Origin: an uncultured Muribaculaceae bacterium
Lineage (GTDB): Bacteria > Bacteroidota > Bacteroidia > Bacteroidales > Muribaculaceae
Assembly: GCA_947625935.1 (NCBI GenBank)
Contig: CANQQE010000013.1
Span: 1-63,564 of the forward strand
Length of the DNA stretch: 63,564 nt
Direction of reading: 5' to 3'
Shown here piece by piece: positions 1 to 63,564 of the stretch (its first letter is position 1; each line of letters begins with the position of its first letter). A model generated the notes under the pieces. That model was given only the letters and a program-made list of their open reading frames with translations, did no database searches and had not been told where the DNA came from. A program made the translations under genes and the position numbers.

Positions 1-2
1 AT

Positions 3-1451
3 CCAGGGGCATTTATAGAATCTGTAATGGCTCACTCAGAACCTATGGATGAAGGCGATGACGAAGGGATATTCTACGCTGGCGAAGGTATAGAGCTTTA
101 CCACGCAGCAGAAACTAAAAAGGAGGAACCAGAAGTGGCTGAGGAATCAAAGAATGCAGAAGGCAGCGGTAAAACTGTTAGAGAGGTATTAGATACTCTG
201 AATGACGAACAGAAGACCGCTGTAGCGATTGTCGTAGGACAGGCAGTAGCAGACGCGCAGTCTGGAAATGATGAAGACGAGGAGGGAGAAGAAATGACAC
301 ACAGTGCTTTTGAAAAAGGCGCACAGATGAGTTACGATAACTCATACGCAGCAGCGAAAGAAGCTTTTGCGGATTTGCTTGACACAGCAAAGAAAAATAA
401 GGTTAGTTCATTAAGAGAACTTGTTCATTCGGCTTTCGAAGAGGAAGAGGAATTGATGCACGCTCTCGATCTTAAGGGAATGGAGCAGCCGTCTGTAAGA
501 AATGAACAGACTTACGGCTTTAGGGATCCTGAGATGCTCTTCCCTGATTACAAAGCAACAAGTACAACGCCTGAGTGGATCTCAAGGGATATGGCTTGGG
601 TTACGAGAGTTCTTGGCGGTGTTAAACACGTTCCGTTTACAAGAATTAAGTCACTTTATGCTAACATCACAGAAGACGAGGCAAGGGCTAGAGGGTACAT
701 TCGCGGCAAACAGAAGAAGGAAGAGTTCTTCAAAGTTATCAAGAGGACAACAGATCCTCAGACGATTTACAAGCTTCAGAAGCTGGATCGTGACGACATA
801 ATTGACATTACAGACTTCGATGTTGTAATGTGGATTAAGGGCGAGATGCGTGTAATGCTTAATGAGGAAATTGCAAGAGCGATTCTTCTTGGCGACGGCA
901 GGACAGATGAGGATGAGAGCAAGATCAAAGAAGATCACATCAGGCCTGTAATAAAGGACGTTCCTTTATTCAACGTTATGGTTCCTGTTACAGTTGCAGC
1001 AAACGCAGATGCTATGGATATTTCCAAGGCATTTATCCGCGCGGTTATTAAGTCACGCAAGGATTACAAGGGATCAGGCAATCCTACACTTTGGACGAAC
1101 GACGATGTTCTTAGTGATGCACTTCTTCTTGAGGATGCAATTGACCATCGTCTCTACAAGACGGAGGCAGAGTTGGCAACAGCATTAAGAGTTAGGGATA
1201 TTGTTACTGTTGAACCTATGGAGGGCTATCAGATCGAAGATGAGAAGAAACAGAAGAGAGATCTTCTTGGTGTTGTATGGAACCCCGTTGACTATACAGT
1301 TGGTACAAACAAGGGCGGTCAGATAACGACGTTTGACGACTTCGATATCGACTTCAACCAGTACAAGTATTTGATTGAGACGAGGATGTCAGGCGCTCTG
1401 ACTAAGCCGTTCTCAGCAATGACATATTACCTGGTGAAATCGGGGGAATAA
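3..1451 (+). CDS. Prohead protease tail fused to HK97-fold major capsid protein (5' partial)
   Basis: The frame is open to the left edge, so the true start lies outside; the first in-window ATG is at 27. Residue numbers here count from that ATG. Residues 1-150 are acidic and look like the end of a prohead protease plus a removable scaffold (delta) region. They contain repeated L/M-x-H-A/S motifs: ELYHAA around 23-28, MTHSA at 90-94, LVHSA at 132-136 and ELMHA at 142-146. From about 152 onward (PEWISRDMAW, the FTRIKSLYANI stretch, NEEIARAILLGDGR) it reads as an HK97-type capsid protein of phages infecting Clostridia. A strong Shine-Dalgarno and ATG at 294 could also start a capsid-only product. 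Capsid identity is firm; the protease fusion is inferred because only its last residues are visible. Confidence 0.85.
   Translation, partial: PGAFIESVMAHSEPMDEGDDEGIFYAGEGIELYHAAETKKEEPEVAEESKNAEGSGKTVREVLDTLNDEQKTAVAIVVGQAVADAQSGNDEDEEGEEMTHSAFEKGAQMSYDNSYAAAKEAFADLLDTAKKNKVSSLRELVHSAFEEEEELMHALDLKGMEQPSVRNEQTYGFRDPEMLFPDYKATSTTPEWISRDMAWVTRVLGGVKHVPFTRIKSLYANITEDEARARGYIRGKQKKEEFFKVIKRTTDPQTIYKLQKLDRDDIIDITDFDVVMWIKGEMRVMLNEEIARAILLGDGRTDEDESKIKEDHIRPVIKDVPLFNVMVPVTVAANADAMDISKAFIRAVIKSRKDYKGSGNPTLWTNDDVLSDALLLEDAIDHRLYKTEAELATALRVRDIVTVEPMEGYQIEDEKKQKRDLLGVVWNPVDYTVGTNKGGQITTFDDFDIDFNQYKYLIETRMSGALTKPFSAMTYYLVKSGE
281..296 (+). promoter_or_regulatory. Internal ribosome binding site and ATG inside the protease-capsid frame
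   Basis: GGAGGGAG at 281-288 sits 5 bases before an in-frame ATG at 294. Initiation here would give capsid protein with its scaffold region but no protease, the nested arrangement known from phage capsid operons. The acidic codons (GAG/GAA) of the region could produce such a sequence by chance. Confidence 0.45.
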
Positions 1452-1552
1452 GACCCCTGGCTATAGAGCCTAAAGTAGCTGGGGGTAGTAGTACTTTCTT
1501 AGGCAAATCAGTATCAGAGTTACAGGACAATGTCAAGATAAAGGACAATAAA

Positions 1553-1837
1553 GTGACTGGTACTCTTAATTACGTGAAGAACTTCGACGAGTTTTATAAG
1601 GGCGCTGAAGGCAACTTCTTAGCTCTTACATTCGATGTTGCGGACGACGAAACGCTTAAATTTACATCCGCGACAGACGGTGTACCTGTTGAGATTACGG
1701 ACGACTACTTAATCTACAAGGTTCCTTCAGAGAAACCGGAGATGAAGTTCAAACTTGAAAGAGGCGGACAGTCTACTGAGTTAACCCTTAACATATCTGA
1801 ACTCGTGCTTACACCAAAAAGTGGGATAAAAGGCTGA
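1553..1837 (+). CDS. Small capsid-associated (decoration-like) protein, true start uncertain
   Basis: This 94-residue product from GTG 1553 follows the capsid gene, where many related phages encode a small protein with the pattern KVTGTLNYV...F..GAEGNFLAL. The same frame is open back to 1442 and reads LAIEPKVAGGSSTFLGKSVSELQDN, which looks like genuine protein. The better N-terminus is therefore probably CTG at 1457, 9 bases after GGGGGA, or a -1 frameshift at the end of the capsid gene. GTG 1553 has only a weak AAGGA upstream. The role as a capsid surface protein is inferred from position. Confidence 0.6.
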   Translation: MTGTLNYVKNFDEFYKGAEGNFLALTFDVADDETLKFTSATDGVPVEITDDYLIYKVPSEKPEMKFKLERGGQSTELTLNISELVLTPKSGIKG

Positions 1838-1871
1838 TACTTACAAAATTCATAATGGGGAGGTGATTTTG

Positions 1872-2207
1872 ATGAAGTTTGCTGGTAAGGTTGGTTTTTG
1901 GATTGATGACGTTGAAAATACTCCTAGTGTCTACGAGCCAAAGATTATTGAAAAGCCCTATGTAGGCGATGTAACCCGTAACTATAGACGCAATCAGCAG
2001 GACAGCGGACAACAAAACAAGAATCTAACACTTAACAACCAAATTGATATTTTGGCTGACACATATCTTCAACAAAATTACCAAACCGTTAGATACATTG
2101 TTTGGAACGGTGTTAAATGGGAAGTCACATCAGTCGAGGTAAACTATCCTAAGATAAAATTGGAAATCGGAGGTGTATACAGTGGAATCACAGCCGATGA
2201 AGAGTGA
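1872..2207 (+). CDS. Head closure / head-tail joining protein
   Basis: 111 residues from ATG 1872, behind a strong GGGAGGTGAT. The pattern KFAGKVGFWIDDVENTPSVYEPKI...GDVTRNYRR...NQIDILADTY...VRYIVWNGVKWEV is typical of a small all-beta protein in the neck operon of Firmicute siphophages. Such proteins close the filled head and bind the connector. Its 3' end overlaps the next gene, so the two are translationally coupled. Assignment is from pattern and position. Confidence 0.65.
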   Translation: MKFAGKVGFWIDDVENTPSVYEPKIIEKPYVGDVTRNYRRNQQDSGQQNKNLTLNNQIDILADTYLQQNYQTVRYIVWNGVKWEVTSVEVNYPKIKLEIGGVYSGITADEE

Positions 2208-2526
2208 ACGACTCCTATTAGATGAGGTTCTTCGTGATATTTTGGGAGAGCACAGAGACAACTGCTACTTCTCGCCACCAGACAAGATGAAATTAAAGTA
2301 TCCTTGCATTGTTTACCGTTTGTCAAGCATTAATTCAATAAACGCCGACAATCTTAAGTACAAAACACTGGAAGGATACGATGTAACTGTTATGGACCAT
2401 AACCCAGATAGTGAGCTTTACAAAAAAGTCTTCAATTTGCCTTATTCAGCATTTAACAGAAACTTTACAAGTGGAGGTCTCAACAATTGGGTTTTTAAAG
2501 TTTATTATGGCAGAAAACAAGATTAA
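2182..2526 (+). CDS. Tail terminator / tail completion protein
   Basis: 114 residues. I chose GTG 2182 because GGAGGTG at 2169-2175 lies 6 bases upstream; GTG 2173 lies inside that site. The sequence (LLLDEVLRDILGEH...CYFSPPDKMKLKYPCIVYRLS, ending DNWVFKVYYG-like) matches the minor tail proteins that cap the tube at the head end. The gene lies between head closure and the tail tube, the usual position for this role. Confidence 0.6.
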   Translation: MESQPMKSERLLLDEVLRDILGEHRDNCYFSPPDKMKLKYPCIVYRLSSINSINADNLKYKTLEGYDVTVMDHNPDSELYKKVFNLPYSAFNRNFTSGGLNNWVFKVYYGRKQD

Positions 2527-2541
2527 AAGGAGGAAACAACT

Positions 2542-3654
2542 ATGGCTAGATTAGAGTGGGATAAAATTGGCGAGCACTTTATGGAGCTCGGTACTGACCA
2601 CGGCGTTCTTTATGTTCAGGACCCTGACAAAGATCCTATAAAGGACGATATGAAATACCATTACGGCAAAGGCGTTGTGTGGAACGGCTTAACCTCAGTT
2701 ACACTTTCACCTGAGGGAGCTGAACCATCAGACATCTATGCCGACAATATTAAGTATGCAACGATTCGTTCAGCTGAGACGTTTGGCGCTACGATTGAAG
2801 CTTACACATTTCCTGACGAATTCTATGAGTGCGATGGATCAGTAGTTGTAGCGAAAGGAATTGTACTTCACGGTCAGAAGAGGAATCAGTTTGGTTTCTC
2901 TTACCGTTCAAGGGTTATAAACGATACGAATCCTGATTCAGATGATACGTACAAGCTTCATCTGATTTATGGCGCAACAGCATCACCGTCAGAGCAGACA
3001 ACAGAAACTATTAATGATTCTCCAGATCCTGGTACGTTTAGCTGGGAGATAGCTACAACACCTATAGCAGTAAAGGGATTCAAGCCTGTAGCTCATATCG
3101 AGATTCTTTCAAGGAACTATCCAGCTGCTGTTATGCAGAAGATTGAGGACATTCTTTACGGTTCAGAGACAACAGATCCCAGAATGCCTCTTCCTGACGA
3201 GCTTATTGAGATTCTTGAACTTCCTGAGGCTTTCTTGGCAACTGCCATTTCAGCACCTAAGGAGAGTGAGATTATTCCCGGATCCAAGAATAAGAGAGTA
3301 TCAGACGTTCAGAAAGACATCAAAATCACAGAGGAAGATCTCTATAACGCTAAGATAACGGGTACATCTAAGAAAGTTACAAGCTTTGAATACGACAATG
3401 CAGTTACTATGATATCCACGACGACCGTTGCTGATGGTAACGTTATCGTTATCGATTTAGATGCTCCTGAAGACGCAACAGTTGATATTATAGGTCCGAA
3501 AGATACTAAGAAAATCAGTAAGGCAAAGAGCGGCTTAGTTGTTATAGAAGTTGAAAAGACAAAGAAATCGCCTATAACCGTTCAAGTAACAGTTGACGAA
3601 CGGGTTTACACAAAGACCTATGATCTCTCAGGATTAGATGTAGAAGATTCTTAA
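2542..3654 (+). CDS. Major tail (tube) protein
   Basis: 370 residues behind AAAAGGAGG. The N-terminal two thirds (about 1-230) have the layout of tail tube proteins: ATIRSAETFGATIEAYTFPDEFYECDG, then HGQKRNQFGFSYRSRV, then FSWEIATTPIAVKGFKPVAHI. Residues from about 260 onward form a separate Thr/Lys/Val-rich beta domain, probably a surface Ig-like addition to each ring. Position between the tail terminator and the tail chaperones fits. Confidence 0.85.
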   Translation: MARLEWDKIGEHFMELGTDHGVLYVQDPDKDPIKDDMKYHYGKGVVWNGLTSVTLSPEGAEPSDIYADNIKYATIRSAETFGATIEAYTFPDEFYECDGSVVVAKGIVLHGQKRNQFGFSYRSRVINDTNPDSDDTYKLHLIYGATASPSEQTTETINDSPDPGTFSWEIATTPIAVKGFKPVAHIEILSRNYPAAVMQKIEDILYGSETTDPRMPLPDELIEILELPEAFLATAISAPKESEIIPGSKNKRVSDVQKDIKITEEDLYNAKITGTSKKVTSFEYDNAVTMISTTTVADGNVIVIDLDAPEDATVDIIGPKDTKKISKAKSGLVVIEVEKTKKSPITVQVTVDERVYTKTYDLSGLDVEDS

Positions 3655-3682
3655 TTGATATTTTTAGGAGGTAAAAAGCCAT

Positions 3683-4165
3683 ATGATTAAGCAAATAGTA
3701 GAATACAAAGATTACAATGGGGAACAGAGGAAGGAAGAATTATATTTTAACCTTTCTGAAGCTGAAGTTGTAGAAATGCAGTTCTCTGAAAAAGGAGGTA
3801 TTGTTTCTTATCTTAGAAAAATCTTAATCGAGAAAGATGACGGAAACATACTGAAGTATTTCAAGGACCTCATTCTTATGGCTTACGGTGAGAAGTCTCC
3901 AGACGGTAGATATTTCATAAAAGACGAAGAAACAAAGAAACACCTGCTTTATTCTCCGGCGTATTCTCAGTTATTTATGAAATTCGCCAGAGACCCGAAA
4001 GCAGGATTTGAATTCATTAAGGGCGTCATTCCTGAGCAGTATTCATCGCAGCTTAACAATGACGCGATTGACGACAACAAAGTATTTGACCCGATATCTA
4101 TGGACTACGTAGATAAGAATACTGGGGATGGTGATAGTGCTAAAATTGAAGATACCAAGAAATGA
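3683..4165 (+). CDS. Tail assembly chaperone, first reading frame
   Basis: 160 residues, acidic C-terminus. It follows the tube gene and overlaps the next frame by about 30 bases, the standard gpG/gpGT-like arrangement upstream of a tape measure gene. These proteins coat the tape measure before tube polymerisation. The overlapping frame is shifted by +1, so a frameshifted fusion would need a +1 or -2 slip. I see no obvious heptamer and cannot say whether one occurs. Confidence 0.65.
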   Translation: MIKQIVEYKDYNGEQRKEELYFNLSEAEVVEMQFSEKGGIVSYLRKILIEKDDGNILKYFKDLILMAYGEKSPDGRYFIKDEETKKHLLYSPAYSQLFMKFARDPKAGFEFIKGVIPEQYSSQLNNDAIDDNKVFDPISMDYVDKNTGDGDSAKIEDTKK

Positions 4166-4682
4166 GTTTTGGGATTCAAAGACTAGGCAATTTATTTACA
4201 CTCCAGAAACAGAGCTTGTGCTCGAACATTCACTGGTTTCGTTAACAAAGTGGGAACAAAAATACCACAAGCCGTTCCTAACCAGTGAGAAATCTATTGA
4301 TGAAACTCTGGATTACATAAGGTGTATGATGCTAAATGAAGATGAAAATTTTGATTCAAATGCATTAAAGAACCTTACTCCAGAGGACATCAATAAGATA
4401 CACGACTATATGAATAATCCAATGACAGCAACCACGATAAAAGAGAAAAAGAAGAACAGGATAGATAGAACAATAGTTACTTCAGAGATTATCTATTATT
4501 GGATGACAGCTCTTCAAATACCACTTGACTTTGAAAATCGTCATTTAAATACTCTTCTAACTCTTATTCGTGTATGTAGTATAAAGAACTCGCCACCAGA
4601 AAAGATGAGTAAAAAAGATATTTATGAGCGAAATCGTGCTCTAAACGAAGCTCGTAAAGCCAAAATGCACACAAAGGGGTGA
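4137..4682 (+). CDS. Tail assembly chaperone, second reading frame
   Basis: 181 residues from GTG 4137, with GGGGAT about 7 bases upstream; ATG 4128 is the alternative. The sequence LKIPRNEFWDSKTRQF...LEHSLVSLTKWEQKYHKPFL...TSEIIYYWMTALQIPLDFENRHLNTLLTLIRVC is a recognisable conserved tail protein of Clostridium-type siphophages, found between tube and tape measure genes. It overlaps the preceding gene, so it is either translationally coupled or made by frameshift. Confidence 0.65.
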   Translation: MLKLKIPRNEFWDSKTRQFIYTPETELVLEHSLVSLTKWEQKYHKPFLTSEKSIDETLDYIRCMMLNEDENFDSNALKNLTPEDINKIHDYMNNPMTATTIKEKKKNRIDRTIVTSEIIYYWMTALQIPLDFENRHLNTLLTLIRVCSIKNSPPEKMSKKDIYERNRALNEARKAKMHTKG

Positions 4683-4689
4683 CAATTAT

Positions 4690-5712
4690 ATGAAAGGTAT
4701 AGATATATCTTACTATCAGGGCAATGTTAACTTTGCAGATGTAGCTAAGGACGGTATTGAATTTGTAATACTGAGAGACGGCTACGGTTCACACACAGAC
4801 AAGAAGTTCTTTGAGTATGCAACACAGGCAAAAGCAATTGGGCTGCCGATACTTGGTATTTACCATTTCTCGTACGCTTTAAATGCCGTAGGAGCTAAGA
4901 AAGAAGCACTTTATGCAGTATCTTGCGCTAAGCAGGCATCACTTCCGCCATCAACCGTCATTTTCTATGATTATGAGTATGATACCGTTAACAACGCGAA
5001 GAAGAACGGCGTTAACCTGACAAAAGCAGACTTCAATGAGTTTGCTAAAACGTTCTGTGAGACTATCCGAGAAGAAGGATACGTTCCTGGAATCTATGTT
5101 AACAAAGACTATTACAAGAACTATGCGGACGAAGCTCTTAAGGGTAGAGATTATGTAATGTGGCTTGCCGATTACAGCGGTAAACCTGATTATCCTTGCG
5201 ACTTACAGCAGACAGGAAGCAGTGGAAAGGTAAACGGTATAGCTGGTAACGTTGACACAGATGAGCTCTTTGCAATTGATCTGCTCAAAAATCAAAATCA
5301 GCCAGTAAATACTCCAATGGCTTCAGTACCTACAACACCATCCGCAACAAAGACAGTCGATGAAGTTGCACAGGAAGTAATCGACGGTAAATGGGGTGTT
5401 GCTCCAGAGAGACAGAAGAATCTGGAGGCTGCTGGTTACAACTATTCAGAGGTTCAGAGCAGAGTAAATAGTATGCTCAAGGAAGAAGACCATAAGACTG
5501 CTCGCTATGAGGCAACAGGAAATGTATGGATTCGCAGCGGTGCCGGAACCAACAAAACTAGGCTTGCAGTCGTTGAGAAGGGTATGGTCGTTCTCGCAGA
5601 CGAGTCTAAGTCCATCAATAAAAACGGAACAATCTGGATGTATATTTCCGTTACAATAAACGGCAAGCAGTTAAACGGATATTCTTCAAAGAAGTACTAC
5701 AAGAAGCTGTAG
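4690..5712 (+). CDS. Endolysin: GH25 lysozyme with CW_7-like repeat and SH3-like C-terminus
   Basis: 340 residues. Residues 1-195 form a glycoside hydrolase 25 domain: it starts KGIDISYYQG, carries the DYEYD acidic cluster of the active site near 97, and has WLADYSGKPDYPCDLQQT. Residues about 225-265 (VAQEVIDGKWGVAPERQKNLEAAGY) match the CW_7 cell-wall binding repeat. The last 70 residues (NVWIRSGAGTN...GYSSKKYYKKL) are SH3b-like. There is no signal peptide, so export would depend on the holin. Oddly, it sits inside the tail operon and far from the holin at 14542. A virion-associated lysin is the alternative. Confidence 0.9.
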   Translation: MKGIDISYYQGNVNFADVAKDGIEFVILRDGYGSHTDKKFFEYATQAKAIGLPILGIYHFSYALNAVGAKKEALYAVSCAKQASLPPSTVIFYDYEYDTVNNAKKNGVNLTKADFNEFAKTFCETIREEGYVPGIYVNKDYYKNYADEALKGRDYVMWLADYSGKPDYPCDLQQTGSSGKVNGIAGNVDTDELFAIDLLKNQNQPVNTPMASVPTTPSATKTVDEVAQEVIDGKWGVAPERQKNLEAAGYNYSEVQSRVNSMLKEEDHKTARYEATGNVWIRSGAGTNKTRLAVVEKGMVVLADESKSINKNGTIWMYISVTINGKQLNGYSSKKYYKKL

Positions 5713-5733
5713 TGCGGTGAAGGAGTAGCGGAT

Positions 5734-6111
5734 ATGAAAGTAAAATTTAAAAGCAGAGGAGACTGGACAAAGACAAAAGAGTTTCTTAAGATGGATCCAT
5801 CAAAGAAATTTAGAAGCATAATCGAAAGATATGCACAGCTTGGCGTTCAAGCTCTTACTGCCGCTACTCCTGTTGATACCGGAAAGACAGCTGATTCTTG
5901 GGGGTACGAAATAGAGTATGGCGATGGAAAAACTACTATATGGTGGACAAACTCCAATGTAAATGATGGTTTCTCCATTGCTATACTTATACAATATGGA
6001 CACGGTTTGGCCGACGGAACTTATGTTGAGGGGAGAGATTACATAAATCCGGCCATTAAGCCAATTTTCGATGGCATTGCCAAAGACATCTGGAAGGAGG
6101 TTTTTAGATGA
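5734..6111 (+). CDS. HK97 gp10-like neck / tail completion protein
   Basis: 125 residues. TPVDTGKTADSW followed by IQYGHGLADGTYVEGRDYINPAIKPI is the hallmark of the HK97 gp10 family, which joins the head connector to the tail. Such genes normally lie between head closure and tail terminator (here near 2.2 kb). This one lies after the chaperones and lysozyme, and its stop overlaps the start of the tape measure gene. Confidence 0.75.
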   Translation: MKVKFKSRGDWTKTKEFLKMDPSKKFRSIIERYAQLGVQALTAATPVDTGKTADSWGYEIEYGDGKTTIWWTNSNVNDGFSIAILIQYGHGLADGTYVEGRDYINPAIKPIFDGIAKDIWKEVFR

Positions 6112-9100
6112 GCGAAGTTGTTGATAGAAGAGTCGTCTCTATGGAGATGAACAACGAACAGTTTAAAAGAGAAGCAGAAGCAACAATAAAAGAGCTCGAA
6201 AAATTGGAGAAAAGTGTAGACACCAAGGGAATGGAGAAAAACTTATCTTCACTTGAGAAAGTCACATCTTCAATAAGCCTCGATGGATTGGCAAAAGCTG
6301 TCGATAAGATTAATTATCGTTTCTCGGCTTTAGGAACCGTGACCGATCAGATTTTTCGTAACATAACGAATTCTGCAATATTAGCAGGAAAAAGAATGAT
6401 CAAAGCTTTGTCTACAGACCCTCTTATGGATGGCTTGTCAGAGTACGAGACGGAAATTAACTCTGTTAAGGTTATTATGGCGAATCTTCCAGGTATAACT
6501 CAAGGAGAAGTAAATGAGGCTCTTGCTGATTTGAATGAATACGCAGACTTAACAGTTTATAATTTTGGTCAGATGACAGATGCAATAGGTAAGTTCACAG
6601 CAGCTGGCGTCGATTTGGAAACGTCAACGGCGACAATTAAGGGCTTGGCAAACGTAGCGGCAGGCGCTGGTGTAAGCAATACCAGATTAGCAAGTGCTTA
6701 TGTACAAGTTTCACAGGCTCTTCAAGCTGGTGTATTCAAACTTATGGACTGGAACTCATTACAAAACGCTGGTCTTGCTAATGAGGAGTTCAGAAACAAG
6801 TTGCAAGATACAGCCATAGAGATGGGTATACTTACAGGCAGAGTTGACAACTTCCGAGATTCTTTGCAGCACGGTTGGCTAACAACAGAAGTATTTACTA
6901 GAACACTCGAGAAAGCAGCAAGTACAGACAACGAATGGGGCAAGAGACTTACAGCAGCTGCAACTGAAGTAACTACTTTTACTCAGTTAATTGGTACTTT
7001 GAAGGAAGGTCTCGGGACAGCTTGGTCCACAAGCATAAAGTACATTTTAGGCGATTTTACAGAAGCTAAGCAATTGTTTACTTTCCTTAGCGATTTGATC
7101 GGTGGAATCATATCATCAATGAGTGAAGGACGTAATCAGGCACTCAAGCAATGGCACGATCTCGGTGGTAGAGCATACCTTCTTAAAAGTTTACTAAATG
7201 TTCTTGCCGCCATATACTCGATAGTGTTGCCGATAAAGACAGCTTTTGAAGATACATTCGAAACTTTGTCGGGGTCTTCATTATTCAAAATAACGAGGCA
7301 ATTTTATTACTTCACAAAGAGTCTTATTCAAAACGACGACGTGATGAATGGTATATACGCAGTTGCAAAGTTATTAGCTACAGCATTGAAGATTGTTCTG
7401 AACGTTGCTAAATCCGGAATACAAATTTTAGGAAAAATTCTTAAAGTTGTTGGTAGTGTTTTAAAAGCAATCACAACTTTGGCGTATTATTTACTTATGA
7501 TGGTAGATCCTGTAAGTAAAATGATAAAACAGTCAAAATTATTTACAAGATTTATGAACGCTGTTCTGAAAATTGGAGATAGAATAATTAACTTCTTCGG
7601 TTCAATAGTCCTATCAATAGAAGAGTTCTTAATCTATATGATAGATCTCCCAATGGTAGGAGACGCATTTGAGCTATTAGGAAGTATTGTTCTAAAAGTA
7701 GCTGATATTTTTGTAACGTTAGTAGAAGCCGTTGCTGATTTCGATCCAAAGAATATCGGAAAATGGATAACAGATTTAATAAGCAAGCTATTAAGTTTGT
7801 TTAACTTCTCTAAAGAGTTTACTTTAATAAACAACATACTCAAAGGGTTCGGAACAACCGTTGCTGGTGTATTCATCGGAATAATAGGACTTGTAAAAAA
7901 TCTTATAGAGGTTTTCTTAGGTCTTGGAAGTCAGGTGAAAGAATCTTTTACTGCTTTTGACATTGGCCAAGGATTAGCAACAGGAGTTATATCAGTTTTA
8001 ACTTTCATAATTAATGGCATAAGAGATTTTGCTCGTGGTGTAAAAGAAGCAATGTCGCCAGAAAATATGGAAGCAATAGACTGGGTAATAGGAAAGATAA
8101 CCGATCTGAAAGACACGATTGTCAACTCGGTCAAAACCATTTACAAAGAGCTTTCAAAACTTGATTGGAATAAATTATTTGTTGCTGCTATCTCATTAAT
8201 ACTTGTTACGTCTTTGTTTAACATCTCAGTTGGTATTAGATCACTCGGTGAAGGACTTGAAAGCATTTCTGGTTCAATAAAGAGTTTGAGTTCGGCGTTA
8301 AAGAAGAAAATTAATCCGACAATAACGAAAGTTCAACAATTAACTCTATTTATAACAACGATGGTCGGTGCAATAGTACTTCTTAGAAAAATTCCTCAAA
8401 AGGATTTAGATAAGAGTATGATGATACTTACAGAGTTAATGGGTCTTCTTATTGCTTTTGAAGCTTTAACACTAATAATAGATGCGATTGCTAAAAAATT
8501 AAAAGTGAGCAACATCAAATTTCAGTTATCTATGGCCAGCTTAGTCGGAATAGGCGTTAGCGTTGCTGCTCTTGCGGCGTCTTTAGTTATACTTGAAGGC
8601 GTTACAGTGGATAAATCCTTATGGTCTAAGCTAGGCGTTATATTGTCACTTATGACTACATTAGGAGTCGTAATTACTGTTATGTCAAGATTCAGTGGAC
8701 ATAATATGGTAGGATTTCTTCCGATTTTAGCTTTTGCTCTTACTCTTAATCAGGTAATGAAAGCGTTTGCTGAATTTGCTAACACCCCAGTCGATAACTT
8801 GAAAGAAAATTTGCAAGAATTTATCGGTTTGATGGCTAGTTTGGCTATTCTGTTTGTCGGAATAGGTCAAATGAAGCTTAAGGGTGTTCTTGCTTTATTG
8901 ATATTTGCGAATTACATCACTTTAATAATCGGAGCGTTTGAGGCTATTGGGAAGGCTAACTTAAAGCCATTATATGAACAGCTGACTATGTTCCACGAGT
9001 ACATAATAATGCTAGGTGCTTTCATACTTGGCGTTCTTGCTTTAACAAAAGACATAAAATTTGGAGGCGGATTAGCTTCTGTAGGGCTTGGAATACTTGC

Positions 9101-12100
9101 AATGGCAGGGGCTATAGGCATTATATTAGGCGCTTACAAGAGATTTCCTAAAGATATGGACGAAGCGACTTTCGTTTATACGACGTTCGCTTTGGGATTG
9201 ATATTTGCTTCTTTAGTTGGATTGGTTGGAACGATAGCTTATCTTAATAAGGAGGGTAACTCATTTAAGGGAGCAGCTGCTACATTGATAGCTGTGTCTG
9301 TCTTATTAGGAACGATGGCAGTAGTTGTGTCATTGCTGTCGTTGCTAAATGATATTCCGTCTATGATAGCGGCATTCGGCAGTTTAAGTGTTTTGATGGT
9401 TGCTATCGGCGCTATGTTCCATTCACTTGCAAAAATAGAGAGCGGAAAGCGATCCGTTGCAACATTATTATTTATAACAGTTTTAATCGGGGTACTCGGA
9501 TCAACACTTACCAGTTTGGCCGGCTTTAATTGGTACGAGTTATTAATGCCTACAATTGCTCTTGGCGGAATAGTAACTGCTATAGGAGTACTTGCTATTG
9601 AACTCGTTAAAGCATTCAAAGATGTCAAGGATAAAGATCTGAAGAATGCTCTTAAAACGGTAGTAACTTTAACAGGAGTATTTGCTATTATGGGTGGCGT
9701 ACTTACTCTTGTTACGAAATACATTGATAATGCTTGGAATTTCTTGGCTGTAAGCGGAATGATGATACTTTGTGTTGCAGCATTATCAGAATTTGCAATA
9801 AGACTAAGAAATGGGTTTAACGGAGCAACAGAATCGCAATTAGAAAAGTCTACGAAGACTCTTTTTGCTATGACGGCTGTATTTGCTACCGTTGGGCTGG
9901 TTCTTGGGTTGCTTAATAACTTTGCAACTGACTCTGGTAGAATGCTGGCTCAGGCTATTATGCTTACAGCAGTAGTTGGTGCTCTTGGCGAACTAGCAAA
10001 AAGACTAAAAGATGGTTTTAGTGGTGACATAGATCAAAATGCGATGAACAACGCTTACAAAACTATGGGATTACTAACAGTTATATTTGGAGCCATAGCG
10101 GGTGTTGCTTACGGGTTACAGAACGTATCATCAAAACGTATGGCGGTTCAGCTTGGAACAATAACTGTGGTGGTTGGTTTATTAGCAGAGGTAGCCAAGA
10201 AACTTACTAAAGGATTTACAAGTGGAGATAAAAACATAAAAAATGCTATAAAGACTATGGCTACATTAACAGCGGTATTCATTGCTATAGGAGCTACGTT
10301 AGGTGTATTGTCAAATTATGCTACTGAATGGAGGCTGTTCGCCGGATATTCGGCTATAATAACAGCTGTCATTGGCTCTTTAGCTTATATAGCATATAAA
10401 CTATCATCCTCATTCAGCGAACGAAGATTCAGCGAGAAAAAGTTTAAGGCAATGTTAATTTCATTAGGGGCAATGACTGCCGTGTTTGTGGTTCTGGGAA
10501 CTGCACTCGCGATATTAAATAACGTTGCAAAAGATGCTGCTTTATTCGTAACTCAGGCAATAACTATAACAGCGATGGTTGGTGTGTTGTCTCTGATAGT
10601 GGGATTACTTTCTAACTTCGGTGGAGACAATCTTGGCGGAGCAGCTAAAGCAATGGTTGAGTTATCTTTGGGAATAACAGCAATAGCCGCGGCGTTTGCT
10701 TTACTTGGAGCTTTTAATACTGATATTCCGTCCATAGTAGCTATGGCAACCGCTATAACAGTTATGACAGGAGCATTTGTTGGATTAGCTGCGATAGTTA
10801 ATTACGCACATCTTACCATAGCACTGGTTGCTATAAAGGACTTCTTAAACGGAATAGCTCTGTCTGTTGTTAGCTTTGGCGTTACAGCATTGATGTTCTC
10901 TGGAGCTGTATGGATATTCTCACAGGCAATTGATACTTTGGCTAACATCGGAGAACAAAGAGCCGAAAATGTAAAAAATAGCTTAGTCAAACTGGGAGAA
11001 GGCATAGCTCAGGCGATAGGTACAATTGTTACAAGCATTGCAATGGATGTTGTGGCTTTTGTATATTTATTAGTTGGTAATGCTATAGCTGCTATTTCAG
11101 ATGCATTAGGTGAAGAAGCTGAATACATTGCTCCGGTATTTGAAAACGGAATAATCGTTGGATTCGAAAAAACTAAGCAACCGATTTATGATTCAGCGTA
11201 TAGTGTTGGAGAAACTGCAACTCAAGGCTTCGAAGATTCAACAGATGAAGAAGCAGTGAAAACAACAGCTGCTAGTCTTCCTGTAGCTTATTCTTCTGGT
11301 ACAAAAATGACGCCAGGAACTAAGATGCAGTTAATAAATAACGCAAAAACAGCAGCGGCAGTTTATCCGGAGCAAATGGCTAAGAGTACCAAAGAAGAAA
11401 TGAACCAGTACGAAAAAGAGATACTGGAAACTTATGACGAAGCCGATAGAGAACTGATGGCAGAAGCTATTAAAAACATACACGAAGATGGGCTAGAAAT
11501 AAACGAGAACCAAGAATTAGTAGCTAAAGACGGAACTGTTCAAACGACGAAGACAATACAGCAATATTACTTAGACGTTCTCGATGCTCACGATGTTGCA
11601 CTGGCTGATGCTACCTATTCTATGTCAGATGCTATAAAGAATACAGGAGAAGAACTGAAAACAAAAGCAAAAGATGCTATGTCGACTATGTTCTCAGGAT
11701 TTCTTGAAGGATTGAAGCAGAAGACAGATGACTGGGGTATTGGCGAAAAACTTAAAGAATGGGACGAACATTTTAAAACATCTGATATTGGCGAAAAAAC
11801 GAAAGATGTCGGAAAAACGATTGAAGATACTATAAATGGTTTGGGCGATTCTCTTAACAATACAATCTCAGGTGCAGGTGGAGCAACAGCAGCTGTAAAA
11901 GAATTTGAAGACACCATCGTTGAGATACCCGACATAAATGGCACAGTTAATTCGTCGATGGAAAAATTCATAATAAGCTTTGCAAAAGCCCAAGAGACCA
12001 TAGCTAATCCGGATTTACTGCCCGCTCTGCAATCAGGTTATAACGAATTCATTGAAATGCAATACAATACGTGGGCTGCAACAGATGACGGAATACAAAC

Positions 12101-13499
12101 AATAAAAGAAGAGGAAGAGGAAATAGCAAGATTGACAGAAGAAGCTCTAGAAGCAGGTGTTGACTTCGACGCTGAAGCTAAGAGAACACAATACAGACTT
12201 AGAGATATGGCTAATGCTTGGAATGAATTACGCAATACTCTTGTGGATACTGTTCAAGGACAAATTGATATTTTCTCGGAATTCGACAAAAAGACAGATT
12301 TATCATCGGAACAGCTTATAAACAATATGAGGTCACAAATTGAAGGCGTTAAAGAATGGGCTGACAATCTTACTATCTTGACACAAAGAGGTTTGAGTGA
12401 AGGCCTGTTACAAAAATTGTCTGAGATGGGTCCTCAGGGTTATGAGTATGTTCACGCTTTTGTAGAAATGACAGCAGATCAGTTAAATCAGGCAAATCAG
12501 CTATTTGCTCAATCTACAACATTATCTGATGAAACAGCGGATCAATTACTTGCAAATTATGTTTATGCTGGTGCTATGACGTCAGCAGGATTTATGCAAG
12601 GAGTCGTTGACGGACAAACTGACGTTAATACTGCTTGCGAGAATATGGGCTTGAGTGGCTTAGCAGCTTTGAAGAGTGTACTCCAGATTCAGTCACCATC
12701 GCAAGAGACTTATGCCGTAGGCTCGTACGTAATTCAAGGTCTCGTCAACGGTATTACAGATTTCCAAGAGTCAGCTCTTACAACTATGAGAGAACTAGGT
12801 AAGGCATTAATCGAGAGTATGATTGAAGGAATGAAGTACGAAAGATTGTTTGTTAAGACTACAGCTGAAGAACTTGCTAAGAATGGTTACGACAGCATAA
12901 GAGGCAAATGGCAAGGGTACTATGATGCTGGTGTTTACGTAATTCAAGGATTCATAGATGGTATGAATTCCAAGTATGACGATTTAGCTGCGGCAGCTTC
13001 AGCGTTGTCGTCATTAACTCTCGGAACTATGAGTGGTGTCTTAGAGGAAGCTTCTCCGTCGCGTGCAACATTCAAAATAGGCGCATATGCAACAGAAGGC
13101 TTCATACTTGGTGTTAACAGTTATGCTGATCAGGTAAATGAGTCGACATCAAACTTAGGGTACATAGCAGCTAACAACTTAAGAAACGCTATACTTTCAA
13201 TAAGTGAAGGCGTTGAATCTGACTTGAATATGGATCCTACGATAAGACCAGTTCTTGATTTGTCGAGAGTTACGCCACAAGCACAAAGAATAAATGCAAT
13301 GTTCAGTAGAAATTTAGCAATAAAGGCTAATGCAGATGTTCAGCGTGCAGGTATAATTACAGATTCGAACGGAACAACAGTAGCAGGCTCTCAGTATGTA
13401 TTCAACCAATACAACACATCTCCGAGAGCTCTTGATAGAGTGGAAATTTACAGGCAGACTAGAAATCAGTTTGCTTCTTTTAGGGGGATGACAGAATGA
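6108..13499 (+). CDS. Tail tape measure protein
   Basis: 2463 residues. It has an N-terminal coiled coil (about 1-90). Residues about 100-300 have the tape measure signature (SEYETEINSVKVIMANLPG, YNFGQMTDAIGKFTAAGV, ASAYVQVSQALQAG, FTQLIGTLKEGLGTAW). Residues about 350-1650 are a very long alternating hydrophobic region with many possible membrane segments. The C-terminus is helical, with repeats of the form ASPSRATFKIGAYATEGFILGV and SPSQETYAVGSYVIQGLVNGI. The protein sets tail length; at roughly 1.5 angstrom per residue it predicts a tail near 350 nm. The hydrophobic section may form the membrane channel for DNA entry. Confidence 0.93.
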   Translation: MSEVVDRRVVSMEMNNEQFKREAEATIKELEKLEKSVDTKGMEKNLSSLEKVTSSISLDGLAKAVDKINYRFSALGTVTDQIFRNITNSAILAGKRMIKALSTDPLMDGLSEYETEINSVKVIMANLPGITQGEVNEALADLNEYADLTVYNFGQMTDAIGKFTAAGVDLETSTATIKGLANVAAGAGVSNTRLASAYVQVSQALQAGVFKLMDWNSLQNAGLANEEFRNKLQDTAIEMGILTGRVDNFRDSLQHGWLTTEVFTRTLEKAASTDNEWGKRLTAAATEVTTFTQLIGTLKEGLGTAWSTSIKYILGDFTEAKQLFTFLSDLIGGIISSMSEGRNQALKQWHDLGGRAYLLKSLLNVLAAIYSIVLPIKTAFEDTFETLSGSSLFKITRQFYYFTKSLIQNDDVMNGIYAVAKLLATALKIVLNVAKSGIQILGKILKVVGSVLKAITTLAYYLLMMVDPVSKMIKQSKLFTRFMNAVLKIGDRIINFFGSIVLSIEEFLIYMIDLPMVGDAFELLGSIVLKVADIFVTLVEAVADFDPKNIGKWITDLISKLLSLFNFSKEFTLINNILKGFGTTVAGVFIGIIGLVKNLIEVFLGLGSQVKESFTAFDIGQGLATGVISVLTFIINGIRDFARGVKEAMSPENMEAIDWVIGKITDLKDTIVNSVKTIYKELSKLDWNKLFVAAISLILVTSLFNISVGIRSLGEGLESISGSIKSLSSALKKKINPTITKVQQLTLFITTMVGAIVLLRKIPQKDLDKSMMILTELMGLLIAFEALTLIIDAIAKKLKVSNIKFQLSMASLVGIGVSVAALAASLVILEGVTVDKSLWSKLGVILSLMTTLGVVITVMSRFSGHNMVGFLPILAFALTLNQVMKAFAEFANTPVDNLKENLQEFIGLMASLAILFVGIGQMKLKGVLALLIFANYITLIIGAFEAIGKANLKPLYEQLTMFHEYIIMLGAFILGVLALTKDIKFGGGLASVGLGILAMAGAIGIILGAYKRFPKDMDEATFVYTTFALGLIFASLVGLVGTIAYLNKEGNSFKGAAATLIAVSVLLGTMAVVVSLLSLLNDIPSMIAAFGSLSVLMVAIGAMFHSLAKIESGKRSVATLLFITVLIGVLGSTLTSLAGFNWYELLMPTIALGGIVTAIGVLAIELVKAFKDVKDKDLKNALKTVVTLTGVFAIMGGVLTLVTKYIDNAWNFLAVSGMMILCVAALSEFAIRLRNGFNGATESQLEKSTKTLFAMTAVFATVGLVLGLLNNFATDSGRMLAQAIMLTAVVGALGELAKRLKDGFSGDIDQNAMNNAYKTMGLLTVIFGAIAGVAYGLQNVSSKRMAVQLGTITVVVGLLAEVAKKLTKGFTSGDKNIKNAIKTMATLTAVFIAIGATLGVLSNYATEWRLFAGYSAIITAVIGSLAYIAYKLSSSFSERRFSEKKFKAMLISLGAMTAVFVVLGTALAILNNVAKDAALFVTQAITITAMVGVLSLIVGLLSNFGGDNLGGAAKAMVELSLGITAIAAAFALLGAFNTDIPSIVAMATAITVMTGAFVGLAAIVNYAHLTIALVAIKDFLNGIALSVVSFGVTALMFSGAVWIFSQAIDTLANIGEQRAENVKNSLVKLGEGIAQAIGTIVTSIAMDVVAFVYLLVGNAIAAISDALGEEAEYIAPVFENGIIVGFEKTKQPIYDSAYSVGETATQGFEDSTDEEAVKTTAASLPVAYSSGTKMTPGTKMQLINNAKTAAAVYPEQMAKSTKEEMNQYEKEILETYDEADRELMAEAIKNIHEDGLEINENQELVAKDGTVQTTKTIQQYYLDVLDAHDVALADATYSMSDAIKNTGEELKTKAKDAMSTMFSGFLEGLKQKTDDWGIGEKLKEWDEHFKTSDIGEKTKDVGKTIEDTINGLGDSLNNTISGAGGATAAVKEFEDTIVEIPDINGTVNSSMEKFIISFAKAQETIANPDLLPALQSGYNEFIEMQYNTWAATDDGIQTIKEEEEEIARLTEEALEAGVDFDAEAKRTQYRLRDMANAWNELRNTLVDTVQGQIDIFSEFDKKTDLSSEQLINNMRSQIEGVKEWADNLTILTQRGLSEGLLQKLSEMGPQGYEYVHAFVEMTADQLNQANQLFAQSTTLSDETADQLLANYVYAGAMTSAGFMQGVVDGQTDVNTACENMGLSGLAALKSVLQIQSPSQETYAVGSYVIQGLVNGITDFQESALTTMRELGKALIESMIEGMKYERLFVKTTAEELAKNGYDSIRGKWQGYYDAGVYVIQGFIDGMNSKYDDLAAAASALSSLTLGTMSGVLEEASPSRATFKIGAYATEGFILGVNSYADQVNESTSNLGYIAANNLRNAILSISEGVESDLNMDPTIRPVLDLSRVTPQAQRINAMFSRNLAIKANADVQRAGIITDSNGTTVAGSQYVFNQYNTSPRALDRVEIYRQTRNQFASFRGMTE

Positions 13500-14524
13500 T
13501 TTATAGTATAACAGCTACAAATTATCTTGGAGAGTCAGTAGAACTTGAACTAGCGAGGCCAGAAACTTCTGGCTTCCTAGTTAAAAGTGTAACAGGTGCT
13601 GGACCGCCTCAAGCGGCAGTTAATATTACAGAAATAGCAACAGTTGACGGCGGAATATTTAATTCATCAAGAGCAAAGACTAAAAACATAGTATTACAAT
13701 TGATATTTTGGCCTAAGGATAATGCAGAGACAATTGAAGAGATACGCCATAGGTCATATAAGTACTTTCCGCTAAAGAAAAATTTGACTTTGTTGTTCAA
13801 AACCGATTTCAGGACAAGCTATATTGTTGGCTACGTTGAAAAGAACGAACCAAATATATGGGATAAGCAAGAGGGATGCCAGATAAGTATTATTTGCGAT
13901 ACACCTTGGCTAAAAGACATAAAGCAAGACGAAACAGCTTTCTCTGGAGTTCGTCCTATGCTGTTCTTCCCTTTCTATAATAATCTTGTTGAGTATTCAA
14001 AGACTCGTTCAGCATTGACAGACAATAAGAAAGACAAGGTCAAAGATTCTGATATGGATGACATAATTGCAAGAACTTATACGAGTACTTCTTGGCCAGA
14101 ACGTCATATAATAATGGGCGAAATTGTAAAGAAATATTATTATACTGTGAACTACTCAGGAGAAGTCGAAACGGGTATTAACATCCTTATTCACTTAACA
14201 GGACCTGTTGATAGCATAAACGTTTACAATGTAACAACCAATGAAAAAATGACAGTAGACGGAGCTAAGATTGAAGAATTCACAGGAACTGCTTTGAGAA
14301 AGAACGACGAGATTGTGATATGCACTGTTCAAGGTCAACGTTCAGCTAAGTTACTTAGAAGCGGAAAATACACAAATATATTTAATTGCATAACTAAAGA
14401 ATCTGATTGGTTCCAGTTAGTTAAAGGTGTAAACGAATTTGCTTATACAACACCAAATGACAAAGACCAAGCAGATTTAGTTCGTTTCCAAATTGTAAAT
14501 GATATTTTGTATACAGGTATTTAA
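13496..14524 (+). CDS. Distal tail protein (Dit-like)
   Basis: 342 residues. It starts inside the last codons of the tape measure gene, as distal tail genes usually do. The N-terminal half (ESVELELARPETSGFLVKSVTGAGPPQAAVNITEIATVDGGIFNSSRA) is characteristic of Dit proteins, which form the hub between tube and tip. CQISIICDTPWLKD closes the first domain. The C-terminal 150 residues look like a galectin-type beta domain. Confidence 0.75.
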   Translation: MIYSITATNYLGESVELELARPETSGFLVKSVTGAGPPQAAVNITEIATVDGGIFNSSRAKTKNIVLQLIFWPKDNAETIEEIRHRSYKYFPLKKNLTLLFKTDFRTSYIVGYVEKNEPNIWDKQEGCQISIICDTPWLKDIKQDETAFSGVRPMLFFPFYNNLVEYSKTRSALTDNKKDKVKDSDMDDIIARTYTSTSWPERHIIMGEIVKKYYYTVNYSGEVETGINILIHLTGPVDSINVYNVTTNEKMTVDGAKIEEFTGTALRKNDEIVICTVQGQRSAKLLRSGKYTNIFNCITKESDWFQLVKGVNEFAYTTPNDKDQADLVRFQIVNDILYTGI

Positions 14525-14541
14525 AAAAGGAGGCGATTTAT

Positions 14542-14754
14542 ATGAAACTCACAAATGCACAGTACGACGTCATCAAATGGATTGCTCAGTATCTTCTTCC
14601 TGCTCTTGGCACTTTATATTTTGCATTAGCAAGTATATGGGGCTTGCCTTATGGAGAGGAAATTGTAGGTACTATAACTGCTCTTGACACTTTCTTAGCA
14701 GTTATTATGGGTATAAGTACCAACACGTATAAGAAAGCTGGAGGTGACAAGTAA
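14542..14754 (+). CDS. Holin (r1t-like)
   Basis: 70 residues with two hydrophobic segments (about 12-32 and 42-60) and a short charged C-terminus. The stretch WIAQYLLPALGTLYFALASIWGLPYGEEIVGTI is typical of the r1t/phi29-like holins of Firmicute phages. It would permeabilise the host membrane and release the lysozyme encoded at 4690. The next gene starts at its stop codon. Confidence 0.8.
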   Translation: MKLTNAQYDVIKWIAQYLLPALGTLYFALASIWGLPYGEEIVGTITALDTFLAVIMGISTNTYKKAGGDK

Positions 14755-14960
14755 TGAAATTCTTACAGTATAATGAAGTAGTTACAAGAATCGAAAGCAA
14801 GCAGGACTTGAATAAGATATTTATGGCTGCAAAACCTACTGATGTCGGGGAGACTTGTTGCTCTAACATACCAGACATTATATTCAAGCCGCTTGGCACC
14901 AAGACGATATGCGAGATCACAAAGGACGACTCCATATTCATTGATATTTCAGAGGAGTGA
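14754..14960 (+). CDS. Small protein of the lysis module, unknown function
   Basis: 68 residues, translationally coupled to the holin by an ATG overlapping its stop. It contains two adjacent Cys (ETCCSN) and an acidic C-terminus. No membrane segment and no family recognised. A role in lysis or host modulation is only inferred from position. Confidence 0.55.
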   Translation: MKFLQYNEVVTRIESKQDLNKIFMAAKPTDVGETCCSNIPDIIFKPLGTKTICEITKDDSIFIDISEE

Positions 14961-14965
14961 CTTAA

Positions 14966-15295
14966 ATGATCTCATTAGAAGCAATAATAACTATCGTGTG
15001 CTCTGTTTTGGCTTCTAGTGGATTATGGACATTTATTCTAAAAATTCACGACAAGAAGGACGCCAAGACAAAAATGACTTTAGGAATCGGTCACGACAGA
15101 ATAGTAAAGATCGGAACCGATATTCTTGAACGGGGAGATTATATAAGTGAGGATGAGTATGAAAACTTACACGACTACTTATATTTACCTTACAAGGCAT
15201 TAGGCGGTAATGGGTCTGCTGAGAAGATAATGCAGCAAATCGATCAGCTAAGAATTGTAAAGACTCCTCATCCCGGTTCCAAACAAAAGGAATGA
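14966..15295 (+). CDS. Holin-like membrane protein
   Basis: 109 residues. One N-terminal membrane helix (residues about 5-27, ending LWTFILKI) is followed by a basic linker and a soluble domain with IGHDRIVKIGTDILERGDYISEDEYENLHDYLYLPYKALGGNGSAEKI. This family commonly accompanies holins in Clostridium-type phages. It may be a second holin, an antiholin or a spanin-like factor. A terminator follows directly. Confidence 0.6.
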   Translation: MISLEAIITIVCSVLASSGLWTFILKIHDKKDAKTKMTLGIGHDRIVKIGTDILERGDYISEDEYENLHDYLYLPYKALGGNGSAEKIMQQIDQLRIVKTPHPGSKQKE

Positions 15296-15296
15296 T

Positions 15297-15320
15297 AAGA
15301 GCTGATACCACAGCTTTTTA
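15297..15320 (+). terminator. Intrinsic terminator after the lysis module
   Basis: AAGAGCTG pairs with CAGCTTTT around the loop ATACCA, and the 3' arm runs into a short T tract. It ends the tail/lysis operon. Confidence 0.5.
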
Positions 15321-15334
15321 TCAGATATTGCACC

Positions 15335-15363
15335 TTGACAATTTAATAAAGTAATGATATTTT
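15335..15363 (+). promoter_or_regulatory. Possible sigma70-type promoter
   Basis: TTGACA at 15335 is followed after 17 bases by TATTTT at 15358. The -35 is perfect but the -10 is weak. It follows a terminator and precedes the gene at 15379, so it could serve the fibre/baseplate module. Confidence 0.35.
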
Positions 15364-15378
15364 TGGGAGGTAATCATT

Positions 15379-15900
15379 ATGCAAGGAAATCCACAAAATC
15401 AATTCAATAACAATCAGCAGTTCTCGAATTGGAACTACGATATGAGCTATCCAACACAGGGATCTCAGCAGAACCAGACAAACACACAACCCAATATTCC
15501 GCACATAGCAACGCCTCAACAGAACTGGTTAAATAATCAGCAATCTGTAGGCTTTGCTCAACCAAGCACTCAACAACAAAGATTTGTGCTTCCAGGTCAT
15601 TTAGTAAATGATATTTCGGAGGTGCAGATCAACGAGGTGCCTATGGATGGGAGCTATAACGTATTTCCTCTTCGCGACCTGTCCGCAATTTATTTAAAAT
15701 TTTGGGATAATGACGGACGGTTTAAGACCAGACGTTATGTCCTTGTAGATGATACACAATCTCAGAATGTCGAAAATCAAAATCAGACCCAAATGGACGA
15801 AGTTATGTCCAAAATCACGTCACTAGAAAGTATGGTGAAGAAGATTCTTAGAAAGTCATATAAAAATGAATCAAAAGGAGGAAATAACGATGCAAAATAA
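15379..15900 (+). CDS. Gln/Asn-rich structural-type protein, unknown function
   Basis: 173 residues. Residues 1-75 are low-complexity, rich in Gln and Asn. Residues about 80-130 form a small beta-rich domain (LVNDISEVQINEVPMDGSYNVFPLRDLSAIYLKFWDNDGRFKTRRYV). The last 40 are a helix. Proteins of this design are often found near tail or fibre genes in Clostridium-type phages. Function not known. Confidence 0.6.
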   Translation: MQGNPQNQFNNNQQFSNWNYDMSYPTQGSQQNQTNTQPNIPHIATPQQNWLNNQQSVGFAQPSTQQQRFVLPGHLVNDISEVQINEVPMDGSYNVFPLRDLSAIYLKFWDNDGRFKTRRYVLVDDTQSQNVENQNQTQMDEVMSKITSLESMVKKILRKSYKNESKGGNNDAK

Positions 15901-16093
15901 TTTCAGTATGCAAGTGCAGCAATTAATGCAAAGACCAGAGTTTCAAGATTCATTTGCTCAAAGTGGTTTGTCCGCGATTAGAGATATGGACGTAGCTCGT
16001 GGAGTAGAAATAGCTGATAATATTTGCAGAAGTTATGGACTATCTCGAGAGCAAATGATGCAAGGAATCGCTCGAACCATACAGAATAGATAA
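15890..16093 (+). CDS. Small helical protein, unknown function
   Basis: 67 residues from ATG 15890, with AAAGGAGG about 8 bases upstream; an upstream in-frame ATG (15866) lies before that site. Two or three helices, Met/Gln-rich (MQVQQLMQRPEF...LSREQMMQGIARTIQNR). No family recognised. Clustered with the flanking low-complexity genes. Confidence 0.55.
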   Translation: MQNNFSMQVQQLMQRPEFQDSFAQSGLSAIRDMDVARGVEIADNICRSYGLSREQMMQGIARTIQNR

Positions 16094-16115
16094 AGAAAAG
16101 GAGGTAGAGAAATTT

Positions 16116-16916
16116 ATGTTAGGAGGAAATTCAGGAGCTTTCGGATTAGACCTCGGTGCATTGCTTGGTAACGCTCTTAGCAGAAGCGGTAGTGGCAATA
16201 ATGGCGACTGGGGTGGAAACGGAGCTTGGTGGATCATCGTTATCTTATTTGCTCTTTGGGGCAGAAATGGTAACGGTCTGTTTGGCGGTGACAATGGAAC
16301 CAACACACAGACAATTCCTGCAACAGCTGGAGACCTTCAGAGAGGCTTTGATACCCAGACAGTCGTTAACAAGCTTAACGGTCTTGAGAACGGCATCTGT
16401 AACTTAGGCTATGATCAGCTTTCTCAGATGAATGGTCTTACGAATACTGTTACTCAGACAGGTTGGGGTATTCAGCAGTCGCTTCAGAACCTTATGGTTT
16501 CGCTTATGCAGCAGGGATTCAATCAGTCTGCTCAGACGAAGGATTGTTGCTGTACAGTAGAGAACTTGCTTCAGCAGGCTAACTACAACCGCCAGCAGGA
16601 TACTTGCGCGATTACTACAGCTATTGACAGAATGGCTCAGAACATCATTGCTAACGACAATGCGAACTATCGTCAGTTGCACGATGAGAATGTTCAGCTT
16701 CAGATGCAGAACAAGGATGCTCAGATTGCAGCATTGACACAGCAGCTTAACCGTTGCTACGATGACAATACAGCAAATAGTGTTGTTGCAAGATTGACGA
16801 ACGTAATTAATCCGCCTGTTACACCGGCGTACATTGTACAGAATCCGAACGGTTGCAACTGCAACAACAATAACGGATGCTGCAATAACAACTGGGGCAA
16901 TGTAGCGTGGGGATAA
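16116..16916 (+). CDS. Gly/Asn-rich protein with one membrane segment and Cys clusters
   Basis: 266 residues. The N-terminus is Gly-rich, with a hydrophobic stretch at about 40-52 (WWIIVILFALW). A central Gln-rich helical domain (residues about 90-225) carries CCC near 146-148. The C-terminus is Asn/Cys-rich (NPNGCNCNNNNGCCNN). Similar proteins are frequent in Clostridium-type phages with no assigned function. The Cys pattern suggests metal binding or disulfide cross-linking of a virion part. Confidence 0.6.
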   Translation: MLGGNSGAFGLDLGALLGNALSRSGSGNNGDWGGNGAWWIIVILFALWGRNGNGLFGGDNGTNTQTIPATAGDLQRGFDTQTVVNKLNGLENGICNLGYDQLSQMNGLTNTVTQTGWGIQQSLQNLMVSLMQQGFNQSAQTKDCCCTVENLLQQANYNRQQDTCAITTAIDRMAQNIIANDNANYRQLHDENVQLQMQNKDAQIAALTQQLNRCYDDNTANSVVARLTNVINPPVTPAYIVQNPNGCNCNNNNGCCNNNWGNVAWG

Positions 16917-17045
16917 TTCAAAATGAGTAACCAATAATTGTGTTGAAACTTTATAGAAAGGAGTAGACCATCGGTTTAAACTAACGTTTTTTCATTAAAT
17001 TTTGTATGATTTGTTTTTCGTGTCTAATTCCTATTTAGAAGAGGC

Positions 17046-17080
17046 GGGCTCACTTCACTGGTTGTTGTGGGCTCGTTTTT
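17046..17080 (+). terminator. Intrinsic terminator
   Basis: GGGCTCAC pairs with GTGGGCTC (two G-T pairs) around a 13-base loop and is followed by GTTTTT. The 194-base gap between 16917 and 17110 otherwise holds only AT-rich leader and the ribosome binding site of the next gene. Confidence 0.6.
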
Positions 17081-17110
17081 CTTTTATATTTTCAGTAAGG
17101 AGGTATTTTT

Positions 17111-17521
17111 ATGATTATCGTATCTAATACGGCGGCTCAGACTTTACAGCCGGGCCAGGCGATTACCTTTAATGAGGTACGTTTGAAAACTGGATGCGGA
17201 GAGGCGTTCAGAATGCAGACAGGTACCATCGGTTTAAGAAATAATGCAGCGTACAGAATTACATTCCACGCAAATGTAGGAGGTACTGTCGCTGCGGCTC
17301 CCGTTCAGCTTAACATACAGCTTGGGGGAGCATCTGATTTGACTACAACTATGATATCTACACCAACAACAGCTGATACGGAGCTTAACAACGTTTCAGC
17401 TTCAACAGGCATTCTTACAGGCTGCAATGGGCTTCCGAATACTGTAACTGTTGCAAATACGGGTGTTAATCCAATAATCATAGGCGCGAATCCGTCACTT
17501 ATGGTTAATAGAGTAGGTTAA
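17111..17521 (+). CDS. Beta-sandwich fibre/decoration domain protein (BclA-C-like)
   Basis: 136 residues, almost all beta: GQAITFNEVRLKTGCGEAFRMQTGTIGLRNNAAYRITFHANVGG...APVQLNIQLGG. This resembles the trimeric C-terminal jelly-roll of BclA-type and phage head-fibre proteins. It probably forms surface trimers on head or tail. Assignment is from the fold-like pattern only. Confidence 0.55.
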   Translation: MIIVSNTAAQTLQPGQAITFNEVRLKTGCGEAFRMQTGTIGLRNNAAYRITFHANVGGTVAAAPVQLNIQLGGASDLTTTMISTPTTADTELNNVSASTGILTGCNGLPNTVTVANTGVNPIIIGANPSLMVNRVG

Positions 17522-17534
17522 GGAGGTGGACAGT

Positions 17535-18218
17535 ATGGGAGATATGAAAGAAACAGAATTCGGTCTCGAGGAGATTAAAGATCTTAAGAAAACATTAACG
17601 ACTTGGCTCAGAGAAGAGATTAATTGCGGCAAGGATAATGTTCGTAACTGTGACATTGATACTCTTGCAAATGCTGTTCATCATCTTGCAGAAACGGAAC
17701 GCAATTGCTATGAAGCTCTTTACTATAAAACAGTAACGGAGCAGATGGAGAACGCAGAAGAATCCCTTAGAATGGGTGCATCAAGAAGCAGAGATTCAAT
17801 GGGACGATACACTTCAAGAGGCTATACGACTTATCCTTATGACCAGATGGATTATGTAGATGCTTACATCCACGACCCCAATCAGTTCATTGATGATATG
17901 ATGCCTATGGGTTACAGAAGCGGAAATCGCGGACGAAGCAGTGGCAATACGTCAAATAGGTCTGGGAATAATTCAAAATCAGGTAACTATGGTTATCGTC
18001 CAATGGAGAGTGAGTGGGATCAATACAGAATGGCAAAGAGGCACTATACTGAAAATGGAGATTCGGAATCAAAGAAAGAAATGAATAGCCACGCTATGAA
18101 TCATTTCAAGGATTCTATCGGTACTTTCAAAGATATTTGGGAAGATGCAGATCCCTCTTTGAAGATGGAAATGAAGAAGGATCTTCAGAATTTAGTTTCG
18201 GATATGCCAGTTAACTAA
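17535..18218 (+). CDS. Unknown protein with low-complexity Ser/Gly/Asn linker
   Basis: 227 residues from ATG 17535, 7 bases after AAGGAGGT (17520-17527). Residues 1-80 are helical with Cys (WLREEINCGKDNVRNCDIDTLANAVHHLAETERNCYEAL). Residues about 130-170 are a Gly/Ser/Asn/Tyr-rich linker. The C-terminal 60 are helical and acidic. The design is common downstream of tail genes in gut phages; function unknown. Confidence 0.6.
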   Translation: MGDMKETEFGLEEIKDLKKTLTTWLREEINCGKDNVRNCDIDTLANAVHHLAETERNCYEALYYKTVTEQMENAEESLRMGASRSRDSMGRYTSRGYTTYPYDQMDYVDAYIHDPNQFIDDMMPMGYRSGNRGRSSGNTSNRSGNNSKSGNYGYRPMESEWDQYRMAKRHYTENGDSESKKEMNSHAMNHFKDSIGTFKDIWEDADPSLKMEMKKDLQNLVSDMPVN

Positions 18219-18235
18219 AAAGGCGGTGATATTTT

Positions 18236-19234
18236 ATGGTTAGTTATGGTTTTTACAATGCCATAAACTATGATCGACTATACGATGCAATGCAAATGGG
18301 AGAGATATTTGACGGTATAATCAACGACGGTATATTGTCGCACTATGGGGAGGCTTTTGAGGTCTCCCCTGGCGGTGGTTTGTCAATAATTGTCGGCATC
18401 GGACGTTGCTGGTTTGATCACACCTGGACTCTTAACGATGCTGACCTTCCTATGGTACTCGAGCCTGCTGAATTGGTTCTAGACAGGATAGATGCTGTAG
18501 TTATTGAAGTTGATGCAAGAGATGAGGCAAGAAAAAACAGCATAAAAATTGTCAAAGGAACTCCTGGAGATCCAGCACAAAAACCGGAACTTACGAATAC
18601 TACTTTAGTTCATCAGCACTCCATTGCTTATATTTCAGTACCTGCTGAATGTAGAGAAATTAATCAAGGCCATATAACAGACAACAGAGGACAGGAAGAT
18701 TGTCACTTTGCTGATGCTTTGCTTGATGTTATTGATGTAACTGAGTTAATGAAACAATGGCTGTACCAGTTCAACGAGTGGTTCAATGGAATTCAGAATA
18801 CTGTCGAAAGATACTTAGCTATATTTAAAGGCTCATTAATAGCTGGTGATACAGAAATTGTCATAACTGACTTACCGCAAGTGACTAAGACTTTGGGAAA
18901 TACGATGCCTGATTTGCAATATTTAGTAACAAACAAATTGGGACAGAGCATACATATATCAATAGGAGATTACTGGATTAATAAAGGAAAAATCTATAAG
19001 CGTGTCAAAAATGACGTCGATTGGACAATAACCGTCCTAAATGATTTAGATAGTAATTGGCAGCTCGTAGACGACCCTCAAGACACGATGATAACCAAAT
19101 ACAGTGTATTATCTTTCTATACTTCGGTATGGGGTGTGGCTCCTAAGGAAGTTGAAGTCTTAAAAGGTGCTGTTAGGCTAAGATTTGAAAAATACACTTT
19201 CAACATTGATGTAGCGGTGAGTGTGGATGGCTAA
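18236..19234 (+). CDS. Upper baseplate / fibre anchor protein
   Basis: 332 residues. It begins YGFYNAINYDRLYDAMQMGEIFDGIINDGI and contains GIGRCWFDHTWTLN...RIDAVVIEVDARDEARKNSIKIVKGTPGDPAQKPEL. That domain occurs in phage baseplate proteins and attaches peripheral fibres. The C-terminus (LSFYTSVWGVAPKEVEVLKGAVRLRFEKYT) looks like a beta attachment domain. Good match in type, moderate in exact role. Confidence 0.65.
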   Translation: MVSYGFYNAINYDRLYDAMQMGEIFDGIINDGILSHYGEAFEVSPGGGLSIIVGIGRCWFDHTWTLNDADLPMVLEPAELVLDRIDAVVIEVDARDEARKNSIKIVKGTPGDPAQKPELTNTTLVHQHSIAYISVPAECREINQGHITDNRGQEDCHFADALLDVIDVTELMKQWLYQFNEWFNGIQNTVERYLAIFKGSLIAGDTEIVITDLPQVTKTLGNTMPDLQYLVTNKLGQSIHISIGDYWINKGKIYKRVKNDVDWTITVLNDLDSNWQLVDDPQDTMITKYSVLSFYTSVWGVAPKEVEVLKGAVRLRFEKYTFNIDVAVSVDG

Positions 19235-19583
19235 GTATATAACCATAAATAATTATATTTGGAAATTTCAGTTTACAAGGCCGACAGATTATGTATTGAT
19301 TGATAGAACTGGTTCCTTATGCTATGCTACAACAGATCCAGTAACTAAGAATGTTTATATTTCCAATGACATAATCAATAGGGACTTTTTACAACGAGTT
19401 ATATCTCACGAAATAGGACATTGCGTGATATTTAGTTATAATCTTCTGCCAGTTATTCATAGGATGGTCATACCAGAATATTGGATCGAGGCGGAAGAAT
19501 GGATCTGTAACTTCGTGGCTGACTACGGACCAGAAATACTTACAAAAATGAAGGAGGTAATTGAAAGTGGCCAATTTATTTAG
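19227..19583 (+). CDS. Small zincin-like metalloprotease
   Basis: 118 residues from ATG 19227, with GCGGTGAG upstream. HEIGH at 61-65 gives the HExxH zinc site, and acidic residues in WIEAEEW (about 88-94) could supply the third ligand. It overlaps the ends of both neighbours inside the tail-tip operon, so it is co-expressed with virion proteins. It may process a tail protein or the host surface. Catalysis is inferred from the motif alone. Confidence 0.55.
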   Translation: MAKYITINNYIWKFQFTRPTDYVLIDRTGSLCYATTDPVTKNVYISNDIINRDFLQRVISHEIGHCVIFSYNLLPVIHRMVIPEYWIEAEEWICNFVADYGPEILTKMKEVIESGQFI

Positions 19584-20148
19584 AGTTTCTAGCACTGCAA
19601 TTCTTGACTACGTAATTGACAATATAGCAGAACCGTTTGACGTAGAGACACCATTCGTAAAAGGCGACTACGTCATATATAATGACTTGTTATACGTATG
19701 CACTGCTGAAAAAGGTCATCTTGGTGTTTGGAAAGAATCAAATTGGAAGCGAACATATTTGAGTGAGATATCTGACTTGTTGAATGATATCGAGCCTACA
19801 CAAAACGGTATTAAAAAAGAGGAACAAAATCAGGCAACTGACAATCCTCAAATTACCAATATAGCAGCTTTAATTCCGTATTTATTCCGTCGTTTAACGA
19901 AGGACGAAATATATATAAATGTTACAGGAAATAGTGGACGTTCAACTGGATATGGCGGACCATCAGATCCTGAAGGCACTGAAACTGGTACAGTTGTATT
20001 ACCATCATCTGTGGACTACGACACTATAAATGGAACTCTAACAGCGCATATGCACATCAACGGAACCGTTGAACGTCGTTGGACTAACAATATGACTGCC
20101 TACTTCATACCTGGTGGGGCTAAGGATATAAGTGACCAATTCGAATAG
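19567..20148 (+). CDS. Tail-tip protein with chitin-binding-like module
   Basis: 193 residues from GTG 19567, 8 bases after AAGGAGGT. Residues about 20-60 (VETPFVKGDYVIYNDLLYVCTAEKGHLGVWKESNWKRTYL) fit the carbohydrate-binding 5/12 style found in phage fibres. The C-terminal half ends in a His-containing beta segment (LTAHMHINGTVERRWTNNMTAYF). It is a distant paralogue of the gene at 23836, which has the same architecture. Confidence 0.55.
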   Translation: MANLFRVSSTAILDYVIDNIAEPFDVETPFVKGDYVIYNDLLYVCTAEKGHLGVWKESNWKRTYLSEISDLLNDIEPTQNGIKKEEQNQATDNPQITNIAALIPYLFRRLTKDEIYINVTGNSGRSTGYGGPSDPEGTETGTVVLPSSVDYDTINGTLTAHMHINGTVERRWTNNMTAYFIPGGAKDISDQFE

Positions 20149-20168
20149 TTTTAAGGACTGATATTTGT

Positions 20169-22940
20169 ATGAAAATTTGTATAGTTGAAAAAGATTTCTC
20201 GATGCTATATCCTGTGGAGCATCACAAGTCGTTTATTTGGACCGATAGATATGATACGCCTGGTGATTTCGAAATTTATATTCCGATAGCTACTGTATCA
20301 AGAGAGCATCTAAAAATTGACAATTACATAAGTTGTGATATGTCAGAGCATCTTATGATTATTGAAGACATCAAAACCGAATCTGATTTGGACAATGGAA
20401 ATTTCTTGATAGTTACTGGTAAGTCATTAGAGTCTATACCATCGAGAAGAATAATCTGGTATCCTATAACTTTCACAGACGAGCCTCTTCAGAATGTAAT
20501 AAAGACATTACTTGAGAAGAACATAATAAGTCCTGAGGACACATCAAGAGCTATACCAAATTTTATATTTGAAGAAAGCACTGATGAAAGAATTACAAGC
20601 ATAGACAAAGTAACTGTCTCGTATGTTATTGGCGACAATCTTGGTGATATTATTGAAGACCTTTGCAAGACTTATCAATTAGGCTACAAAATTATTCCAA
20701 ACGACGACAACCAATTTATATTTTCATTGTTTGCTGGAACGGATAGGTCGTATGCTCAGGAAACGAATCCCTGGATTATATTTTCACCAAATCAGGACAA
20801 CATTATATCTTCAAGGTTTAACGAGTCAACAAGCAATTATAAGAATGTTACACTTGTTATCAACGAAAAAACAACGTACGACGAAGCTAATCCAGAAGGT
20901 GTTACTGAAAGGTCTGGATTAGTTCTTGGTTCAACAGCAGGTCTATCTCGTCGTGAGACATTCACTGATGCTAGCGGAATTGATACTGACGAAGAAACCA
21001 CACAACACGATTTACTAGCTAATATGCGAGTGGAAGGGTACAAGACATTAGCAGAATACAAATATGATAAGGATTTCGATGGAGAAATAGATTATATTCG
21101 TAGCTACCAATACGGAACGGACTTTTATATCGGCGATATTGTCGAGATACAAGATTTGTTCGGAAATGAAGGTAGGGAAAGGGTGACAGAGTATATGATT
21201 AAGGAGGACACAAACGGATTTGCTGCCTATCCGACTCTAACGTCAGTCGTAGAAGATACTGCTGGCGGTGGATATTCTTATGAGCTTAAGTTGGGCACCG
21301 AGCACGAGAATGCATTTTATGGTGATTGGGGATATGAAGCTTATAACCACGCACATACAACAGGAAATCCTCATAACACAACTTGGTCAGATGTTGGAGC
21401 AGACGAACTCGGAGCAGCAGATAAGGCATATGAACGTGCTAAATCTGATGCTCAGACAATAGGAAATTCAGCTCTTAGAAACGCCAATACTTATACTGAT
21501 AATCAGATCAAAAAATTAAAAGACTTAACTGCCAAAGACTGGCAACCAGGAATTGATAGTGCTGTATTAGCAGGCGTCACTGAAGCTAAGACTTACACAG
21601 ATGCTAAAAGTGCAGAGAATGAGGTATATACAGACCAAGAAGTTGAAAAAGCTAAGACTTACACAGATGCTAAAAGTGCAGAGAATGAGGTATATACAGA
21701 CCAAGAAGTTGAAAAAGCCAAGAACGAATTAACGGATTATACGGATTCCAAAAGTTCTGACGATAGAAAATATGCAGACAGTCTTATAAAAGATTTAGTC
21801 GGACAAGCACCCGAAGAATTAAATACCATATATGAGTTGGCTCAAGCAATAAGAAATACGAGTGTAACTGATGCTCTAAACAAAGCCATAATAGGCAAAG
21901 TGTCCAAGTCGGGCGACACGATGACGGGGCAGTTGAAGAATAGCTTATCAGGAAATTGGACAGGAATAGCTAATGGTAGAGCGTTGCTTGAAGGAACTGC
22001 CGCTACTAATTCTAATGCTGTTGGACTTATAGCAGGTAAGAGTAGAAACGGTAAATTCGTAGATTGGATTTGTAATTTAGACAGGGGTATTACTTATTAT
22101 ACAAACGCCAATATTAGTGCTGGTGGGTCAGCTAGGACTCACGAGATAACGCTCTTAAATGAATCTGGGCAGACTATATTGAAGGATCTTACTGTGAATA
22201 ATGCTATCTGCGGTAAGCGATATTTACAGTCTAGTTCTTGTGTATATATTTATGGAAATATTAGTTCTTCGGATGGCGGAAAAACTATTAGTCTTGGCGG
22301 TAATCTTTCCGACTATGATATTACAAAAGATGATGATGTCTTAGCTGTATGGAAGAAATTACCGAACGTGTGCCAGGCATTTATTAAAAATAATTCACAA
22401 GGTGGCCCAAAGTATCACGACTCTTTACCTTCAAAAGGAGACACTTCTACTACATTATTCATACGAGAAAACGCTAGAGGCTTAATAATCAATTGTGATA
22501 ATAAAAGCAATTTAGCTTGGACTTCCGTACACGGTAATGAAATAGTCGGGTGGAATTCATTCAAAGACCTAAAAAACTCTGTAAGTAATGGCAAAACATT
22601 AGTAGCCAATGCCATTACTGCTAAAGGAGTTCAAACGGCTACGAATGCAGACTTTGCAACTATGGCTGCAAATATAAGTAAATTGACATCATCCTTAACA
22701 GGTACTTTTCATTATAGAGAATCAACAGGAGTAGCAAACGGGGACGGAATGGCAGTTCTTGTCTACGACACTGGAGACAGGGCTTCTCTATTAGTTAACG
22801 GTATAGAAAAGGCTAGTAGCACCACCACATCTGGCTGGTTTTTTATGAATCCTAGGTTGGTAGTTACTTTTAAAAAAGGAGATACTGTTAGTATCGGCGG
22901 TAATGCTAACACTTTGTTTATTATGATTGAGGTTTACTAA
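20169..22940 (+). CDS. Tail-associated (Gp37-like) protein with fibre extension
   Basis: 923 residues. Residues 1-370 are a Gp37-like tail hub: MKICIVEKDFSMLYPVEHHKSFIWTDRYDTPGDFEIYI, SGKSLESIPSRRIIW-like segment, and IGDIVEIQDLFG. Residues about 440-560 are heptad-like helical repeats with an exact 22-residue duplication. Residues about 590 onward (SKSGDTMTGQL...GTAATNSNAVGLIAG) are a fibre shaft and tip. The protein closes the tail tip and probably contacts the receptor. Confidence 0.75.
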   Translation: MKICIVEKDFSMLYPVEHHKSFIWTDRYDTPGDFEIYIPIATVSREHLKIDNYISCDMSEHLMIIEDIKTESDLDNGNFLIVTGKSLESIPSRRIIWYPITFTDEPLQNVIKTLLEKNIISPEDTSRAIPNFIFEESTDERITSIDKVTVSYVIGDNLGDIIEDLCKTYQLGYKIIPNDDNQFIFSLFAGTDRSYAQETNPWIIFSPNQDNIISSRFNESTSNYKNVTLVINEKTTYDEANPEGVTERSGLVLGSTAGLSRRETFTDASGIDTDEETTQHDLLANMRVEGYKTLAEYKYDKDFDGEIDYIRSYQYGTDFYIGDIVEIQDLFGNEGRERVTEYMIKEDTNGFAAYPTLTSVVEDTAGGGYSYELKLGTEHENAFYGDWGYEAYNHAHTTGNPHNTTWSDVGADELGAADKAYERAKSDAQTIGNSALRNANTYTDNQIKKLKDLTAKDWQPGIDSAVLAGVTEAKTYTDAKSAENEVYTDQEVEKAKTYTDAKSAENEVYTDQEVEKAKNELTDYTDSKSSDDRKYADSLIKDLVGQAPEELNTIYELAQAIRNTSVTDALNKAIIGKVSKSGDTMTGQLKNSLSGNWTGIANGRALLEGTAATNSNAVGLIAGKSRNGKFVDWICNLDRGITYYTNANISAGGSARTHEITLLNESGQTILKDLTVNNAICGKRYLQSSSCVYIYGNISSSDGGKTISLGGNLSDYDITKDDDVLAVWKKLPNVCQAFIKNNSQGGPKYHDSLPSKGDTSTTLFIRENARGLIINCDNKSNLAWTSVHGNEIVGWNSFKDLKNSVSNGKTLVANAITAKGVQTATNADFATMAANISKLTSSLTGTFHYRESTGVANGDGMAVLVYDTGDRASLLVNGIEKASSTTTSGWFFMNPRLVVTFKKGDTVSIGGNANTLFIMIEVY
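21585..21716 (+). repeat. Exact tandem 66-bp duplication in the fibre coding region
   Basis: Two adjacent units (21585-21650 and 21651-21716) are identical at base level by eye. Each encodes 22 residues containing KTYTDAKSAENEVYTDQEVE. The third, degenerate unit begins AKNELTDYTDSKSSDD. It lengthens a coiled-coil shaft. Confidence 0.9.
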
Positions 22941-23007
22941 TCGTTTTGCATTTTTCAGTGCTTATATTGCTGATTTTTAACATATTTTATTAGCGGTGAT
23001 GTTTTTT

Positions 23008-23823
23008 ATGAGAATAACTAATTATAAAAGAATTTCTGATTTAAAACCTTCGGACCTAATCTTATTAGACTCGGACACAGAAGGCACAAGGGCTATAACG
23101 GCTCTTGAATTATCAAAACAACTGAATAAAGTTCTAACAAATTCATCCTCAACAACTATGCCTTTACCGGTTAGGAGAATGACATACAGAGGAAAGAATT
23201 TGGGTAATGTATACACAACAAAGCAAAAAGAAGCGGTAGCTAATGGGTCATTCGATGATTTGTTCATAGGCGATTACTGGGTTGCTCCAAACGGTCATAC
23301 TTGGATTATTGTGGATTTTGATAGCTTCCTTGGTACGTATATAAACACGCAAAAAGATGTAATATCCAGACATCATATCATTTGTATATCAAGAGATGGT
23401 TTTCCAGCCGCCAAGTTGCATACAGCAAGTACAACCGATTGGTATAAAACCAATTTATTTACCACAACTTTGCAAAGTAAAATTCAGGAAATTGCTGACT
23501 TCTTTGGAGCAACTAATATAATATCCCATCAAAAGAACGTTAATACTTATGGTGATTTGACTCAAATAGACTGTCCAACATTATCGATGTTAACCGGAAC
23601 CGATATTAACAACAGTTTTGATAACAAAATAATGCCGTATGTTAAGCAGCTAGCATATTTCATAATTTGCGATATTTCTGATATGGTAAGCATTCAATTA
23701 CAAACGCCGAATAACACTAATGGTTTTTTGTATATTAATCGGGATGGTTCTATTTTATTATCAGACGATGCCACCAATGCAAATCGGACTTACCGTCCCT
23801 TCGTAGTAATCGCGGGTGAATAA
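23008..23823 (+). CDS. Receptor-binding region protein, unknown fold
   Basis: 271 residues from ATG 23008, 6 bases after GGTGATG; the upstream in-frame GTG and ATG lie in that site. It starts MRITNYKRISDLKPSDLILLDSDTEGTRAITALELSKQL, a small N-terminal module common in tail proteins of gut phages. The middle reads IGDYWVAPNGHTWIIVDFDSFLGTY. The position at the end of the tail-tip genes suggests a host-range determinant. Confidence 0.5.
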   Translation: MRITNYKRISDLKPSDLILLDSDTEGTRAITALELSKQLNKVLTNSSSTTMPLPVRRMTYRGKNLGNVYTTKQKEAVANGSFDDLFIGDYWVAPNGHTWIIVDFDSFLGTYINTQKDVISRHHIICISRDGFPAAKLHTASTTDWYKTNLFTTTLQSKIQEIADFFGATNIISHQKNVNTYGDLTQIDCPTLSMLTGTDINNSFDNKIMPYVKQLAYFIICDISDMVSIQLQTPNNTNGFLYINRDGSILLSDDATNANRTYRPFVVIAGE

Positions 23824-23835
23824 AAGGAGGTAAAT

Positions 23836-24510
23836 ATGGTTAATATAAATGATATTTTAGCTCCAAAGTTTAGTGAAGATCTGGCGTATAAAAAGAGCAG
23901 TTTCGTTATTTACAACAATAAACTCTGGATCTCGAATGCTCCCGTCACACCAGGTCCTTTCAACGAAGACCGGTGGACAGAAGCATATATGGTTAACCTG
24001 TTCCAATCAGACCCGTATGTCGTTGTTGGGAAGGCTTATTATCTTGGGAAAATTCCTGGGAAGGAAGCTAGTACCAACGATGGTGTGCACACCTCAGAAA
24101 CGCACAATACCTTTTACGATCACGATGATCCAGAAGAAGGGAGAGAAGAAGCATCTGAACGTAGGGAAAAATGGGTACTAACACAAACAAAAACTTATGA
24201 CTTATCTAAACTAGTTCCTAAGGGCTACACTCCAACAGTTATATTGGCTAATCCTGCGTCAACAACTGGTTATATACACGGATATTTTAAATGGATTGAT
24301 GCAGCCGGAAGACCAGGAACAGATATTACCGTCTCAAGCTATGTAGGAAAGTATGAATGGGATGGCAATAGCCAAACGTTAACTGTTCATAACATATCTG
24401 AATCTTCTCACAATCACGGAGATGTAGTTATGCCATCTAATAGTCACGTGACAAACGTCGATCACTATACGCAAGCCTGGTCAGATATTTGTGTTGTGGT
24501 TGTAATATAG
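23836..24510 (+). CDS. Tail-tip protein with chitin-binding-like module
   Basis: 224 residues. Its N-terminus (YKKSSFVIYNNKLWISNAPVTPGPFNEDRWTEAYM) matches in layout the carbohydrate-binding-like module of the gene at 19567. The C-terminus has a His-rich beta tip (ISESSHNHGDVVMPSNSHVTNVDHY), which may be metal-bound like the tips of other phage fibres. It is the last structural gene before the early region. Confidence 0.55.
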   Translation: MVNINDILAPKFSEDLAYKKSSFVIYNNKLWISNAPVTPGPFNEDRWTEAYMVNLFQSDPYVVVGKAYYLGKIPGKEASTNDGVHTSETHNTFYDHDDPEEGREEASERREKWVLTQTKTYDLSKLVPKGYTPTVILANPASTTGYIHGYFKWIDAAGRPGTDITVSSYVGKYEWDGNSQTLTVHNISESSHNHGDVVMPSNSHVTNVDHYTQAWSDICVVVVI

Positions 24511-24512
24511 TC

Positions 24513-24543
24513 CTCGCAAATTTATAGCCTTCTTACATAGGAG
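24513..24543 (+). promoter_or_regulatory. Early promoter-like element (degenerate)
   Basis: CTCGCA, 14 bases, TTACAT, then AGGAG. It is the leftmost and weakest member of the 23-copy family and precedes the gene at 24552. Confidence 0.45.
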
Positions 24544-24551
24544 GTGATAAA

Positions 24552-24764
24552 ATGACAATTACTGGTAAGTATGAGGTTGACAAAAACTTCACTACAGTAT
24601 ACTCGAACAATCGTATTTATACGATTCCGAGAAATGCCAGGCACAATTGGGGTAGCATTGCCGTTGGTGAGTTGTCCGCAACAGGACATCCCATCACTCA
24701 GGAATTCTACGACAATTGCGTCGCGGAGTGTTCTCGGGAGGGAACGTTCGAGTTAGCTGATTGA
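24552..24764 (+). CDS. Small early protein, unknown
   Basis: 70 residues behind AGGAGGTGATAAA. No family recognised; mixed beta/alpha sequence (KYEVDKNFTTVYSNNRIYTIPRNARHNWGSIAVG). First gene of the early region. Confidence 0.6.
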   Translation: MTITGKYEVDKNFTTVYSNNRIYTIPRNARHNWGSIAVGELSATGHPITQEFYDNCVAECSREGTFELAD

Positions 24765-24811
24765 GTTCTGTCTCCTCGAACGACCAGGTGGACGGAATCA
24801 CACAGAATAAG

Positions 24812-24843
24812 GAAGCGTAGAAATTTATGCTTCTTTATTTTTT
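24812..24843 (+). terminator. Intrinsic terminator
   Basis: GAAGCGTA pairs with TATGCTTC (one G-T) around GAAATT, followed by TTTATTTTTT. The next promoter-like element overlaps its T tract. Confidence 0.75.
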
Positions 24844-24872
24844 CGCAGATAAAACCGGTTCTTTAATGGAAC
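24842..24872 (+). promoter_or_regulatory. Early promoter-like element
   Basis: TTCGCA, 14 bases, TTTAAT, GGAAC. It directly follows a terminator T tract and precedes the small gene at 24903. Confidence 0.65.
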
Positions 24873-24902
24873 TATAAATTATTTTTTAAGGAGGATTAAA
24901 AG

Positions 24903-25028
24903 ATGAATGTTTTTAAGAAAGCACTAAAACAAACAGTAAAAGATATTGGTGACGCGTATGCTATTACGTGGCCGATATTACTGATAATAGGACTCGTGCT
25001 CAATCTTAAGGATCGCGACTTATTATAG
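24903..25028 (+). CDS. Short single-pass membrane protein
   Basis: 41 residues behind AAGGAGG: a basic amphipathic start (NVFKKALKQTVKDIG), then a membrane helix (ITWPILLIIGLVLNL) and a charged end. Flanked by a promoter-like element and a terminator, so it is probably a single-gene unit. Confidence 0.6.
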   Translation: MNVFKKALKQTVKDIGDAYAITWPILLIIGLVLNLKDRDLL

Positions 25029-25040
25029 TAATTAAAAAAA

Positions 25041-25079
25041 AGGAGCTTGACGAAATGCTGAGCTCCCTTATATTTTTTT
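25041..25079 (+). terminator. Intrinsic terminator (GGAGCT family)
   Basis: GGAGCT and AGCTCC flank an inner partly paired section (TTGACGAAATGCTG), then T-rich sequence. The same hairpin design recurs at 27119 and 28289. Confidence 0.75.
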
Positions 25080-25093
25080 GGAGGTGAAGATAT

Positions 25094-25417
25094 TTGGAAC
25101 TAAGTGACCGAGAGTATTTGATTCATTGCCTTGAGCAAATGACCCGTGACCACGTACCAAGGGGAAAGGGATCAACAAAAATAAGACTGAAGTACGATGC
25201 TTATATGCAGGCTTGCTATTTATATTTGCTAAATTTCTTGAAATATGAGACCTGTGATGATGACGACATCTTAGATGTGCTAGAAAGAAAAAGAAAAGAG
25301 TTCTACAGTGCTTACGATAGCAAATCATCATCTGAAAAGACTTGGTTCTTGGGGACTTATGAAGATTCCGTTTGCTATGTAAGTGATATTTTGTTAGCAA
25401 GAAAGTATAATTGGTAA
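25094..25417 (+). CDS. Early protein, unknown
   Basis: 107 residues from TTG 25094, 7 bases after GGAGGTG. Helical; the central DDDDI cluster and ERKRKEFYSAYDSKSSSEKTW are the only notable features. No family recognised. Confidence 0.6.
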   Translation: MELSDREYLIHCLEQMTRDHVPRGKGSTKIRLKYDAYMQACYLYLLNFLKYETCDDDDILDVLERKRKEFYSAYDSKSSSEKTWFLGTYEDSVCYVSDILLARKYNW

Positions 25418-25435
25418 AATAAGGAGGAAAACAAT

Positions 25436-26098
25436 ATGATAGGAATTAATGAAGAGAAGCTTAAGGAAATGATATTTGAGGACTCGTACGCATACAATGA
25501 ACTTGAGTCATACAAGCAAGAATACGGAGAAGACAACCCATCTGTAAAAGAATTGGAGAAGGCGGTTACGTGGTACTATAACATAGCGAGCGACAAACCG
25601 TCGGATATGGCACTTAATTTCTTAAAAAATTTAATAGAAAGGAAGACATTTACTCCGATTTATGATAGAGAGGAGGATTGGATACCTACAGAAGATCTTC
25701 CTGATACCGTATGGTCACACAAAAGAAGGTCATCTGTTGTAAGGATAAAGAAACCAGAAGGAGAGGGCTATTTATATTCTGATATAGACTCATTTGACGT
25801 ATATGATCAGGATATGCATCGAGTTGATTTTGCAATAGCACAGAAGCTCTCTCTTGGACTCAATGAGATAGAGTTTCCGTATATGTTCACAGGCAAGAAC
25901 ATAATGCTGGTTGTATTGTCGGGCGATGTTGCAAAAATTGTGTCACTTAGAACACCTCACGGAAACACTATCTCAATCAACAAATGCGTAAGAATTGGAG
26001 ATGGTCTTGAAGAAATTACTGAAGAAGAATTTGTAAGGGAAATGGCGGTGAATGCCGGTAAAGAAGCAATTAAGAAGAATGATACATCGCAAAATTAA
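25436..26098 (+). CDS. Early protein, unknown
   Basis: 220 residues behind AAGGAGGAAAAC. The N-terminal 80 residues are helical (DSYAYNELESYKQEYGED...NFLKNLIER). The rest is beta-rich (RSSVVRIKKPEGEGYLYSDIDSFDVYD). No family recognised. Confidence 0.65.
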   Translation: MIGINEEKLKEMIFEDSYAYNELESYKQEYGEDNPSVKELEKAVTWYYNIASDKPSDMALNFLKNLIERKTFTPIYDREEDWIPTEDLPDTVWSHKRRSSVVRIKKPEGEGYLYSDIDSFDVYDQDMHRVDFAIAQKLSLGLNEIEFPYMFTGKNIMLVVLSGDVAKIVSLRTPHGNTISINKCVRIGDGLEEITEEEFVREMAVNAGKEAIKKNDTSQN

Positions 26099-26117
26099 TT
26101 TGCCGCTATTATGAAAG
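26086..26117 (+). promoter_or_regulatory. Early promoter-like element (15-base spacer)
   Basis: ATCGCA, 15 bases, TATTAT, GAAAG. The only copy in which the spacer is not 14. It overlaps the 3' end of the preceding gene and its GAAAGGAG tail is the ribosome binding site for 26129. Confidence 0.5.
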
Positions 26118-26128
26118 GAGTGATTAAT

Positions 26129-26944
26129 ATGAAATTTGACAAAATTTTGAAATGCGTTAAAACACTTGATGATTATGCAGAAAGGAATAAGCCTGCTTTA
26201 TTAAGCGGTGCAGCTATCGGTGGGGTACTATTGACGGCTTACTCCGCTTATAAGGCAGGAATCAAAGCAAAAGATATTCTTGAGAACTACAAGAATGATA
26301 AAAAACTTATTGAAGAAGGTGACAAGGAAACTGAAATGGTCGTTAAGAAGGAGTGTGTAGTTGAGATGACTAAAACAGTCCTTCCAACGGTGATATTCGG
26401 AGGAGCGACTATAGCTTGCATAGTTGGTTCAACGGTGGAATCGAGCAGGAGGATTGCAGTATTGTCAGCAGCTTATGCTTTAAGCGAGAAGAAGTCCGAA
26501 AATCTACAAAAAAAGATGGAAGAAGTTCTCGGAAAAGAAAAGGCTGATGAAATTCGTAAGGAAACTCGAAAAGAGGAAGCTGAAAATACACCAAAGCCTG
26601 TTGATGACCCTATGATTCAAGGTAGCGGAAACGTTTGGTGTTATGATGCTGGTCAAGGACGTTGGTTCCGAGTGAAGAATGCAAATGAACTTGAAAGAAA
26701 GATATTGCTATTGTCTCAGATGTGTATGAGCGAGATGTTTATATCTATGAATCAGCTTTACAAAGAATTGGGACTGGATTTGTCAAGTTATGGCGATGAC
26801 TTTGGCTGGAATGTTGATGATTTGGTTGGAGGAAGATTACCAATTGACATAAACGACACAATAATGAACGATGTTGTAGGCGAGCCAGCGATAATTATGG
26901 ATTATAACATAAAGTCCAGAGACGACTATAGAAGATTGTACTAA
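26129..26944 (+). CDS. Two-helix membrane protein (DUF6353-like)
   Basis: 271 residues from ATG 26129, after AAAGGAGTGAT. It has two hydrophobic segments (about 24-40, LLSGAAIGGVLLTAYSAY, and 84-101, VLPTVIFGGATIACIVGS) separated by a charged helix. The C-terminal half is soluble and contains WCYDAGQGRWFRVKNANELERKI. The protein at 32701 has the same architecture. DUF6353 is the family I associate with this design; its function is unknown. Confidence 0.6.
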   Translation: MKFDKILKCVKTLDDYAERNKPALLSGAAIGGVLLTAYSAYKAGIKAKDILENYKNDKKLIEEGDKETEMVVKKECVVEMTKTVLPTVIFGGATIACIVGSTVESSRRIAVLSAAYALSEKKSENLQKKMEEVLGKEKADEIRKETRKEEAENTPKPVDDPMIQGSGNVWCYDAGQGRWFRVKNANELERKILLLSQMCMSEMFISMNQLYKELGLDLSSYGDDFGWNVDDLVGGRLPIDINDTIMNDVVGEPAIIMDYNIKSRDDYRRLY

Positions 26945-26974
26945 TCGCAAAAATATTGCTCTTTAATATAGAAA
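26944..26974 (+). promoter_or_regulatory. Early promoter-like element
   Basis: ATCGCA, 14 bases, TAATAT, AGAAA. It begins at the stop codon of the preceding gene, and AAAGGGAG downstream is the ribosome binding site of 26987. Confidence 0.65.
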
Positions 26975-26986
26975 GGGAGTGATACA

Positions 26987-27055
26987 ATGTTAATAGGATT
27001 TATCTTAGTTGCATTAGGGTTATATCTTATCGTGGATGCGGTGAGAAATAAGTAA
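26987..27055 (+). CDS. 22-residue membrane peptide
   Basis: MLIGFILVALGLYLIVDAV plus RNK: a single membrane helix with a basic end, behind GAAAGGGAGTGAT. Shorter than gene callers usually accept, but it has its own promoter-like element and ribosome binding site. Confidence 0.5.
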   Translation: MLIGFILVALGLYLIVDAVRNK

Positions 27056-27085
27056 AGTCAAATGCAAAAGAAAGGAGGCGATCCT

Positions 27086-27106
27086 ATGTGGCTGTGGTAT
27101 AGGTAA
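27086..27106 (+). CDS. Possible six-codon leader ORF (MWLWYR)
   Basis: A perfect AAAGGAGGCGAT lies 4 bases before ATG TGG CTG TGG TAT AGG TAA, and a terminator hairpin follows at once. It could be a decayed gene or a Trp-rich leader peptide. Low confidence. Confidence 0.3.
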   Translation: MWLWYR

Positions 27107-27118
27107 CCTTATAAAAAA

Positions 27119-27152
27119 GGAGCTTGACAAATTGTTGAGCTCCTTTTCTTTT
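27119..27152 (+). terminator. Intrinsic terminator (GGAGCT family)
   Basis: GGAGCT...AGCTCC with an inner paired region, then TTTTCTTTT running into the next promoter-like element. Confidence 0.75.
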
Positions 27153-27181
27153 CGCAGTTTTATTCCCTTCTAATATAGAAA
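27151..27181 (+). promoter_or_regulatory. Early promoter-like element
   Basis: TTCGCA, 14 bases, TAATAT, AGAAA; then GGAGTGAT and the gene at 27193, so the leader would be very short. Confidence 0.7.
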
Positions 27182-27192
27182 GGAGTGATTAT

Positions 27193-27390
27193 ATGAGTAA
27201 CAAAAAATGTTTAGAAAATATGATCTACAATGAAAAGAGGAGGATAGAACTTGCGGAAGAAGAATTTACTAAAAATCATTCTAGCACAGACTTCTATGCT
27301 TCTATGGATTACTATGTAGCAATCCAGAAGTATAAGAGAGGAGTTGAGGTGCTAGAAGACGTTTATAGTATTCTTTTCGAGAGGAAGTAA
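27193..27390 (+). CDS. Small helical early protein
   Basis: 65 residues, basic and helical (NMIYNEKRRIELAEEEFTKN...YVAIQKYKRGVEVLEDVYS). No family recognised. Confidence 0.6.
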   Translation: MSNKKCLENMIYNEKRRIELAEEEFTKNHSSTDFYASMDYYVAIQKYKRGVEVLEDVYSILFERK

Positions 27391-27410
27391 TCGCTTCCTC
27401 TTTTTATTTT
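27381..27410 (+). terminator. Intrinsic terminator
   Basis: GAGGAAG/CTTCCTC around TAATCG, then TTTTTATTTT. The stem overlaps the stop codon of the preceding gene. Confidence 0.8.
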
Positions 27411-27440
27411 TCGCAAATAAATCCCTTGTTATAATAGAAA
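27410..27440 (+). promoter_or_regulatory. Early promoter-like element (near consensus)
   Basis: TTCGCA, 14 bases, TATAAT, AGAAA, directly after a terminator T tract. Confidence 0.75.
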
Positions 27441-27473
27441 CAAACAAAAATTATTTTTAAGGAGGATTAAGAA

Positions 27474-27662
27474 ATGAACGTATTTGAATTTAACAAGGTG
27501 ATCGAGGATATGAGAGAAAGGATTGGGGATGAAAAAGATTTATTAAAGATCTTTGAAATTTCCAAAGATGCTCTCTACTCAACAAACTTGGGATTCGAGG
27601 AGCAGTGTATTCTTGAATCCGTACAGGAAATAATGGAAGAAAGGAGATTAGGAGTGGCTTAA
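27474..27662 (+). CDS. Small acidic early protein
   Basis: 62 residues behind AAGGAGGATTAAG. Acidic and helical (VFEFNKVIEDMRERIGDEKDLLKIFEIS). Its stop lies within a terminator hairpin. No family recognised. Confidence 0.6.
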   Translation: MNVFEFNKVIEDMRERIGDEKDLLKIFEISKDALYSTNLGFEEQCILESVQEIMEERRLGVA

Positions 27663-27680
27663 TGCTGCTCCTTATTTTTT
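27650..27680 (+). terminator. Intrinsic terminator overlapping two genes
   Basis: AGGAGTGGC/GCTGCTCCT around TTAAT, then TATTTTTT. The loop contains the stop of 27474 and the first ATG of 27662. Confidence 0.65.
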
Positions 27681-27862
27681 GGCTTATGTTTGGTAATAAA
27701 ATTAATAAGGATGAGTTACTTGAATTTTTGTTTGTATATTTTTCTAACAATGCTAGTGCATTTACTGTCTTATCTCCTGAAAGCAGTAATGCTAACCGTT
27801 ACCTTGGACGAATGGAAGCAATAACTGAGGTCATAAAATATTTGGATGACATTCGCAAATAA
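27662..27862 (+). CDS. Small early protein, start uncertain
   Basis: 66 residues from ATG 27662. That start is buried in the preceding terminator hairpin and gives a suspiciously hydrophobic MLLLIFWLMFG. ATG 27687 (NKINKDELLEFLFVYFSNN...) is the alternative but lacks a clear ribosome binding site. The C-terminal codons overlap the next promoter-like element. Unknown function. Confidence 0.45.
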   Translation: MLLLIFWLMFGNKINKDELLEFLFVYFSNNASAFTVLSPESSNANRYLGRMEAITEVIKYLDDIRK

Positions 27863-27882
27863 AACTGGTCCTTTAATGGAAC
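27852..27882 (+). promoter_or_regulatory. Early promoter-like element
   Basis: TTCGCA, 14 bases, TTTAAT, GGAAC, beginning inside the last codons of the preceding gene. Confidence 0.7.
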
Positions 27883-27916
27883 TATAAAAATTATTTTTTT
27901 AAGGAGGAAATTAATT

Positions 27917-28276
27917 ATGGAAGAAATGAACAATGTTATGGAAGCTGTAGAAGAGGCTATCGAGACAAAGAACGAAGTCTCAGAAGCGATTCAGGATGTA
28001 TCAGAAACTGATATTCCGGATTTGCCTTCAACTGTGGACTATTCTGACAATGGACCTTGGAAGGGAATTGCCATTGGACTTGGAATTGTTGGCGGTGCTG
28101 CATTGACAGCATTCGGCATCAAGAAGGGTTATAAGGCAATTAAGAGGAAGATTGACGAAAAGAAAGCAAAGAAGGCAGCGGAAACGGTTGAGAAACCTGA
28201 AGAGGCTGATGAGGAAATCGAGGACGCCGAATACAGAGAGGTGAAGATTTCAAAAAAGACCGAAAAAACTGAATAA
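27917..28276 (+). CDS. Acidic single-pass membrane protein
   Basis: 119 residues. An acidic N-terminus (1-45) is followed by a Gly-rich membrane helix (GIAIGLGIVGGAALTAFGI, about 50-69), then a Lys-rich and finally acidic tail. It is one of several early proteins built as a tail plus one membrane helix. Confidence 0.6.
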   Translation: MEEMNNVMEAVEEAIETKNEVSEAIQDVSETDIPDLPSTVDYSDNGPWKGIAIGLGIVGGAALTAFGIKKGYKAIKRKIDEKKAKKAAETVEKPEEADEEIEDAEYREVKISKKTEKTE

Positions 28277-28288
28277 TGTGTTCCAAAA

Positions 28289-28325
28289 GGAGCTTGACGA
28301 AATGTTGAGCTCCTTTATATTTTTT
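28289..28325 (+). terminator. Intrinsic terminator (GGAGCT family)
   Basis: GGAGCT...AGCTCC, then TTTATATTTTTT. The ribosome binding site of the next gene lies just beyond. Confidence 0.75.
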
Positions 28326-28344
28326 GAAAGAGAGGATTGAGAAT

Positions 28345-28719
28345 ATGTTAAAAGTTTTGATTAGCACAAGTTTATCAACGGATATGGCAAGGTGTATTGG
28401 TAAAAATGTATCTAAGTTTTTTAATAGGTTTGACGATAGCGTTACTGATATTTTTACTACTGTGGAGTGTACTGGTAATACTGATAGGTTTGATACAAAA
28501 ACCGCAGATGTAGAGATTATACCCGTTAGACTAGAGTTTCTTAAAAAACTAAGAGAAGCTGATATTTTAGTAATCATTCCAAAATCTCAGAAAACGACAG
28601 ACAAGAACGTTTCAATGGATATGGGAGAATCAGTATCCTGGGAGTATACTATTGCCAGGTCTAGTGGTGTTCCTGTTTTATTTTGGGATCTTGGCAATGA
28701 CGAAGGATATCTGTATTGA
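28345..28719 (+). CDS. Rossmann-like protein, possibly nucleoside 2-deoxyribosyltransferase-like
   Basis: 124 residues from ATG 28345. The parallel alpha/beta pattern MLKVLISTSLS...ADILVIIPKSQ...MDMGESVSWEYTIARSSGVPVLFWD resembles the nucleoside deoxyribosyltransferase fold. In that fold an acidic residue in the GxSxE/WEY region acts on the nucleoside. A role in nucleotide metabolism or defence evasion is inferred; the match is weak. Confidence 0.5.
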   Translation: MLKVLISTSLSTDMARCIGKNVSKFFNRFDDSVTDIFTTVECTGNTDRFDTKTADVEIIPVRLEFLKKLREADILVIIPKSQKTTDKNVSMDMGESVSWEYTIARSSGVPVLFWDLGNDEGYLY

Positions 28720-28739
28720 TTTTAAGGAGGATTAAAAGT

Positions 28740-29033
28740 ATGAAGGTATTATATGCTGTTTTATATTTTATTGCACTTGGATTGTTAATAATCAGAGATG
28801 GCTCAAGAGACGTAGCTATTGCTGGTTTGTTTATAGCTGGTTCGATAGTCCAATTAGCTGATGTCTTATCAATGATTGCAATTGGATTTAGCAAAGAAGG
28901 AATAAAGATTAGAAGGGTTAGAAAGAAAAGTGATGATTTGGACAAGCAGGATATTTTAGATGGCGTCCAAACAATGACTGATTTATATACTTTTAATAAG
29001 GAGGAAGAAAGCAATGAATCTGAACAAGACTGA
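28740..29033 (+). CDS. Membrane protein with two helices
   Basis: 97 residues from ATG 28740 after AAGGAGGATT. Hydrophobic segments at 3-18 and 27-50, then a charged cytoplasmic-type tail (KEGIKIRRVRKKSDDLDKQ). Unknown function; overlaps the next gene. Confidence 0.6.
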   Translation: MKVLYAVLYFIALGLLIIRDGSRDVAIAGLFIAGSIVQLADVLSMIAIGFSKEGIKIRRVRKKSDDLDKQDILDGVQTMTDLYTFNKEEESNESEQD

Positions 29034-29322
29034 TGATATTTTAAAGGCGATTCTTATAGAATTGAAGGCTATAGAATTACAAGTGGTAATAAGTAGATAC
29101 GAAAATGACGTGCGATTTACTCTTGAAAAATCCGAGAACTTATCGCTTGAGGTTAGAAATGAACTTGTAAATCAATTAACTTTCATAAAGGAGTCCGATA
29201 CCCAAATGTTCAATAAAAGATATTCTGTTTGGAAGGCTCATCAGAGAATAAAAGAAAGAGAGGCTAAAGAAAATGACGACATTACTGACGGTTCTGACGA
29301 TACTACTAATGGGAATTCTTAG
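29014..29322 (+). CDS. Early helical protein, unknown
   Basis: 102 residues, charged and helical. Its last 50 bases overlap the start of the next gene in another frame. No family recognised. Confidence 0.6.
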   Translation: MNLNKTDDILKAILIELKAIELQVVISRYENDVRFTLEKSENLSLEVRNELVNQLTFIKESDTQMFNKRYSVWKAHQRIKEREAKENDDITDGSDDTTNGNS

Positions 29323-29515
29323 TGTTTTTGGAGGATTTATATTTGGGGTATATATAGTAGTAGTACACGCCCCTTACGATGGAACATTAAGACTGATACC
29401 TGGAGGTGAAAGTAAACTTGACATAAGTACTGTTTCTCTCCAAAAATTAACAAATAACGGTAGACTATTTATAAAGGTCATTTTAGATGATTCGCAAGAA
29501 AAAGAGCCTCTATAA
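29273..29515 (+). CDS. Small protein with N-terminal membrane anchor
   Basis: 80 residues: a membrane helix at 3-31 and then HAPYDGTLRLIPGGESKLDISTVSLQKL. The YDGTLRI-like segment after a membrane helix is common among phage and plasmid small proteins of unknown role. A promoter-like element overlaps its 3' end. Confidence 0.55.
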   Translation: MTTLLTVLTILLMGILSVFGGFIFGVYIVVVHAPYDGTLRLIPGGESKLDISTVSLQKLTNNGRLFIKVILDDSQEKEPL

Positions 29516-29521
29516 TGGAAA
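29491..29521 (+). promoter_or_regulatory. Early promoter-like element (near consensus)
   Basis: TTCGCA, 14 bases, TATAAT, GGAAA, overlapping the last codons of the preceding gene. Confidence 0.75.
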
Positions 29522-29553
29522 CTTAGTAACAAACATTTTAAGGAGGATTAAAA

Positions 29554-29919
29554 ATGGAAGACGAAAAAATTATCGAAACTGAAGTTGAGGTTGAACCTAA
29601 GGAGACGATTAAGCAGAAGCTGATGAGGAAGAAGGCTGAGGCTGGTGCTTGGATTAAGGATCATAAAAAAGAGATTCTTGTCTGGGGACCGCTTGTTGTG
29701 ACTTCGAGCTTGGAGATTATAAAAATCTTAGCTAAGAAGGGTAACATACAGGCGGAGAAGGACTTGAAGGATCTTTATATTTATGATTCGAAGTTCAGGC
29801 ATTACAATCAGCTGATAAGGAAGCCGACTGCTAGTGAACTCCGTCAGATCGACAACAGAATGAACGACGGCGAAATAATGTCCGATATCCTTGCTGATAT
29901 GGGACTTACTGAGGACTAA
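29554..29919 (+). CDS. Single-pass membrane protein, unknown
   Basis: 121 residues. An acidic start is followed by a Lys-rich helix, a membrane helix (EILVWGPLVVTSSLEIIKIL, about 47-66) and a soluble tail (YIYDSKFRHYNQLIRKPTASELRQID). It resembles the membrane proteins at 26129 and 36567 in layout. Confidence 0.6.
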   Translation: MEDEKIIETEVEVEPKETIKQKLMRKKAEAGAWIKDHKKEILVWGPLVVTSSLEIIKILAKKGNIQAEKDLKDLYIYDSKFRHYNQLIRKPTASELRQIDNRMNDGEIMSDILADMGLTED

Positions 29920-29927
29920 AAAGCAAA

Positions 29928-29964
29928 GGGGCTTAGCAAATTGCTAGGCTCCTTTATATTTTTG
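29928..29964 (+). terminator. Intrinsic terminator (GGGGCTTAGC family)
   Basis: GGGGCTTAGCA pairs with TGCTAGGCTCC, then TTTATATTTTT. A nearly identical hairpin is at 36953. Confidence 0.75.
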
Positions 29965-29968
29965 TGAG

Positions 29969-30196
29969 GTGATTATCACGATAAAAGAGATAATAAAAAA
30001 GTGGGTTGAAGGTAACGTAATAAAAATATTGCAGAATGAAATAAGACGAGAAACGGTATTAGTTAATCAATACACCAAAAAATATAAAGAGTCAAGATAT
30101 AATAAGTCATACTTAGAAGAAATAAAAATACATAAGTACACTGTAAAGGTATTAAATGTATGTGTGACGGAAATTGAACGGAGGATTAAGAAATGA
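29969..30196 (+). CDS. Small basic early protein, unusual start
   Basis: 75 residues if read from GTG 29969. GAGGTGAT at 29965-29972 overlaps that GTG and is correctly spaced instead for ATA 29981 or ACG 29978, so the real start may be non-canonical. The sequence is Lys/Ile-rich and helical. Unknown function. Confidence 0.45.
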   Translation: MIITIKEIIKKWVEGNVIKILQNEIRRETVLVNQYTKKYKESRYNKSYLEEIKIHKYTVKVLNVCVTEIERRIKK

Positions 30197-30417
30197 GTGA
30201 TAATTGGATACCTGTAAGCGAAAAGTTGCCAAAAGAAGGAGACGTGGTACTTGCTTGGCACGAATATTATAGGTATGGTGATTACAATCGTCTCTATCAA
30301 ACTTATGGATTGGCTTATGTTTATCAAGGAGGTTGGTATAGTGTTGAAGCTTCAGGAATTGATTATAAAGTTCTGTACTGGCAACCGTTACCGCCGAAAC
30401 CAAATAAGGAGGATTAA
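30193..30417 (+). CDS. DUF551 family protein
   Basis: 74 residues. It starts DNWIPVSEKLPKEGDVVLAW and ends VLYWQPLPPKP, the conserved WIPVxExLP and YWxPLPxPP ends of DUF551, a small phage family of unknown function. The start overlaps the previous stop, and the ribosome binding site is CGGAGGATTAAG. Confidence 0.85.
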   Translation: MSDNWIPVSEKLPKEGDVVLAWHEYYRYGDYNRLYQTYGLAYVYQGGWYSVEASGIDYKVLYWQPLPPKPNKED

Positions 30418-30421
30418 TAAT

Positions 30422-30664
30422 ATGACAATTGAAGATGTAACAAAAAGGGACAAGGAACTTACAAATCAAGAAAAGGCCGAACTTACAGCCAGAATTGAAG
30501 GTATGGATATCGAAGAGCTTAAGTTGATTGCCGATATTTTGCCATTGGAGTTGGTACATAACAGAATCGGCAAAGAATTAAAGCGGCTCAGGAATCTTGA
30601 AAAGAAACTTGTGGAAATTAGCAACTTTGCAATCTCAATAGACGCGATTGATGAGGAGGAATAA
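30422..30664 (+). CDS. Small helical early protein
   Basis: 80 residues from ATG 30422 behind AAGGAGGATTAAT. All-helical and charged (KELTNQEKAELTARIEGMDIEELKLIADILPLELVHNRI). No family recognised. Confidence 0.6.
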   Translation: MTIEDVTKRDKELTNQEKAELTARIEGMDIEELKLIADILPLELVHNRIGKELKRLRNLEKKLVEISNFAISIDAIDEEE

Positions 30665-30670
30665 GATACG

Positions 30671-30913
30671 ATGTTTAAAAATATTGGAAAAGGGAAAGAA
30701 ACAGGGCGTGACTGTGGATTCTCAAAAGAACCGAAGCTAAAAGTAATCCGTCATTGCAACGCGTGTTCAAAGCAACCGGTATGCATATATGAAAGTCAGA
30801 TAGAGCAGATGTGCAAAAATCTTGAGGATGCATATGCTGTTCAGGAAATTCCAGAAGGAACAATAATACCTTATATTGGATGCTATTATTATGAGAATGA
30901 GTACGGCAAATAA
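30671..30913 (+). CDS. Small Cys-rich (zinc-binding type) protein
   Basis: 80 residues. CNACSKQPVC gives CxxC-x5-C, followed by a further C in QMCKNLEDAY and C in GCYYYENEY. It probably binds one zinc ion. The neighbour at 31527 has a related Cys pattern (CERCIHNGVC). Confidence 0.55.
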   Translation: MFKNIGKGKETGRDCGFSKEPKLKVIRHCNACSKQPVCIYESQIEQMCKNLEDAYAVQEIPEGTIIPYIGCYYYENEYGK

Positions 30914-30927
30914 TTGGGAGGAATGTA

Positions 30928-31530
30928 ATGAGCGAAGAAAGAAAAAAATTAAAACCTGTAATAACTAGTGACTCGGTTGTTAGTACAAAGACGCCGTTGA
31001 GAAAGAAAATTGCAGGCGCGTTCATCAAAGAAGACATAAAAGATGTGCGTAAGTTCATCATATCAGACTATGTGATTCCGGGTATAAAGGTCGGAATACT
31101 CAATGCTTTGTCGATGATATTTATGGGCGAAGCAATGGGTAAATGGCCTTTTGATGGAAGAAGCGACCGTAGCAAAGGATATTATGACAGAGCAAGTTAT
31201 TCCGACTACTATCGTTCAAGAAGCGGTTACGGATACGACAGCAGAGATCGTGACAGAGATGAATATCGTGGAAAGTTATACAACGAAAAAATGGACTACA
31301 GGAATGTCATACTGAGAAATCGTGATGATGCTGAAAAGATTATTCGTTGTATGCACGCGAGAATAGACGAAGCAGGAGCTGTATCTGTTGCTGAGATGTT
31401 CGACCTTCTTGATATTTCAACCTCATACACAGACAACAATTGGGGATGGAGTAGTCACAGAGACATAGGAATCAAACGAATCCCAGCAGGATATTTGATT
31501 GACGTAACGGAAGCGAGGTATATAGGATGA
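30928..31530 (+). CDS. Early protein with Asp/Arg/Tyr-rich linker, unknown
   Basis: 200 residues. It has an N-terminal helical part with one amphipathic or membrane-prone stretch (YVIPGIKVGILNALSMIFMGEAM), a disordered SYSDYYRSRSGYGYDSRDRDRDEYR linker (about 90-115), and a C-terminal domain (NVILRNRDDAEKIIRCMHARIDEAGAVSVAEMFDLLDI). I recognise the design from gut phage genomes, but no function is assigned. Confidence 0.6.
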   Translation: MSEERKKLKPVITSDSVVSTKTPLRKKIAGAFIKEDIKDVRKFIISDYVIPGIKVGILNALSMIFMGEAMGKWPFDGRSDRSKGYYDRASYSDYYRSRSGYGYDSRDRDRDEYRGKLYNEKMDYRNVILRNRDDAEKIIRCMHARIDEAGAVSVAEMFDLLDISTSYTDNNWGWSSHRDIGIKRIPAGYLIDVTEARYIG

Positions 31531-31847
31531 GAATGAACAATAGTATTTTTAGTTGTGAGCGTTGCATACATAATGGGGTTTGCGGATTTGAAGAGGCATT
31601 CAGAACCTTGGCAAAAGACGTGGAAAAAATTATAGACGAGAAGTATCAAGACAAAACACTCGGATGTACTGTTGTTTGCAATCGATTCTCTTTACCGAGT
31701 GCTATGCCGTATTTATTAAGTAACAATGGACCTTATGGAAAGTGCAACTGTGGAAGTCACGAACAAGTAAACTATAGAGAATTAAGAGAGGAGTTCGATC
31801 CGGGGAAAGGAGTTTGGACGGCTGGGTATTGCGATGTAAAGCCGTAA
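31527..31847 (+). CDS. Cys-rich (zinc-binding type) protein
   Basis: 106 residues. Cys clusters CERCIHNGVC near 10-19, then LGCTVVCNRF, KCNCGSH and YCDV suggest two metal sites. Start overlaps the previous stop. Related to the protein at 30671. Confidence 0.55.
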   Translation: MRMNNSIFSCERCIHNGVCGFEEAFRTLAKDVEKIIDEKYQDKTLGCTVVCNRFSLPSAMPYLLSNNGPYGKCNCGSHEQVNYRELREEFDPGKGVWTAGYCDVKP

Positions 31848-31878
31848 TTCGCAAAGATTTCCTCTGATAATATAGAAA
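31848..31878 (+). promoter_or_regulatory. Early promoter-like element
   Basis: TTCGCA, 14 bases, TAATAT, AGAAA, starting at the stop codon of the preceding gene. Confidence 0.7.
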
Positions 31879-31910
31879 TAAAACTTTTATATTTTAAGGA
31901 GGAATGTATT

Positions 31911-32138
31911 ATGTTAAAAAAGATTGAGAGTTGCGTTGAAAAGTGTTGGGGGCTTATAGTACCTACGTTAGCAATGTTATTAACAATGGAATGGGCTTGG
32001 ATGTCAAAAGTATTGTTAGATGAGTATAACGGAATGTACGTTAGTGGATATCCAATGCTGGAACGAATCTTATATCTGGTAGTAACATCAGCATTAACAC
32101 TTATGTGGGAAAGAGTTTACAAAATGATAAAGGGTTGA
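31911..32138 (+). CDS. Membrane protein with two helices
   Basis: 75 residues: helices at about 14-34 (GLIVPTLAMLLTMEWAWMSKVL) and 48-66 (RILYLVVTSALTLMWERVY). Holin-like in size and layout, but it lies in the early region, so a host-membrane function is more likely than lysis. Confidence 0.55.
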   Translation: MLKKIESCVEKCWGLIVPTLAMLLTMEWAWMSKVLLDEYNGMYVSGYPMLERILYLVVTSALTLMWERVYKMIKG

Positions 32139-32166
32139 CCTTCGTGGTCTTCCCTTTATTTTTTTT
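32129..32166 (+). terminator. Intrinsic terminator
   Basis: AAAGGG...CCCTTT with inner GACC/GGTC, then ATTTTTTTT. Overlaps the stop of the preceding gene. Confidence 0.75.
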
Positions 32167-32195
32167 CGCAACAAAAAATGCTCCTAAGATGAAAG
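32165..32195 (+). promoter_or_regulatory. Early promoter-like element
   Basis: TTCGCA, 14 bases, TAAGAT, GAAAG, fused to the terminator T tract. Confidence 0.65.
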
Positions 32196-32206
32196 GAGTT
32201 GATAGT

Positions 32207-32428
32207 ATGAGATTACCAAAATTTATACAAAGGTGGCGTTACAAACAAATAATTAAGGACTTGGAATATGAGTTATACAAAAGTCAAAAGGAAAGGCGAA
32301 AATTTTATGAGCTTTTTGAAATGTACGGAACTAATAGCTTCTATTCTGAGTATTATGCGCAAGTAATAGCTTGTTATAAGTTGGAGAAGTTAATACTCTC
32401 ATACAAAAACAAATGCGGGATGGCTTAA
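32207..32428 (+). CDS. Small basic helical protein
   Basis: 73 residues from ATG 32207 after AAAGGAGTTGAT. Basic and aromatic (RLPKFIQRWRYKQIIKDLEYELYKSQKERRKFYELF). Possibly nucleic-acid binding. The stop lies in a terminator. Confidence 0.55.
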   Translation: MRLPKFIQRWRYKQIIKDLEYELYKSQKERRKFYELFEMYGTNSFYSEYYAQVIACYKLEKLILSYKNKCGMA

Positions 32429-32448
32429 TGCTGTCCCCTTTATTTTTT
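32417..32448 (+). terminator. Intrinsic terminator
   Basis: GGGATGGC/GCTGTCCC around TTAAT, then CTTTATTTTTTT. Confidence 0.75.
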
Positions 32449-32466
32449 TCAAGGAGGCGTTATTAT

Positions 32467-32682
32467 ATGGATGAGAGAGCAGAAAATATAAGAATGCTAC
32501 ACGAATTTCTTGATGACTACAGATTAAGCAGCAGAAATCGTACAGCTATATTTGGAGCTTTGGTTCGATCTGGAATTGTGTCTGTAAATGACCTAATGAC
32601 AACTCCAGTTGAAAATCTATCTAAAATAAAAAATATTGGCAAGAAAAGGCTCGATATATTGATGCAAATAATCAACAAATAA
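32467..32682 (+). CDS. Helix-hairpin-helix protein resembling RNA polymerase alpha C-terminal domain
   Basis: 71 residues from ATG 32467, after AAGGAGGCG. The C-terminal half (SVNDLMTTPVENLSKIKNIGKKRLDILMQIINK) has the helix-hairpin-helix pattern of the RNAP alpha-CTD (leucine, then KIKNxGKKxLxEI). It could bind DNA or promoter regions and modulate host or phage transcription. A plain DNA-binding HhH is the alternative. Confidence 0.5.
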   Translation: MDERAENIRMLHEFLDDYRLSSRNRTAIFGALVRSGIVSVNDLMTTPVENLSKIKNIGKKRLDILMQIINK

Positions 32683-32700
32683 TATAGGAGGTATTAAGTT

Positions 32701-33642
32701 ATGGATTTAAAAGCATTAATCAACAAAACAAAATTTAAGCTTGAGGAGAATTCACCTGAGATATTGTTAGGTGTGTCAATCGGTACGATGTTGTGGTCGA
32801 TTGTGTCAGCGGCAAAAGGAACGGTTAAGGCTGCTGATATTTTGGAAGTGCACAAGACTGAGATGAGCCAGATAAGAGAGCTTCGTCAGCTGTCTGAGGA
32901 TGCGAGTGTTGAAGAAGAGTTCCGTCCGCAGTATGATGAGAAGATCTACAAGCAGGATTTGCTCGTGACATATAGCAAGACTGTGATTGGTGTTGCAAAG
33001 TCATATGCCCCTGCAATCGCTTTAGGCGGCCTTAGTATCGCTTGCGTGCTTGCTGCAAGGAATATTATGTCGAAGCGATATTTGGGGCTTCTAGCGGCTT
33101 ATAACGGCGTTACAGAAGCATTCAGTGCGTACAGACAGCGTGTTATAGATGAGCGTGGTGAGATATATGATAGGCACTATATGTATGGTACAGATTTGAA
33201 AGAGGTTGAGGTTACGACTGTCGATGAGAACGGTAAGAAGCATAAGGAGAAGGAAGTTGTAGAAGAATTTGATCCGAGCAAAATTCATATTCCTTCTGCT
33301 TTTGGTTTTGTGCTCGACCGGACCAATCCGAATTGGGATGACAACATCAATCTCCTGTTCTTAATGCTTCAGGGCAGGCAAATTGCTTTAAATGACGCAC
33401 TGAAAAGTAAAGGTCATTTATTTTTGAATGAAGCGAGAGAGATATTTGACTTACCAGCTGTTCCAGAAGGTCAAGTTGTTGGTTGGGTTGATAACGGACA
33501 ATTAGGAGACCAGGTGCTGTTTGGTGTTACTGAGAAAGCTTGGGAAGACCAGAAGAAGATGTATGCAGAAGGCAAAATTGACAGTCTGCTAATTGAATTT
33601 AACATTAATCCAAAGAATGCGGTGATAATCAACAGGATATGA
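32701..33642 (+). CDS. Two-helix membrane protein (DUF6353-like)
   Basis: 313 residues. Hydrophobic segments at about 20-37 (EILLGVSIGTMLWSIVSA) and 103-121 (APAIALGGLSIACVLAARN) flank a charged helix. The C-terminal soluble domain contains FGFVLDRTNPNWDDNINLLFLMLQGRQIALNDALKSKGHLFLNEA. Same architecture as the product of 26129. Function unknown. Confidence 0.6.
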   Translation: MDLKALINKTKFKLEENSPEILLGVSIGTMLWSIVSAAKGTVKAADILEVHKTEMSQIRELRQLSEDASVEEEFRPQYDEKIYKQDLLVTYSKTVIGVAKSYAPAIALGGLSIACVLAARNIMSKRYLGLLAAYNGVTEAFSAYRQRVIDERGEIYDRHYMYGTDLKEVEVTTVDENGKKHKEKEVVEEFDPSKIHIPSAFGFVLDRTNPNWDDNINLLFLMLQGRQIALNDALKSKGHLFLNEAREIFDLPAVPEGQVVGWVDNGQLGDQVLFGVTEKAWEDQKKMYAEGKIDSLLIEFNINPKNAVIINRI

Positions 33643-33652
33643 AGTTTAGATA

Positions 33653-33705
33653 GTCAGGATTCGGTGTACGAGGTAATGTGCTCAGACTTCGTACGCCTGT
33701 CTGAC
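33653..33705 (+). ncRNA. Strong hairpin in an intergenic gap
   Basis: GGTGTACGAGGT (33663-33674) pairs over 12 positions with ACTTCGTACGCC (33686-33697) around an 11-base loop. An outer stem GTCAG/CTGAC (33653-57 and 33701-05) encloses it. A second CTGAC at 33710 could compete. No T tract follows, so it is not a standard terminator; it may be a leader or processing signal for the operon at 33745. Confidence 0.45.
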
Positions 33706-33744
33706 TTAGCTGACTTTATTGATTATGATAGGTGGTGAAGAAGT

Positions 33745-34023
33745 ATGATAAGATGTAATATTGTTTGCAAAAATTTAATTGGAAATAATTATGTTGGCGG
33801 ACAAGTATACGAGAATATCGTAAGAGTGCAAACTAAATATGGAAATCTTAATATATTGGTATACTCTGCTAAACAACCGAGTGGAGAAATTCTTGTTTTT
33901 ATTAATGATACCGATATATTGGAAGCAAATCGGGGAATATTTAGTTCTATTAAATTTAATCAACTCGTTCAAGCAATAAGAACTGCAATAATAGAAGAAA
34001 GAATGTATATTGCAACTAAATAA
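33745..34023 (+). CDS. Early protein, unknown
   Basis: 92 residues, mixed alpha/beta (VGGQVYENIVRVQTKYGNLNILVYSAKQPSGEILVFINDTDIL). First of a run of nine genes to 36.5 kb with no internal promoter-like element. Confidence 0.6.
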   Translation: MIRCNIVCKNLIGNNYVGGQVYENIVRVQTKYGNLNILVYSAKQPSGEILVFINDTDILEANRGIFSSIKFNQLVQAIRTAIIEERMYIATK

Positions 34024-34038
34024 GCGGAGGTAAAAAGT

Positions 34039-34356
34039 ATGATAGAAAATGTAACTGCAAAAAGATATTTGGACTGTGCTGGAGCTGTGTTATATTGGTG
34101 TGGATTTACAATAAAAGAGATTGGATTCTCTGTGGCTGCTCAGGTTAGTTGGGCTTTTAACAAACCTACAGTGGTGTTATATCTTCCAGAAGGTTTTGAG
34201 AATTTTCCGAAAAAGATATCTGTGAACGAGAAATTCAATTACGGCGAACTTCTTAAAGAACTCAGGAAGAAAGTAACAGACACTATTGTTTCTAAGTATT
34301 ATCCAGATTTTGTTGGATGGGAGGACAATGACAATGTTAACAAAAATATTAAGTAA
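34039..34356 (+). CDS. Early protein, unknown
   Basis: 105 residues. N-terminal ENVTAKRYLDCAGAVLYWCGFTIKEIGFSVAAQVSWAF, C-terminal helix. No family recognised. Overlaps the next start. Confidence 0.6.
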   Translation: MIENVTAKRYLDCAGAVLYWCGFTIKEIGFSVAAQVSWAFNKPTVVLYLPEGFENFPKKISVNEKFNYGELLKELRKKVTDTIVSKYYPDFVGWEDNDNVNKNIK

Positions 34357-34975
34357 AAGAGTTGTTGATATAACTATTAATGCAGTAACTGAAACAGAGG
34401 TGGTCGCTGTGGAAGTTGAAATAGAATTTGGCAATAAAAACAGCAAAGGAATATTATATTTTGTAGAGAACCAAGCAGTTGCTGCCGATTACCAACTTGA
34501 CTATTTACTTTTGCCTATTAAGTCTAATGGATGGTATTTCAATGATTTGACGTACGCGTACCGCACTTTATATCCTATACCGCCGTTAACCAACACACCC
34601 ATCGACGAAATTATATATTTACAGAAAGAGATATCTCTGCTTCTTGATGACGTAGACGTCGTAACAATAAAGAATTTTCATCGAAAGAATATACCGGTGC
34701 CTAATATGTTCTATTTTGACATTTTTGACCCAAATTCTGACGACCAGGAAACCCTCGCTACGGATGTAAAGTGCTGTATATTACCTATTGTTGATGGGGA
34801 AGACGTTCTTTTCCCAAAAGAGTCTTTAGGAATTATTCACGTAATATCAGAAAATATGAAAGTAGACTACGGAACTTTGGTATACAGCATTAGTAGAGCG
34901 GTTCTTGAGGAGTATCATAATTTAATTGAGACTAGCAAAGAGTACTTAAGAGATGGGAGACATAAGGATGCTTAG
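34334..34975 (+). CDS. Early protein, unknown
   Basis: 213 residues from ATG 34334 (GGGAGG 9 bases upstream; ATG 34328 is closer but poorly spaced). Alternating beta/alpha with no recognised motif (INAVTETEVVAVEVEIEFGNKNSKGILYF). Confidence 0.6.
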   Translation: MLTKILSKRVVDITINAVTETEVVAVEVEIEFGNKNSKGILYFVENQAVAADYQLDYLLLPIKSNGWYFNDLTYAYRTLYPIPPLTNTPIDEIIYLQKEISLLLDDVDVVTIKNFHRKNIPVPNMFYFDIFDPNSDDQETLATDVKCCILPIVDGEDVLFPKESLGIIHVISENMKVDYGTLVYSISRAVLEEYHNLIETSKEYLRDGRHKDA

Positions 34976-35204
34976 AGAGTATAGATATGACGGTATGGTT
35001 ATGATAAAAACTGGAGATAAAGCAGCGAAACTTGTTAAATTCAGAAATGATGTAACTGCTGAAGACGAAAAGGATGCTATCAAAAAGTTAAAGACAAGTA
35101 TAGAGAAAGAGATCAAATCGGCATTTGGAACCAGTGATTTGGATTCTCATCTTATACGTCTATTTCCAAAATATTTGAAGGCGGGTGCGTATGTTGGAGA
35201 ATGA
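34968..35204 (+). CDS. Small early protein, unknown
   Basis: 78 residues from ATG 34968; ATG 34953 is an alternative. The start overlaps the preceding gene. Charged, with LRYRYDG-like N-terminus and a helical KKLKTSIEKEIKSAFG centre. Confidence 0.55.
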   Translation: MLREYRYDGMVMIKTGDKAAKLVKFRNDVTAEDEKDAIKKLKTSIEKEIKSAFGTSDLDSHLIRLFPKYLKAGAYVGE

Positions 35205-35379
35205 GGGCAAGAAAAAATATATAGGACGTAGGTATCGTAATACAATGAGCGCAGTTAGTGATTACATTAAAATAGCAGACCAACTTTGCTATCCGAAAGA
35301 ATGCGTAGACGAACTGATGGAAAGCACTAATGAACTTCAATGCGAACAGATCTTAGCAAAATACAGAAAAAGGAGTTAA
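35191..35379 (+). CDS. Small early protein, unknown
   Basis: 62 residues from ATG 35191, with GGCGGGTG upstream. Basic N-terminus (EGKKKYIGRRYRN), then a helix with two Cys. Overlaps both neighbours. Confidence 0.55.
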   Translation: MLENEGKKKYIGRRYRNTMSAVSDYIKIADQLCYPKECVDELMESTNELQCEQILAKYRKRS

Positions 35380-35384
35380 TATTT

Positions 35385-35561
35385 ATGAATCCTATAGAAC
35401 TGACAGAGAAAGTTGAGAAGCTTGAGAAGATAGTTAATGAATTGTCTAAGAAGGTTTTGGAGCTTGGTCAACTGAACGTCTGTATTAATTTGTCGGTTAT
35501 ATCTTTAAACAACAGGGTTAAAGAATTAGAAAAGAAATTCGATGAGATTAAGGAGGATTAA
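35385..35561 (+). CDS. Coiled-coil protein
   Basis: 58 residues from ATG 35385 after AAAGGAG. Almost entirely heptad repeats (LTEKVEKLEKIVNELSKKVLELG...LNNRVKELEKKFDEIKE). Likely forms a dimeric coiled coil and may partner a neighbour. Confidence 0.6.
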   Translation: MNPIELTEKVEKLEKIVNELSKKVLELGQLNVCINLSVISLNNRVKELEKKFDEIKED

Positions 35562-35565
35562 AAAT

Positions 35566-36219
35566 ATGACAAACAGAGAAGCTATATTTGGTATCTTAGG
35601 TATCGCTATTGGATGCGTTGCTGGGATATTTGGAAGTAAGAAGTATTACGAGAAGAAGTATATTGATGCTGTAAATGACGAACTTGATAAAATAAGAGAA
35701 GAGGAAGAATACACAGACTTAGCCGACGAGTACGACAGTAAGGAAAAGAATGACAAGAAGCCTGTTGACGAGGTGTCATACAAGAAGGGTTTCGACAAGC
35801 AAAAAGAAAAGAAGAAAGAAGATACTGCTTACGATGGTATGTACAGAGCCAAAAAATTAGCTGAGGATGCGGCTGAGAGTGTTGACGGTGGGACTGATAA
35901 CGGTGATGAGTCTTTTGAGGAGTATGACCGTCGAGTAACAAAGAATCAGCCTCCAAGAATAATAAGTGAAGAAGCTCTTGGTGAGGTTCCTGGATATTAT
36001 GACCATATTGACCTATTCTACTACACAAGAGATGATATTCTAACCGACGATGCTGACAATGTTCTTGAGGATAGAGGACGATTCTTAGGTAGTGATATTG
36101 ATTGTTGGTTCTCTGACTTCTGTGATAGTGATGACAGGACTATGATCATAAGAAATTTCGAACTTTCAACCGTCTACGAAATTCAGAAGTTTGACAGCAG
36201 CTTTGAAGAGCTTGAGTGA
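35566..36219 (+). CDS. Membrane-anchored acidic protein, unknown
   Basis: 217 residues from ATG 35566 after AAGGAGGATT. One N-terminal membrane helix (AIFGILGIAIGCVAGIFG, 5-22), a long charged stalk (about 25-125), then an acidic domain (VPGYYDHIDLFYYTRDDILTDDADNVLEDRGRFLG). The architecture recurs in gut phages; function unknown. Confidence 0.65.
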   Translation: MTNREAIFGILGIAIGCVAGIFGSKKYYEKKYIDAVNDELDKIREEEEYTDLADEYDSKEKNDKKPVDEVSYKKGFDKQKEKKKEDTAYDGMYRAKKLAEDAAESVDGGTDNGDESFEEYDRRVTKNQPPRIISEEALGEVPGYYDHIDLFYYTRDDILTDDADNVLEDRGRFLGSDIDCWFSDFCDSDDRTMIIRNFELSTVYEIQKFDSSFEELE

Positions 36220-36234
36220 ATAGAGGAATTCAAT

Positions 36235-36435
36235 ATGGACGATGATATTTTCAATTATCTCAATGAGCAATCGCAAAAAGGAATACCTATAATTGGAGAA
36301 ATGAAGTCTTATCGTGATATTCTGAGAGATACTTTTGCTTTTCTCTATCTCCAAGGCGAATTAACTTCTGAAGAGGTTCTGTATGACTTCCGGTTGGTAG
36401 ATTTATATTTTGGAGATGGAAGGAGTAAAGTATGA
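36235..36435 (+). CDS. Small early protein, unknown
   Basis: 66 residues, acidic and helical (DDDIFNYLNEQSQKGIPIIGEMKSYRDILRDTFAFLYLQGE). The stop overlaps the next small ORF. Confidence 0.55.
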   Translation: MDDDIFNYLNEQSQKGIPIIGEMKSYRDILRDTFAFLYLQGELTSEEVLYDFRLVDLYFGDGRSKV

Positions 36436-36491
36436 GCTTTATATTTGGGATGATCGCTGTTACGGGATTGATAGTTGTACTGATTGGATAG
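36432..36491 (+). CDS. 19-residue membrane peptide
   Basis: MSFIFGMIAVTGLIVVLIG: one membrane helix. Its ATG overlaps the stop of the preceding gene, so translation would be coupled. It resembles the short peptides at 26987 and 48148. Confidence 0.45.
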   Translation: MSFIFGMIAVTGLIVVLIG

Positions 36492-36501
36492 CTGAGTAGT
36501 G

Positions 36502-36532
36502 GGCGCAAAAATAACTTCTATTATAATGACAA
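36502..36532 (+). promoter_or_regulatory. Early promoter-like element
   Basis: GGCGCA, 14 bases, TATAAT, GACAA. Leader of about 30 bases to the gene at 36567. Confidence 0.65.
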
Positions 36533-36566
36533 CTGAATATAGTTTATATTTTAAGGAGGAAACGAA

Positions 36567-36935
36567 ATGACGAAGGAATTACAAGACAGACTTGAGGAGC
36601 ACGCGGAACTCATTATGGATACTCTTGAGGACGGTGAGGAGCATCCAATGTCTGAGGACCAGAGGAAACAGCTTAGTGATGAACTAAGGGTTACTCTTCA
36701 GGGGATAATCGAGACTGACAAAAATGCTATATCTCTTGTGAACGAAGAGACAGAGTATAAGAAGTCGAAATTAACTTTTGGAAGGGCAGCTGTGGATATT
36801 GCTAAGTGCGTATTGCCTGTGGTTATCAGCGGAGGAGTGATCTTAACTTGCCATAAATGGGGTTACACATTTGAGGAAAACGGCCTTAGGAAGTTGAGCG
36901 ATGTCTGGAGACGGATGCCAAATATGAAGATTTAG
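36567..36935 (+). CDS. Early protein with one hydrophobic segment
   Basis: 122 residues. Acidic helical N-terminus (TKELQDRLEEHAELIMDTLEDGEEH), then a hydrophobic stretch (AAVDIAKCVLPVVISGGVILTCHKWG, about 75-100) and a basic end. Similar to the membrane helices of 26129 and 29554. Confidence 0.55.
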   Translation: MTKELQDRLEEHAELIMDTLEDGEEHPMSEDQRKQLSDELRVTLQGIIETDKNAISLVNEETEYKKSKLTFGRAAVDIAKCVLPVVISGGVILTCHKWGYTFEENGLRKLSDVWRRMPNMKI

Positions 36936-36952
36936 GAGGTTGTACGAAAAAA

Positions 36953-36989
36953 GGGGCTTAGCAAATTGCTAGGCTCCTTTATATTTTTT
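36953..36989 (+). terminator. Intrinsic terminator (GGGGCTTAGC family)
   Basis: Nearly identical hairpin to that at 29928 (GGGGCTTAGCA / TGCTAGGCTCC), then TTTATATTTTTT. Confidence 0.75.
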
Positions 36990-37002
36990 GGAGGATTAAA
37001 AT

Positions 37003-37401
37003 ATGAAAGAATTAACTCTGGATGAGGCTATGGAACTTCATAAGGAATTATATTTGACGATGTCGAAACTTGAAGATTATAATAAGTTTTTAGGAAAGGA
37101 CTTAATTGAGTTAAAGAAATATTGTCTTAAACGTATGGGGTTTGTTGGCAACGAATGTCCGAGAAATTTATGTTTTCTTTGTGAATATGCGAAACAACAA
37201 TATCATAAAAGTAATTGCTTTTTTCCTATATGCCATTATTGTCCATTACCGTCTCATTGTACGTCCTGGGATCCTTATTTTTTATTGCAGTGTGTATTTG
37301 ATGATTGTTTGGGCGCGACCGAAATAACCGATGAAGGAGCTGAAACAATAAGAAAAGCCTGTATAGAAATAAGTGAACTAAAATGTGAAATGTCTAAGTA
37401 A
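37003..37401 (+). CDS. Cys-rich zinc-binding-type protein (paralogue 1)
   Basis: 132 residues. LTLDEAMELHKELYLTM is shared with the product of 37658. A central Cys cluster (CPRNLCFLCEYAK...CFFPICHYCPLPSHC) suggests two zinc sites. The C-terminus is helical. Function unknown. Confidence 0.6.
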   Translation: MKELTLDEAMELHKELYLTMSKLEDYNKFLGKDLIELKKYCLKRMGFVGNECPRNLCFLCEYAKQQYHKSNCFFPICHYCPLPSHCTSWDPYFLLQCVFDDCLGATEITDEGAETIRKACIEISELKCEMSK

Positions 37402-37432
37402 TTCGCAAAAAATTATCTCCTTATAATAGAAA
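37402..37432 (+). promoter_or_regulatory. Early promoter-like element (near consensus)
   Basis: TTCGCA, 14 bases, TATAAT, AGAAA. Confidence 0.75.
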
Positions 37433-37468
37433 CAATATTAATCAAAAATTTTAAGGAGGATTTTAATT

Positions 37469-37618
37469 ATGAGCAAAACTTTATATGAGAAATTTATCGA
37501 TTGGTGCGTATACAAGAAATGCATCTGGGATGTGGTCAATTATAAAGGCAGCTTTGACGAATTACAGAGAAAGATTGATTATGTTGAGGAATACGAGAAG
37601 ACAAAAAAGAGGGCTTAA
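37469..37618 (+). CDS. Small helical protein
   Basis: 49 residues behind TTAAGGAGG. Charged and aromatic (KTLYEKFIDWCVYKKCIWDVVNYKGSFDELQRKIDYVEEYEK). It fills the space between the two Cys-rich paralogues. Its stop lies in a terminator. Confidence 0.55.
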   Translation: MSKTLYEKFIDWCVYKKCIWDVVNYKGSFDELQRKIDYVEEYEKTKKRA

Positions 37619-37638
37619 TTGCTCTCTTTATTTTTTTA
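37606..37638 (+). terminator. Intrinsic terminator
   Basis: AAAGAGGGC/GCTCTCTTT around TTAATT, then ATTTTTTT. Confidence 0.75.
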
Positions 37639-37657
37639 TTTGGGAGGGATGTAAAGA

Positions 37658-38125
37658 ATGAAATTAACACTTGAAGAAGCTATGGAGTATCATAAGAAGT
37701 TGTACGAGACTATTCGTGATATGCCGAATTATGATGATTACAACGGAAAATATTTTAATCAAGTTTGTGCCGATGTGGCTAATAAACTAGTTGCTGGCAA
37801 AGGCGATCTGAAATTTAATTGCTTCCTTTGCGAGTATGCTTATAGTAAATGTCCAGAAAATGCGAGTAAACTCGATAGATGTAAATATTGTCCAGTATTT
37901 GATGAGGTTAATACCTGTGAAGAATATAGATGCTATTGCACTGTTAGGAATATTTTTGCTAATCACGTACGGTTATATGAAACTGAAACTTACCAACCAT
38001 ATAGTGCTAAAAGACAAGTGCCATCATTAGTATCTCATATTTACGAACCAATTAGTATTGTGGAAGAATTAGCGATAAAAGAGTGTTGCGACAAAATAAG
38101 TAAATTAAAGCCTAGGAGGTTGTGA
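37658..38125 (+). CDS. Cys-rich zinc-binding-type protein (paralogue 2)
   Basis: 155 residues. Shares LTLEEAMEYHKKLYETI and CFLCEYA with the product of 37003. Cys continue in CKYCPVFDEVNTCEEYRCYC. Probably a diverged tandem duplicate with one gene inserted between the copies. Confidence 0.6.
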   Translation: MKLTLEEAMEYHKKLYETIRDMPNYDDYNGKYFNQVCADVANKLVAGKGDLKFNCFLCEYAYSKCPENASKLDRCKYCPVFDEVNTCEEYRCYCTVRNIFANHVRLYETETYQPYSAKRQVPSLVSHIYEPISIVEELAIKECCDKISKLKPRRL

Positions 38126-38128
38126 ATA

Positions 38129-38290
38129 ATGATTAGATTAGCGTTTAAAATGATATTTGGGGTTATTAAATTCGTTATGGCTTTGATAGCAATTATTATT
38201 GGTTGCTGTCTAGGAGTTGGTGGATTTATAGTACTGTTTTGTTTCCTGGCAGTAATCGCAAGTATTTATTCTCCTAAAATGACAACATAA
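38129..38290 (+). CDS. Small membrane protein
   Basis: 53 residues: basic start (IRLAFKMIFGVIKF) and one long or two short membrane helices (VMALIAIIIGCCLGVGGFIVLFCFLAVIASI). The last codons form a promoter-like element. Confidence 0.55.
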   Translation: MIRLAFKMIFGVIKFVMALIAIIIGCCLGVGGFIVLFCFLAVIASIYSPKMTT

Positions 38291-38295
38291 AGGAT
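38265..38295 (+). promoter_or_regulatory. Early promoter-like element within a coding end
   Basis: ATCGCA, 14 bases, TAAAAT, GACAA; the -10-like hexamer ends exactly at the stop codon of the preceding gene. Confidence 0.6.
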
Positions 38296-38313
38296 CAAAA
38301 AGGAGGATTAAAT

Positions 38314-38481
38314 ATGATAACATTATTAGTTATATTACTTGGTCTTATTGTCGGAGGAGTGTTAGTACTTATTGGTGCTGCATTCAGTCCGATATTTATA
38401 GGACTTGGATTTTTGGTAGCTATTGATGCTATTGTCTTTAGTACTATAAAGGCGATCAGAAAATGGTTGTCAAAGAAATAA
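38314..38481 (+). CDS. Small membrane protein
   Basis: 55 residues behind AAGGAGGATTAA. Two hydrophobic segments (LLVILLGLIVGGVLVLIGA and IFIGLGFLVAIDAIVF), basic end (KAIRKWLSKK). Confidence 0.55.
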   Translation: MITLLVILLGLIVGGVLVLIGAAFSPIFIGLGFLVAIDAIVFSTIKAIRKWLSKK

Positions 38482-38504
38482 AAATTGAATATTGAGAATA
38501 TAGG

Positions 38505-38539
38505 GGAGGTTAACGAAAGGTTGGCTTCCTTTATATTTT
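38505..38539 (+). terminator. Intrinsic terminator
   Basis: GGAGGTTAAC pairs with GTTGGCTTCC (with G-T pairs) around GAAAG, then TTTATATTTT. Confidence 0.7.
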
Positions 38540-38568
38540 CGCAGATAAATATGGCATTAAGATGAAAG
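38538..38568 (+). promoter_or_regulatory. Early promoter-like element
   Basis: TTCGCA, 14 bases, TAAGAT, GAAAG, directly after the terminator T tract. Confidence 0.65.
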
Positions 38569-38580
38569 GAAGTATTGGTT

Positions 38581-38676
38581 ATGGAAGAAAATAAAGATAA
38601 AGAAGTAACTATTGAAGATATAGCCAATATGTTTGACGAGATAGTGAAGGCTATAGAAAAGATGGAGGAGGCTTAA
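38581..38676 (+). CDS. 31-residue acidic peptide
   Basis: MEENKDKEVTIEDIANMFDE, then IVKAIEKMEEA; helical, behind GAAAGGAAG. It has its own promoter-like element and terminator, so it forms a single-gene unit. Confidence 0.45.
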   Translation: MEENKDKEVTIEDIANMFDEIVKAIEKMEEA

Positions 38677-38698
38677 CAGCTTCCTCTTTTATTTTTAT
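38665..38698 (+). terminator. Intrinsic terminator
   Basis: GAGGAGGC/GCTTCCTC around TTAACA, then TTTTATTTTT. Overlaps the stop of the preceding gene. Confidence 0.75.
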
Positions 38699-38714
38699 TG
38701 GAAGGTGATTATAT

Positions 38715-38873
38715 ATGATCAATTTATTAATAGCAACGGTTAAAATAATAGTAACATTAATGCTTGGTATAGTAGTAATAATTGGTGCATTTTTTATTGG
38801 GGTTGCCATATTATTAATACTTATTTCTGCATTATCTAATTTTGTTGCTTGGGTGCTTGATAAAATTAATTAA
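38715..38873 (+). CDS. Small membrane protein
   Basis: 52 residues, almost wholly hydrophobic (KIIVTLMLGIVVIIGAFFIG, then VAILLILISALSNFVAWVL), behind GGAAGGTGAT. Third membrane peptide in 750 bases. Confidence 0.55.
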   Translation: MINLLIATVKIIVTLMLGIVVIIGAFFIGVAILLILISALSNFVAWVLDKIN

Positions 38874-38902
38874 AGAAGGATATTTATTGGAAGGTAAAAA
38901 GT

Positions 38903-39154
38903 ATGTACAATAGCTATAAGATGGCTGCCGTTAGGTCTTTCGATGGTCTCGAGAGTATGTACTATTCTGAAGAGATAATGAAAGAATTATCAAAAATGGG
39001 AGCTAAGATGGTTGTTAGATTCTCTGTTCGGCACGATAAAAGTAAAGAAGTCACAGGCTTAAGGATCTATGTTTACTGCTACAAACGAGGAAAAATATAT
39101 AACTATTGCAGGCAGCACCGGTTTGAGTACACTAAGTGCTTTGACTATAGGTGA
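38903..39154 (+). CDS. Small early protein, unknown
   Basis: 83 residues. Basic, with several Tyr and Cys (RIYVYCYKRGKIYNYCRQHRFEYTKCFDYR). No family recognised. Confidence 0.55.
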   Translation: MYNSYKMAAVRSFDGLESMYYSEEIMKELSKMGAKMVVRFSVRHDKSKEVTGLRIYVYCYKRGKIYNYCRQHRFEYTKCFDYR

Positions 39155-39174
39155 TATTTTAAGGAGGAAATAAG

Positions 39175-39471
39175 ATGACATTTAAAGAGTGGTTATATAA
39201 TGAATACAGCAAAAAAGTAGAAGAATCAACTAATGCTGATGCTGTTTTCTTTAATAATGTACGTACCGTTCTTAAGTATCGTGGAATTCCTATGTATAAA
39301 TTTGAGGAATCTCTCGGATTCTGTCAAGGATATTTGACCAAGCATTCTAATGGGACTGTTAGGACTTATCTTGACGATGTCTGTCGCATCGCTAATAAGT
39401 TGGATATTTCCATTGACAGACTGCTTGATCCGAATTTTGTAGAATGGGCGATGGATAATTTAGAGAAATGA
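39175..39471 (+). CDS. Cro/CI-type HTH-like protein (paralogue 1)
   Basis: 98 residues. FFNNVRTVLKYRGIPMYKFEESLGFCQGYLTKH...VCRIANKLDISIDRLLDP has the five-helix layout of Cro/CI repressors. The product of 41526 is a clear paralogue. It may regulate the early promoter-like elements or the origin. Degenerate recognition helix, so DNA binding is not certain. Confidence 0.6.
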   Translation: MTFKEWLYNEYSKKVEESTNADAVFFNNVRTVLKYRGIPMYKFEESLGFCQGYLTKHSNGTVRTYLDDVCRIANKLDISIDRLLDPNFVEWAMDNLEK

Positions 39472-39500
39472 CGCAAATAAATCCTTGCTTATAATGAAAG
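39470..39500 (+). promoter_or_regulatory. Early promoter-like element
   Basis: GACGCA, 14 bases, TATAAT, GAAAG, starting at the stop codon of the HTH gene. Confidence 0.7.
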
Positions 39501-39529
39501 AAAATTATATTTTTAAGGAGGATTTAGGT

Positions 39530-39679
39530 ATGGCTATAATTGGAAGGATAATTTTAGTAACTTTTGGATTTACTATGGGATGTCTTGTGGAGAATATTAG
39601 AAAGACAGAAAAAGAAATCAAAGAGTTAGAAAAGGAGAACGAAAGATTAGATGAAATACTTAAGAGCATAAAAATATGA
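39530..39679 (+). CDS. Small membrane-anchored coiled coil
   Basis: 49 residues from ATG 39530 after AAGGAGGATTT. Membrane helix (IIGRIILVTFGFTMGCLV) followed by heptads (RKTEKEIKELEKENERLDEILKSI). Confidence 0.55.
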   Translation: MAIIGRIILVTFGFTMGCLVENIRKTEKEIKELEKENERLDEILKSIKI

Positions 39680-39693
39680 TGTAATTACGCTTA

Positions 39694-39731
39694 GGGGTTG
39701 GGGTCGAAAAGATCTCAGCTCCTTTATTTTG
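39694..39731 (+). terminator. Intrinsic terminator (GGGGTC-GAAAA family)
   Basis: GGGGTTGGGGTC pairs with GATCTCAGCTCC around GAAAA, then TTTATTTT. A close copy is at 41464. Confidence 0.75.
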
Positions 39732-39758
39732 TTTAGAGAATTGGAGGATTTTTATATT

Positions 39759-39989
39759 ATGGTTATTGGTAATGACACGATTTATAGTTATTCTTGTAAT
39801 AAGCAAAAGGAATATAATCCAGCTGCGAATCATTATGAAAATAGTAAATATTTATTCTGTATAGATATTTATAAAAATGAAGAGCGTGATTCTGTGGTGA
39901 GTTTAAATTTCTCAAGTTTGGCTGATGTAGTAAAGTTTAGAGATTGTGTAAATGCATTTCTTAAATTTAGTGAGGGGATGGTTGATTAA
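39759..39989 (+). CDS. Small early protein, unknown (paralogue of 40534)
   Basis: 76 residues from ATG 39759 (GGAGGA about 11 bases upstream, slightly long). Beta-rich, ending VVSLNFSSLADVVKFRDCVNAFLKF, which resembles EINLDFVDFDSFSDFVNKLN in the product of 40534. Confidence 0.5.
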   Translation: MVIGNDTIYSYSCNKQKEYNPAANHYENSKYLFCIDIYKNEERDSVVSLNFSSLADVVKFRDCVNAFLKFSEGMVD

Positions 39990-40537
39990 TGGGAAGGCTG
40001 ATTGAATATTGGGATGATTATAGGTGCTGGCTAATGAATATTTGTGGGTTGTTTGATACCACATATGACGATTTGTGTAGGATTCTTCATTCTATTGATG
40101 CGTTCGGCAGGGATTATGACACGAATAGGTTTGAAGATGGGTTGAATCAGAGGACCTTTTACATCGAAAAATTGAATTGGGACGAGCAATATAAGGCTGA
40201 AGAGGAGCTAAAGCAGCACAAATGTTCGTTTTTTGAGATGATTGTGGCTCTTGCTGTACGTATTGATGATGAATATTTGGGTGATCCTAAGCAACCAAAT
40301 GCTGGAAAATGGCTTGATGAGATGCTTAGAGGGCTTGATATTTTGAAATACGGTTGGAACGTAAGTCCAAATCAGGAAAGAATCATAAGAAAAAGGGTCA
40401 ATTTTATGCTGAATAGAGAGTATGATGACCGTGGAAACTGCAATATATTTCAGCTTAGAAGACCCTATGCTGGATTTAGGGACTTACCTATTTGGCAGCA
40501 GATGCAAATTTGGATGAGTGAGAGGTATGGAGGATGA
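39989..40537 (+). CDS. Early protein, unknown
   Basis: 182 residues, start coupled to the preceding stop (TAATG). Helical, Trp-rich (LIEYWDDYRCWLMNICGLFDTTYDDL...GKWLDEMLRGLDILKYGWNVSP). Conserved-looking but not recognised. Confidence 0.6.
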   Translation: MGRLIEYWDDYRCWLMNICGLFDTTYDDLCRILHSIDAFGRDYDTNRFEDGLNQRTFYIEKLNWDEQYKAEEELKQHKCSFFEMIVALAVRIDDEYLGDPKQPNAGKWLDEMLRGLDILKYGWNVSPNQERIIRKRVNFMLNREYDDRGNCNIFQLRRPYAGFRDLPIWQQMQIWMSERYGG

Positions 40538-40767
40538 AAGTTATGGGACATCACAAAGAATATGACTTTTATATTGTTGGCTATGAGAATGAGAAAAGAA
40601 TCACATTAAAATTGGATCCACTTAAGCCTAATTGCGATGAAATTAATTTGGATTTTGTGGATTTTGACTCATTTAGCGATTTTGTTAATAAACTTAATAG
40701 CGGAAGAGATAAAGCTCGTAATTTTATTGAGAATCGCAAAAAATTCCTTCCTTATAATGACAACTAA
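40534..40767 (+). CDS. Small early protein, unknown (paralogue of 39759)
   Basis: 77 residues, start overlapping the preceding stop. DEINLDFVDFDSFSDFVNKL matches the C-terminal part of the product of 39759. Its last codons carry a promoter-like element. Confidence 0.5.
   Translation: MKVMGHHKEYDFYIVGYENEKRITLKLDPLKPNCDEINLDFVDFDSFSDFVNKLNSGRDKARNFIENRKKFLPYNDN
40733..40763 (+). promoter_or_regulatory. Early promoter-like element within a coding end
   Basis: ATCGCA, 14 bases, TATAAT, GACAA. Confidence 0.7.
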
Positions 40768-40801
40768 ATATAGAAAAGTTATATTTTAAGGAGGTATTAG
40801 T

Positions 40802-40972
40802 ATGAAGAAATTTAATAAGGACAAATTAATTGGTGTTGCGACTTATGGATTTTGGTTTGCATATGCTGGTCTGATATCAGCGACTATTTATGGAACCATT
40901 TATCATTTCAAAACACTGAAAACTATTAAAAATGAGGTGCATACGCTTCTTGAAATGAAAAGAGGATATTGA
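40802..40972 (+). CDS. Small membrane protein
   Basis: 56 residues behind AAGGAGG: basic start, a membrane helix (VATYGFWFAYAGLISATIYGTIY), then a helical tail (LKTIKNEVHTLLEMK). Confidence 0.55.
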   Translation: MKKFNKDKLIGVATYGFWFAYAGLISATIYGTIYHFKTLKTIKNEVHTLLEMKRGY

Positions 40973-40982
40973 TAGTTGCCGT

Positions 40983-41017
40983 AAAGGGGATCGAGAAATC
41001 GGTCCTCTTTATTTTTT
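40983..41017 (+). terminator. Intrinsic terminator with GAAA loop
   Basis: AAAGGGGATCGA pairs with TCGGTCCTCTTT around a GAAA tetraloop, then ATTTTTT. Confidence 0.8.
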
Positions 41018-41046
41018 AGCAAATAAATCTTGTTCTATAATGCAGT
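41016..41046 (+). promoter_or_regulatory. Early promoter-like element
   Basis: TTAGCA, 14 bases, TATAAT, GCAGT. The 3' flank departs from RGAAA. Confidence 0.6.
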
Positions 41047-41081
41047 GGTAAACTTTATATTTTTATAAGGAGGAAATAAAG

Positions 41082-41456
41082 ATGGAAGAAAAGAAGATGA
41101 GCAAAAAGAAGAAAGTAATTATTGGAATTTTAGGAGCAGGTGCTGGTGTTGCAGGATGTTGCTTACTGTATCATTTTGTGAAAAATGGGACGAAAAAGAA
41201 TGGAAATGAGAATAAAGTCGACTATCTATTGGGTCAGATATTCGATGAAACCTCAGATAGAGATTATGAACTTCATCCGATTTTTGACGCGAAAGATTGC
41301 AGGGCAATAGACAACCATATATTTACAGAACTGGCACCAAATCTGGAAAAGGCTTTGCTTGAAACAAATGATCCGATTACTGTTGATGAAACTTATCGTT
41401 TTAGTGATGGAGTTATTAAAAAATTGACCATTGACATTAAAAAGGTTAATGAATAA
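41082..41456 (+). CDS. Single-pass membrane protein, unknown
   Basis: 124 residues. Lys-rich start, membrane helix (VIIGILGAGAGVAGCCLLYHFV, 12-33), soluble acidic tail with IFDETSDRDYELHPIFDAKDCRAIDNHIFTELAPNL. Confidence 0.55.
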   Translation: MEEKKMSKKKKVIIGILGAGAGVAGCCLLYHFVKNGTKKNGNENKVDYLLGQIFDETSDRDYELHPIFDAKDCRAIDNHIFTELAPNLEKALLETNDPITVDETYRFSDGVIKKLTIDIKKVNE

Positions 41457-41463
41457 TCTTGAG

Positions 41464-41502
41464 GGAGCTTGGGGTCGAAAAGATCTCAGCTCCTTTATTT
41501 TG
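41464..41502 (+). terminator. Intrinsic terminator (GGGGTC-GAAAA family)
   Basis: GGAGCTTGGGGTC pairs with GATCTCAGCTCC around GAAAA, then TTTATTTTG. Confidence 0.75.
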
Positions 41503-41525
41503 TTGTGATATTTGAAAGGATTACT

Positions 41526-41924
41526 ATGGAATGTGTTAAGGTTAAAAATATTGACGAGATTTTTAATAAGTTTTCTAAAGAAGAAAGAGCTAGATTATTT
41601 GAAAGTGAGTCGTTTGTGGATTTTTGTAAGGCCCTAGAGGAGGAAGAAAAGATGGATTATAATGAGATATTTTTTAAGTCTGTTGATAATTTATTGCAGT
41701 ACAGAGGTATAAAAGCTAGTGATTTTGAGGAAGATTTGGGACTTAGAAGAGGATTTATAGGTCGACATTTGAAGAAAAGGTATGATTGTGGATTTGATAA
41801 TATTATGAGTATTTCATCAAAGTTAGGTGTTCCGATTAATGTTTTGACTGATTCTGAGTTCTTAGATAGGGTAAAAATGGAGAATTATAGTAGAAAAATG
41901 ATTGACAAAATTTCTAAAAAATAG
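41526..41924 (+). CDS. Cro/CI-type HTH-like protein (paralogue 2)
   Basis: 132 residues from ATG 41526. Residues about 50-115 (IFFKSVDNLLQYRGIKASDFEEDLGLRRGFIGRHLKKRYDCGFDNIMSISSKLGVPINVLTD) match the product of 39175. A separate helical N-terminus of 45 residues is present. Being next to the iterons, it is a candidate iteron- or origin-binding protein. Confidence 0.6.
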   Translation: MECVKVKNIDEIFNKFSKEERARLFESESFVDFCKALEEEEKMDYNEIFFKSVDNLLQYRGIKASDFEEDLGLRRGFIGRHLKKRYDCGFDNIMSISSKLGVPINVLTDSEFLDRVKMENYSRKMIDKISKK

Positions 41925-41962
41925 GCAAAATGTGTCATTTATGGCACAAAAGTGTTAAAAAA

Positions 41963-41983
41963 TGTGCAATGAATGACACAAAA
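41963..41983 (+). repeat. Iteron copy 1
   Basis: TGTGCAATGAATGACACAAAA, followed by TGGCCTTTTTT. Confidence 0.85.
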
Positions 41984-42004
41984 TGGCCTTTTTTAACAAA
42001 ATCC

Positions 42005-42020
42005 TGTCATTGATTGATCA
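42005..42020 (+). repeat. Second-type origin repeat, copy 1
   Basis: TGTCATTGATTGATCA; similar to the reverse complement of the iteron core (TGTCATTCATTGCACA). Confidence 0.75.
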
Positions 42021-42069
42021 TTTTTGTTTTGACATTTTTTACACATCATCGTCAAAAATAGCCAAAAAT

Positions 42070-42090
42070 GTGCAATGAATGACACAAAAT
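42070..42090 (+). repeat. Iteron copy 2
   Basis: Identical 21-base iteron, again followed by TGGCCTTTTTTG. Confidence 0.85.
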
Positions 42091-42110
42091 GGCCTTTTTT
42101 GCACTTTTGT

Positions 42111-42126
42111 TGTCATTGATTGATTA
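42111..42126 (+). repeat. Second-type origin repeat, copy 2
   Basis: TGTCATTGATTGATTA, one base different from copies 1 and 3. Confidence 0.75.
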
Positions 42127-42260
42127 AAAATAAGTAAAAAATATGGTTGACAATTGTCAGAAAATTTTTGTCATTGACACGAAAAAAGTTACATTTTTTG
42201 AAAAAATTGATGACAAATTGATGACAAAATTGACAAATCAATGACAAGGGTTTTTAAAAA

Positions 42261-42281
42261 TGTGCAATGAATGACACAAAA
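42261..42281 (+). repeat. Iteron copy 3
   Basis: Identical 21-base iteron; right flank is ATAGGCAAAAATAG instead of TGGCC. Confidence 0.85.
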
Positions 42282-42302
42282 ATAGGCAAAAATAGCCAAA
42301 AA

Positions 42303-42323
42303 TGTGCAATGAATGACACAAAA
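42303..42323 (+). repeat. Iteron copy 4
   Basis: Identical 21-base iteron, followed by TGGCTTTTTTTG. Only 21 bases separate it from copy 3. Confidence 0.85.
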
Positions 42324-42344
42324 TGGCTTTTTTTGCACTTTTGT

Positions 42345-42360
42345 TGTCATTGATTGATCA
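42345..42360 (+). repeat. Second-type origin repeat, copy 3
   Basis: TGTCATTGATTGATCA, identical to copy 1. Confidence 0.75.
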
Positions 42361-42489
42361 ATTATGTAAAAAAAAACTTTTTTTTAAAACTTTTTTTAAA
42401 AATACACATTTTTGCTGATTTTTTAAAACAAAGTTGAAAAAAAAGTTTTTTTACACGTTTTATGACAAATCAATGACAATAGTTTATAT

Positions 42490-42520
42490 TTAGCAAAGAT
42501 AACTTCTTCTTTAATAGAAG
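42490..42520 (+). promoter_or_regulatory. Early promoter-like element upstream of the replisome gene
   Basis: TTAGCA, 14 bases, TTTAAT, AGAAG. A hairpin (AGAGG 42521-25 / CCTCT 42534-38) with a T-rich tail follows at once, between this element and the gene at 42572. Confidence 0.65.
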
Positions 42521-42549
42521 AGAGGGACTATATCCTCTTTATTATTTTA
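42521..42549 (+). terminator. Possible attenuator hairpin in the replisome leader
   Basis: AGAGG/CCTCT around GACTATAT, then TTATTATTTT. It lies downstream of the promoter-like element, not upstream, and so could attenuate the replisome mRNA. Confidence 0.45.
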
Positions 42550-42571
42550 TGCAAGCAGGAGGTAAAGCAAA

Positions 42572-45500
42572 ATGCTTAATTTTGTTAAAGTGGAAGTAAT
42601 GTCCGATGGAAGAAGACATCAATATATAGCTCCAAATTATATTTACAAAAAAGATGACATAATGATTAAAGGCGGAGATTTCTACGCTTATTATGATTAC
42701 GATACAGGACTATGGTCGTACGATGAATTGGAATTACTATCAAAAATAGACGACGATGTGAGTGTGTTTGCCGAGAAACATCCAGATATTACAGACATCA
42801 GATATTGCAATTCCTATAATGGAAAGTCTTGGCAATCTTTTAAAAATTACTGCAAACTTCATCCAGAACAAAATATGCAATTAGACAATAAAGTTGTTTT
42901 TAAATCTGAGAAGACTGAAAAATATGATTATGTAACAAAGAAGTTGTCTTATGATATGGAAGATGGAGAACCTGAAGCTTACAATAAATTAATGTCCGTT
43001 TTATATTCTCCTGATGAACGACAAAAAATAGAATGGGCAATAGGTTCAATAATACACGGCGATTCAAAATATATACAAAAGTTTATAGTACTATTTGGCG
43101 GGCCAGGAACAGGTAAGTCAACAGTGCTCAACATAATAGACGATATGTTCGAGCATTTATCCGCTAACGTAAATATTAAGGAAATTGCAAAGAGTAAATC
43201 TGATTTTGCTTTGGAATGTTTTAAGAATAATCCATTAGTCGGGATTGACCAAGATTCTGATTTGAGTATTATTAACGATAATTCAACTCTTAACACTTTG
43301 GTTTCTCACGAAATGGTTGAGATGAACGAAAAACATAAGAATAAATATTCTATGAGGATGAACACATTTATATTTGCAGGAAGCAATAAGCCGGTTCAAA
43401 TAACAGACAGTAAATCAGGATTATTGAGAAGACTTATAGATGTACAACCAACAGGCAACAAAATACCAACGAAAGAATACGTAAGGCTGGTTAAAGAAAT
43501 ACATAATGAAAGAGGAAAAATAGCTAGAAAATGTCTTGATATTTATGAGAAACTCGGAAAGTATTATTATATGAATTATATTCCAATGTCTATGGTGAGT
43601 ATGACAAATCATCTGTATAATTTTATAATGGATGACTTCGAGTTCTTCACAAATAATTCAGAAATAATGCCATTAGTTTCTGCGTGGGAACGTTATAAAA
43701 GATATACAGAAGATTCAAAAATTGCTTATACCTTAAACAAGCAAAAGTTCAAGTATGAATTAATGGATTACTACGAAGAGTTCAAAGACAGGTATGGCAC
43801 CCAGGTTAATGTATACTTAAATCTCAAAAAAGACAAGTTTAATTACTCAACAGACAAACCAGAATTAATAGCAGACCCAGTTAAAGACAAGCGAGAGTAC
43901 AATAACGGCTGGCTTAAGTTTAGTGATGAGTACGAATCAGAGTTTGATGATATTTTTAAAGATTGTCCAGCTCAGTATTCTACTACAGGTCCAGAGAAGA
44001 AACCCGTTGGAAGATGGGACAGATGTAAAACAACCTTGGCGGAAATTGATACAAGAATATTGCATTATGTTAGAGTTCCAGAAAATCTAATAACAATTGA
44101 CTTCGATATAAAAAACGAGAAAGGGGAGAAAGATTATGAACTAAATTTTGAAGAGGCTTTGAAGTGGCCTCAGACGTATGCAGAACTTAGTCAAAGTGGC
44201 CAAGGAATTCATTTGCATTATTACTACAATGGTAACATAGATGAACTTAAAAAATTGTTTAAGAAAGACGTTGAAATTAAAGTATCAAAAGGAAATAGTG
44301 CTTTAAGGCGTCGTTTAACAAAATGTAATGATATTCCAATAGCCACAATAACTTCAGGACTTCCATTAAAAGAAAGGAGTAGTAATATGCTAGATGAGTT
44401 TGTAGTGTCATCTGAGAGACAGATCAGAACAATGATCGAGAAGAATCTCAGGAAAGAATACCACGCGAATACAACACCGTCGATAAATTATATTTACAAA
44501 ATTTTGGAAGATGCTTATAGCAGCGGCCTGATTTATGATGTATCGGATATGAGAAATGATATTCTTATGTTTGCTTTACAAAGTACTAATCAAGCACAAT
44601 ATTGTCTAAAGTTAGTCAGCAAAATGAAATTTAAAAGTGAAGAAGAGGGGGAGAACTCAGAAAGGTATCAGAAGATAAATGGGAGTGAGCCTCCAATAGT
44701 CTTCTTTGATATTGAGATATTTCCTAATCTCTTTATTGTTTGTTATAAGAAGCAAGGTGACGGAAACAAAGTCGAAAAATTAATAAATCCTAAACCAGAT
44801 GCAATAGAGAAACTGACGAAGATGAGACTTATAGGATTTAACAACAGAAATTATGACAATCATATTCTCTACGCAGCAATGATGGGATATTCTGTTGAAC
44901 AGCTTTATAATTTGAGTCAAAGGATTATCGTGGACGAAGATAAAGATGCCAAGTTCAGAGAAGCTTATAATCTTTCTTATAGTGATGTTTATGATTTCTT
45001 ATCATCAGGTAATAAGATGAGCCTTAAGAAATGGGAAATACAGCTGGGTATACATCATCAGGAGTTTGGTTACAGGTGGGACGAGCCAGTTCCGGAAGAC
45101 AAATGGAAAGAAGCAGCTGATTATTGTGCTAATGATGTTGTCGCAACAGAAGCTACGTTCAATGCAAATCACGCAGATTGGTTAGCTAGGAATATATTAG
45201 CGGATATTGCTGGAATGACTGTTAATGACACGACTAATACCCTGACTACAAAAATTATTATAGGAGACGACAGAGATCCCTGGAGTAAGTATATTTACAC
45301 AGATTTAAGTACTATATTTCCGGGTTATAGATTCGACCCTTATGGAATACCAAAAGAAGAGTACAATGACGGAACGAAGATTGTTGCCGGAAAGAGTATT
45401 TATATGGGTGAGGATCCAGGAGAAGGCGGTTATGTTTATGCAGAGCCCGGGATATATTATAACGTAGCTTTGCTGGATATAGCATCAATGCATCCAAATA

Positions 45501-46558
45501 GTCTTATACAGCTTAATCTATTTGGCGACGAGTATACAATGAGATTTAGTGAGATTGTTAGGGCAAGGCTGTTAATTAAACACAAAGAATACGACGAAGC
45601 TAAGAAAATATTGGACGGAAAGTTGGCAAAATATCTTGACAATCCTGACGAAGCTAAGGCTTTGGCAAATGCTTTGAAGACAGCTATTAATTCTGTTTAT
45701 GGTTTGACATCAGCGAAATTTAAACATAAGCTTAAGGATCCAAGGAATATTGATAACATTGTGGCTAAGCGTGGGGCTTTGTTTATGATTAACTTAAAAC
45801 ACAAAGTTCAAGAAATGGGGTATACGGTTGTTCATATAAAGACGGATTCTATAAAGATTGCAAATGCCGACGAGAAGATAATTAAATTTGTAATGGATTA
45901 CGGGAGAGAATATGGCTATACGTTCGAACACGAAGCCACTTACGAGAGAATCTGCTTAGTCAATGAATCAACTTATATTGCCAAAGACGCAGCTGATGGG
46001 CATTGGACAGCAACAGGAACTCAATTCCAAGTTCCTTATGTTTTTAAGAGTTTGTTTTCAAAAGAGCCTATTACGTTTGAGGATTTGTGTGAAACCAAGA
46101 CAGCAACAACGGCTCTATATTTGGATTATAACGAAGACAAAGACTTGCCGTTTGTTGACGACGAAAGTGAAAAACACGACTACAGATTTATTGGACGTGT
46201 TGGAAGCTTCTGTCCGGTGGTAGATGGTGCTGGTGGAGGAATTCTGTTAAGACAAGATACAAACGATCCTAATAAATTCTCGGCGGTACAGGGAACAAAG
46301 AAGAAACACACGAAGAATGACGTCTATAGATTTCTAGAAGCAGAGACTGTCATAAAACTCGGGTTGAAAGACAAGATAAATCAAGGATATTTTATAGACT
46401 CGGCAGAAGAAGCAATAGAAACTATAAACAAGTTTGGAGACTTTGATGAGTTTGTAGGTAACAAGGATTTTGTGAAAATACCAGACAGTATACCAGAGGA
46501 TGTGGAAGCTATGGACTTTGAACAATATATGAACAGTCCGATGGTTAGTGTGGCATAA
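42572..46558 (+). CDS. Fused SF3 helicase - PrimPol - family B DNA polymerase
   Basis: 1328 residues. SF3 (D5-type) helicase: Walker A G176-T184 with K182, acidic B motif near D226, motif C S271-N272, arginine pair near 285. Archaeo-eukaryotic primase: D510-F-D512 and SGQGIHLH (S542-H549). A PriCT-like helical part covers about 606-695. Family B polymerase: Exo I D713-I-E715, Exo II GFNNRNYDNH, Exo III YCANDVVATE, motif A D969-IASMHP, motif B K1036TAINSVYG, motif C K1090-T-D1092-S. All three activities look intact. Helicase before primase is the reverse of the usual order. An in-frame ATG with a good ribosome binding site at 44387 could also yield a polymerase-only product. It is the likely self-sufficient replisome of the phage, acting at the iteron region upstream. 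Confidence 0.88.
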   Translation: MLNFVKVEVMSDGRRHQYIAPNYIYKKDDIMIKGGDFYAYYDYDTGLWSYDELELLSKIDDDVSVFAEKHPDITDIRYCNSYNGKSWQSFKNYCKLHPEQNMQLDNKVVFKSEKTEKYDYVTKKLSYDMEDGEPEAYNKLMSVLYSPDERQKIEWAIGSIIHGDSKYIQKFIVLFGGPGTGKSTVLNIIDDMFEHLSANVNIKEIAKSKSDFALECFKNNPLVGIDQDSDLSIINDNSTLNTLVSHEMVEMNEKHKNKYSMRMNTFIFAGSNKPVQITDSKSGLLRRLIDVQPTGNKIPTKEYVRLVKEIHNERGKIARKCLDIYEKLGKYYYMNYIPMSMVSMTNHLYNFIMDDFEFFTNNSEIMPLVSAWERYKRYTEDSKIAYTLNKQKFKYELMDYYEEFKDRYGTQVNVYLNLKKDKFNYSTDKPELIADPVKDKREYNNGWLKFSDEYESEFDDIFKDCPAQYSTTGPEKKPVGRWDRCKTTLAEIDTRILHYVRVPENLITIDFDIKNEKGEKDYELNFEEALKWPQTYAELSQSGQGIHLHYYYNGNIDELKKLFKKDVEIKVSKGNSALRRRLTKCNDIPIATITSGLPLKERSSNMLDEFVVSSERQIRTMIEKNLRKEYHANTTPSINYIYKILEDAYSSGLIYDVSDMRNDILMFALQSTNQAQYCLKLVSKMKFKSEEEGENSERYQKINGSEPPIVFFDIEIFPNLFIVCYKKQGDGNKVEKLINPKPDAIEKLTKMRLIGFNNRNYDNHILYAAMMGYSVEQLYNLSQRIIVDEDKDAKFREAYNLSYSDVYDFLSSGNKMSLKKWEIQLGIHHQEFGYRWDEPVPEDKWKEAADYCANDVVATEATFNANHADWLARNILADIAGMTVNDTTNTLTTKIIIGDDRDPWSKYIYTDLSTIFPGYRFDPYGIPKEEYNDGTKIVAGKSIYMGEDPGEGGYVYAEPGIYYNVALLDIASMHPNSLIQLNLFGDEYTMRFSEIVRARLLIKHKEYDEAKKILDGKLAKYLDNPDEAKALANALKTAINSVYGLTSAKFKHKLKDPRNIDNIVAKRGALFMINLKHKVQEMGYTVVHIKTDSIKIANADEKIIKFVMDYGREYGYTFEHEATYERICLVNESTYIAKDAADGHWTATGTQFQVPYVFKSLFSKEPITFEDLCETKTATTALYLDYNEDKDLPFVDDESEKHDYRFIGRVGSFCPVVDGAGGGILLRQDTNDPNKFSAVQGTKKKHTKNDVYRFLEAETVIKLGLKDKINQGYFIDSAEEAIETINKFGDFDEFVGNKDFVKIPDSIPEDVEAMDFEQYMNSPMVSVA
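44372..44389 (+). promoter_or_regulatory. Internal ribosome binding site and ATG in the replisome gene
   Basis: GAAAGGAG at 44372-44379 is followed 7 bases later by in-frame ATG 44387 (residue 606). It would give a 723-residue protein with the primase helical linker and the complete polymerase. Confidence 0.45.
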
Positions 46559-46559
46559 A

Positions 46560-46590
46560 TTAGCAAATATATTTACTCCTAATATAGAAA
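46560..46590 (+). promoter_or_regulatory. Early promoter-like element
   Basis: TTAGCA, 14 bases, TAATAT, AGAAA, beginning two bases after the replisome stop codon. Confidence 0.65.
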
Positions 46591-46601
46591 GGAGTGATAA
46601 T

Positions 46602-46832
46602 ATGACAGTAGCAAATGTTATGAATATTGTTAAAGAAATGCGAAATCAAATTCAACAAATGAACAGAGGAGAATTAAAAGAATTAATAAAAGGATTTGAG
46701 GATATGTATTCAAATTTTGAAAATGATAATTCTCTAAAGTTTATTCAGAAATTGAATTGCAAATTTTCTAAGATAGTGTTTTTAGATTATGCTAAGGATA
46801 TTTACAGAAAGAAATATGGAGAGCTGGGTTAA
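46602..46832 (+). CDS. Small helical early protein
   Basis: 76 residues from ATG 46602 after GAAAGGAGTGAT. All-helical and charged (VANVMNIVKEMRNQIQQMNRGELKELIKGFEDMY). No family recognised. Confidence 0.55.
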   Translation: MTVANVMNIVKEMRNQIQQMNRGELKELIKGFEDMYSNFENDNSLKFIQKLNCKFSKIVFLDYAKDIYRKKYGELG

Positions 46833-46850
46833 ACCTGGCTCTTTATTATT
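46821..46850 (+). terminator. Intrinsic terminator
   Basis: GAGCTGGGT pairs with ACCTGGCTC (with G-T pairs) around TAA, then TTTATTATT. Confidence 0.7.
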
Positions 46851-46879
46851 CGTAAAGAAATACCCTCTTATAATAGAAA
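46849..46879 (+). promoter_or_regulatory. Early promoter-like element
   Basis: TTCGTA, 14 bases, TATAAT, AGAAA; one mismatch to TTCGCA. Confidence 0.7.
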
Positions 46880-46911
46880 CTATAAACTTTTATTTTAAGG
46901 AGGTAATAACT

Positions 46912-47163
46912 ATGTTAAATTATGGATTGGAAGAAACTATCAAAGCGATAGATTCAATGGAGGATTATGAGATTGAATCTTTCTTGAATAATTGGGAAAA
47001 AATTATAGAGAAAGAAAGAACTTATAATGAACTATTGGACGATATTGGAAGATTTGGTTACTTCCAGTATAAGACGCTGGTTATATGCCACGCGAGAAGA
47101 GTTTTAAGTGAAATGTATTTAAAAAGAAGAGAGGAAGAAATTAAAAAAGAAATTAAAGGTTGA
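46912..47163 (+). CDS. Small helical early protein
   Basis: 83 residues from ATG 46912 after AAGGAGGT. Helical and charged (YGLEETIKAIDSMEDYEIESFLNNWEKIIEKERTYNELL). No family recognised; similar in type to the product of 46602. Confidence 0.55.
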   Translation: MLNYGLEETIKAIDSMEDYEIESFLNNWEKIIEKERTYNELLDDIGRFGYFQYKTLVICHARRVLSEMYLKRREEEIKKEIKG

Positions 47164-47186
47164 GCCTTGTGCTCTTCCTTTTTTTT
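47155..47186 (+). terminator. Intrinsic terminator
   Basis: AAAGG...CCTTT with inner GAGC/GCTC, then TTTTTT. Confidence 0.75.
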
Positions 47187-47215
47187 CGCAAAATAATACT
47201 TTCTTATAATAGAAA
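47185..47215 (+). promoter_or_regulatory. Early promoter-like element (near consensus)
   Basis: TTCGCA, 14 bases, TATAAT, AGAAA, joined to the preceding T tract. Confidence 0.75.
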
Positions 47216-47242
47216 ACAATATTTTAAGGAGGTATTTATAAT

Positions 47243-47446
47243 ATGAAAAATCTTGTTATATTACTGTTAGGAGCTTTTAGTATTGGTTGTATAATCAGCT
47301 TTATGGTTGTTAACAACCCGAAATTCGAAAAAGGGTTGGAAAACAAAATAAAAGCAGAATTCGTACAGCAATATGAAGACACTGTTGAAACAGTGGAAAA
47401 TGAGGAAATATTATATGAAACAATATTGTATGAAGAAATAAGATAA
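47243..47446 (+). CDS. Membrane-anchored acidic protein
   Basis: 67 residues: N-terminal membrane helix (NLVILLLGAFSIGCIISFMVV), then an acidic tail (EKGLENKIKAEFVQQYEDTVETVENEEIL). Confidence 0.55.
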   Translation: MKNLVILLLGAFSIGCIISFMVVNNPKFEKGLENKIKAEFVQQYEDTVETVENEEILYETILYEEIR

Positions 47447-47457
47447 TTAAAAATATT

Positions 47458-47488
47458 GAGTTGGGTTTTATCCCGACTCCTTATTTTT
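47458..47488 (+). terminator. Intrinsic terminator
   Basis: GAGTTGGG/CCCGACTC around TTTTAT, then CTTATTTTT. Confidence 0.8.
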
Positions 47489-47517
47489 CGCAAAAGTTTC
47501 CTGTTATTTAATGGAAA
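47487..47517 (+). promoter_or_regulatory. Early promoter-like element upstream of the tRNA-like RNA
   Basis: TTCGCA, 14 bases, TTTAAT, GGAAA. Transcripts starting just downstream would open with the tRNA-like fold at 47527. Confidence 0.7.
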
Positions 47518-47526
47518 CAAACTTCA

Positions 47527-47613
47527 AATGAATTTTGAAATGGTTGTAGTGGTATACGCATTTAATGCAAATTAAATGTTCGAGTTCAACTCTCGAAACT
47601 ATTTCAATTCATT
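47527..47613 (+). tRNA. tRNA-like RNA (Cys GCA-type) with extended acceptor stem
   Basis: Core 47537-47605: acceptor GAAATGG/CTATTTC, D arm TGTA-GTGGTA-TACG, anticodon-type arm with GCA in the context ATGCAAA, and a canonical T arm TCGAG-TTCAACT-CTCGA. It is odd in three ways. The anticodon loop is 8 bases (or the arm closes as CATTTAAT/ATTAAATG over GCAA). The variable region is only 1-2 bases. The acceptor continues outward as AATGAATT/AATTCATT past a TT bulge. No CCA is encoded. It may be a degenerate tRNA or a tRNA-like 5' leader of the gene at 47652. Confidence 0.5.
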
Positions 47614-47651
47614 ATATTTTTCCAAAAATTTTAAGTAAAGGAGATTTAACT

Positions 47652-48131
47652 ATGGAAGAAAGAAAAGTAACTAAAAACATTGTTCTTGAAAACGCGAGAA
47701 TCATTTTCAAAAATTTCTCTGGAAAGAAGACGGATTACAATGACGAAGGCAACAGGAACTTTGGAGTTCTGATTCCAGATGATATTGTGGACGACTTAAT
47801 ATCTGATGGCTGGAAAGTAAAGTTCAGGCCGCCAAGAGAAGACGACCCAGAACATTACGAGCAGCCTTGGCTTCCTGTGAAGGTTAAGTTCGGACAATAT
47901 CCTCCCGAAGTTTGGATGGTCACAAGAAAGGGCAGAGTTGAATTAAATGAAGACACAATAGGTCAGCTTGATTACGCTAGACTTGACGGATGTGATATTG
48001 TAATAAGACCTTATAACTATCCAGCTTTAGCAGGAAGACCGGCAGGTGTGTCAGCGTATCTCAAAACATTATATGCAACACTTTCGGAAGGAGACTTCGA
48101 AGACAAGTACGGAAGTATGCAAATTTTGTAA
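47652..48131 (+). CDS. SSB-like (OB-fold type) single-stranded DNA-binding protein
   Basis: 159 residues from ATG 47652 after AAAGGAG; the longer frame upstream runs through the tRNA-like element. VLENARIIFKNFSGKKTDYNDEGNRNFGVLIPDDIVDDLISDGWKVKFRPP is the start of a family found beside phage replication genes. The beta pattern and acidic C-terminus fit an OB-fold SSB. Assignment is from pattern and neighbours. Confidence 0.6.
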   Translation: MEERKVTKNIVLENARIIFKNFSGKKTDYNDEGNRNFGVLIPDDIVDDLISDGWKVKFRPPREDDPEHYEQPWLPVKVKFGQYPPEVWMVTRKGRVELNEDTIGQLDYARLDGCDIVIRPYNYPALAGRPAGVSAYLKTLYATLSEGDFEDKYGSMQIL

Positions 48132-48147
48132 TAAGGAGTAAAGAAAA

Positions 48148-48225
48148 ATGGATTTTGAGAATTGGCAACTTATTATACTTATTATAGTTTGCATCGTTTG
48201 TATAGTTATATTTGATAGGGGATGA
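48148..48225 (+). CDS. 25-residue membrane peptide
   Basis: MDFENWQLIILIIVCIVCIV, then IFDRG: one membrane helix, behind AAGGAGTAAAG. Its end overlaps the ribosome binding site of the helicase gene. Confidence 0.5.
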   Translation: MDFENWQLIILIIVCIVCIVIFDRG

Positions 48226-48229
48226 TTGT

Positions 48230-49474
48230 ATGGCTGTAAAACTATACGAGCATCAAAAAGAAGCTATTGAAAAATTGAAAAACGGCTCCGTCCTTTGTGG
48301 CGGGGTCGGTTCTGGAAAATCCATAGCAGCTTTGGCTTATTATATGATATTTATATGTTACGGTAGTGTAGACTTCGATGGATACCGAGGATTGACAGAA
48401 TACTTTCCTATGGAAGACCCAAAAGATTTATACATTATAACAACTGCTCAGAAAAGAGATAAGCACGAATGGGATAAGGAATGTATAAAATTTATGTTAA
48501 CGCCAAATAGTCCTGAAGCATCTCATTCTGGTGTTAGAGTTACAATAGACAGTTGGAATAACATCAAAAAATATAGCAAAGTTTACAACGCCTTTTTTAT
48601 TTTTGATGAACAGCGTGTAATTGGCAAAGGAGCTTGGGTTAAAGCATTTTTGGATATTTCAAGAAAGAACCAATGGATATTGTTATCAGCAACCCCGGGA
48701 GATCAATGGAGTGATTATATTCCTGTCTTCGTTGCAAATGGGTTTGTTAGAAACAAAACAGAATTCTATAACAAATATTGTGTATTCAGTAGAGTAACAA
48801 AGTATCCGAAAATTGACAGATACCTAGAAGAAGCTACTTTGGAGTATTTCAAAAATAAAATCTTAGTTCCTATGGAAGATTTTAGAGATACAGTTCGAAG
48901 AAACATAAATGTTATATGTGACTATGACAGAGAAACATACAAAAAGATATTTCGAGAACGTTGGGATCCGTATGACGATACACCAATAGAAGAAGGAAGT
49001 AGATTTATATTTCTGTTAAGAAAGTGTGTTAACTCTGACCTATCAAGAATAGTTGAGATAGATAGAATTATGCATCAACACGACAGGGCAATTATATTTT
49101 ACAATTTCAACTATGAGCTTGATATACTAAGGAATTACTGCGAGTCTACAAACTTTCCTTATGGTGAGTGGAACGGACAGAAACACGAAGAACTTCCAAA
49201 CGGACCTAGATGGCTGTATCTTGTTCAGTATACTGCTGGAAGTGAAGGATGGAACTGTACAGTTTGCGACACTGTTATATTTTACAGTCAGACTTACAGC
49301 TACAGAACTCTCGAACAAGCTATGGGAAGAATTGATAGAATAGATACGACTTATAGAGAACTATTTTACTATCATCTTAGAAGTATGTCATCCATCGACT
49401 TAGCAATAAACAGAAAACTGAAAGACAAGAAAAAATTTAATGAGAATAATTTTATAAAGAAGGTGTTTATATGA
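48230..49474 (+). CDS. SF2 (SNF2/DEAD-like) DNA helicase
   Basis: 414 residues from ATG 48230 (AGGGGA about 7 bases upstream; TTG 48212 would be the longer start). Motif I GGVGSGKS with K30, motif II D126-E-Q-R, motif III SATP (153-156), motif VI region QAMGRIDRID with G366 and R367/R370. It is a compact two-RecA-domain helicase of the kind encoded with phage replication or recombination genes. It probably acts in recombination, fork restart or replication. The next gene overlaps its stop. Confidence 0.85.
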   Translation: MAVKLYEHQKEAIEKLKNGSVLCGGVGSGKSIAALAYYMIFICYGSVDFDGYRGLTEYFPMEDPKDLYIITTAQKRDKHEWDKECIKFMLTPNSPEASHSGVRVTIDSWNNIKKYSKVYNAFFIFDEQRVIGKGAWVKAFLDISRKNQWILLSATPGDQWSDYIPVFVANGFVRNKTEFYNKYCVFSRVTKYPKIDRYLEEATLEYFKNKILVPMEDFRDTVRRNINVICDYDRETYKKIFRERWDPYDDTPIEEGSRFIFLLRKCVNSDLSRIVEIDRIMHQHDRAIIFYNFNYELDILRNYCESTNFPYGEWNGQKHEELPNGPRWLYLVQYTAGSEGWNCTVCDTVIFYSQTYSYRTLEQAMGRIDRIDTTYRELFYYHLRSMSSIDLAINRKLKDKKKFNENNFIKKVFI

Positions 49475-49611
49475 ATAAAGATTCAGAAATTTACTTAGAA
49501 AAATATTGTATCAAGCATAAACTTACAAAAGAACAAGCTATGGAGCATTTACTAGTTAAAGGTGTGCTTGAAATGTACGAAAAGAAAGAACAGAAAGAAG
49601 CTGACGTTTAA
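49471..49611 (+). CDS. Small helical protein coupled to the helicase
   Basis: 46 residues; ATG 49471 overlaps the helicase stop (ATGA). Charged and helical (IYLEKYCIKHKLTKEQAMEHLLVKGVLEMYEKKEQKE). May be a helicase partner; function unknown. Confidence 0.55.
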   Translation: MNKDSEIYLEKYCIKHKLTKEQAMEHLLVKGVLEMYEKKEQKEADV

Positions 49612-49617
49612 AACCAA

Positions 49618-49648
49618 TTCGCAAAAATTTCTTCTTCTTTAATAGAAG
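49618..49648 (+). promoter_or_regulatory. Early promoter-like element (last copy)
   Basis: TTCGCA, 14 bases, TTTAAT, AGAAG. As at 42490, a terminator-like hairpin follows immediately. Confidence 0.65.
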
Positions 49649-49685
49649 GGAAGGGGTAGAGTGTCGCCTCTTCCTTTTATTTTTG
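49649..49685 (+). terminator. Possible attenuator hairpin in the nuclease leader
   Basis: GGAAGGGG/CCTCTTCC around TAGAGTGTCG, then TTTTATTTTT. Promoter-like element on one side, nuclease gene on the other. Confidence 0.55.
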
Positions 49686-49704
49686 GTTATTCGAGGTGAT
49701 AAAT

Positions 49705-50001
49705 ATGAGAGAATCGGAATTCCAGAAAACAATAAAGAGAAAAATAAAAGACAGATTACCAGATTCAATCATATTAAAAAATGATCCAAACTGTATTCAG
49801 GGTGTTCCAGATTTGCTAGTTTTATGGCAAGACAAATGGGCAGCTTTAGAATGCAAGAGATCGAAAAAAGCATCTCGCAGACCAAATCAAGAATATTATG
49901 TGAATAAAATGAACGAGATGGCTTTTGCTTCTTTTATATTTCCAGAGAATGTTGGTGAGGTATTGGATGCAATGGAACAATCATTCAAGAGAGGTACCTG
50001 A
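49705..50001 (+). CDS. VRR-NUC type nuclease
   Basis: 98 residues from ATG 49705 (GAGGTGAT upstream; the GTG at 49696 lies inside that site). The core GVPDLLVLWQDKWAALECKRS gives the PD-(D/E)xK pattern of VRR-NUC: Asp of PDL, then E-x-K. Length is normal for stand-alone phage members. Probably acts on DNA junctions or recombination intermediates. Confidence 0.8.
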   Translation: MRESEFQKTIKRKIKDRLPDSIILKNDPNCIQGVPDLLVLWQDKWAALECKRSKKASRRPNQEYYVNKMNEMAFASFIFPENVGEVLDAMEQSFKRGT

Positions 50002-50539
50002 AGGATCACACGCATTTCTAGGTGCTTCTAAGTATTCGTGGTTAAATTATACCGACGAACAAATAGCAGAGGCTTATGCTAATTATTTAGCAATAAAGAG
50101 AGGAACTGAATTACACGCCCTTGCTAGAGATCTTATAAAACAAGGAATCCCATTGAGAGATACCAAACATACTTTTAATATGTATGTTAATGATTGTGTG
50201 TTCTATGGAATGAAACCAGAAGTTCCTCTATATTATTCTAAATATTGCTATGGAACGGCGGACGCTATAAGATTCCTAGACGAAGATAGAAAACTTATGA
50301 TATTCGATTTGAAGACGGGTAAAAATCCCGCCTCTATGAAGCAGTTGATTATTTACGCTGCTTTATTTTGTCTCGAATATTCTGACGAGTTTTCGCTAAT
50401 GAGAGCTATTGAATTACGGAAATACCAGAACAATGATATTGAAATATACACTCCTGAAATAAATGAGATCGTTCCTGTTATGGACAAAATTGTATATTTT
50501 GATAAAATATTAACGAAACTTGACAAAGGGGATCGGTAG
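49967..50539 (+). CDS. PD-(D/E)xK exonuclease, RecB/Cas4-like
   Basis: 190 residues from ATG 49967 (GGTGAGG 6 bases upstream), overlapping the VRR-NUC gene in another frame. RGTELHALARDLIKQG supplies the N-terminal His, and YGTADAIRFLDEDRKLMIFDLKTGK gives the G-T-x-D ... D-x-K-T active site. KQLIIYAALFCLEY follows as in RecB-type nucleases. No 4Fe-4S Cys cluster is visible, so it is not a typical Cas4. Likely role in recombination or DNA end processing. Confidence 0.75.
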   Translation: MQWNNHSREVPEGSHAFLGASKYSWLNYTDEQIAEAYANYLAIKRGTELHALARDLIKQGIPLRDTKHTFNMYVNDCVFYGMKPEVPLYYSKYCYGTADAIRFLDEDRKLMIFDLKTGKNPASMKQLIIYAALFCLEYSDEFSLMRAIELRKYQNNDIEIYTPEINEIVPVMDKIVYFDKILTKLDKGDR

Positions 50540-50541
50540 CT

Positions 50542-53391
50542 ATGTATTATGAAGACGAGCTTATGCACGTTGGCGTTGCTCACGATGCTAATCCACCAGG
50601 AAGAGGTTCTGGAAGATTTGGATATGGAACTGGTGAAAATCCAGGACAACGTGATTTTACATTTACTTCTCAGGTTAATAAGTATCGTGAAGCCGGTCTT
50701 AAGGATGGAGAAATTGCAAAAATTCTGTTAGGTCCATACGCGACGTCAAATAACCTTAGGGCAAAGCTTTCTATCGAGTCCTCTGAGCAAAGAAAATTAA
50801 ATATTGAAAAGGCAATGGAACTCTACCAAAAAACTGGTAACAAATCAGAAGTTGCCAGGATGATGGGCGTTAGAGAATCTGTTGTTAGATATTGGTTAGA
50901 TCCGGCTGTAAAAGACCAAAATACGAAATATGAGAACACAGCAAATGCAATAAAAGAAGTAATTAAAAGACACGCTAACGACGACAGCAAAGGTATGATC
51001 GATGTTAGTAAAAGTACTGAATTATATTTGGGAGTTACTGACAATACCAAAAAAGTTGCACTTGCTATGCTTCAAGAAGAAGGATATTTAGTTACAACAA
51101 CTAAAATACCAGCTGGTAATCACGAAATAAAAATTAATGTGGTTGCACCTCCTGGTACTACTTGGTCGGATGTTCAAAAGAATAAATTTAATATTGCGCC
51201 AATAGACACATTCTCACCAGACAAAGGGAAGGAATGGTTTGTACCTGAATCCCCGCAGTCAATAGATTCTAAGAGAATCTTTGTAAGATATGGCGATGAA
51301 GGCGGAAAAGCAAAAGATGGTGTAATAGAATTAAGAAAAGGTGTTGATGATCTTAACCTTGGAAACAGTCAATATGCTCAGGTTAGAATTTCTGTTGATG
51401 GGACTCATTATATGAAAGGTATGGCTATATACTCTGATGATGTTCCCGAAGGTTATGATCTAATTTATAACACAAATAAGGCTCACGGAACTCCTTTAGT
51501 TTCTAAAGACGGAGGTAAAGAAGTTCTTAAACCTATGAAAGTTAACGAAGCGACAGGAGAAATAGACCAGAACAATCCGTTTGGTGCGTTGATTAAAGGG
51601 CCAAAGAATGTCGATGGTGTTCTCACTGGAGCTGGTCAGTCTCACTATGTGGACAAAAATGGCAAAACTCAGTTATCTGCTATAAACAAGATAAGAGAAG
51701 AGGGAGATTGGGACACTTGGTCTAGAAATTTGTCAGCCCAGTTCCTATCAAAACAACCTTTGAAACTTATTAATCAGCAGATTGATTTGTCAGTTAGTCA
51801 AAAGAAATTGGAACTTGAGGAGATAAATTCTTTAACAAATAAAGTAATCAAAAAGAAATTGCTTGAAGATTATGCAGCAGAATGTGATAGAGCAGCTGCT
51901 GACTTGTCGGTTAAAGGATTTAAGAACCAGGCTTATCAAGTTCTGTTGCCTTTAACATCGATAAAAGATGACGAAGTATATGCACCAAACTACAAACAAG
52001 GAGATTTAGTTGCTCTTGTTAGGTATCCTCACGCTGGTACATTTGAGATACCTTTACTTAAAGTAAACAATGAACTAGCAGAAGGTAAGACTGTAGTTGG
52101 TAATTCTAAAGATGCTGTTGGTATAAACACAAAGGTTGCGAAACAGCTTTCAGGAGCAGACTTCGACGGCGACTTCGTCGCTGTAATACCAGTAGCTTCC
52201 AATAAACTTGGATTAAAAGCTACAAAGCCATTAAAGGATCTTGAGAACTTCGATCCGGACATATACTCACTACCAGATTCAGTACCCAAAGTTAAGCATA
52301 GAACTATGCAGAACGAGATGGGTAAAGTATCTAATCTTATAACTGATATGACTATAGGTGGAGCTACTAACAACGACATAATCAGAGCTGTTAAACACTC
52401 AATGGTTGTGATAGACTCAGAGAAGCATCACTATGACTACAAGAAGTCAGCACAAGACAACAACATCTCTCAGTTAAAGAAGGATTACCAGGGTAGAGCT
52501 GATGCTGGTGCCTCAACTATAATCTCTCAGGCCGGTGCTAATAAGAGAATACCTGAACGTAGAGAGATAACAGATACCTATAAGATGACACCGGAGGAGC
52601 TAGAGATATGGAACCGTGGGGATAGAGTATTCAGAGAGACCGGACGACTAATAAAGAAAAAGATAACAGACCCAGCGGATATGACAGAGGATGAACTTAA
52701 ACTGCACAATGCTGGAAAGAAAGTGTATAGAACGACAAATAAACTTGCGTTGACTGAAGTAAATGGTATGGATACCGTATCAGATGCAAGAGACCTTGTT
52801 CGAGATAAGACTAATCTAAAAGAGATGGCTTATGCCAGATATGCTAATGATCTAAAAGATATGGCTAGGCAAGCAAGGAAAGCTTCTCGTTCTATAACAC
52901 CTGACAAAGTCAACCAAGAGGCCAAGAAGGAGTATACCCCCGAGATAGCTGACCTAGAAGCGCAATTGAGGACTGCTCAGAAGAACAATCCAAGAGAACG
53001 TACAGCCCAGACTATGATGAACCTTAAGTTTAACGAGGTATGCGAATCAAACCCAGGTATGGACTACGAACACAAACAAAGAGAGAAAGCTCGTATCTTG
53101 AACGAATGTAGAGCAGCTGTTGGTGCTCATAGAGAAGAGATACAGATTTCAGACAGACAATGGGAAGCAATACAAGCAGGAGCAATTACTCATAACAAAG
53201 TTCGTGAGATCTTGCTTAATACAAATCAAGATAAGTTTAAGCAAAGAGCAATGCCAAAGAAGAACAATAATGAGTTAACCCCTGCCCAAGCTTCTTATTT
53301 ACGTAGTATGCTAGCTTCTGGAATGTTCACCAATTCAGAGATTGCTGATCGTTTAGGTGTTTCAGTATCAACAGTTATCAATTACAAATAA
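50542..53391 (+). CDS. Double-psi beta-barrel RNA polymerase-like protein with virion-type tag
   Basis: 949 residues. The active-site signature A539-D-F-D-G-D544 is preceded by VALVRYPHAGTFEIPLL (R494-x-P496) and followed by FVAVIPV. This has the same layout as the catalytic barrel of RNAP beta-prime (NRAPTLHR ... NADFDGDQMAVHVPL) and of single-chain QDE-1/YonO-type polymerases. N-terminus DELMHVGVAHDANPPGRGSGRFGYGTGE resembles the tag of virion proteins downstream. Helix-turn-helix-like segments lie at about 50-75, 90-122 and 918-949. It lies between replication and packaging genes. Best guess: a DNA-dependent RNA polymerase, perhaps carried in the virion. A DNA-binding protein with a decayed barrel is the alternative, but the triad is intact. 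Confidence 0.7.
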   Translation: MYYEDELMHVGVAHDANPPGRGSGRFGYGTGENPGQRDFTFTSQVNKYREAGLKDGEIAKILLGPYATSNNLRAKLSIESSEQRKLNIEKAMELYQKTGNKSEVARMMGVRESVVRYWLDPAVKDQNTKYENTANAIKEVIKRHANDDSKGMIDVSKSTELYLGVTDNTKKVALAMLQEEGYLVTTTKIPAGNHEIKINVVAPPGTTWSDVQKNKFNIAPIDTFSPDKGKEWFVPESPQSIDSKRIFVRYGDEGGKAKDGVIELRKGVDDLNLGNSQYAQVRISVDGTHYMKGMAIYSDDVPEGYDLIYNTNKAHGTPLVSKDGGKEVLKPMKVNEATGEIDQNNPFGALIKGPKNVDGVLTGAGQSHYVDKNGKTQLSAINKIREEGDWDTWSRNLSAQFLSKQPLKLINQQIDLSVSQKKLELEEINSLTNKVIKKKLLEDYAAECDRAAADLSVKGFKNQAYQVLLPLTSIKDDEVYAPNYKQGDLVALVRYPHAGTFEIPLLKVNNELAEGKTVVGNSKDAVGINTKVAKQLSGADFDGDFVAVIPVASNKLGLKATKPLKDLENFDPDIYSLPDSVPKVKHRTMQNEMGKVSNLITDMTIGGATNNDIIRAVKHSMVVIDSEKHHYDYKKSAQDNNISQLKKDYQGRADAGASTIISQAGANKRIPERREITDTYKMTPEELEIWNRGDRVFRETGRLIKKKITDPADMTEDELKLHNAGKKVYRTTNKLALTEVNGMDTVSDARDLVRDKTNLKEMAYARYANDLKDMARQARKASRSITPDKVNQEAKKEYTPEIADLEAQLRTAQKNNPRERTAQTMMNLKFNEVCESNPGMDYEHKQREKARILNECRAAVGAHREEIQISDRQWEAIQAGAITHNKVREILLNTNQDKFKQRAMPKKNNNELTPAQASYLRSMLASGMFTNSEIADRLGVSVSTVINYK

Positions 53392-53426
53392 CAAAGAAAT
53401 CAATCAATTGAAAGGAAGTTACGCTT

Positions 53427-53678
53427 ATGGATGGGGATTTTATGCTTTCAACTTATGATAACCCTTTTAATCCATTTGATGACTTTGTTAGATGGATGAA
53501 AGAAGATCTGAGGCTAAGGCACGACTGTTGCGGGTACCTAGCTAGAGAAGCTATGACATCTGACGTTGCTGATGAAGAAGCAAATGATTCAGCAGTTGTT
53601 GAAGCAGCAAAAAGAATAGTTTCAAGAGAACCAACAATTTATAGAATAGTCTATCAAAAAGATTTTGTACAAACATAA
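53427..53678 (+). CDS. Small conserved phage protein, unknown
   Basis: 83 residues after AAAGGAAG. LSTYDNPFNPFDDFVRWMKEDLRLRHDCCGYLAREA is a pattern I associate with small proteins near packaging genes of gut phages. Helical; no function known. Confidence 0.6.
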   Translation: MDGDFMLSTYDNPFNPFDDFVRWMKEDLRLRHDCCGYLAREAMTSDVADEEANDSAVVEAAKRIVSREPTIYRIVYQKDFVQT

Positions 53679-54035
53679 AACTAAATAATTTTGCCTTTAA
53701 CGTTTAATTTCATATTTTTAGTCCTTTCCTTAGGCGGTCAACTGCTAAAAGTAGGTGTAGGGGGGTCTAGTTTAAAAGATACCCCCCTTGTGATCGCCGC
53801 CCACTTTGAAAAAGCTCCGGAGGGACTATTGATATTTTGCCTTTCAACTTTTTTAAAGGGCTCTTATGGAATTCCGGTGGCTTAAAAAGCATTGTATGAC
53901 TTTTTACCTCCCAATCTAACATATATTTCTCCTTAAAATATTGTGTTGACTACGTAAAGACCATAACAAAGTCATTGTAATCTCCATAAAAGTCCTTTAA
54001 AGGTGTTGACAAGTAGAAGTAAGGGAGGTAATTCT
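53679..54035 (+). other. Structured non-coding region before the small terminase; candidate cos/pac
   Basis: No credible gene. It contains a predicted three-way junction (53733-53798), the palindrome CTCCGGAG near 53815, and TTGAC-containing AT-rich sequence near 53945 and 54005. Directly upstream of the small terminase is the usual location of a packaging site or a late promoter. Which of these it is cannot be decided from sequence. Confidence 0.4.
53733..53798 (+). ncRNA. Predicted three-way-junction element
   Basis: Outer stem GGCGGTCA (53733-40) / TGATCGCC (53791-98), 8 pairs. Inner hairpin CTGC-TAAAA-GTAG (53742-54). Second inner hairpin GGGGGGT (53760-66) / ACCCCCC (53781-87). It stands out from the AT-rich surroundings. 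Could act as RNA (regulatory or packaging) or as a DNA site. Confidence 0.45.
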
Positions 54036-54362
54036 ATGGCAAACAAGGCTAGAACACCAGAAGCTATGGAGGGATATTTAGTAAACCTGGCAATGAAGAA
54101 CGCAGAACGACAACTTGAAAGCGGAAAAGCTTCATCGCAACTCATTTGTCATTTCTTAAAACTGGGAACTGAGCGTGAAAGGCTCAACAACGAGAAGCTA
54201 AGAAGTGATCTAAAGGTTGCAGAAGCAAAAATTAAGACAATGGAGTCAGCAGAGCGTTCAGCAAAGCTATACGAAGAAGCAATACAGGCATTCAAGTCAT
54301 ACTCGGGCTCAAGAGAACCAGAGGAGTACTACGACGATGAGACACACCAGAACTTACAATGA
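54036..54362 (+). CDS. Terminase small subunit
   Basis: 108 residues from ATG 54036 after GGGAGGT. An N-terminal helical part (ARTPEAMEGYLVNLAMKNAERQLESGKASSQLICHFLKLGTERERL) is followed by a coiled coil, the layout of small terminases that bind the packaging site and form rings. The position before an HNH gene and the large terminase supports it. Confidence 0.7.
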   Translation: MANKARTPEAMEGYLVNLAMKNAERQLESGKASSQLICHFLKLGTERERLNNEKLRSDLKVAEAKIKTMESAERSAKLYEEAIQAFKSYSGSREPEEYYDDETHQNLQ

Positions 54363-54747
54363 ACTTATTACCATTGACGACTACTATGAACGACTGGAAT
54401 ACCTAATGCTTAAAGGTAGAGTGTCTGAAGCAACATTCGGAGGGCACCGTTATCTTAATCAAATTTTATATTCTTCAAGTGAATGGCAGAAGGTTCGGAG
54501 GGAAGTAATTGTTCGGGACAATGGATGTGATCTAGCACATAAGGATCATCCTATATTTGGAGCAGTTTACATCCATCACTTAGAGCCAATAACGCTTGAA
54601 GATATTCAGGAAAGAAAGCCAATAGTGTTTGACTTGAACAATCTGGTTTGTGTTTCGTTTGACACGCATCAATGTATCCATTACGGAACAGAACCAGAAA
54701 GAGAATGGAAACCAAGAACCGAGAACGACACAATACCTTGGAGGTGA
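54337..54747 (+). CDS. HNH endonuclease
   Basis: 136 residues from ATG 54337, overlapping the small terminase gene. VREVIVRDNGCDL...VYIHHLEPITLEDI...FDLNNLVCVSFDTHQCIHYG supplies H-H, N and H of an HNH nuclease. HNH genes beside terminase genes are known to be needed for cos-type cleavage in several HK97-like phages, so this may be part of the packaging machine. Confidence 0.8.
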   Translation: MRHTRTYNELITIDDYYERLEYLMLKGRVSEATFGGHRYLNQILYSSSEWQKVRREVIVRDNGCDLAHKDHPIFGAVYIHHLEPITLEDIQERKPIVFDLNNLVCVSFDTHQCIHYGTEPEREWKPRTENDTIPWR

Positions 54748-54753
54748 GCAGCT

Positions 54754-54915
54754 ATGAAAAGCAGAAAAAGAAATGACTCTTGGAAAGATTTTAAAGACAA
54801 CAAAAGGAGCCGCACACCTTCAACGGCAGCTGCGTTTACCAATGATATTTTGTCCTGGCTTCCAAAGGGAATACTAGAGGAGTGCACAGCGGAGGTGAGG
54901 CCTTATGGACAATAG
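54754..54915 (+). CDS. Small basic protein, unknown
   Basis: 53 residues behind GGAGGTGAG. Basic N-terminus (KSRKRNDSWKDFKDNKRSRTP), then FTNDILSWLPKGILEECTAEV. Overlaps the next start. Possibly a packaging accessory. Confidence 0.5.
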   Translation: MKSRKRNDSWKDFKDNKRSRTPSTAAAFTNDILSWLPKGILEECTAEVRPYGQ

Positions 54916-55300
54916 AGACGTAAGTTTGAGTATACTGCAATGCACAAAGAAAATGCTAGGACTTCTACCGGAGATGAAAGAATTCGACGTAGATATCTTA
55001 GCATTAATTAATTCTGCGATGTTCACTTTATTCGAGATAGGTGTCATACCAAATGGTGTTAATTACTCAGTAAAAGATGAGGACACACAATATACAGACA
55101 TATTTAGTGGTAAGAATTCTGACGAGATCATCTCAGCTGTTAAGACTTACATTTTTATTAAGGTAAAACTTGGATTCGACATAACGACAACCCCAAGCTC
55201 CGTAATAGACGCTTACGAAAAGATGGAGAAAGAATTGGAATGGCGGTTAAGTGTTCTTGTCGACCATAATGATACGTTTGATGAGGAGGAGAGTAAATGA
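54905..55300 (+). CDS. Head-tail connector (gp6-like)
   Basis: 131 residues. ILQCTKKMLGLLPEMKEFDVDILALINSAMFTLFEIGVIPNGV...AVKTYIFIKVKLGFDITTTPSSVIDAYEKMEKELEWRL is the helical pattern of gp6-like connectors of Clostridium-type phages. These rings sit under the portal. Here the gene lies before the terminase, away from the other neck genes. Confidence 0.65.
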   Translation: MDNRDVSLSILQCTKKMLGLLPEMKEFDVDILALINSAMFTLFEIGVIPNGVNYSVKDEDTQYTDIFSGKNSDEIISAVKTYIFIKVKLGFDITTTPSSVIDAYEKMEKELEWRLSVLVDHNDTFDEEESK

Positions 55301-56109
55301 ATCAGTTTGAAAATTTTTACGAAAACTTAAACACTCCTTTGTCAAATGAACAAACCACTTATTTACCGTGTGTACTCGCATCAGAACTCTACCACCACGG
55401 AATCCTTGGACAAAAGTGGGGAGTAAGAAGATACCAGAATAAAGACGGAAGTCTTACCGAAAAAGGTCGTAAAAGATATTTGAAAATGCGAGATCGGGGA
55501 AAGCCATTAACTGAAGAAGACGATGAAGCTTACAAGAAGTCTATGGTAAAAGCTTTGAGATCTGGTAAAGCTAAAGAAATTGCAAAATTCAAGTACGATT
55601 TGGATAGACCGGAAATTGAAGAAGCTATCAGAAGAATCGACACTTACACAAAGCTTGGAGATGCCGAAAGATGGGAAAAATCCGGTCTAAGAAAAATTGA
55701 GAGGGCTTCAAAGAATCTTAAGATAATAAACGACGCGGCAACTGTCGGAATAGATGCTTATAAAAATTACAAGAGAATAAGTAATGTTCTAAACGGCAGA
55801 CCAATAAATTATGGAATAGAGAAGAGTAAAGACAAAGACGATGATTCAAAGGAAGAGAAGAAAGAAAAGAAAAAAGAGCAATCCAGAGACAACAGTAGTT
55901 CCAGAAACCAGTCTACCAGGACAGGCTCTTTAAGCTTGGGTGAACGTCGAAGAATTTTGGAATCATTGTCCAACAGTAGCGATAGAGAAGCACAGAGACT
56001 TCGAGAAATAAGGAGCCAGAGTCGCGGTCAAAGTTTAAGCTATCCGGAAAATCTTAGTTTAAGTGAAAGAAGGAGACTTCTAGATGAATTAATGAGAGGC
56101 CTTAACTAA
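55297..56109 (+). CDS. Tagged virion-type protein 1
   Basis: 270 residues. After a 28-residue lead comes the tag [33 protein letters not shown] (about 29-62). A helical domain follows (to about 175), then a Lys/Asp/Glu-rich and Ser/Arg-rich disordered region. The C-terminus has two related units, SLSLGERRRILESLSNS and NLSLSERRRLLDELMRG. The tag is widespread in phage proteins near head genes; its function is not established as far as I know. Start overlaps the connector stop. Confidence 0.65.
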   Translation: MNQFENFYENLNTPLSNEQTTYLPCVLASELYHHGILGQKWGVRRYQNKDGSLTEKGRKRYLKMRDRGKPLTEEDDEAYKKSMVKALRSGKAKEIAKFKYDLDRPEIEEAIRRIDTYTKLGDAERWEKSGLRKIERASKNLKIINDAATVGIDAYKNYKRISNVLNGRPINYGIEKSKDKDDDSKEEKKEKKKEQSRDNSSSRNQSTRTGSLSLGERRRILESLSNSSDREAQRLREIRSQSRGQSLSYPENLSLSERRRLLDELMRGLN

Positions 56110-56127
56110 AAAGAAGAGGATGATAGT

Positions 56128-57870
56128 ATGTCACTTTCAAATACTGCCGTGCCAAAATACTATGGACAATTCAGAGATGCTGTTATAAGGGGCGAAATTC
56201 CAGTATGCTCCACAATTTCGATGGAGATGAACAGAATCGACGACCTTATACGGAATCCAGGAGTTTGGTACGACGAAGATGCAGTTGAAGGATACATTCG
56301 TTTCTGTGAAAATGAGCTTACTCTTACTGACGGAAGTGACTTGCATCTTTTAGACAGCTTTAAACTATGGGCTGAGGAAATTTATGGTTGGTATTACTTC
56401 GTAAATCGTAGTGTGTACGTGCCTAACAAAAAAGGCGGAGGAAGATACGTAAGAAAGAGTATCAAAAAACGTCTTGTCAATAAACAGTATTTAATAGTAG
56501 CAAGAGGCGCTGCAAAATCTTTGTATGCTTCTTCTCATCACGGCTACGGGTTAACCGTTGACACGTCTTCGACCCACCAAGTTTGCACAGCACCAACTAT
56601 GGATATGGCTGAAGAGACTATGAACCCACTTAGGACTGCCATAGCAAGATCCAGAGGTCCTTTCTTTAAATTTTTGACAGAAGGTTCTTTACACAACACA
56701 ACTGGCGATAGGTCTTTAAGACAAAAATTGGCATCCACAAAGAAGGGAATAGAATGCACGATCACAAATTCGCTTCTTGAGGTTCGTCCAATGTCAATAA
56801 ACAAACTTCAGGGTTTAAGAAACAAGTATTCATCTGTTGATGAGTGGCTGTCAGGTGATACAAGAGAAGATGTCGTTGGCGCTTTGGAGCAAGGAGCTTC
56901 AAAAATTGATGACTACTTAATCTTGGCTACGTCATCAGAGGGAACTGTAAGAAACGGCATCGGAGATGCTATGAAAATTGAGCTTATGCAGATCCTTAGA
57001 GGAGAGTACATAGCCCCAAACGTTTCTATATGGTGGTACAAACTCGACGATGTTAAAGAAGTACCAGATCCTGAGATGTGGGCTAAGGCAAATCCAAATA
57101 TTGGTATAACAGTTAGCTACGAAACCTACCAACTGGACGTTGAAAGAGCAGAGCATTCACCAGCGTCACGAAATGATATTTTGGCAAAGAGATTCGGAAT
57201 ACCGATGGAGGGCTACACGTACTTCTTTACTTATGACGAGACGAAACCGCATAAAGAAAGAAGTTATTGGCAGATGCCTTGCTCGCTCGGAATAGACCTT
57301 TCTCAGGGGGATGACTTCTGTGCTTTTACTTTTATGTTTCCTTTACCAAGGGAATGCTTCGGTATAAAGGTGAGGTCTTATATTTCTGAGAGAACTATGA
57401 TGAATCTCCAACCAGCAATGAGATTGAAGTATCAGGAGTTCATAGACGAGGGGAGTTTAATAGTTCTTCCTGGGACCATTCTTGATATGAATGACGTTTA
57501 CGACGATCTTGATAATATGATTGTAAATTTTGGTTATGATGTCAGATGTGTTGGATATGACCCGTACAATGCAAAAGACTTTATAGCAAGATGGTCTAGT
57601 GAGAACGGACCTTTCGGAATCGAGAAAGTAATCCAAGGAGCAAAAACAGAATCTGTTCCTTTGGGCGAACTTAAAAAAATGGCAGCAGACAGACTTCTGT
57701 TATTTGATGAAGCTCTTATGTCTTTTGCTATGGGAAACTGTGTCGTTCTCGAAGACACAAACGGTAACAGGAAACTATTTAAGCTACGATCAGACCAGAA
57801 GATAGACAACGTATCCGCGATGATGGATGCTTTCGTAGCTTATAAGCTTAATAAAGATGCTTTTGAATAG
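56128..57870 (+). CDS. terL: Terminase large subunit
   Basis: 580 residues. ATPase: R126-GAA-K130-S131 as a deviant Walker A, Walker B SSV-D238-E239, then the coupling region LATSSEGTVRNG. Nuclease: GI-D390-LSQGDD, GY-D478-PYN and MM-D567-AF as the three acidic metal ligands. Full-length for the HK97/P27-type family. It packages the genome into the prohead through the portal, with the small subunit at 54036. Confidence 0.95.
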   Translation: MSLSNTAVPKYYGQFRDAVIRGEIPVCSTISMEMNRIDDLIRNPGVWYDEDAVEGYIRFCENELTLTDGSDLHLLDSFKLWAEEIYGWYYFVNRSVYVPNKKGGGRYVRKSIKKRLVNKQYLIVARGAAKSLYASSHHGYGLTVDTSSTHQVCTAPTMDMAEETMNPLRTAIARSRGPFFKFLTEGSLHNTTGDRSLRQKLASTKKGIECTITNSLLEVRPMSINKLQGLRNKYSSVDEWLSGDTREDVVGALEQGASKIDDYLILATSSEGTVRNGIGDAMKIELMQILRGEYIAPNVSIWWYKLDDVKEVPDPEMWAKANPNIGITVSYETYQLDVERAEHSPASRNDILAKRFGIPMEGYTYFFTYDETKPHKERSYWQMPCSLGIDLSQGDDFCAFTFMFPLPRECFGIKVRSYISERTMMNLQPAMRLKYQEFIDEGSLIVLPGTILDMNDVYDDLDNMIVNFGYDVRCVGYDPYNAKDFIARWSSENGPFGIEKVIQGAKTESVPLGELKKMAADRLLLFDEALMSFAMGNCVVLEDTNGNRKLFKLRSDQKIDNVSAMMDAFVAYKLNKDAFE

Positions 57871-57879
57871 GTGATATTT

Positions 57880-59613
57880 ATGACTTACGAATCAGAACTT
57901 TACCACTATGGGCGAAAAGGTATGAAATGGTATCAGCATATTTACGGTGAAACAGATTCAAGAGCTAAATATTCAATACCGAAAAATACAGAAAAAAATA
58001 TTGGTAAGTGGGGTAAGAGAAGAGATAAGAATGTCTTGTACATAGCCGGATATAGTGGATCCGGAAAAAGCACATTGGCTGAAAAAATAGCAAAGAAGAA
58101 TAATGCAGAAGTAATAAATTTAGATCATTTCTTCGAAAAGAAAAATCAAAAGTACATAAAAGATGGAGATTTCAAAAATTTTATAGAAAAGGAAGTACCA
58201 GATTATCTTAATATGGCTGATAGAAACTTTTTTAAAGATAATATTAAGGAATGGGGAAATCTCGTTGACAGATTTGCTGGTGGAATACAAAAGTATGGGG
58301 AACAGCAATTCTTAAAACAAAAGAAAGTTATAGTCGAGGGAGTTCAGATTGCAGACGGAACGCTTATACCAGATTTATCTTATTATTCAAAGGTCCCAAC
58401 CATATTGGTTGAAACACCAAAAGATGTCTCTATGAAAAGATCCGCATCTAGGGACAGTAACATAAATGACAGAATAGCCGACTACGATGCCTATGAAAAG
58501 AGATTAAACGAATTTAGAAACATTATTAACAATAAAATTATTGAGAAAAAATTAGGCTCATTTAACAAAAGATCCATAAGTCAGGATCAAATAAAAGAAT
58601 TGAAGACGAAACAACCGAATCTTAAGCATATTAAAACAGGCGCTAACACTCGAGGCTTTATATTCACAAAGAATGGAGAACCTCAAGCAGTTATAAACAC
58701 AGAAAAGAAACAAGACGGAATTTGGATTCAGGGACTCGAAGTATTCGAAAAGGCCAAAGGTCAAGGTCTTTCTTATGAGTTACTAGATGTGGCAACAAAA
58801 GAGTTAGGAGCTACTAAGTTGTCTGTTAATAAAAGGAATAAGATTGCAAAAAATATTTATGACAAATACGGATTTGAAACTTTTAAAGAGGATGATAGTA
58901 TGTATTATATGAAAAAAGAAAATGAATTAAAACATTATGATTCAGAACTTTACCACTACGGAATCCTCGGAATGAAATGGGGTGTAAGACGTTATCAGCC
59001 ATATCCATCTGGATATTCTGGAAATGGAAAAGAGGTGGGAGACGCGGCTGTAGCTGCAAAAGCAAATAAAATAGCAGTAGCAAATTTTAAAAAAGCTACT
59101 TTTGAGTTGGATTCAAAAGATGAAAATAAAAGAAAAGAAGCCATAGAGCAAATGGATAGGGCGTTTAAATATATGAAAGAAGGCACAGATGTTAAGGACC
59201 TTTATATAAAAACACTCAAAAGAGACGAACAAATTACAGGAGCTGTTAGATCAGCGGCAATAGTAGCAGGATTGACCGTCGCTAGATTTGCTTTAGGCTC
59301 TGTTGGAGAAAAAGCCGTTTCGTCGGTAGTCTCCAACACAAACGTAGGCGAAAAAATAATTGATAAAGTTGTTAAACAGAATAACATTACCATCGGAGGA
59401 GATACAGTTACTGGAAAAGTAGCAAAAGCATTGAAACAAAGTAGGGATTATGGAGATATATTCGAAGAAGTTCCTAGTAGATATTCAGATAGTTTAGAAT
59501 TCTTAACGGGTAACGGATCAATGTCTTTGTATGCGTTAAATGACGCCCAACTTACAGAGCTGTCTCGAAAAGCTACAGTGTTTGCTGACATAATGAAACC
59601 GAAGGGCTATTAA
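57880..59613 (+). CDS. Tagged P-loop kinase - GNAT acetyltransferase - tagged helical protein (fusion)
   Basis: 577 residues from ATG 57880 (GGTGAT upstream). Tag 1 [21 protein letters not shown] at 4-24. P-loop kinase about 50-230: Walker A G57-YSGSGK63-ST, then INLDHFFE and [15 protein letters not shown] about 250-347: the acetyl-CoA loop [12 protein letters not shown], then the strand [17 protein letters not shown]. Tag 2 [19 protein letters not shown] near 354-373, followed by a helical and hydrophobic domain like that of the product of 61072. Two enzymes and two tags in one chain suggest a polyprotein or fused virion effectors. Substrates unknown. Confidence 0.7.
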
Positions 59614-59625
59614 AGGGTGATAAAA

Positions 59626-60273
59626 ATGAGTCAATTACAACATTCAGCCAAGGGAACTTCTTGGACCAAAAAAGATCATAAATACATCAAGAAGGAAAAT
59701 GGCAAATACTATTATAGACCAGAAAGTTACAAAACAGAGAAGGATAAGGATTCTTCCTCTGACCAAACCAGTGACAAATCAAAAAGTTTATTAAGACCAG
59801 AATTAACAGATTTCTATATGAAGAACCAAGTTCCGAGGGGCGATATGGCTGGAATGGTATGGATAGGAACAGACAAAGAATCCGGAGCCCAGATGTATAT
59901 GTATCCCAATGGCTATAGAGAAAAATTGAAAAAAGAGCGTTATAAGGAATATCCATCAAAAGCAGGAGAGGCTATCAGGAACACCAGTGACAATATTATG
60001 AACGGGGCTAAGGCTTTGGGCAAGGCAATAAACAAGCTTTCTGAAGTAACAATGACGAAGGATTACGTTACTATACAGAACGAACAAGGCCAGCGTGTTA
60101 TGATACCGAAAAAAGAGATTGATGAGTACACCGAGTTGTACAAGAAGAGCACTGGAAAAGATGTTCAAATAGTTCATTCAGCAAAAGGTACGACTTGGTC
60201 AAAAGAAGATCATAAGTACATCAAGAAGGTAGATGGCAAGTATTTCTACTCTGTAAAAAAAACGCCAATGTGA
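59626..60273 (+). CDS. Virion-type protein with HSAKGTTW tags at both ends
   Basis: 215 residues from ATG 59626 (AAAGGGTGAT upstream). The N-terminal LQHSAKGTSWTKKDHKYIKK and C-terminal IVHSAKGTTWSKEDHKYIKK are near-identical copies of about 27 residues. The middle contains DFYMKNQVPRGDMAGMVWIGTDKESGAQMYMYPNGYREKLKKERY and a helical region. Related in style to the ELYH tag proteins around it. Function unknown. Confidence 0.65.
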   Translation: MSQLQHSAKGTSWTKKDHKYIKKENGKYYYRPESYKTEKDKDSSSDQTSDKSKSLLRPELTDFYMKNQVPRGDMAGMVWIGTDKESGAQMYMYPNGYREKLKKERYKEYPSKAGEAIRNTSDNIMNGAKALGKAINKLSEVTMTKDYVTIQNEQGQRVMIPKKEIDEYTELYKKSTGKDVQIVHSAKGTTWSKEDHKYIKKVDGKYFYSVKKTPM

Positions 60274-61058
60274 GTGATAAGCAAGCTGCCAAAGATCCAG
60301 AAATGGAAGAGTACGAAAGACAGTTTGATGAACTTGCAGAGCAGATAGGCCAGGATAACGCCAATCAGATTCTTAGATACTACAAGAACATAGAAATGCG
60401 ACAGGTAGGATCACAAGGAACAGCTGAGGATTATGACGCCGCTGTGAAGAGAGCTTATCAGGATATGCTGAGAGTAGCAGAGAATGCTAAAAGACCTCAA
60501 CCGCAATCTCAACAGCCTCAGTCTCAAGAAACGAAGAACCAACAAGCAACTACTGAGACTCCAAAGACAACAGAGTCAAAAGAGACTTCTACTCAAAATT
60601 CAAAATCAGACGCAATAAAGAAAGCCGCGGACGATTTAAAGAGTATTAGTAGCACCAGCAAAGAAGAGATAAAAGAGAAGGCTAAGACAGCAGCGAAAGA
60701 CGTTGGACAAAAGGCTGCTCAAAAAGCTCAAGAAGAAGCTATGAAGAAAGCGAGAGAAGTTCTGGCAGAAAACAACAAGAAGAAACAAAAAGAAGCAGAA
60801 ACCCAGAAGAAAGTTCAAGAGGCTACGAAGTCAGCTGCAAAGAGACTGGCTTCATCAGCGCAAACAAAGCAAGCAAATAGCGCTTTTGATTCTTTTGTTT
60901 CTAGTCATTTCCCCAAGGACGATAGGACCCCTCTCGGAAAAACGGTTGATAAGTATACCTCTAAGGTAAAAAATACTGTCAAGAAGATAAAAGACGAAAC
61001 AATTATTGATGAGGTTCTCACTTTGGCGGCCATAGCTGCTTTCAAAGCTTTATTATAG
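60270..61058 (+). CDS. Coiled-coil, Gln/Ala/Lys-rich protein; possible scaffold
   Basis: 262 residues from GTG 60270, which overlaps the previous stop and has no clear ribosome binding site, so translation is probably coupled. Acidic start, Pro/Gln/Thr-rich linker (about 75-115), long Lys/Ala helix (about 115-205), and a hydrophobic C-terminus (VLTLAAIAAFKALL). No tag. Scaffold or internal virion protein is a guess. Confidence 0.55.
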   Translation: MSDKQAAKDPEMEEYERQFDELAEQIGQDNANQILRYYKNIEMRQVGSQGTAEDYDAAVKRAYQDMLRVAENAKRPQPQSQQPQSQETKNQQATTETPKTTESKETSTQNSKSDAIKKAADDLKSISSTSKEEIKEKAKTAAKDVGQKAAQKAQEEAMKKAREVLAENNKKKQKEAETQKKVQEATKSAAKRLASSAQTKQANSAFDSFVSSHFPKDDRTPLGKTVDKYTSKVKNTVKKIKDETIIDEVLTLAAIAAFKALL

Positions 61059-61071
61059 TAAGGAGGATTTT

Positions 61072-61725
61072 ATGGATTACGAATCAGAACTTTATCATTA
61101 TGGAATCCTCGGAATGAAATGGGGTATAAGACGCTATCAGCCGTATCCAGATGGACAGAAGAAAGGGAAAGAGATCGGCGAAGCAAAATTAGCTAAAATG
61201 AACGAAAAAATAGCTAAAAGGAATCTTAAGAAAGCAGCTTTTGAAAGAACATCTAAAATTCCAGACGTTTACGATAGAGCAATGAGTGAGATTTCTCAGG
61301 CTAAAAAGATAATAGGCAAGGACCAGGTTGAGAGAATAATGAACAAGGAAATTGCTAGGGATACGACAGTTACAAAAGCTGTGTTAACAACCGCTCACGT
61401 TGCCAGAGCAGCTTATCTCGGAACTTTTGTTTTGGGTTCTTTGTCAGGAGCCATAACACGAGTCACAGTAAGTGCTATGGAGGGAATTATTAACAATCCA
61501 CAAGTTCAGCAAGCTGCTGGTGCTGCTCTAAAAGCCCTAGCCGCCAATCCAAACGTAGAGCAGTTAATAAGAGATGCTGGATTAAAATGGCTTTCGCAAA
61601 CAAGTGGTTATTCAGAAGCGGAATTACTTAATAGTGCTAGTTATCTTAATGACGGTATAAAGGCTTACAATGCAGCTTTGGGCGATCAGTATGGTTATCA
61701 CGTACCAACAATTCCAGGAGTTTAG
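61072..61725 (+). CDS. Tagged helical-hydrophobic virion-type protein
   Basis: 217 residues. Tag [25 protein letters not shown] at 4-28. A charged helical part follows (AKMNEKIAKRNLKKAAFERTSK), then hydrophobic segments (AVLTTAHVARAAYLGTFVLGSLSG). Paralogous to the C-terminal part of the product of 57880 and to the product of 61738. It could form a membrane-inserting pore on DNA entry; inferred only. Confidence 0.65.
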   Translation: MDYESELYHYGILGMKWGIRRYQPYPDGQKKGKEIGEAKLAKMNEKIAKRNLKKAAFERTSKIPDVYDRAMSEISQAKKIIGKDQVERIMNKEIARDTTVTKAVLTTAHVARAAYLGTFVLGSLSGAITRVTVSAMEGIINNPQVQQAAGAALKALAANPNVEQLIRDAGLKWLSQTSGYSEAELLNSASYLNDGIKAYNAALGDQYGYHVPTIPGV

Positions 61726-61737
61726 GAGGGTTAATAA

Positions 61738-62145
61738 ATGAATAGTAAAGAGTTATATCACCACGGAATTCTTGGACAGAAATGGTACGTGCGTAGATAC
61801 CAACCCTATCCTGATAACTACGATGGAAAAGGACGTTATATCGGCGGCAACAAGTGGGATGTCAAAAGAAAGAATAAAATAGAAAAAGTTGCAAAGTACA
61901 ACACGAAGAAAGCAGCTTTTGATATAAAGTCCAAGGATAAAGATCGTCGTAAAGAAGGGCAAGAGCAGCTAAACAAAGCAATGAAGATAATTGGTGATCG
62001 GCAGATTCAAGAGATCATCAAGAAAGAGAGAGCTAAGGACACAGCCATAACGATCTACGGAGTTGCGACAGCCGCTAGTACGACATTTATGGTAGCCAAA
62101 GCAATCCAACAGGCAGCTGTGGCAGTTGCAAATGTGTTAATTTGA
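61738..62145 (+). CDS. Tagged helical-hydrophobic virion-type protein (short paralogue)
   Basis: 135 residues. Tag [24 protein letters not shown] at 4-27, then the KAAF-containing helix and a C-terminal hydrophobic stretch (ITIYGVATAASTTFMVAKAIQQAAVAVANVLI). A shortened version of the product of 61072. Confidence 0.65.
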   Translation: MNSKELYHHGILGQKWYVRRYQPYPDNYDGKGRYIGGNKWDVKRKNKIEKVAKYNTKKAAFDIKSKDKDRRKEGQEQLNKAMKIIGDRQIQEIIKKERAKDTAITIYGVATAASTTFMVAKAIQQAAVAVANVLI

Positions 62146-62158
62146 ATGAGTGATATTT

Positions 62159-62968
62159 ATGTATACTTCGGAACTTTACCATTACGGTCGGAAGGGTATG
62201 AAATGGTACCAGCATATTTATGGCGAAGAAGATTCAAGAGGAAAATACAACAAATATGTCGATGAATATAATAGTCTCCCTTTGCAGATCAAGAAACGTA
62301 TCAAAAAACACTATAAAGAATTAGAAAATTTTAAAAACCCAGAAGATAAAGAGCTTAAAACAAAACGCCATACAGTGCCAAAAGGAACAGTTTTAAAATC
62401 GTATCGAGATGACAATACTGGCGTAATGAGAGCAGTGTATAAAGATCTCGATTCTGATTTCTTAAAAGGTCCTTTAAAAGCTTATAAAGAAAGAACGTTT
62501 ATTACTAACAGACCTCTTGTCATTGCCGGAAAAAAAGAGCTAAGAGAAGAAATAATGAAAATATATAACAAAGAGCTAGAAAGAACTCTTAAAAAAGTTG
62601 CGAAACAGAAGGTAAAAGATGATTTTGGTCCTTTTTCAAACAAAGAACTAACTTATAAGGAGTATTATAAAATAGTAATGAACGACATAACAAGAAATAC
62701 AGTACAGAATTTGGAAGCATCACCAAAAACCAAAAAACTTCTGATAGAAAATTTAAGATCTCAGGGGTATGACGGCTTTACAGAAATAGGATTGTCGACG
62801 GATTCCGCGGATTATACTGATCCTTTGGTACTGTTTGAAAACCCAGCGAAATCGTCAATAGCTGGGTCGCCATATAGATACAAAGATAGTCGTGAAGTAT
62901 CGAAGAAAGAACAAGAATTATCTGAAAAGAAATACTACGAAAAACGTTATAATGAACATAATGACTAA
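62159..62968 (+). CDS. Tagged protein with ADP-ribosyltransferase-like domain
   Basis: 269 residues from ATG 62159. Tag [27 protein letters not shown] at 4-30, nearly identical to tag 1 of the product of 57880. The rest (VPKGTVLKSYRDDNTGVMRAVYKD ... LIENLRSQGYDGFTEIG ... TDPLVLFENPAKSSI) resembles the ART-like domains in phage head and polyvalent proteins, where a GYDG...VLF block closes the fold. I cannot identify a catalytic Glu with confidence. Likely a delivered host-modifying enzyme. Confidence 0.5.
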   Translation: MYTSELYHYGRKGMKWYQHIYGEEDSRGKYNKYVDEYNSLPLQIKKRIKKHYKELENFKNPEDKELKTKRHTVPKGTVLKSYRDDNTGVMRAVYKDLDSDFLKGPLKAYKERTFITNRPLVIAGKKELREEIMKIYNKELERTLKKVAKQKVKDDFGPFSNKELTYKEYYKIVMNDITRNTVQNLEASPKTKKLLIENLRSQGYDGFTEIGLSTDSADYTDPLVLFENPAKSSIAGSPYRYKDSREVSKKEQELSEKKYYEKRYNEHND

Positions 62969-62994
62969 TTTCTATGATTTAGGAGAAATTCAAA

Positions 62995-63564
62995 ATGGCG
63001 ATAATATTTAACAGATTTAAAAATGCTATAAGCGCATTTATGGGTAGAGACCCCACAACAGTGCCTTACTATGAGTATGGATCTGGTAGTGCATACAGAC
63101 CGGCACCTAGACTTTCGACGAATACACTTCGTTCAATTGTTACCTCTGTCTATAACCAGATAGCGGTAGACGCAGCTGCTATAGACATAAAACACGTTAG
63201 ACTTGAAGAAGAAAAATACAAGGAAACCATATATGACTCGCTAAACAGAGTCTTGTCAAAAGAAGCCAACATAGACCAAACAGGAAGGAAGCTCATACAG
63301 TATGCTGTACTGTCTATGCTCGACGAGGGTGTTGTAGCATTGATACCGACATTAGCTGATGTATCTGATATTTTCAATGAGCATCCAAATAAAATTTATG
63401 AGGTCAGAGTTGCAAAAATAGTAGAATGGTTTCCTCGTCATATACGTGTTGAAGTTTATAATGACTTAACTGGACAGCCAGTTCAATTGGTTTATAAGAA
63501 AGAAATTTGTCCAATTATTGAAAATCCATTTTATAACATTATGAACGAACCTAACTCAACAGCA
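62995..63564 (+). CDS. Portal protein (3' partial)
   Basis: 190 residues visible from ATG 62995 (TTAGGAGAAATT upstream); the frame runs off the right edge. FKNAISAFMGRDPTTVPYYEYGSG...LSTNTLRSIVTSVYNQIAVDAAAIDIKHVRL...LSKEANIDQTGRKLIQYAVLSMLDEGVVALIP is typical of HK97-type portals. The dodecamer docks the terminase and carries DNA into the head. With the capsid gene cut at the left edge, it suggests the genome continues from here to position 1. Confidence 0.85.
   Translation, partial: MAIIFNRFKNAISAFMGRDPTTVPYYEYGSGSAYRPAPRLSTNTLRSIVTSVYNQIAVDAAAIDIKHVRLEEEKYKETIYDSLNRVLSKEANIDQTGRKLIQYAVLSMLDEGVVALIPTLADVSDIFNEHPNKIYEVRVAKIVEWFPRHIRVEVYNDLTGQPVQLVYKKEICPIIENPFYNIMNEPNSTA

Follow-up and report, generated by a model that had tools for sequence, protein, structure and literature searches.

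The window, by which we mean the whole analysed stretch of 63,564 nt from an uncultured Muribaculaceae bacterium (GCA_947625935.1, contig CANQQE010000013.1, positions 1-63,564 of the forward strand), encodes a predicted single-chain, probably two-barrel RNA polymerase (Table 1). Computation directly established the family relationship, the invariance of active-site residues, the class of the predicted fold, the conservation of the tag, and a promoter-like element together with its position and orientation. The phrog_4291 profile ('RNA-dependent RNA polymerase') covers residues 4-948 of the protein (E 4.9e-276), and with such a near-full-length match the resemblance exceeds a chance likeness of motifs. 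An earlier note, made from the DNA letters and a list of ORFs, had pointed to ADFDGD with R494-x-P before it and AVIPV after it. All of these are present in the ORF (RYP at 494, ADFDGD at 539-544, AVIPV at 547), and ADFDGD represents the D-x-D-x-D metal motif of single-chain two-barrel RNA polymerases. Residues D540, D542 and D544, as well as R494, P496, H497, K292 and K330, were identical in 45/45 aligned family sequences. The polymerase gene borders the packaging side of the genome map.

Pfam RdRP (PF05183) matched residues 529-649 below its cut-off and was detected in 17 of the 45 family members at E<=0.01. A phmmer search of PDB sequences with the single window protein gave no match. With the family profile, helix-turn-helix (HTH) chains and designed helical proteins were obtained and no polymerase catalytic chain, which places QDE-1 beyond reach by sequence alone. 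Using Foldseek on the predicted fold, all 19 PDB matches with E<=0.001 were QDE-1 or plant RDR2 (probability 1.00, yet TM 0.24-0.33 by query length and large rmsd), so that the model agrees with the proposed QDE-1 class as a class. The top BFVD match was a phage 'RNA dependent RNA polymerase'. A first barrel (DPBB-B), with a presumed role for its lysines K292 and K330, and the placement of ADFDGD in a second barrel (DPBB-A) are suggested by the model.

Two of the three HTH-like segments counted in the earlier note were recovered by Pfam, at residues ~83-120 and 912-948, with scores for the window protein below the cut-offs. The third is tentative: a weak profile match to 2lvs (E 0.003) that spans two HTHs touches residues ~43-75, and helices are predicted there too. 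Among the 45 family members, Sigma70_r4_2 was found in 39 and HTH_23 in 44 (positions known for the window protein).

Table 1. Features of the polymerase gene, the promoter-like element and the tagged proteins in the window
Feature	Position	Strand	Basis
Promoter-like element TTCGCAAA-N12-TATAATAGAAA	27410..27440	+	19/19
Promoter-like element	29491..29521	+	17/19
Promoter-like element	31848..31878	+	17/19
Promoter-like element	37402..37432	+	19/19
Promoter-like element	46849..46879	+	18/19
Promoter-like element	47185..47215	+	19/19
Promoter-like element	47487..47517	+	17/19
Promoter-like element, 5' of endonuclease-exonuclease-polymerase run	49618..49648	+	17/19
Endonuclease, first gene past element 49618..49648	49696..50001	+	phrog_93
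Exonuclease immediately 5' of polymerase (start in ORF listing 49925)	49961..50539	+	phrog_3953
Predicted single-chain RNA polymerase, putative two-barrel class, phrog_4291 family, 949 aa, ATG start	50542..53391	+	homology, invariance, predicted fold
N-terminal tag with predicted disorder, L-x-H-x-G ... SGRF-x-x-GTG, residues 1-36	50542..50649	+	invariance, pLDDT
N-terminal HTH region, residues 41-120	50662..50901	+	sub-cut-off Pfam HTH_29/HTH_28 at 90-120; model helices
Putative first barrel (DPBB-B), residues 246-386, invariant K292 and K330	51277..51699	+	model strands, invariance
Putative second barrel (DPBB-A), residues 464-551	51931..52194	+	model strands; PF05183 at 529-649, sub-cut-off
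ADFDGD metal-binding motif, residues 539-544	52156..52173	+	motif position, invariance
C-terminal HTH, residues 914-948, sigma-70 region 4-like	53281..53385	+	HTH_7, HTH_23, Sigma70_r4_2 at 914-945
Tagged protein (LYHHGILGQKWGVRR), immediately before TerL	55297..56109	+	tag pattern
Terminase large subunit (TerL)	56128..57870	+	phrog_9, PF20441
Tagged protein, two tags, P-loop and GNAT domains	57871..59613	+	tag pattern, Pfam
Tagged protein	61072..61725	+	tag pattern, Pfam
Tagged protein	61738..62145	+	tag pattern
Tagged protein, variant tag	62150..62968	+	tag pattern

The polymerase begins with MYYEDELMHVGVAHDANPPGRGSGRFGYGTG, in which L7-x-H9-x-G11 is followed by SGRF. Residues H9, G11, S23, G24, R25, G29 and G31 of this tag were invariant (45/45 aligned polymerases), pLDDT was below 50 across residues 1-36, and the tag pattern was found in 67/67 polymerase N-termini examined. 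The N-terminus had been likened to the tag of a virion-protein cassette, and this holds for the first half of the tag only. The first 11 columns of the cassette tag profile gave their top match at the polymerase N-terminus in 60/67 proteins. With all 20 columns this was the case in 43/67, and the whole tag was rejected as an unreliable match to the polymerases. Likewise, the Pfam tag model DUF7211 (PF23847) gave no match to the window polymerase at E<=1; of eight proteins scanned from the window, it was found in three (57871 and 61072 above cut-off, 55297 below). Aligning the polymerase tag with the cassette tag by hhalign gave a probability of 92 and an E value of 6e-7, which is optimistic because the segments had been cut around the tag beforehand. 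A search of the available literature for DUF7211 and tag spellings found no paper.

In the window, the cassette tag E-L-Y-H-[YH]-G-[IR]-[LK]-G-[MQ]-K-W occurs in the proteins starting at 55297, 57871 (twice), 61072, 61738 and 62150. The first half of the polymerase tag resembled the tags of proteins encoded near terminase and portal in 9/9 named phages examined, and in phage L223 one cassette protein after TerL bears the polymerase-type tag. A search with the 26-aa window cassette tag matched 233/50,697 phage records, which by name group comprised only the polymerase clade and a few unclassified phages.

The relative of the polymerase in Lactococcus phage 1706, orf75, belongs to phrog_4291 over its full length, is ~35% identical to the window protein across the matched part and bears LQHYGTKRHSGRYPWGSG near its N-terminus. 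Its record label is 'structural protein', as is that of 1706 orf7, which bears two cassette-type tags. The same label in ReqiPoco6 was derived from similarity to 1706 and is therefore no second proof. Taken together with the tag similarity, the orf75 label lends indirect support to the suggestion that the polymerase is a virion protein, and its packaging and ejection are inferred. The available parts of the records and passages on phrog_4291 and 1706 mention no link to a tag or promoter.

Forms of the element TCGCA-N4-TTACA-N5-TATAATGAGA occur in the nine polymerase-bearing genomes, with 71 plus-strand matches (score >=15/20) and 2 minus-strand matches, compared with ~2 expected per strand. 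For 60 permuted motifs, the mean was 6.0 and the maximum 13, versus the total of 73. In viral contigs, at least 120 stretches carried the element and none the box-swapped pattern. When contigs of >=40 kb were retrieved by the element DNA alone, 21/22 encoded the polymerase, although at least 5 of the 22 look like isolated phages and are thus not independent of the motif-source genomes. The sharing of element forms by nine polymerase-bearing genomes is new here; a literature search with the motif letters gave no phage title among the matches listed.

The element varies among the phages. The TTACA box is lacking in the window and in FP_oengus, and the CGCA box in P092. FP_oengus has 2 consensus matches plus its own strongly repeated form, CGCGAAAA-N12-TTATGG. 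There were 6 consensus matches in BitterVaud1, where ribosome-binding-site words head the dyad counts, and 2 sites in the first 40 kb (of 56 kb) of phage C19. Zero counts for Secretariat and Scarif are a pattern artefact, since the alternative search patterns miss GAGA-type sites. Three weak matches (Circum 22231, Bitter 40459 and FP_oengus 36343) were judged false by position and are still included in the 71.

The plus-strand element sites that were compared with annotated genes lie past the tail genes and clear of the structural block, save two weak 15/20 sites, at Circum 22231 within a tail gene and at FP_oengus 36343 within a gene shortly 5' of TerL. The element is almost wholly confined to the non-structural half of the genome, which presumably holds the early genes. 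This placement supports the early-transcription role put forward in the earlier note, with the early timing read from the map.

The polymerase was found in 250/50,697 phage records (E limit 1e-3), about the same number as TerL (251) and PolB (253; both at 1e-100). It is the hallmark of one phage clade whose hosts are very different bacteria. Because the three proteins are equally widespread, the links among polymerase, tag and element may reflect clade ancestry, and an attempt to separate the polymerase from the clade by distribution failed.

We consider it probable that the ORF encodes a virion-delivered, promoter-specific single-chain RNA polymerase for early transcription. It would be a DNA-dependent RNA polymerase with two barrels, encoded by a tailed phage resembling 1706. 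The N-terminal tag would direct it into the maturing head, like the other tagged proteins near terminase and portal, and the polymerase would enter the host cell together with the phage DNA. Its fused HTH segments would recognize a phage promoter consisting of a CGCA box, a TTACA box and TATAAT-GAGA, which in the window would be TTCGCAAA-N12-TATAATAGAAA. From there it would synthesize RNA, and the presumed early genes (~24-50 kb), including the run that ends in the polymerase gene, would be transcribed without a host sigma factor. For the wider proposal, the chances seem to us evenly balanced: that a clade of over 200 phages with sequenced genomes, infecting Firmicutes and Actinobacteria from Lactococcus to Streptomyces, shares one conserved sigma-independent polymerase-promoter pair for early transcription, with a short-tagged enzyme that has built-in HTHs, is packaged in the head among tagged proteins and reads forms of one promoter across these hosts.

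The element includes a perfect sigma70 -10 hexamer (TATAAT, exact in many copies). It could thus be a host sigma-A promoter switched by a conserved phage activator on the CGCA and TTACA boxes, a case of sigma appropriation as in T4 MotA, while the polymerase does something else. Some uncharacterized window proteins (e.g. 26111-26944, 30928-31530, 32701-33642 and 53427-53678) have relatives in each of the other eight genomes, which fits this explanation, as does the 1706 record, where orf47 is annotated as putatively regulating sigma in a positive sense and orf64 as a putative regulator of transcription. So does the description of Gordonia phages Vardy and Conley, whose intergenic motif (50 bp / 43 bp; 5 copies per phage) was interpreted by the authors as a sigma70 -10. 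This motif is probably the same element (our motif query matched the Vardy record at 7 places), and the available part of that description, unlike our reading, draws no link to a polymerase. However, a TTGACA-like -35 (>=4/6) at a spacing of 16-18 bp from TATAAT was found in 3/71 sites versus ~12% of random positions, and the element was therefore rejected as a sigma70 promoter with a -35. In addition, conservation continues beyond the -10 through GAGA, forms of the element occur in both low-GC Lactococcus and high-GC Streptomyces phages, and a further Pfam scan, of eight window proteins, detected neither a sigma factor nor an HTH. We regard a sigma-A promoter as unlikely.

We are similarly doubtful that the polymerase is made in the cell and used late, with the tag as an assembly tether or leftover and early RNA made by the host polymerase. 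Such use has a precedent in the single-chain polymerase YonO, which transcribes the late genes of SPbeta (PMC5467207, as far as available), and the position of the polymerase gene next to the packaging side would suit it. The element sites compared with annotated genes, however, lie beyond the tail genes apart from the two weak ones. Furthermore, YonO has no sequence similarity to the window protein and was rejected as a member of the same family (hhalign probability 3.1; YonO falls into phrog_8308, the window protein into phrog_4291). A true RNA-dependent or primer-making polymerase, acting in replication or defence rather than transcription, is suggested by the closest folds and by the PHROG name. 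We judge this highly improbable: by their entry titles, the solved QDE-1 structures include DNA-template complexes, the phage already encodes a primase-PolB whose relatives occur in each of the other eight genomes, and the fused HTHs, one of them sigma-region-4-like, point towards recognition of double-stranded DNA.

QDE-1 and RDR2, the top structural matches of the virion-delivered polymerase that we propose, are eukaryotic RNA-interference enzymes, and PF05183 links them with part of the phage family. We know of no tag or fused HTHs in either. In many laboratory phages whose hosts are soil or dairy bacteria, the polymerase gene is annotated as 'helix-turn-helix protein', and the available parts of PMC5512222 and PMC4155818 contain nothing on phrog_4291-type polymerases. 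YonO, from a Firmicute prophage, is also a single chain, with DNDGD as its D-x-D-x-D motif; its N-terminus shows no such tag. It serves late genes according to the available part of its description (PMC5467207), which leaves open how single-chain two-barrel enzymes find promoters. If our reading is true, the window enzyme would allow a direct test of this question, as part of a small self-contained transcription system, and would offer a handle on the function of the L-x-H-Y-G tag. The available account of gp66 of the crAss-like phage phi14:2 and gp96 of Thermus phage P23-45 describes single-chain two-barrel virion RNA polymerases, proposed to be delivered with the DNA for early genes (PMC10770324). 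Those polymerases form part of large proteins or of the tape measure. The window enzyme, by contrast, has 949 aa, HTHs of its own and a short tag, and it would exemplify the delivery of a polymerase that is not joined to a giant protein.

Residues 4-948 of the window polymerase match the family phrog_4291 (E 4.9e-276), which is labelled RNA-dependent RNA polymerase in the category DNA, RNA and nucleotide metabolism. Relatives were found in 250 of 50,697 phage records (E≤1e-3; 249 cover at least 80% of the query), on 65 viral contigs and in 135 genome stretches (80 kept), many of them titled Lachnospiraceae or Oscillospiraceae. The matches listed (the 40 best plus 60 spread ones) mostly bear the names helix-turn-helix, DNA-binding or hypothetical protein; rarer names are RNA-dependent RNA polymerase (some), putative RNA polymerase (one) and structural protein (two). 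Two other genes are distributed much like the polymerase in the phage collection: TerL, in 251 records, and primase-PolB, in 253 (both E≤1e-100). We conclude from these near-equal distributions that the polymerase is a hallmark of a single phage clade that includes Lactococcus phage 1706. The window, an entire contig (C13) of 63,564 bp from a bacterial genome of 3.69 Mb, is itself a nearly complete tailed-phage genome cut within the head genes: its left end lies inside a head maturation protease/capsid gene, and its right end is open inside a gene that reads like a portal gene. Two more contigs of this bacterial genome, C19 and C21, carry polymerases with 42-55% identity to that of the window, making three clade contigs in one assembly. 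The window also encodes two DUF6353 proteins of unassigned function, each with BLAST matches in eight of eight other genomes examined.

The earlier note had read the gene as a two-barrel polymerase, and the residues it named are present in the 949-aa product. D540, D542, D544, R494, P496, H497, K292 and K330 are invariant across 45 aligned sequences. At E≤0.01, 44 of the 45 members have a match to the Pfam model HTH_23, 39 to Sigma70_r4_2 and 17 to RdRP (PF05183; best E 3.9e-6). The AlphaFold2 model had a mean pLDDT of 83.2 and a pTM of 0.70, residues 1-36 being below 50. All 19 Foldseek matches in the PDB with E≤0.001 were QDE-1 or RDR2 (best 1.5e-9); next in order, at weaker E, came Pol IV, Pol II and bacterial RNA polymerase subunits. 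The best BFVD match, a protein from a phage, bears the name RNA dependent RNA polymerase. The predicted structure supports a QDE-1/RDR2 fold class, with low TM-scores (0.24-0.33 by query length), and the two barrels within it are putative.

Counting spaced 5-mers in nine polymerase-carrying genomes (the window, 1706, Circum, Secretariat, Scarif, ReqiPoco6, BitterVaud1, P092 and FP_oengus) revealed a promoter-like element of related architecture in all nine (table).

Coordinates of features and forms of the element
Feature	Genome	Position	Form or content
Polymerase gene	Window	50542-53391 (+)	phrog_4291
DUF6353 gene	Window	26111-26944
DUF6353 gene	Window	32701-33642
Element	Window	24.8-49.6 kb	TTCGCAAA-N12-TATAATAGAAA, without TTACA
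Last element	Window	49618-49648	Upstream of endonuclease, exonuclease and polymerase genes
Element	Secretariat, Scarif, ReqiPoco6		TCGCA-N4-TTACA-N5-TATAATGAGA
Element	Circum, BitterVaud1		Close to TCGCA-N4-TTACA-N5-TATAATGAGA
Element	P092		TTTTACA-TACCC-TATAATGA, without CGCA box
Element	1706		CACATG-TTTTACATACACTATAGTAGAA
Element core	1706 (L073)	24-43 kb	ACACTATAGTAGAA
Strong repeat	FP_oengus (L088)	About 2-19 kb	CGCGAAAA-N12-TTATGG, without TTACA
Multidomain gene	Window	57871-59613	P-loop (kinase-like) and GNAT acetyltransferase parts, two L-x-H-Y-G tags
Gene adjoining tagged ones	Window	59617-60273	HSAKGTxWxKxDHKYIKK, two copies
26-aa cassette tag	Window	61072-61149	Query of the specificity control
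orf62	1706 (L070)	806-1084	Labelled structural
orf71	1706 (L070)	5412-5765	Labelled structural
Tag match	BluerMoon (PV251866)	9819-9887	In RNA ligase-annotated gene
Tag match	Mossy (OR195046)	7669-7728	In RNA ligase-annotated gene

AAACA replaces TTACA in BitterVaud1 and part of ReqiPoco6, and the FP_oengus repeat may be that phage's version of the element. The nine genomes contain 71 matches of at least 15/20 positions on the plus strand and two on the minus strand, where order-2 shuffles predict about two per strand in all; 13 are perfect (Secretariat seven, Scarif three, ReqiPoco6 three). Sixty letter-permuted motifs averaged 6.0 matches and never exceeded 13, compared with the 73 real ones on both strands. 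Against its own, window-derived consensus, the window has 15 plus and one minus match (0-3 in each of ten shuffled runs). The elements occupy a region of small genes past the tail genes and ahead of the right-end genes. Weak matches at Circum 22231, BitterVaud1 40459 and FP_oengus 36343 fall within genes and look false. The second phage contig C21 has 11 plus and no minus CGCR-N14-TATRT sites. The 1706 core appears similar to the SP6 promoter core, probably by convergence.

Viral contigs were also scanned with the exact 20-base pattern and no protein query. At least 120 stretches carried it (80 loci listed); the box-swapped pattern gave no match in the viral contigs. The loci listed include 47 distinct contigs that reach 20 kb, of which 34 carry the polymerase (three by short or weak matches only). 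Of the 22 that reach 40 kb, 21 carry it, the exception being contig G034; by name and length, five of these 22 records look like isolated phages. Element and polymerase shared a strand in 34/34, judged by eye and assuming that loci keep contig orientation. The clade TerL occurs on 10 of the 13 contigs lacking the polymerase, and these ten may be fragments. When the 49 bases around one Secretariat element were used as query, 189 of 50,697 phage records matched (E≤1). Grouped by first word of record name, counts equalled those of the polymerase for Gordonia (55), Streptomyces (54), Siphovirus (12), Rhodococcus (4) and Caudovirus (2) and were lower for Arthrobacter (61/95) and Microbacterium (1/4). 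At this threshold the 50,697 records yielded no match in Lactococcus or Faecalibacterium, whose elements differ, in Curtobacterium, or in any further name group.

Between TerL and portal, ReqiPoco6 encodes six proteins beginning with forms of xxFLAHYGVKGMKWG. All nine named phages, each selected for carrying the polymerase, have at least one tagged protein between a connector-type gene and portal (Count 5, Circum 2, Secretariat 4, Scarif 4, BitterVaud1 2, P092 2, FP_oengus 1, ReqiPoco6 6, 1706 1). As a specificity control, the 26-aa cassette tag was searched against the phage collection (E≤1) and matched 233 records: Arthrobacter 95, Gordonia 55, Streptomyces 54, Bacteriophage 7, Lactococcus 6, Rhodococcus, Microbacterium and Curtobacterium 4 each, Faecalibacterium 2, Caudovirus 1 and one more. 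Name-group totals equal those of the polymerase for Arthrobacter, Gordonia, Streptomyces, Rhodococcus, Microbacterium and Faecalibacterium. Judged by name group, the cassette tag is a clade signature at this sensitivity. The matches in RNA ligase-annotated genes of two Gordonia phages suggest that further enzymes may be among the tagged proteins. The window's multidomain product is a cargo-type protein, and the repeat encoded next to it is possibly a second kind of tag.

All 67 polymerase N-termini (63 loci including the window, and four named phages; some near-identical) have a hydrophobic residue-x-H-x-G ahead of SGR[YF]; that of ReqiPoco6 is VLINEDDYLAHYGILRRSGRYPWGSG. Loci L004, L013, L048 and L061 (frame open at the contig end) and L068 and L069 (fragments under the 300-aa cut) were excluded. 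With the first 11 columns of a cassette profile, the N-terminus was the best-scoring part of the polymerase in 60/67, but with all 20 columns in only 43/67, so that the two tags resemble each other strongly in LxHYG and weakly beyond it. The L-x-H style of tag seen in the earlier note was confirmed for the first half of the tag. The 211-aa frame that follows TerL in locus L223 reads MNEIVWLSHGGPGSGRYPKGSG, intermediate between both tag types; a wider pattern found no other intermediate in the fetched loci.

In the 1706 record, both the polymerase (orf75) and orf7, which has two tags, are called structural protein; virion proteins were reportedly analysed in the 1706 study. The same label on the ReqiPoco6 polymerase (gp106) was given by similarity to 1706. 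Two small untagged 1706 proteins, orf62 and orf71, lie outside the structural block, yet are labelled structural. The element would drive genes that are presumably early; in the window these would be joined by the run to which the polymerase gene belongs. Such an arrangement would pose a start-up problem, which we infer could be solved by virion delivery. Support for the reading as a virion-delivered, promoter-reading polymerase is slightly lowered by the limited number of hits (three) of the Pfam tag model DUF7211, by the weaker sites and by the related contigs, and slightly raised by the cassette tag control, leaving its likelihood unchanged.

The element was probably noticed earlier: the reports on phages Vardy (PMC9671010) and Conley (PMC10868162) describe an intergenic motif of 50 bp or 43 bp that contains TATAAT and occurs five times, and interpret it as sigma70. 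Among our 71 sites, a TTGACA-like -35 box at 16-18 bp was not in excess (3/71 versus about 12% at random positions). The accessible portions of these two papers, and of PMC5559632, PMC13313380, PMC7302621, PMC9753662 and PMC5513430, contain no link between motif and polymerase. YonO of SPbeta belongs to a separate PHROG, without detectable sequence relationship to the window polymerase. Neither two-barrel phage polymerases as a class nor delivery in the virion is new (PMC10770324, PMC5467207, PMC7281927).
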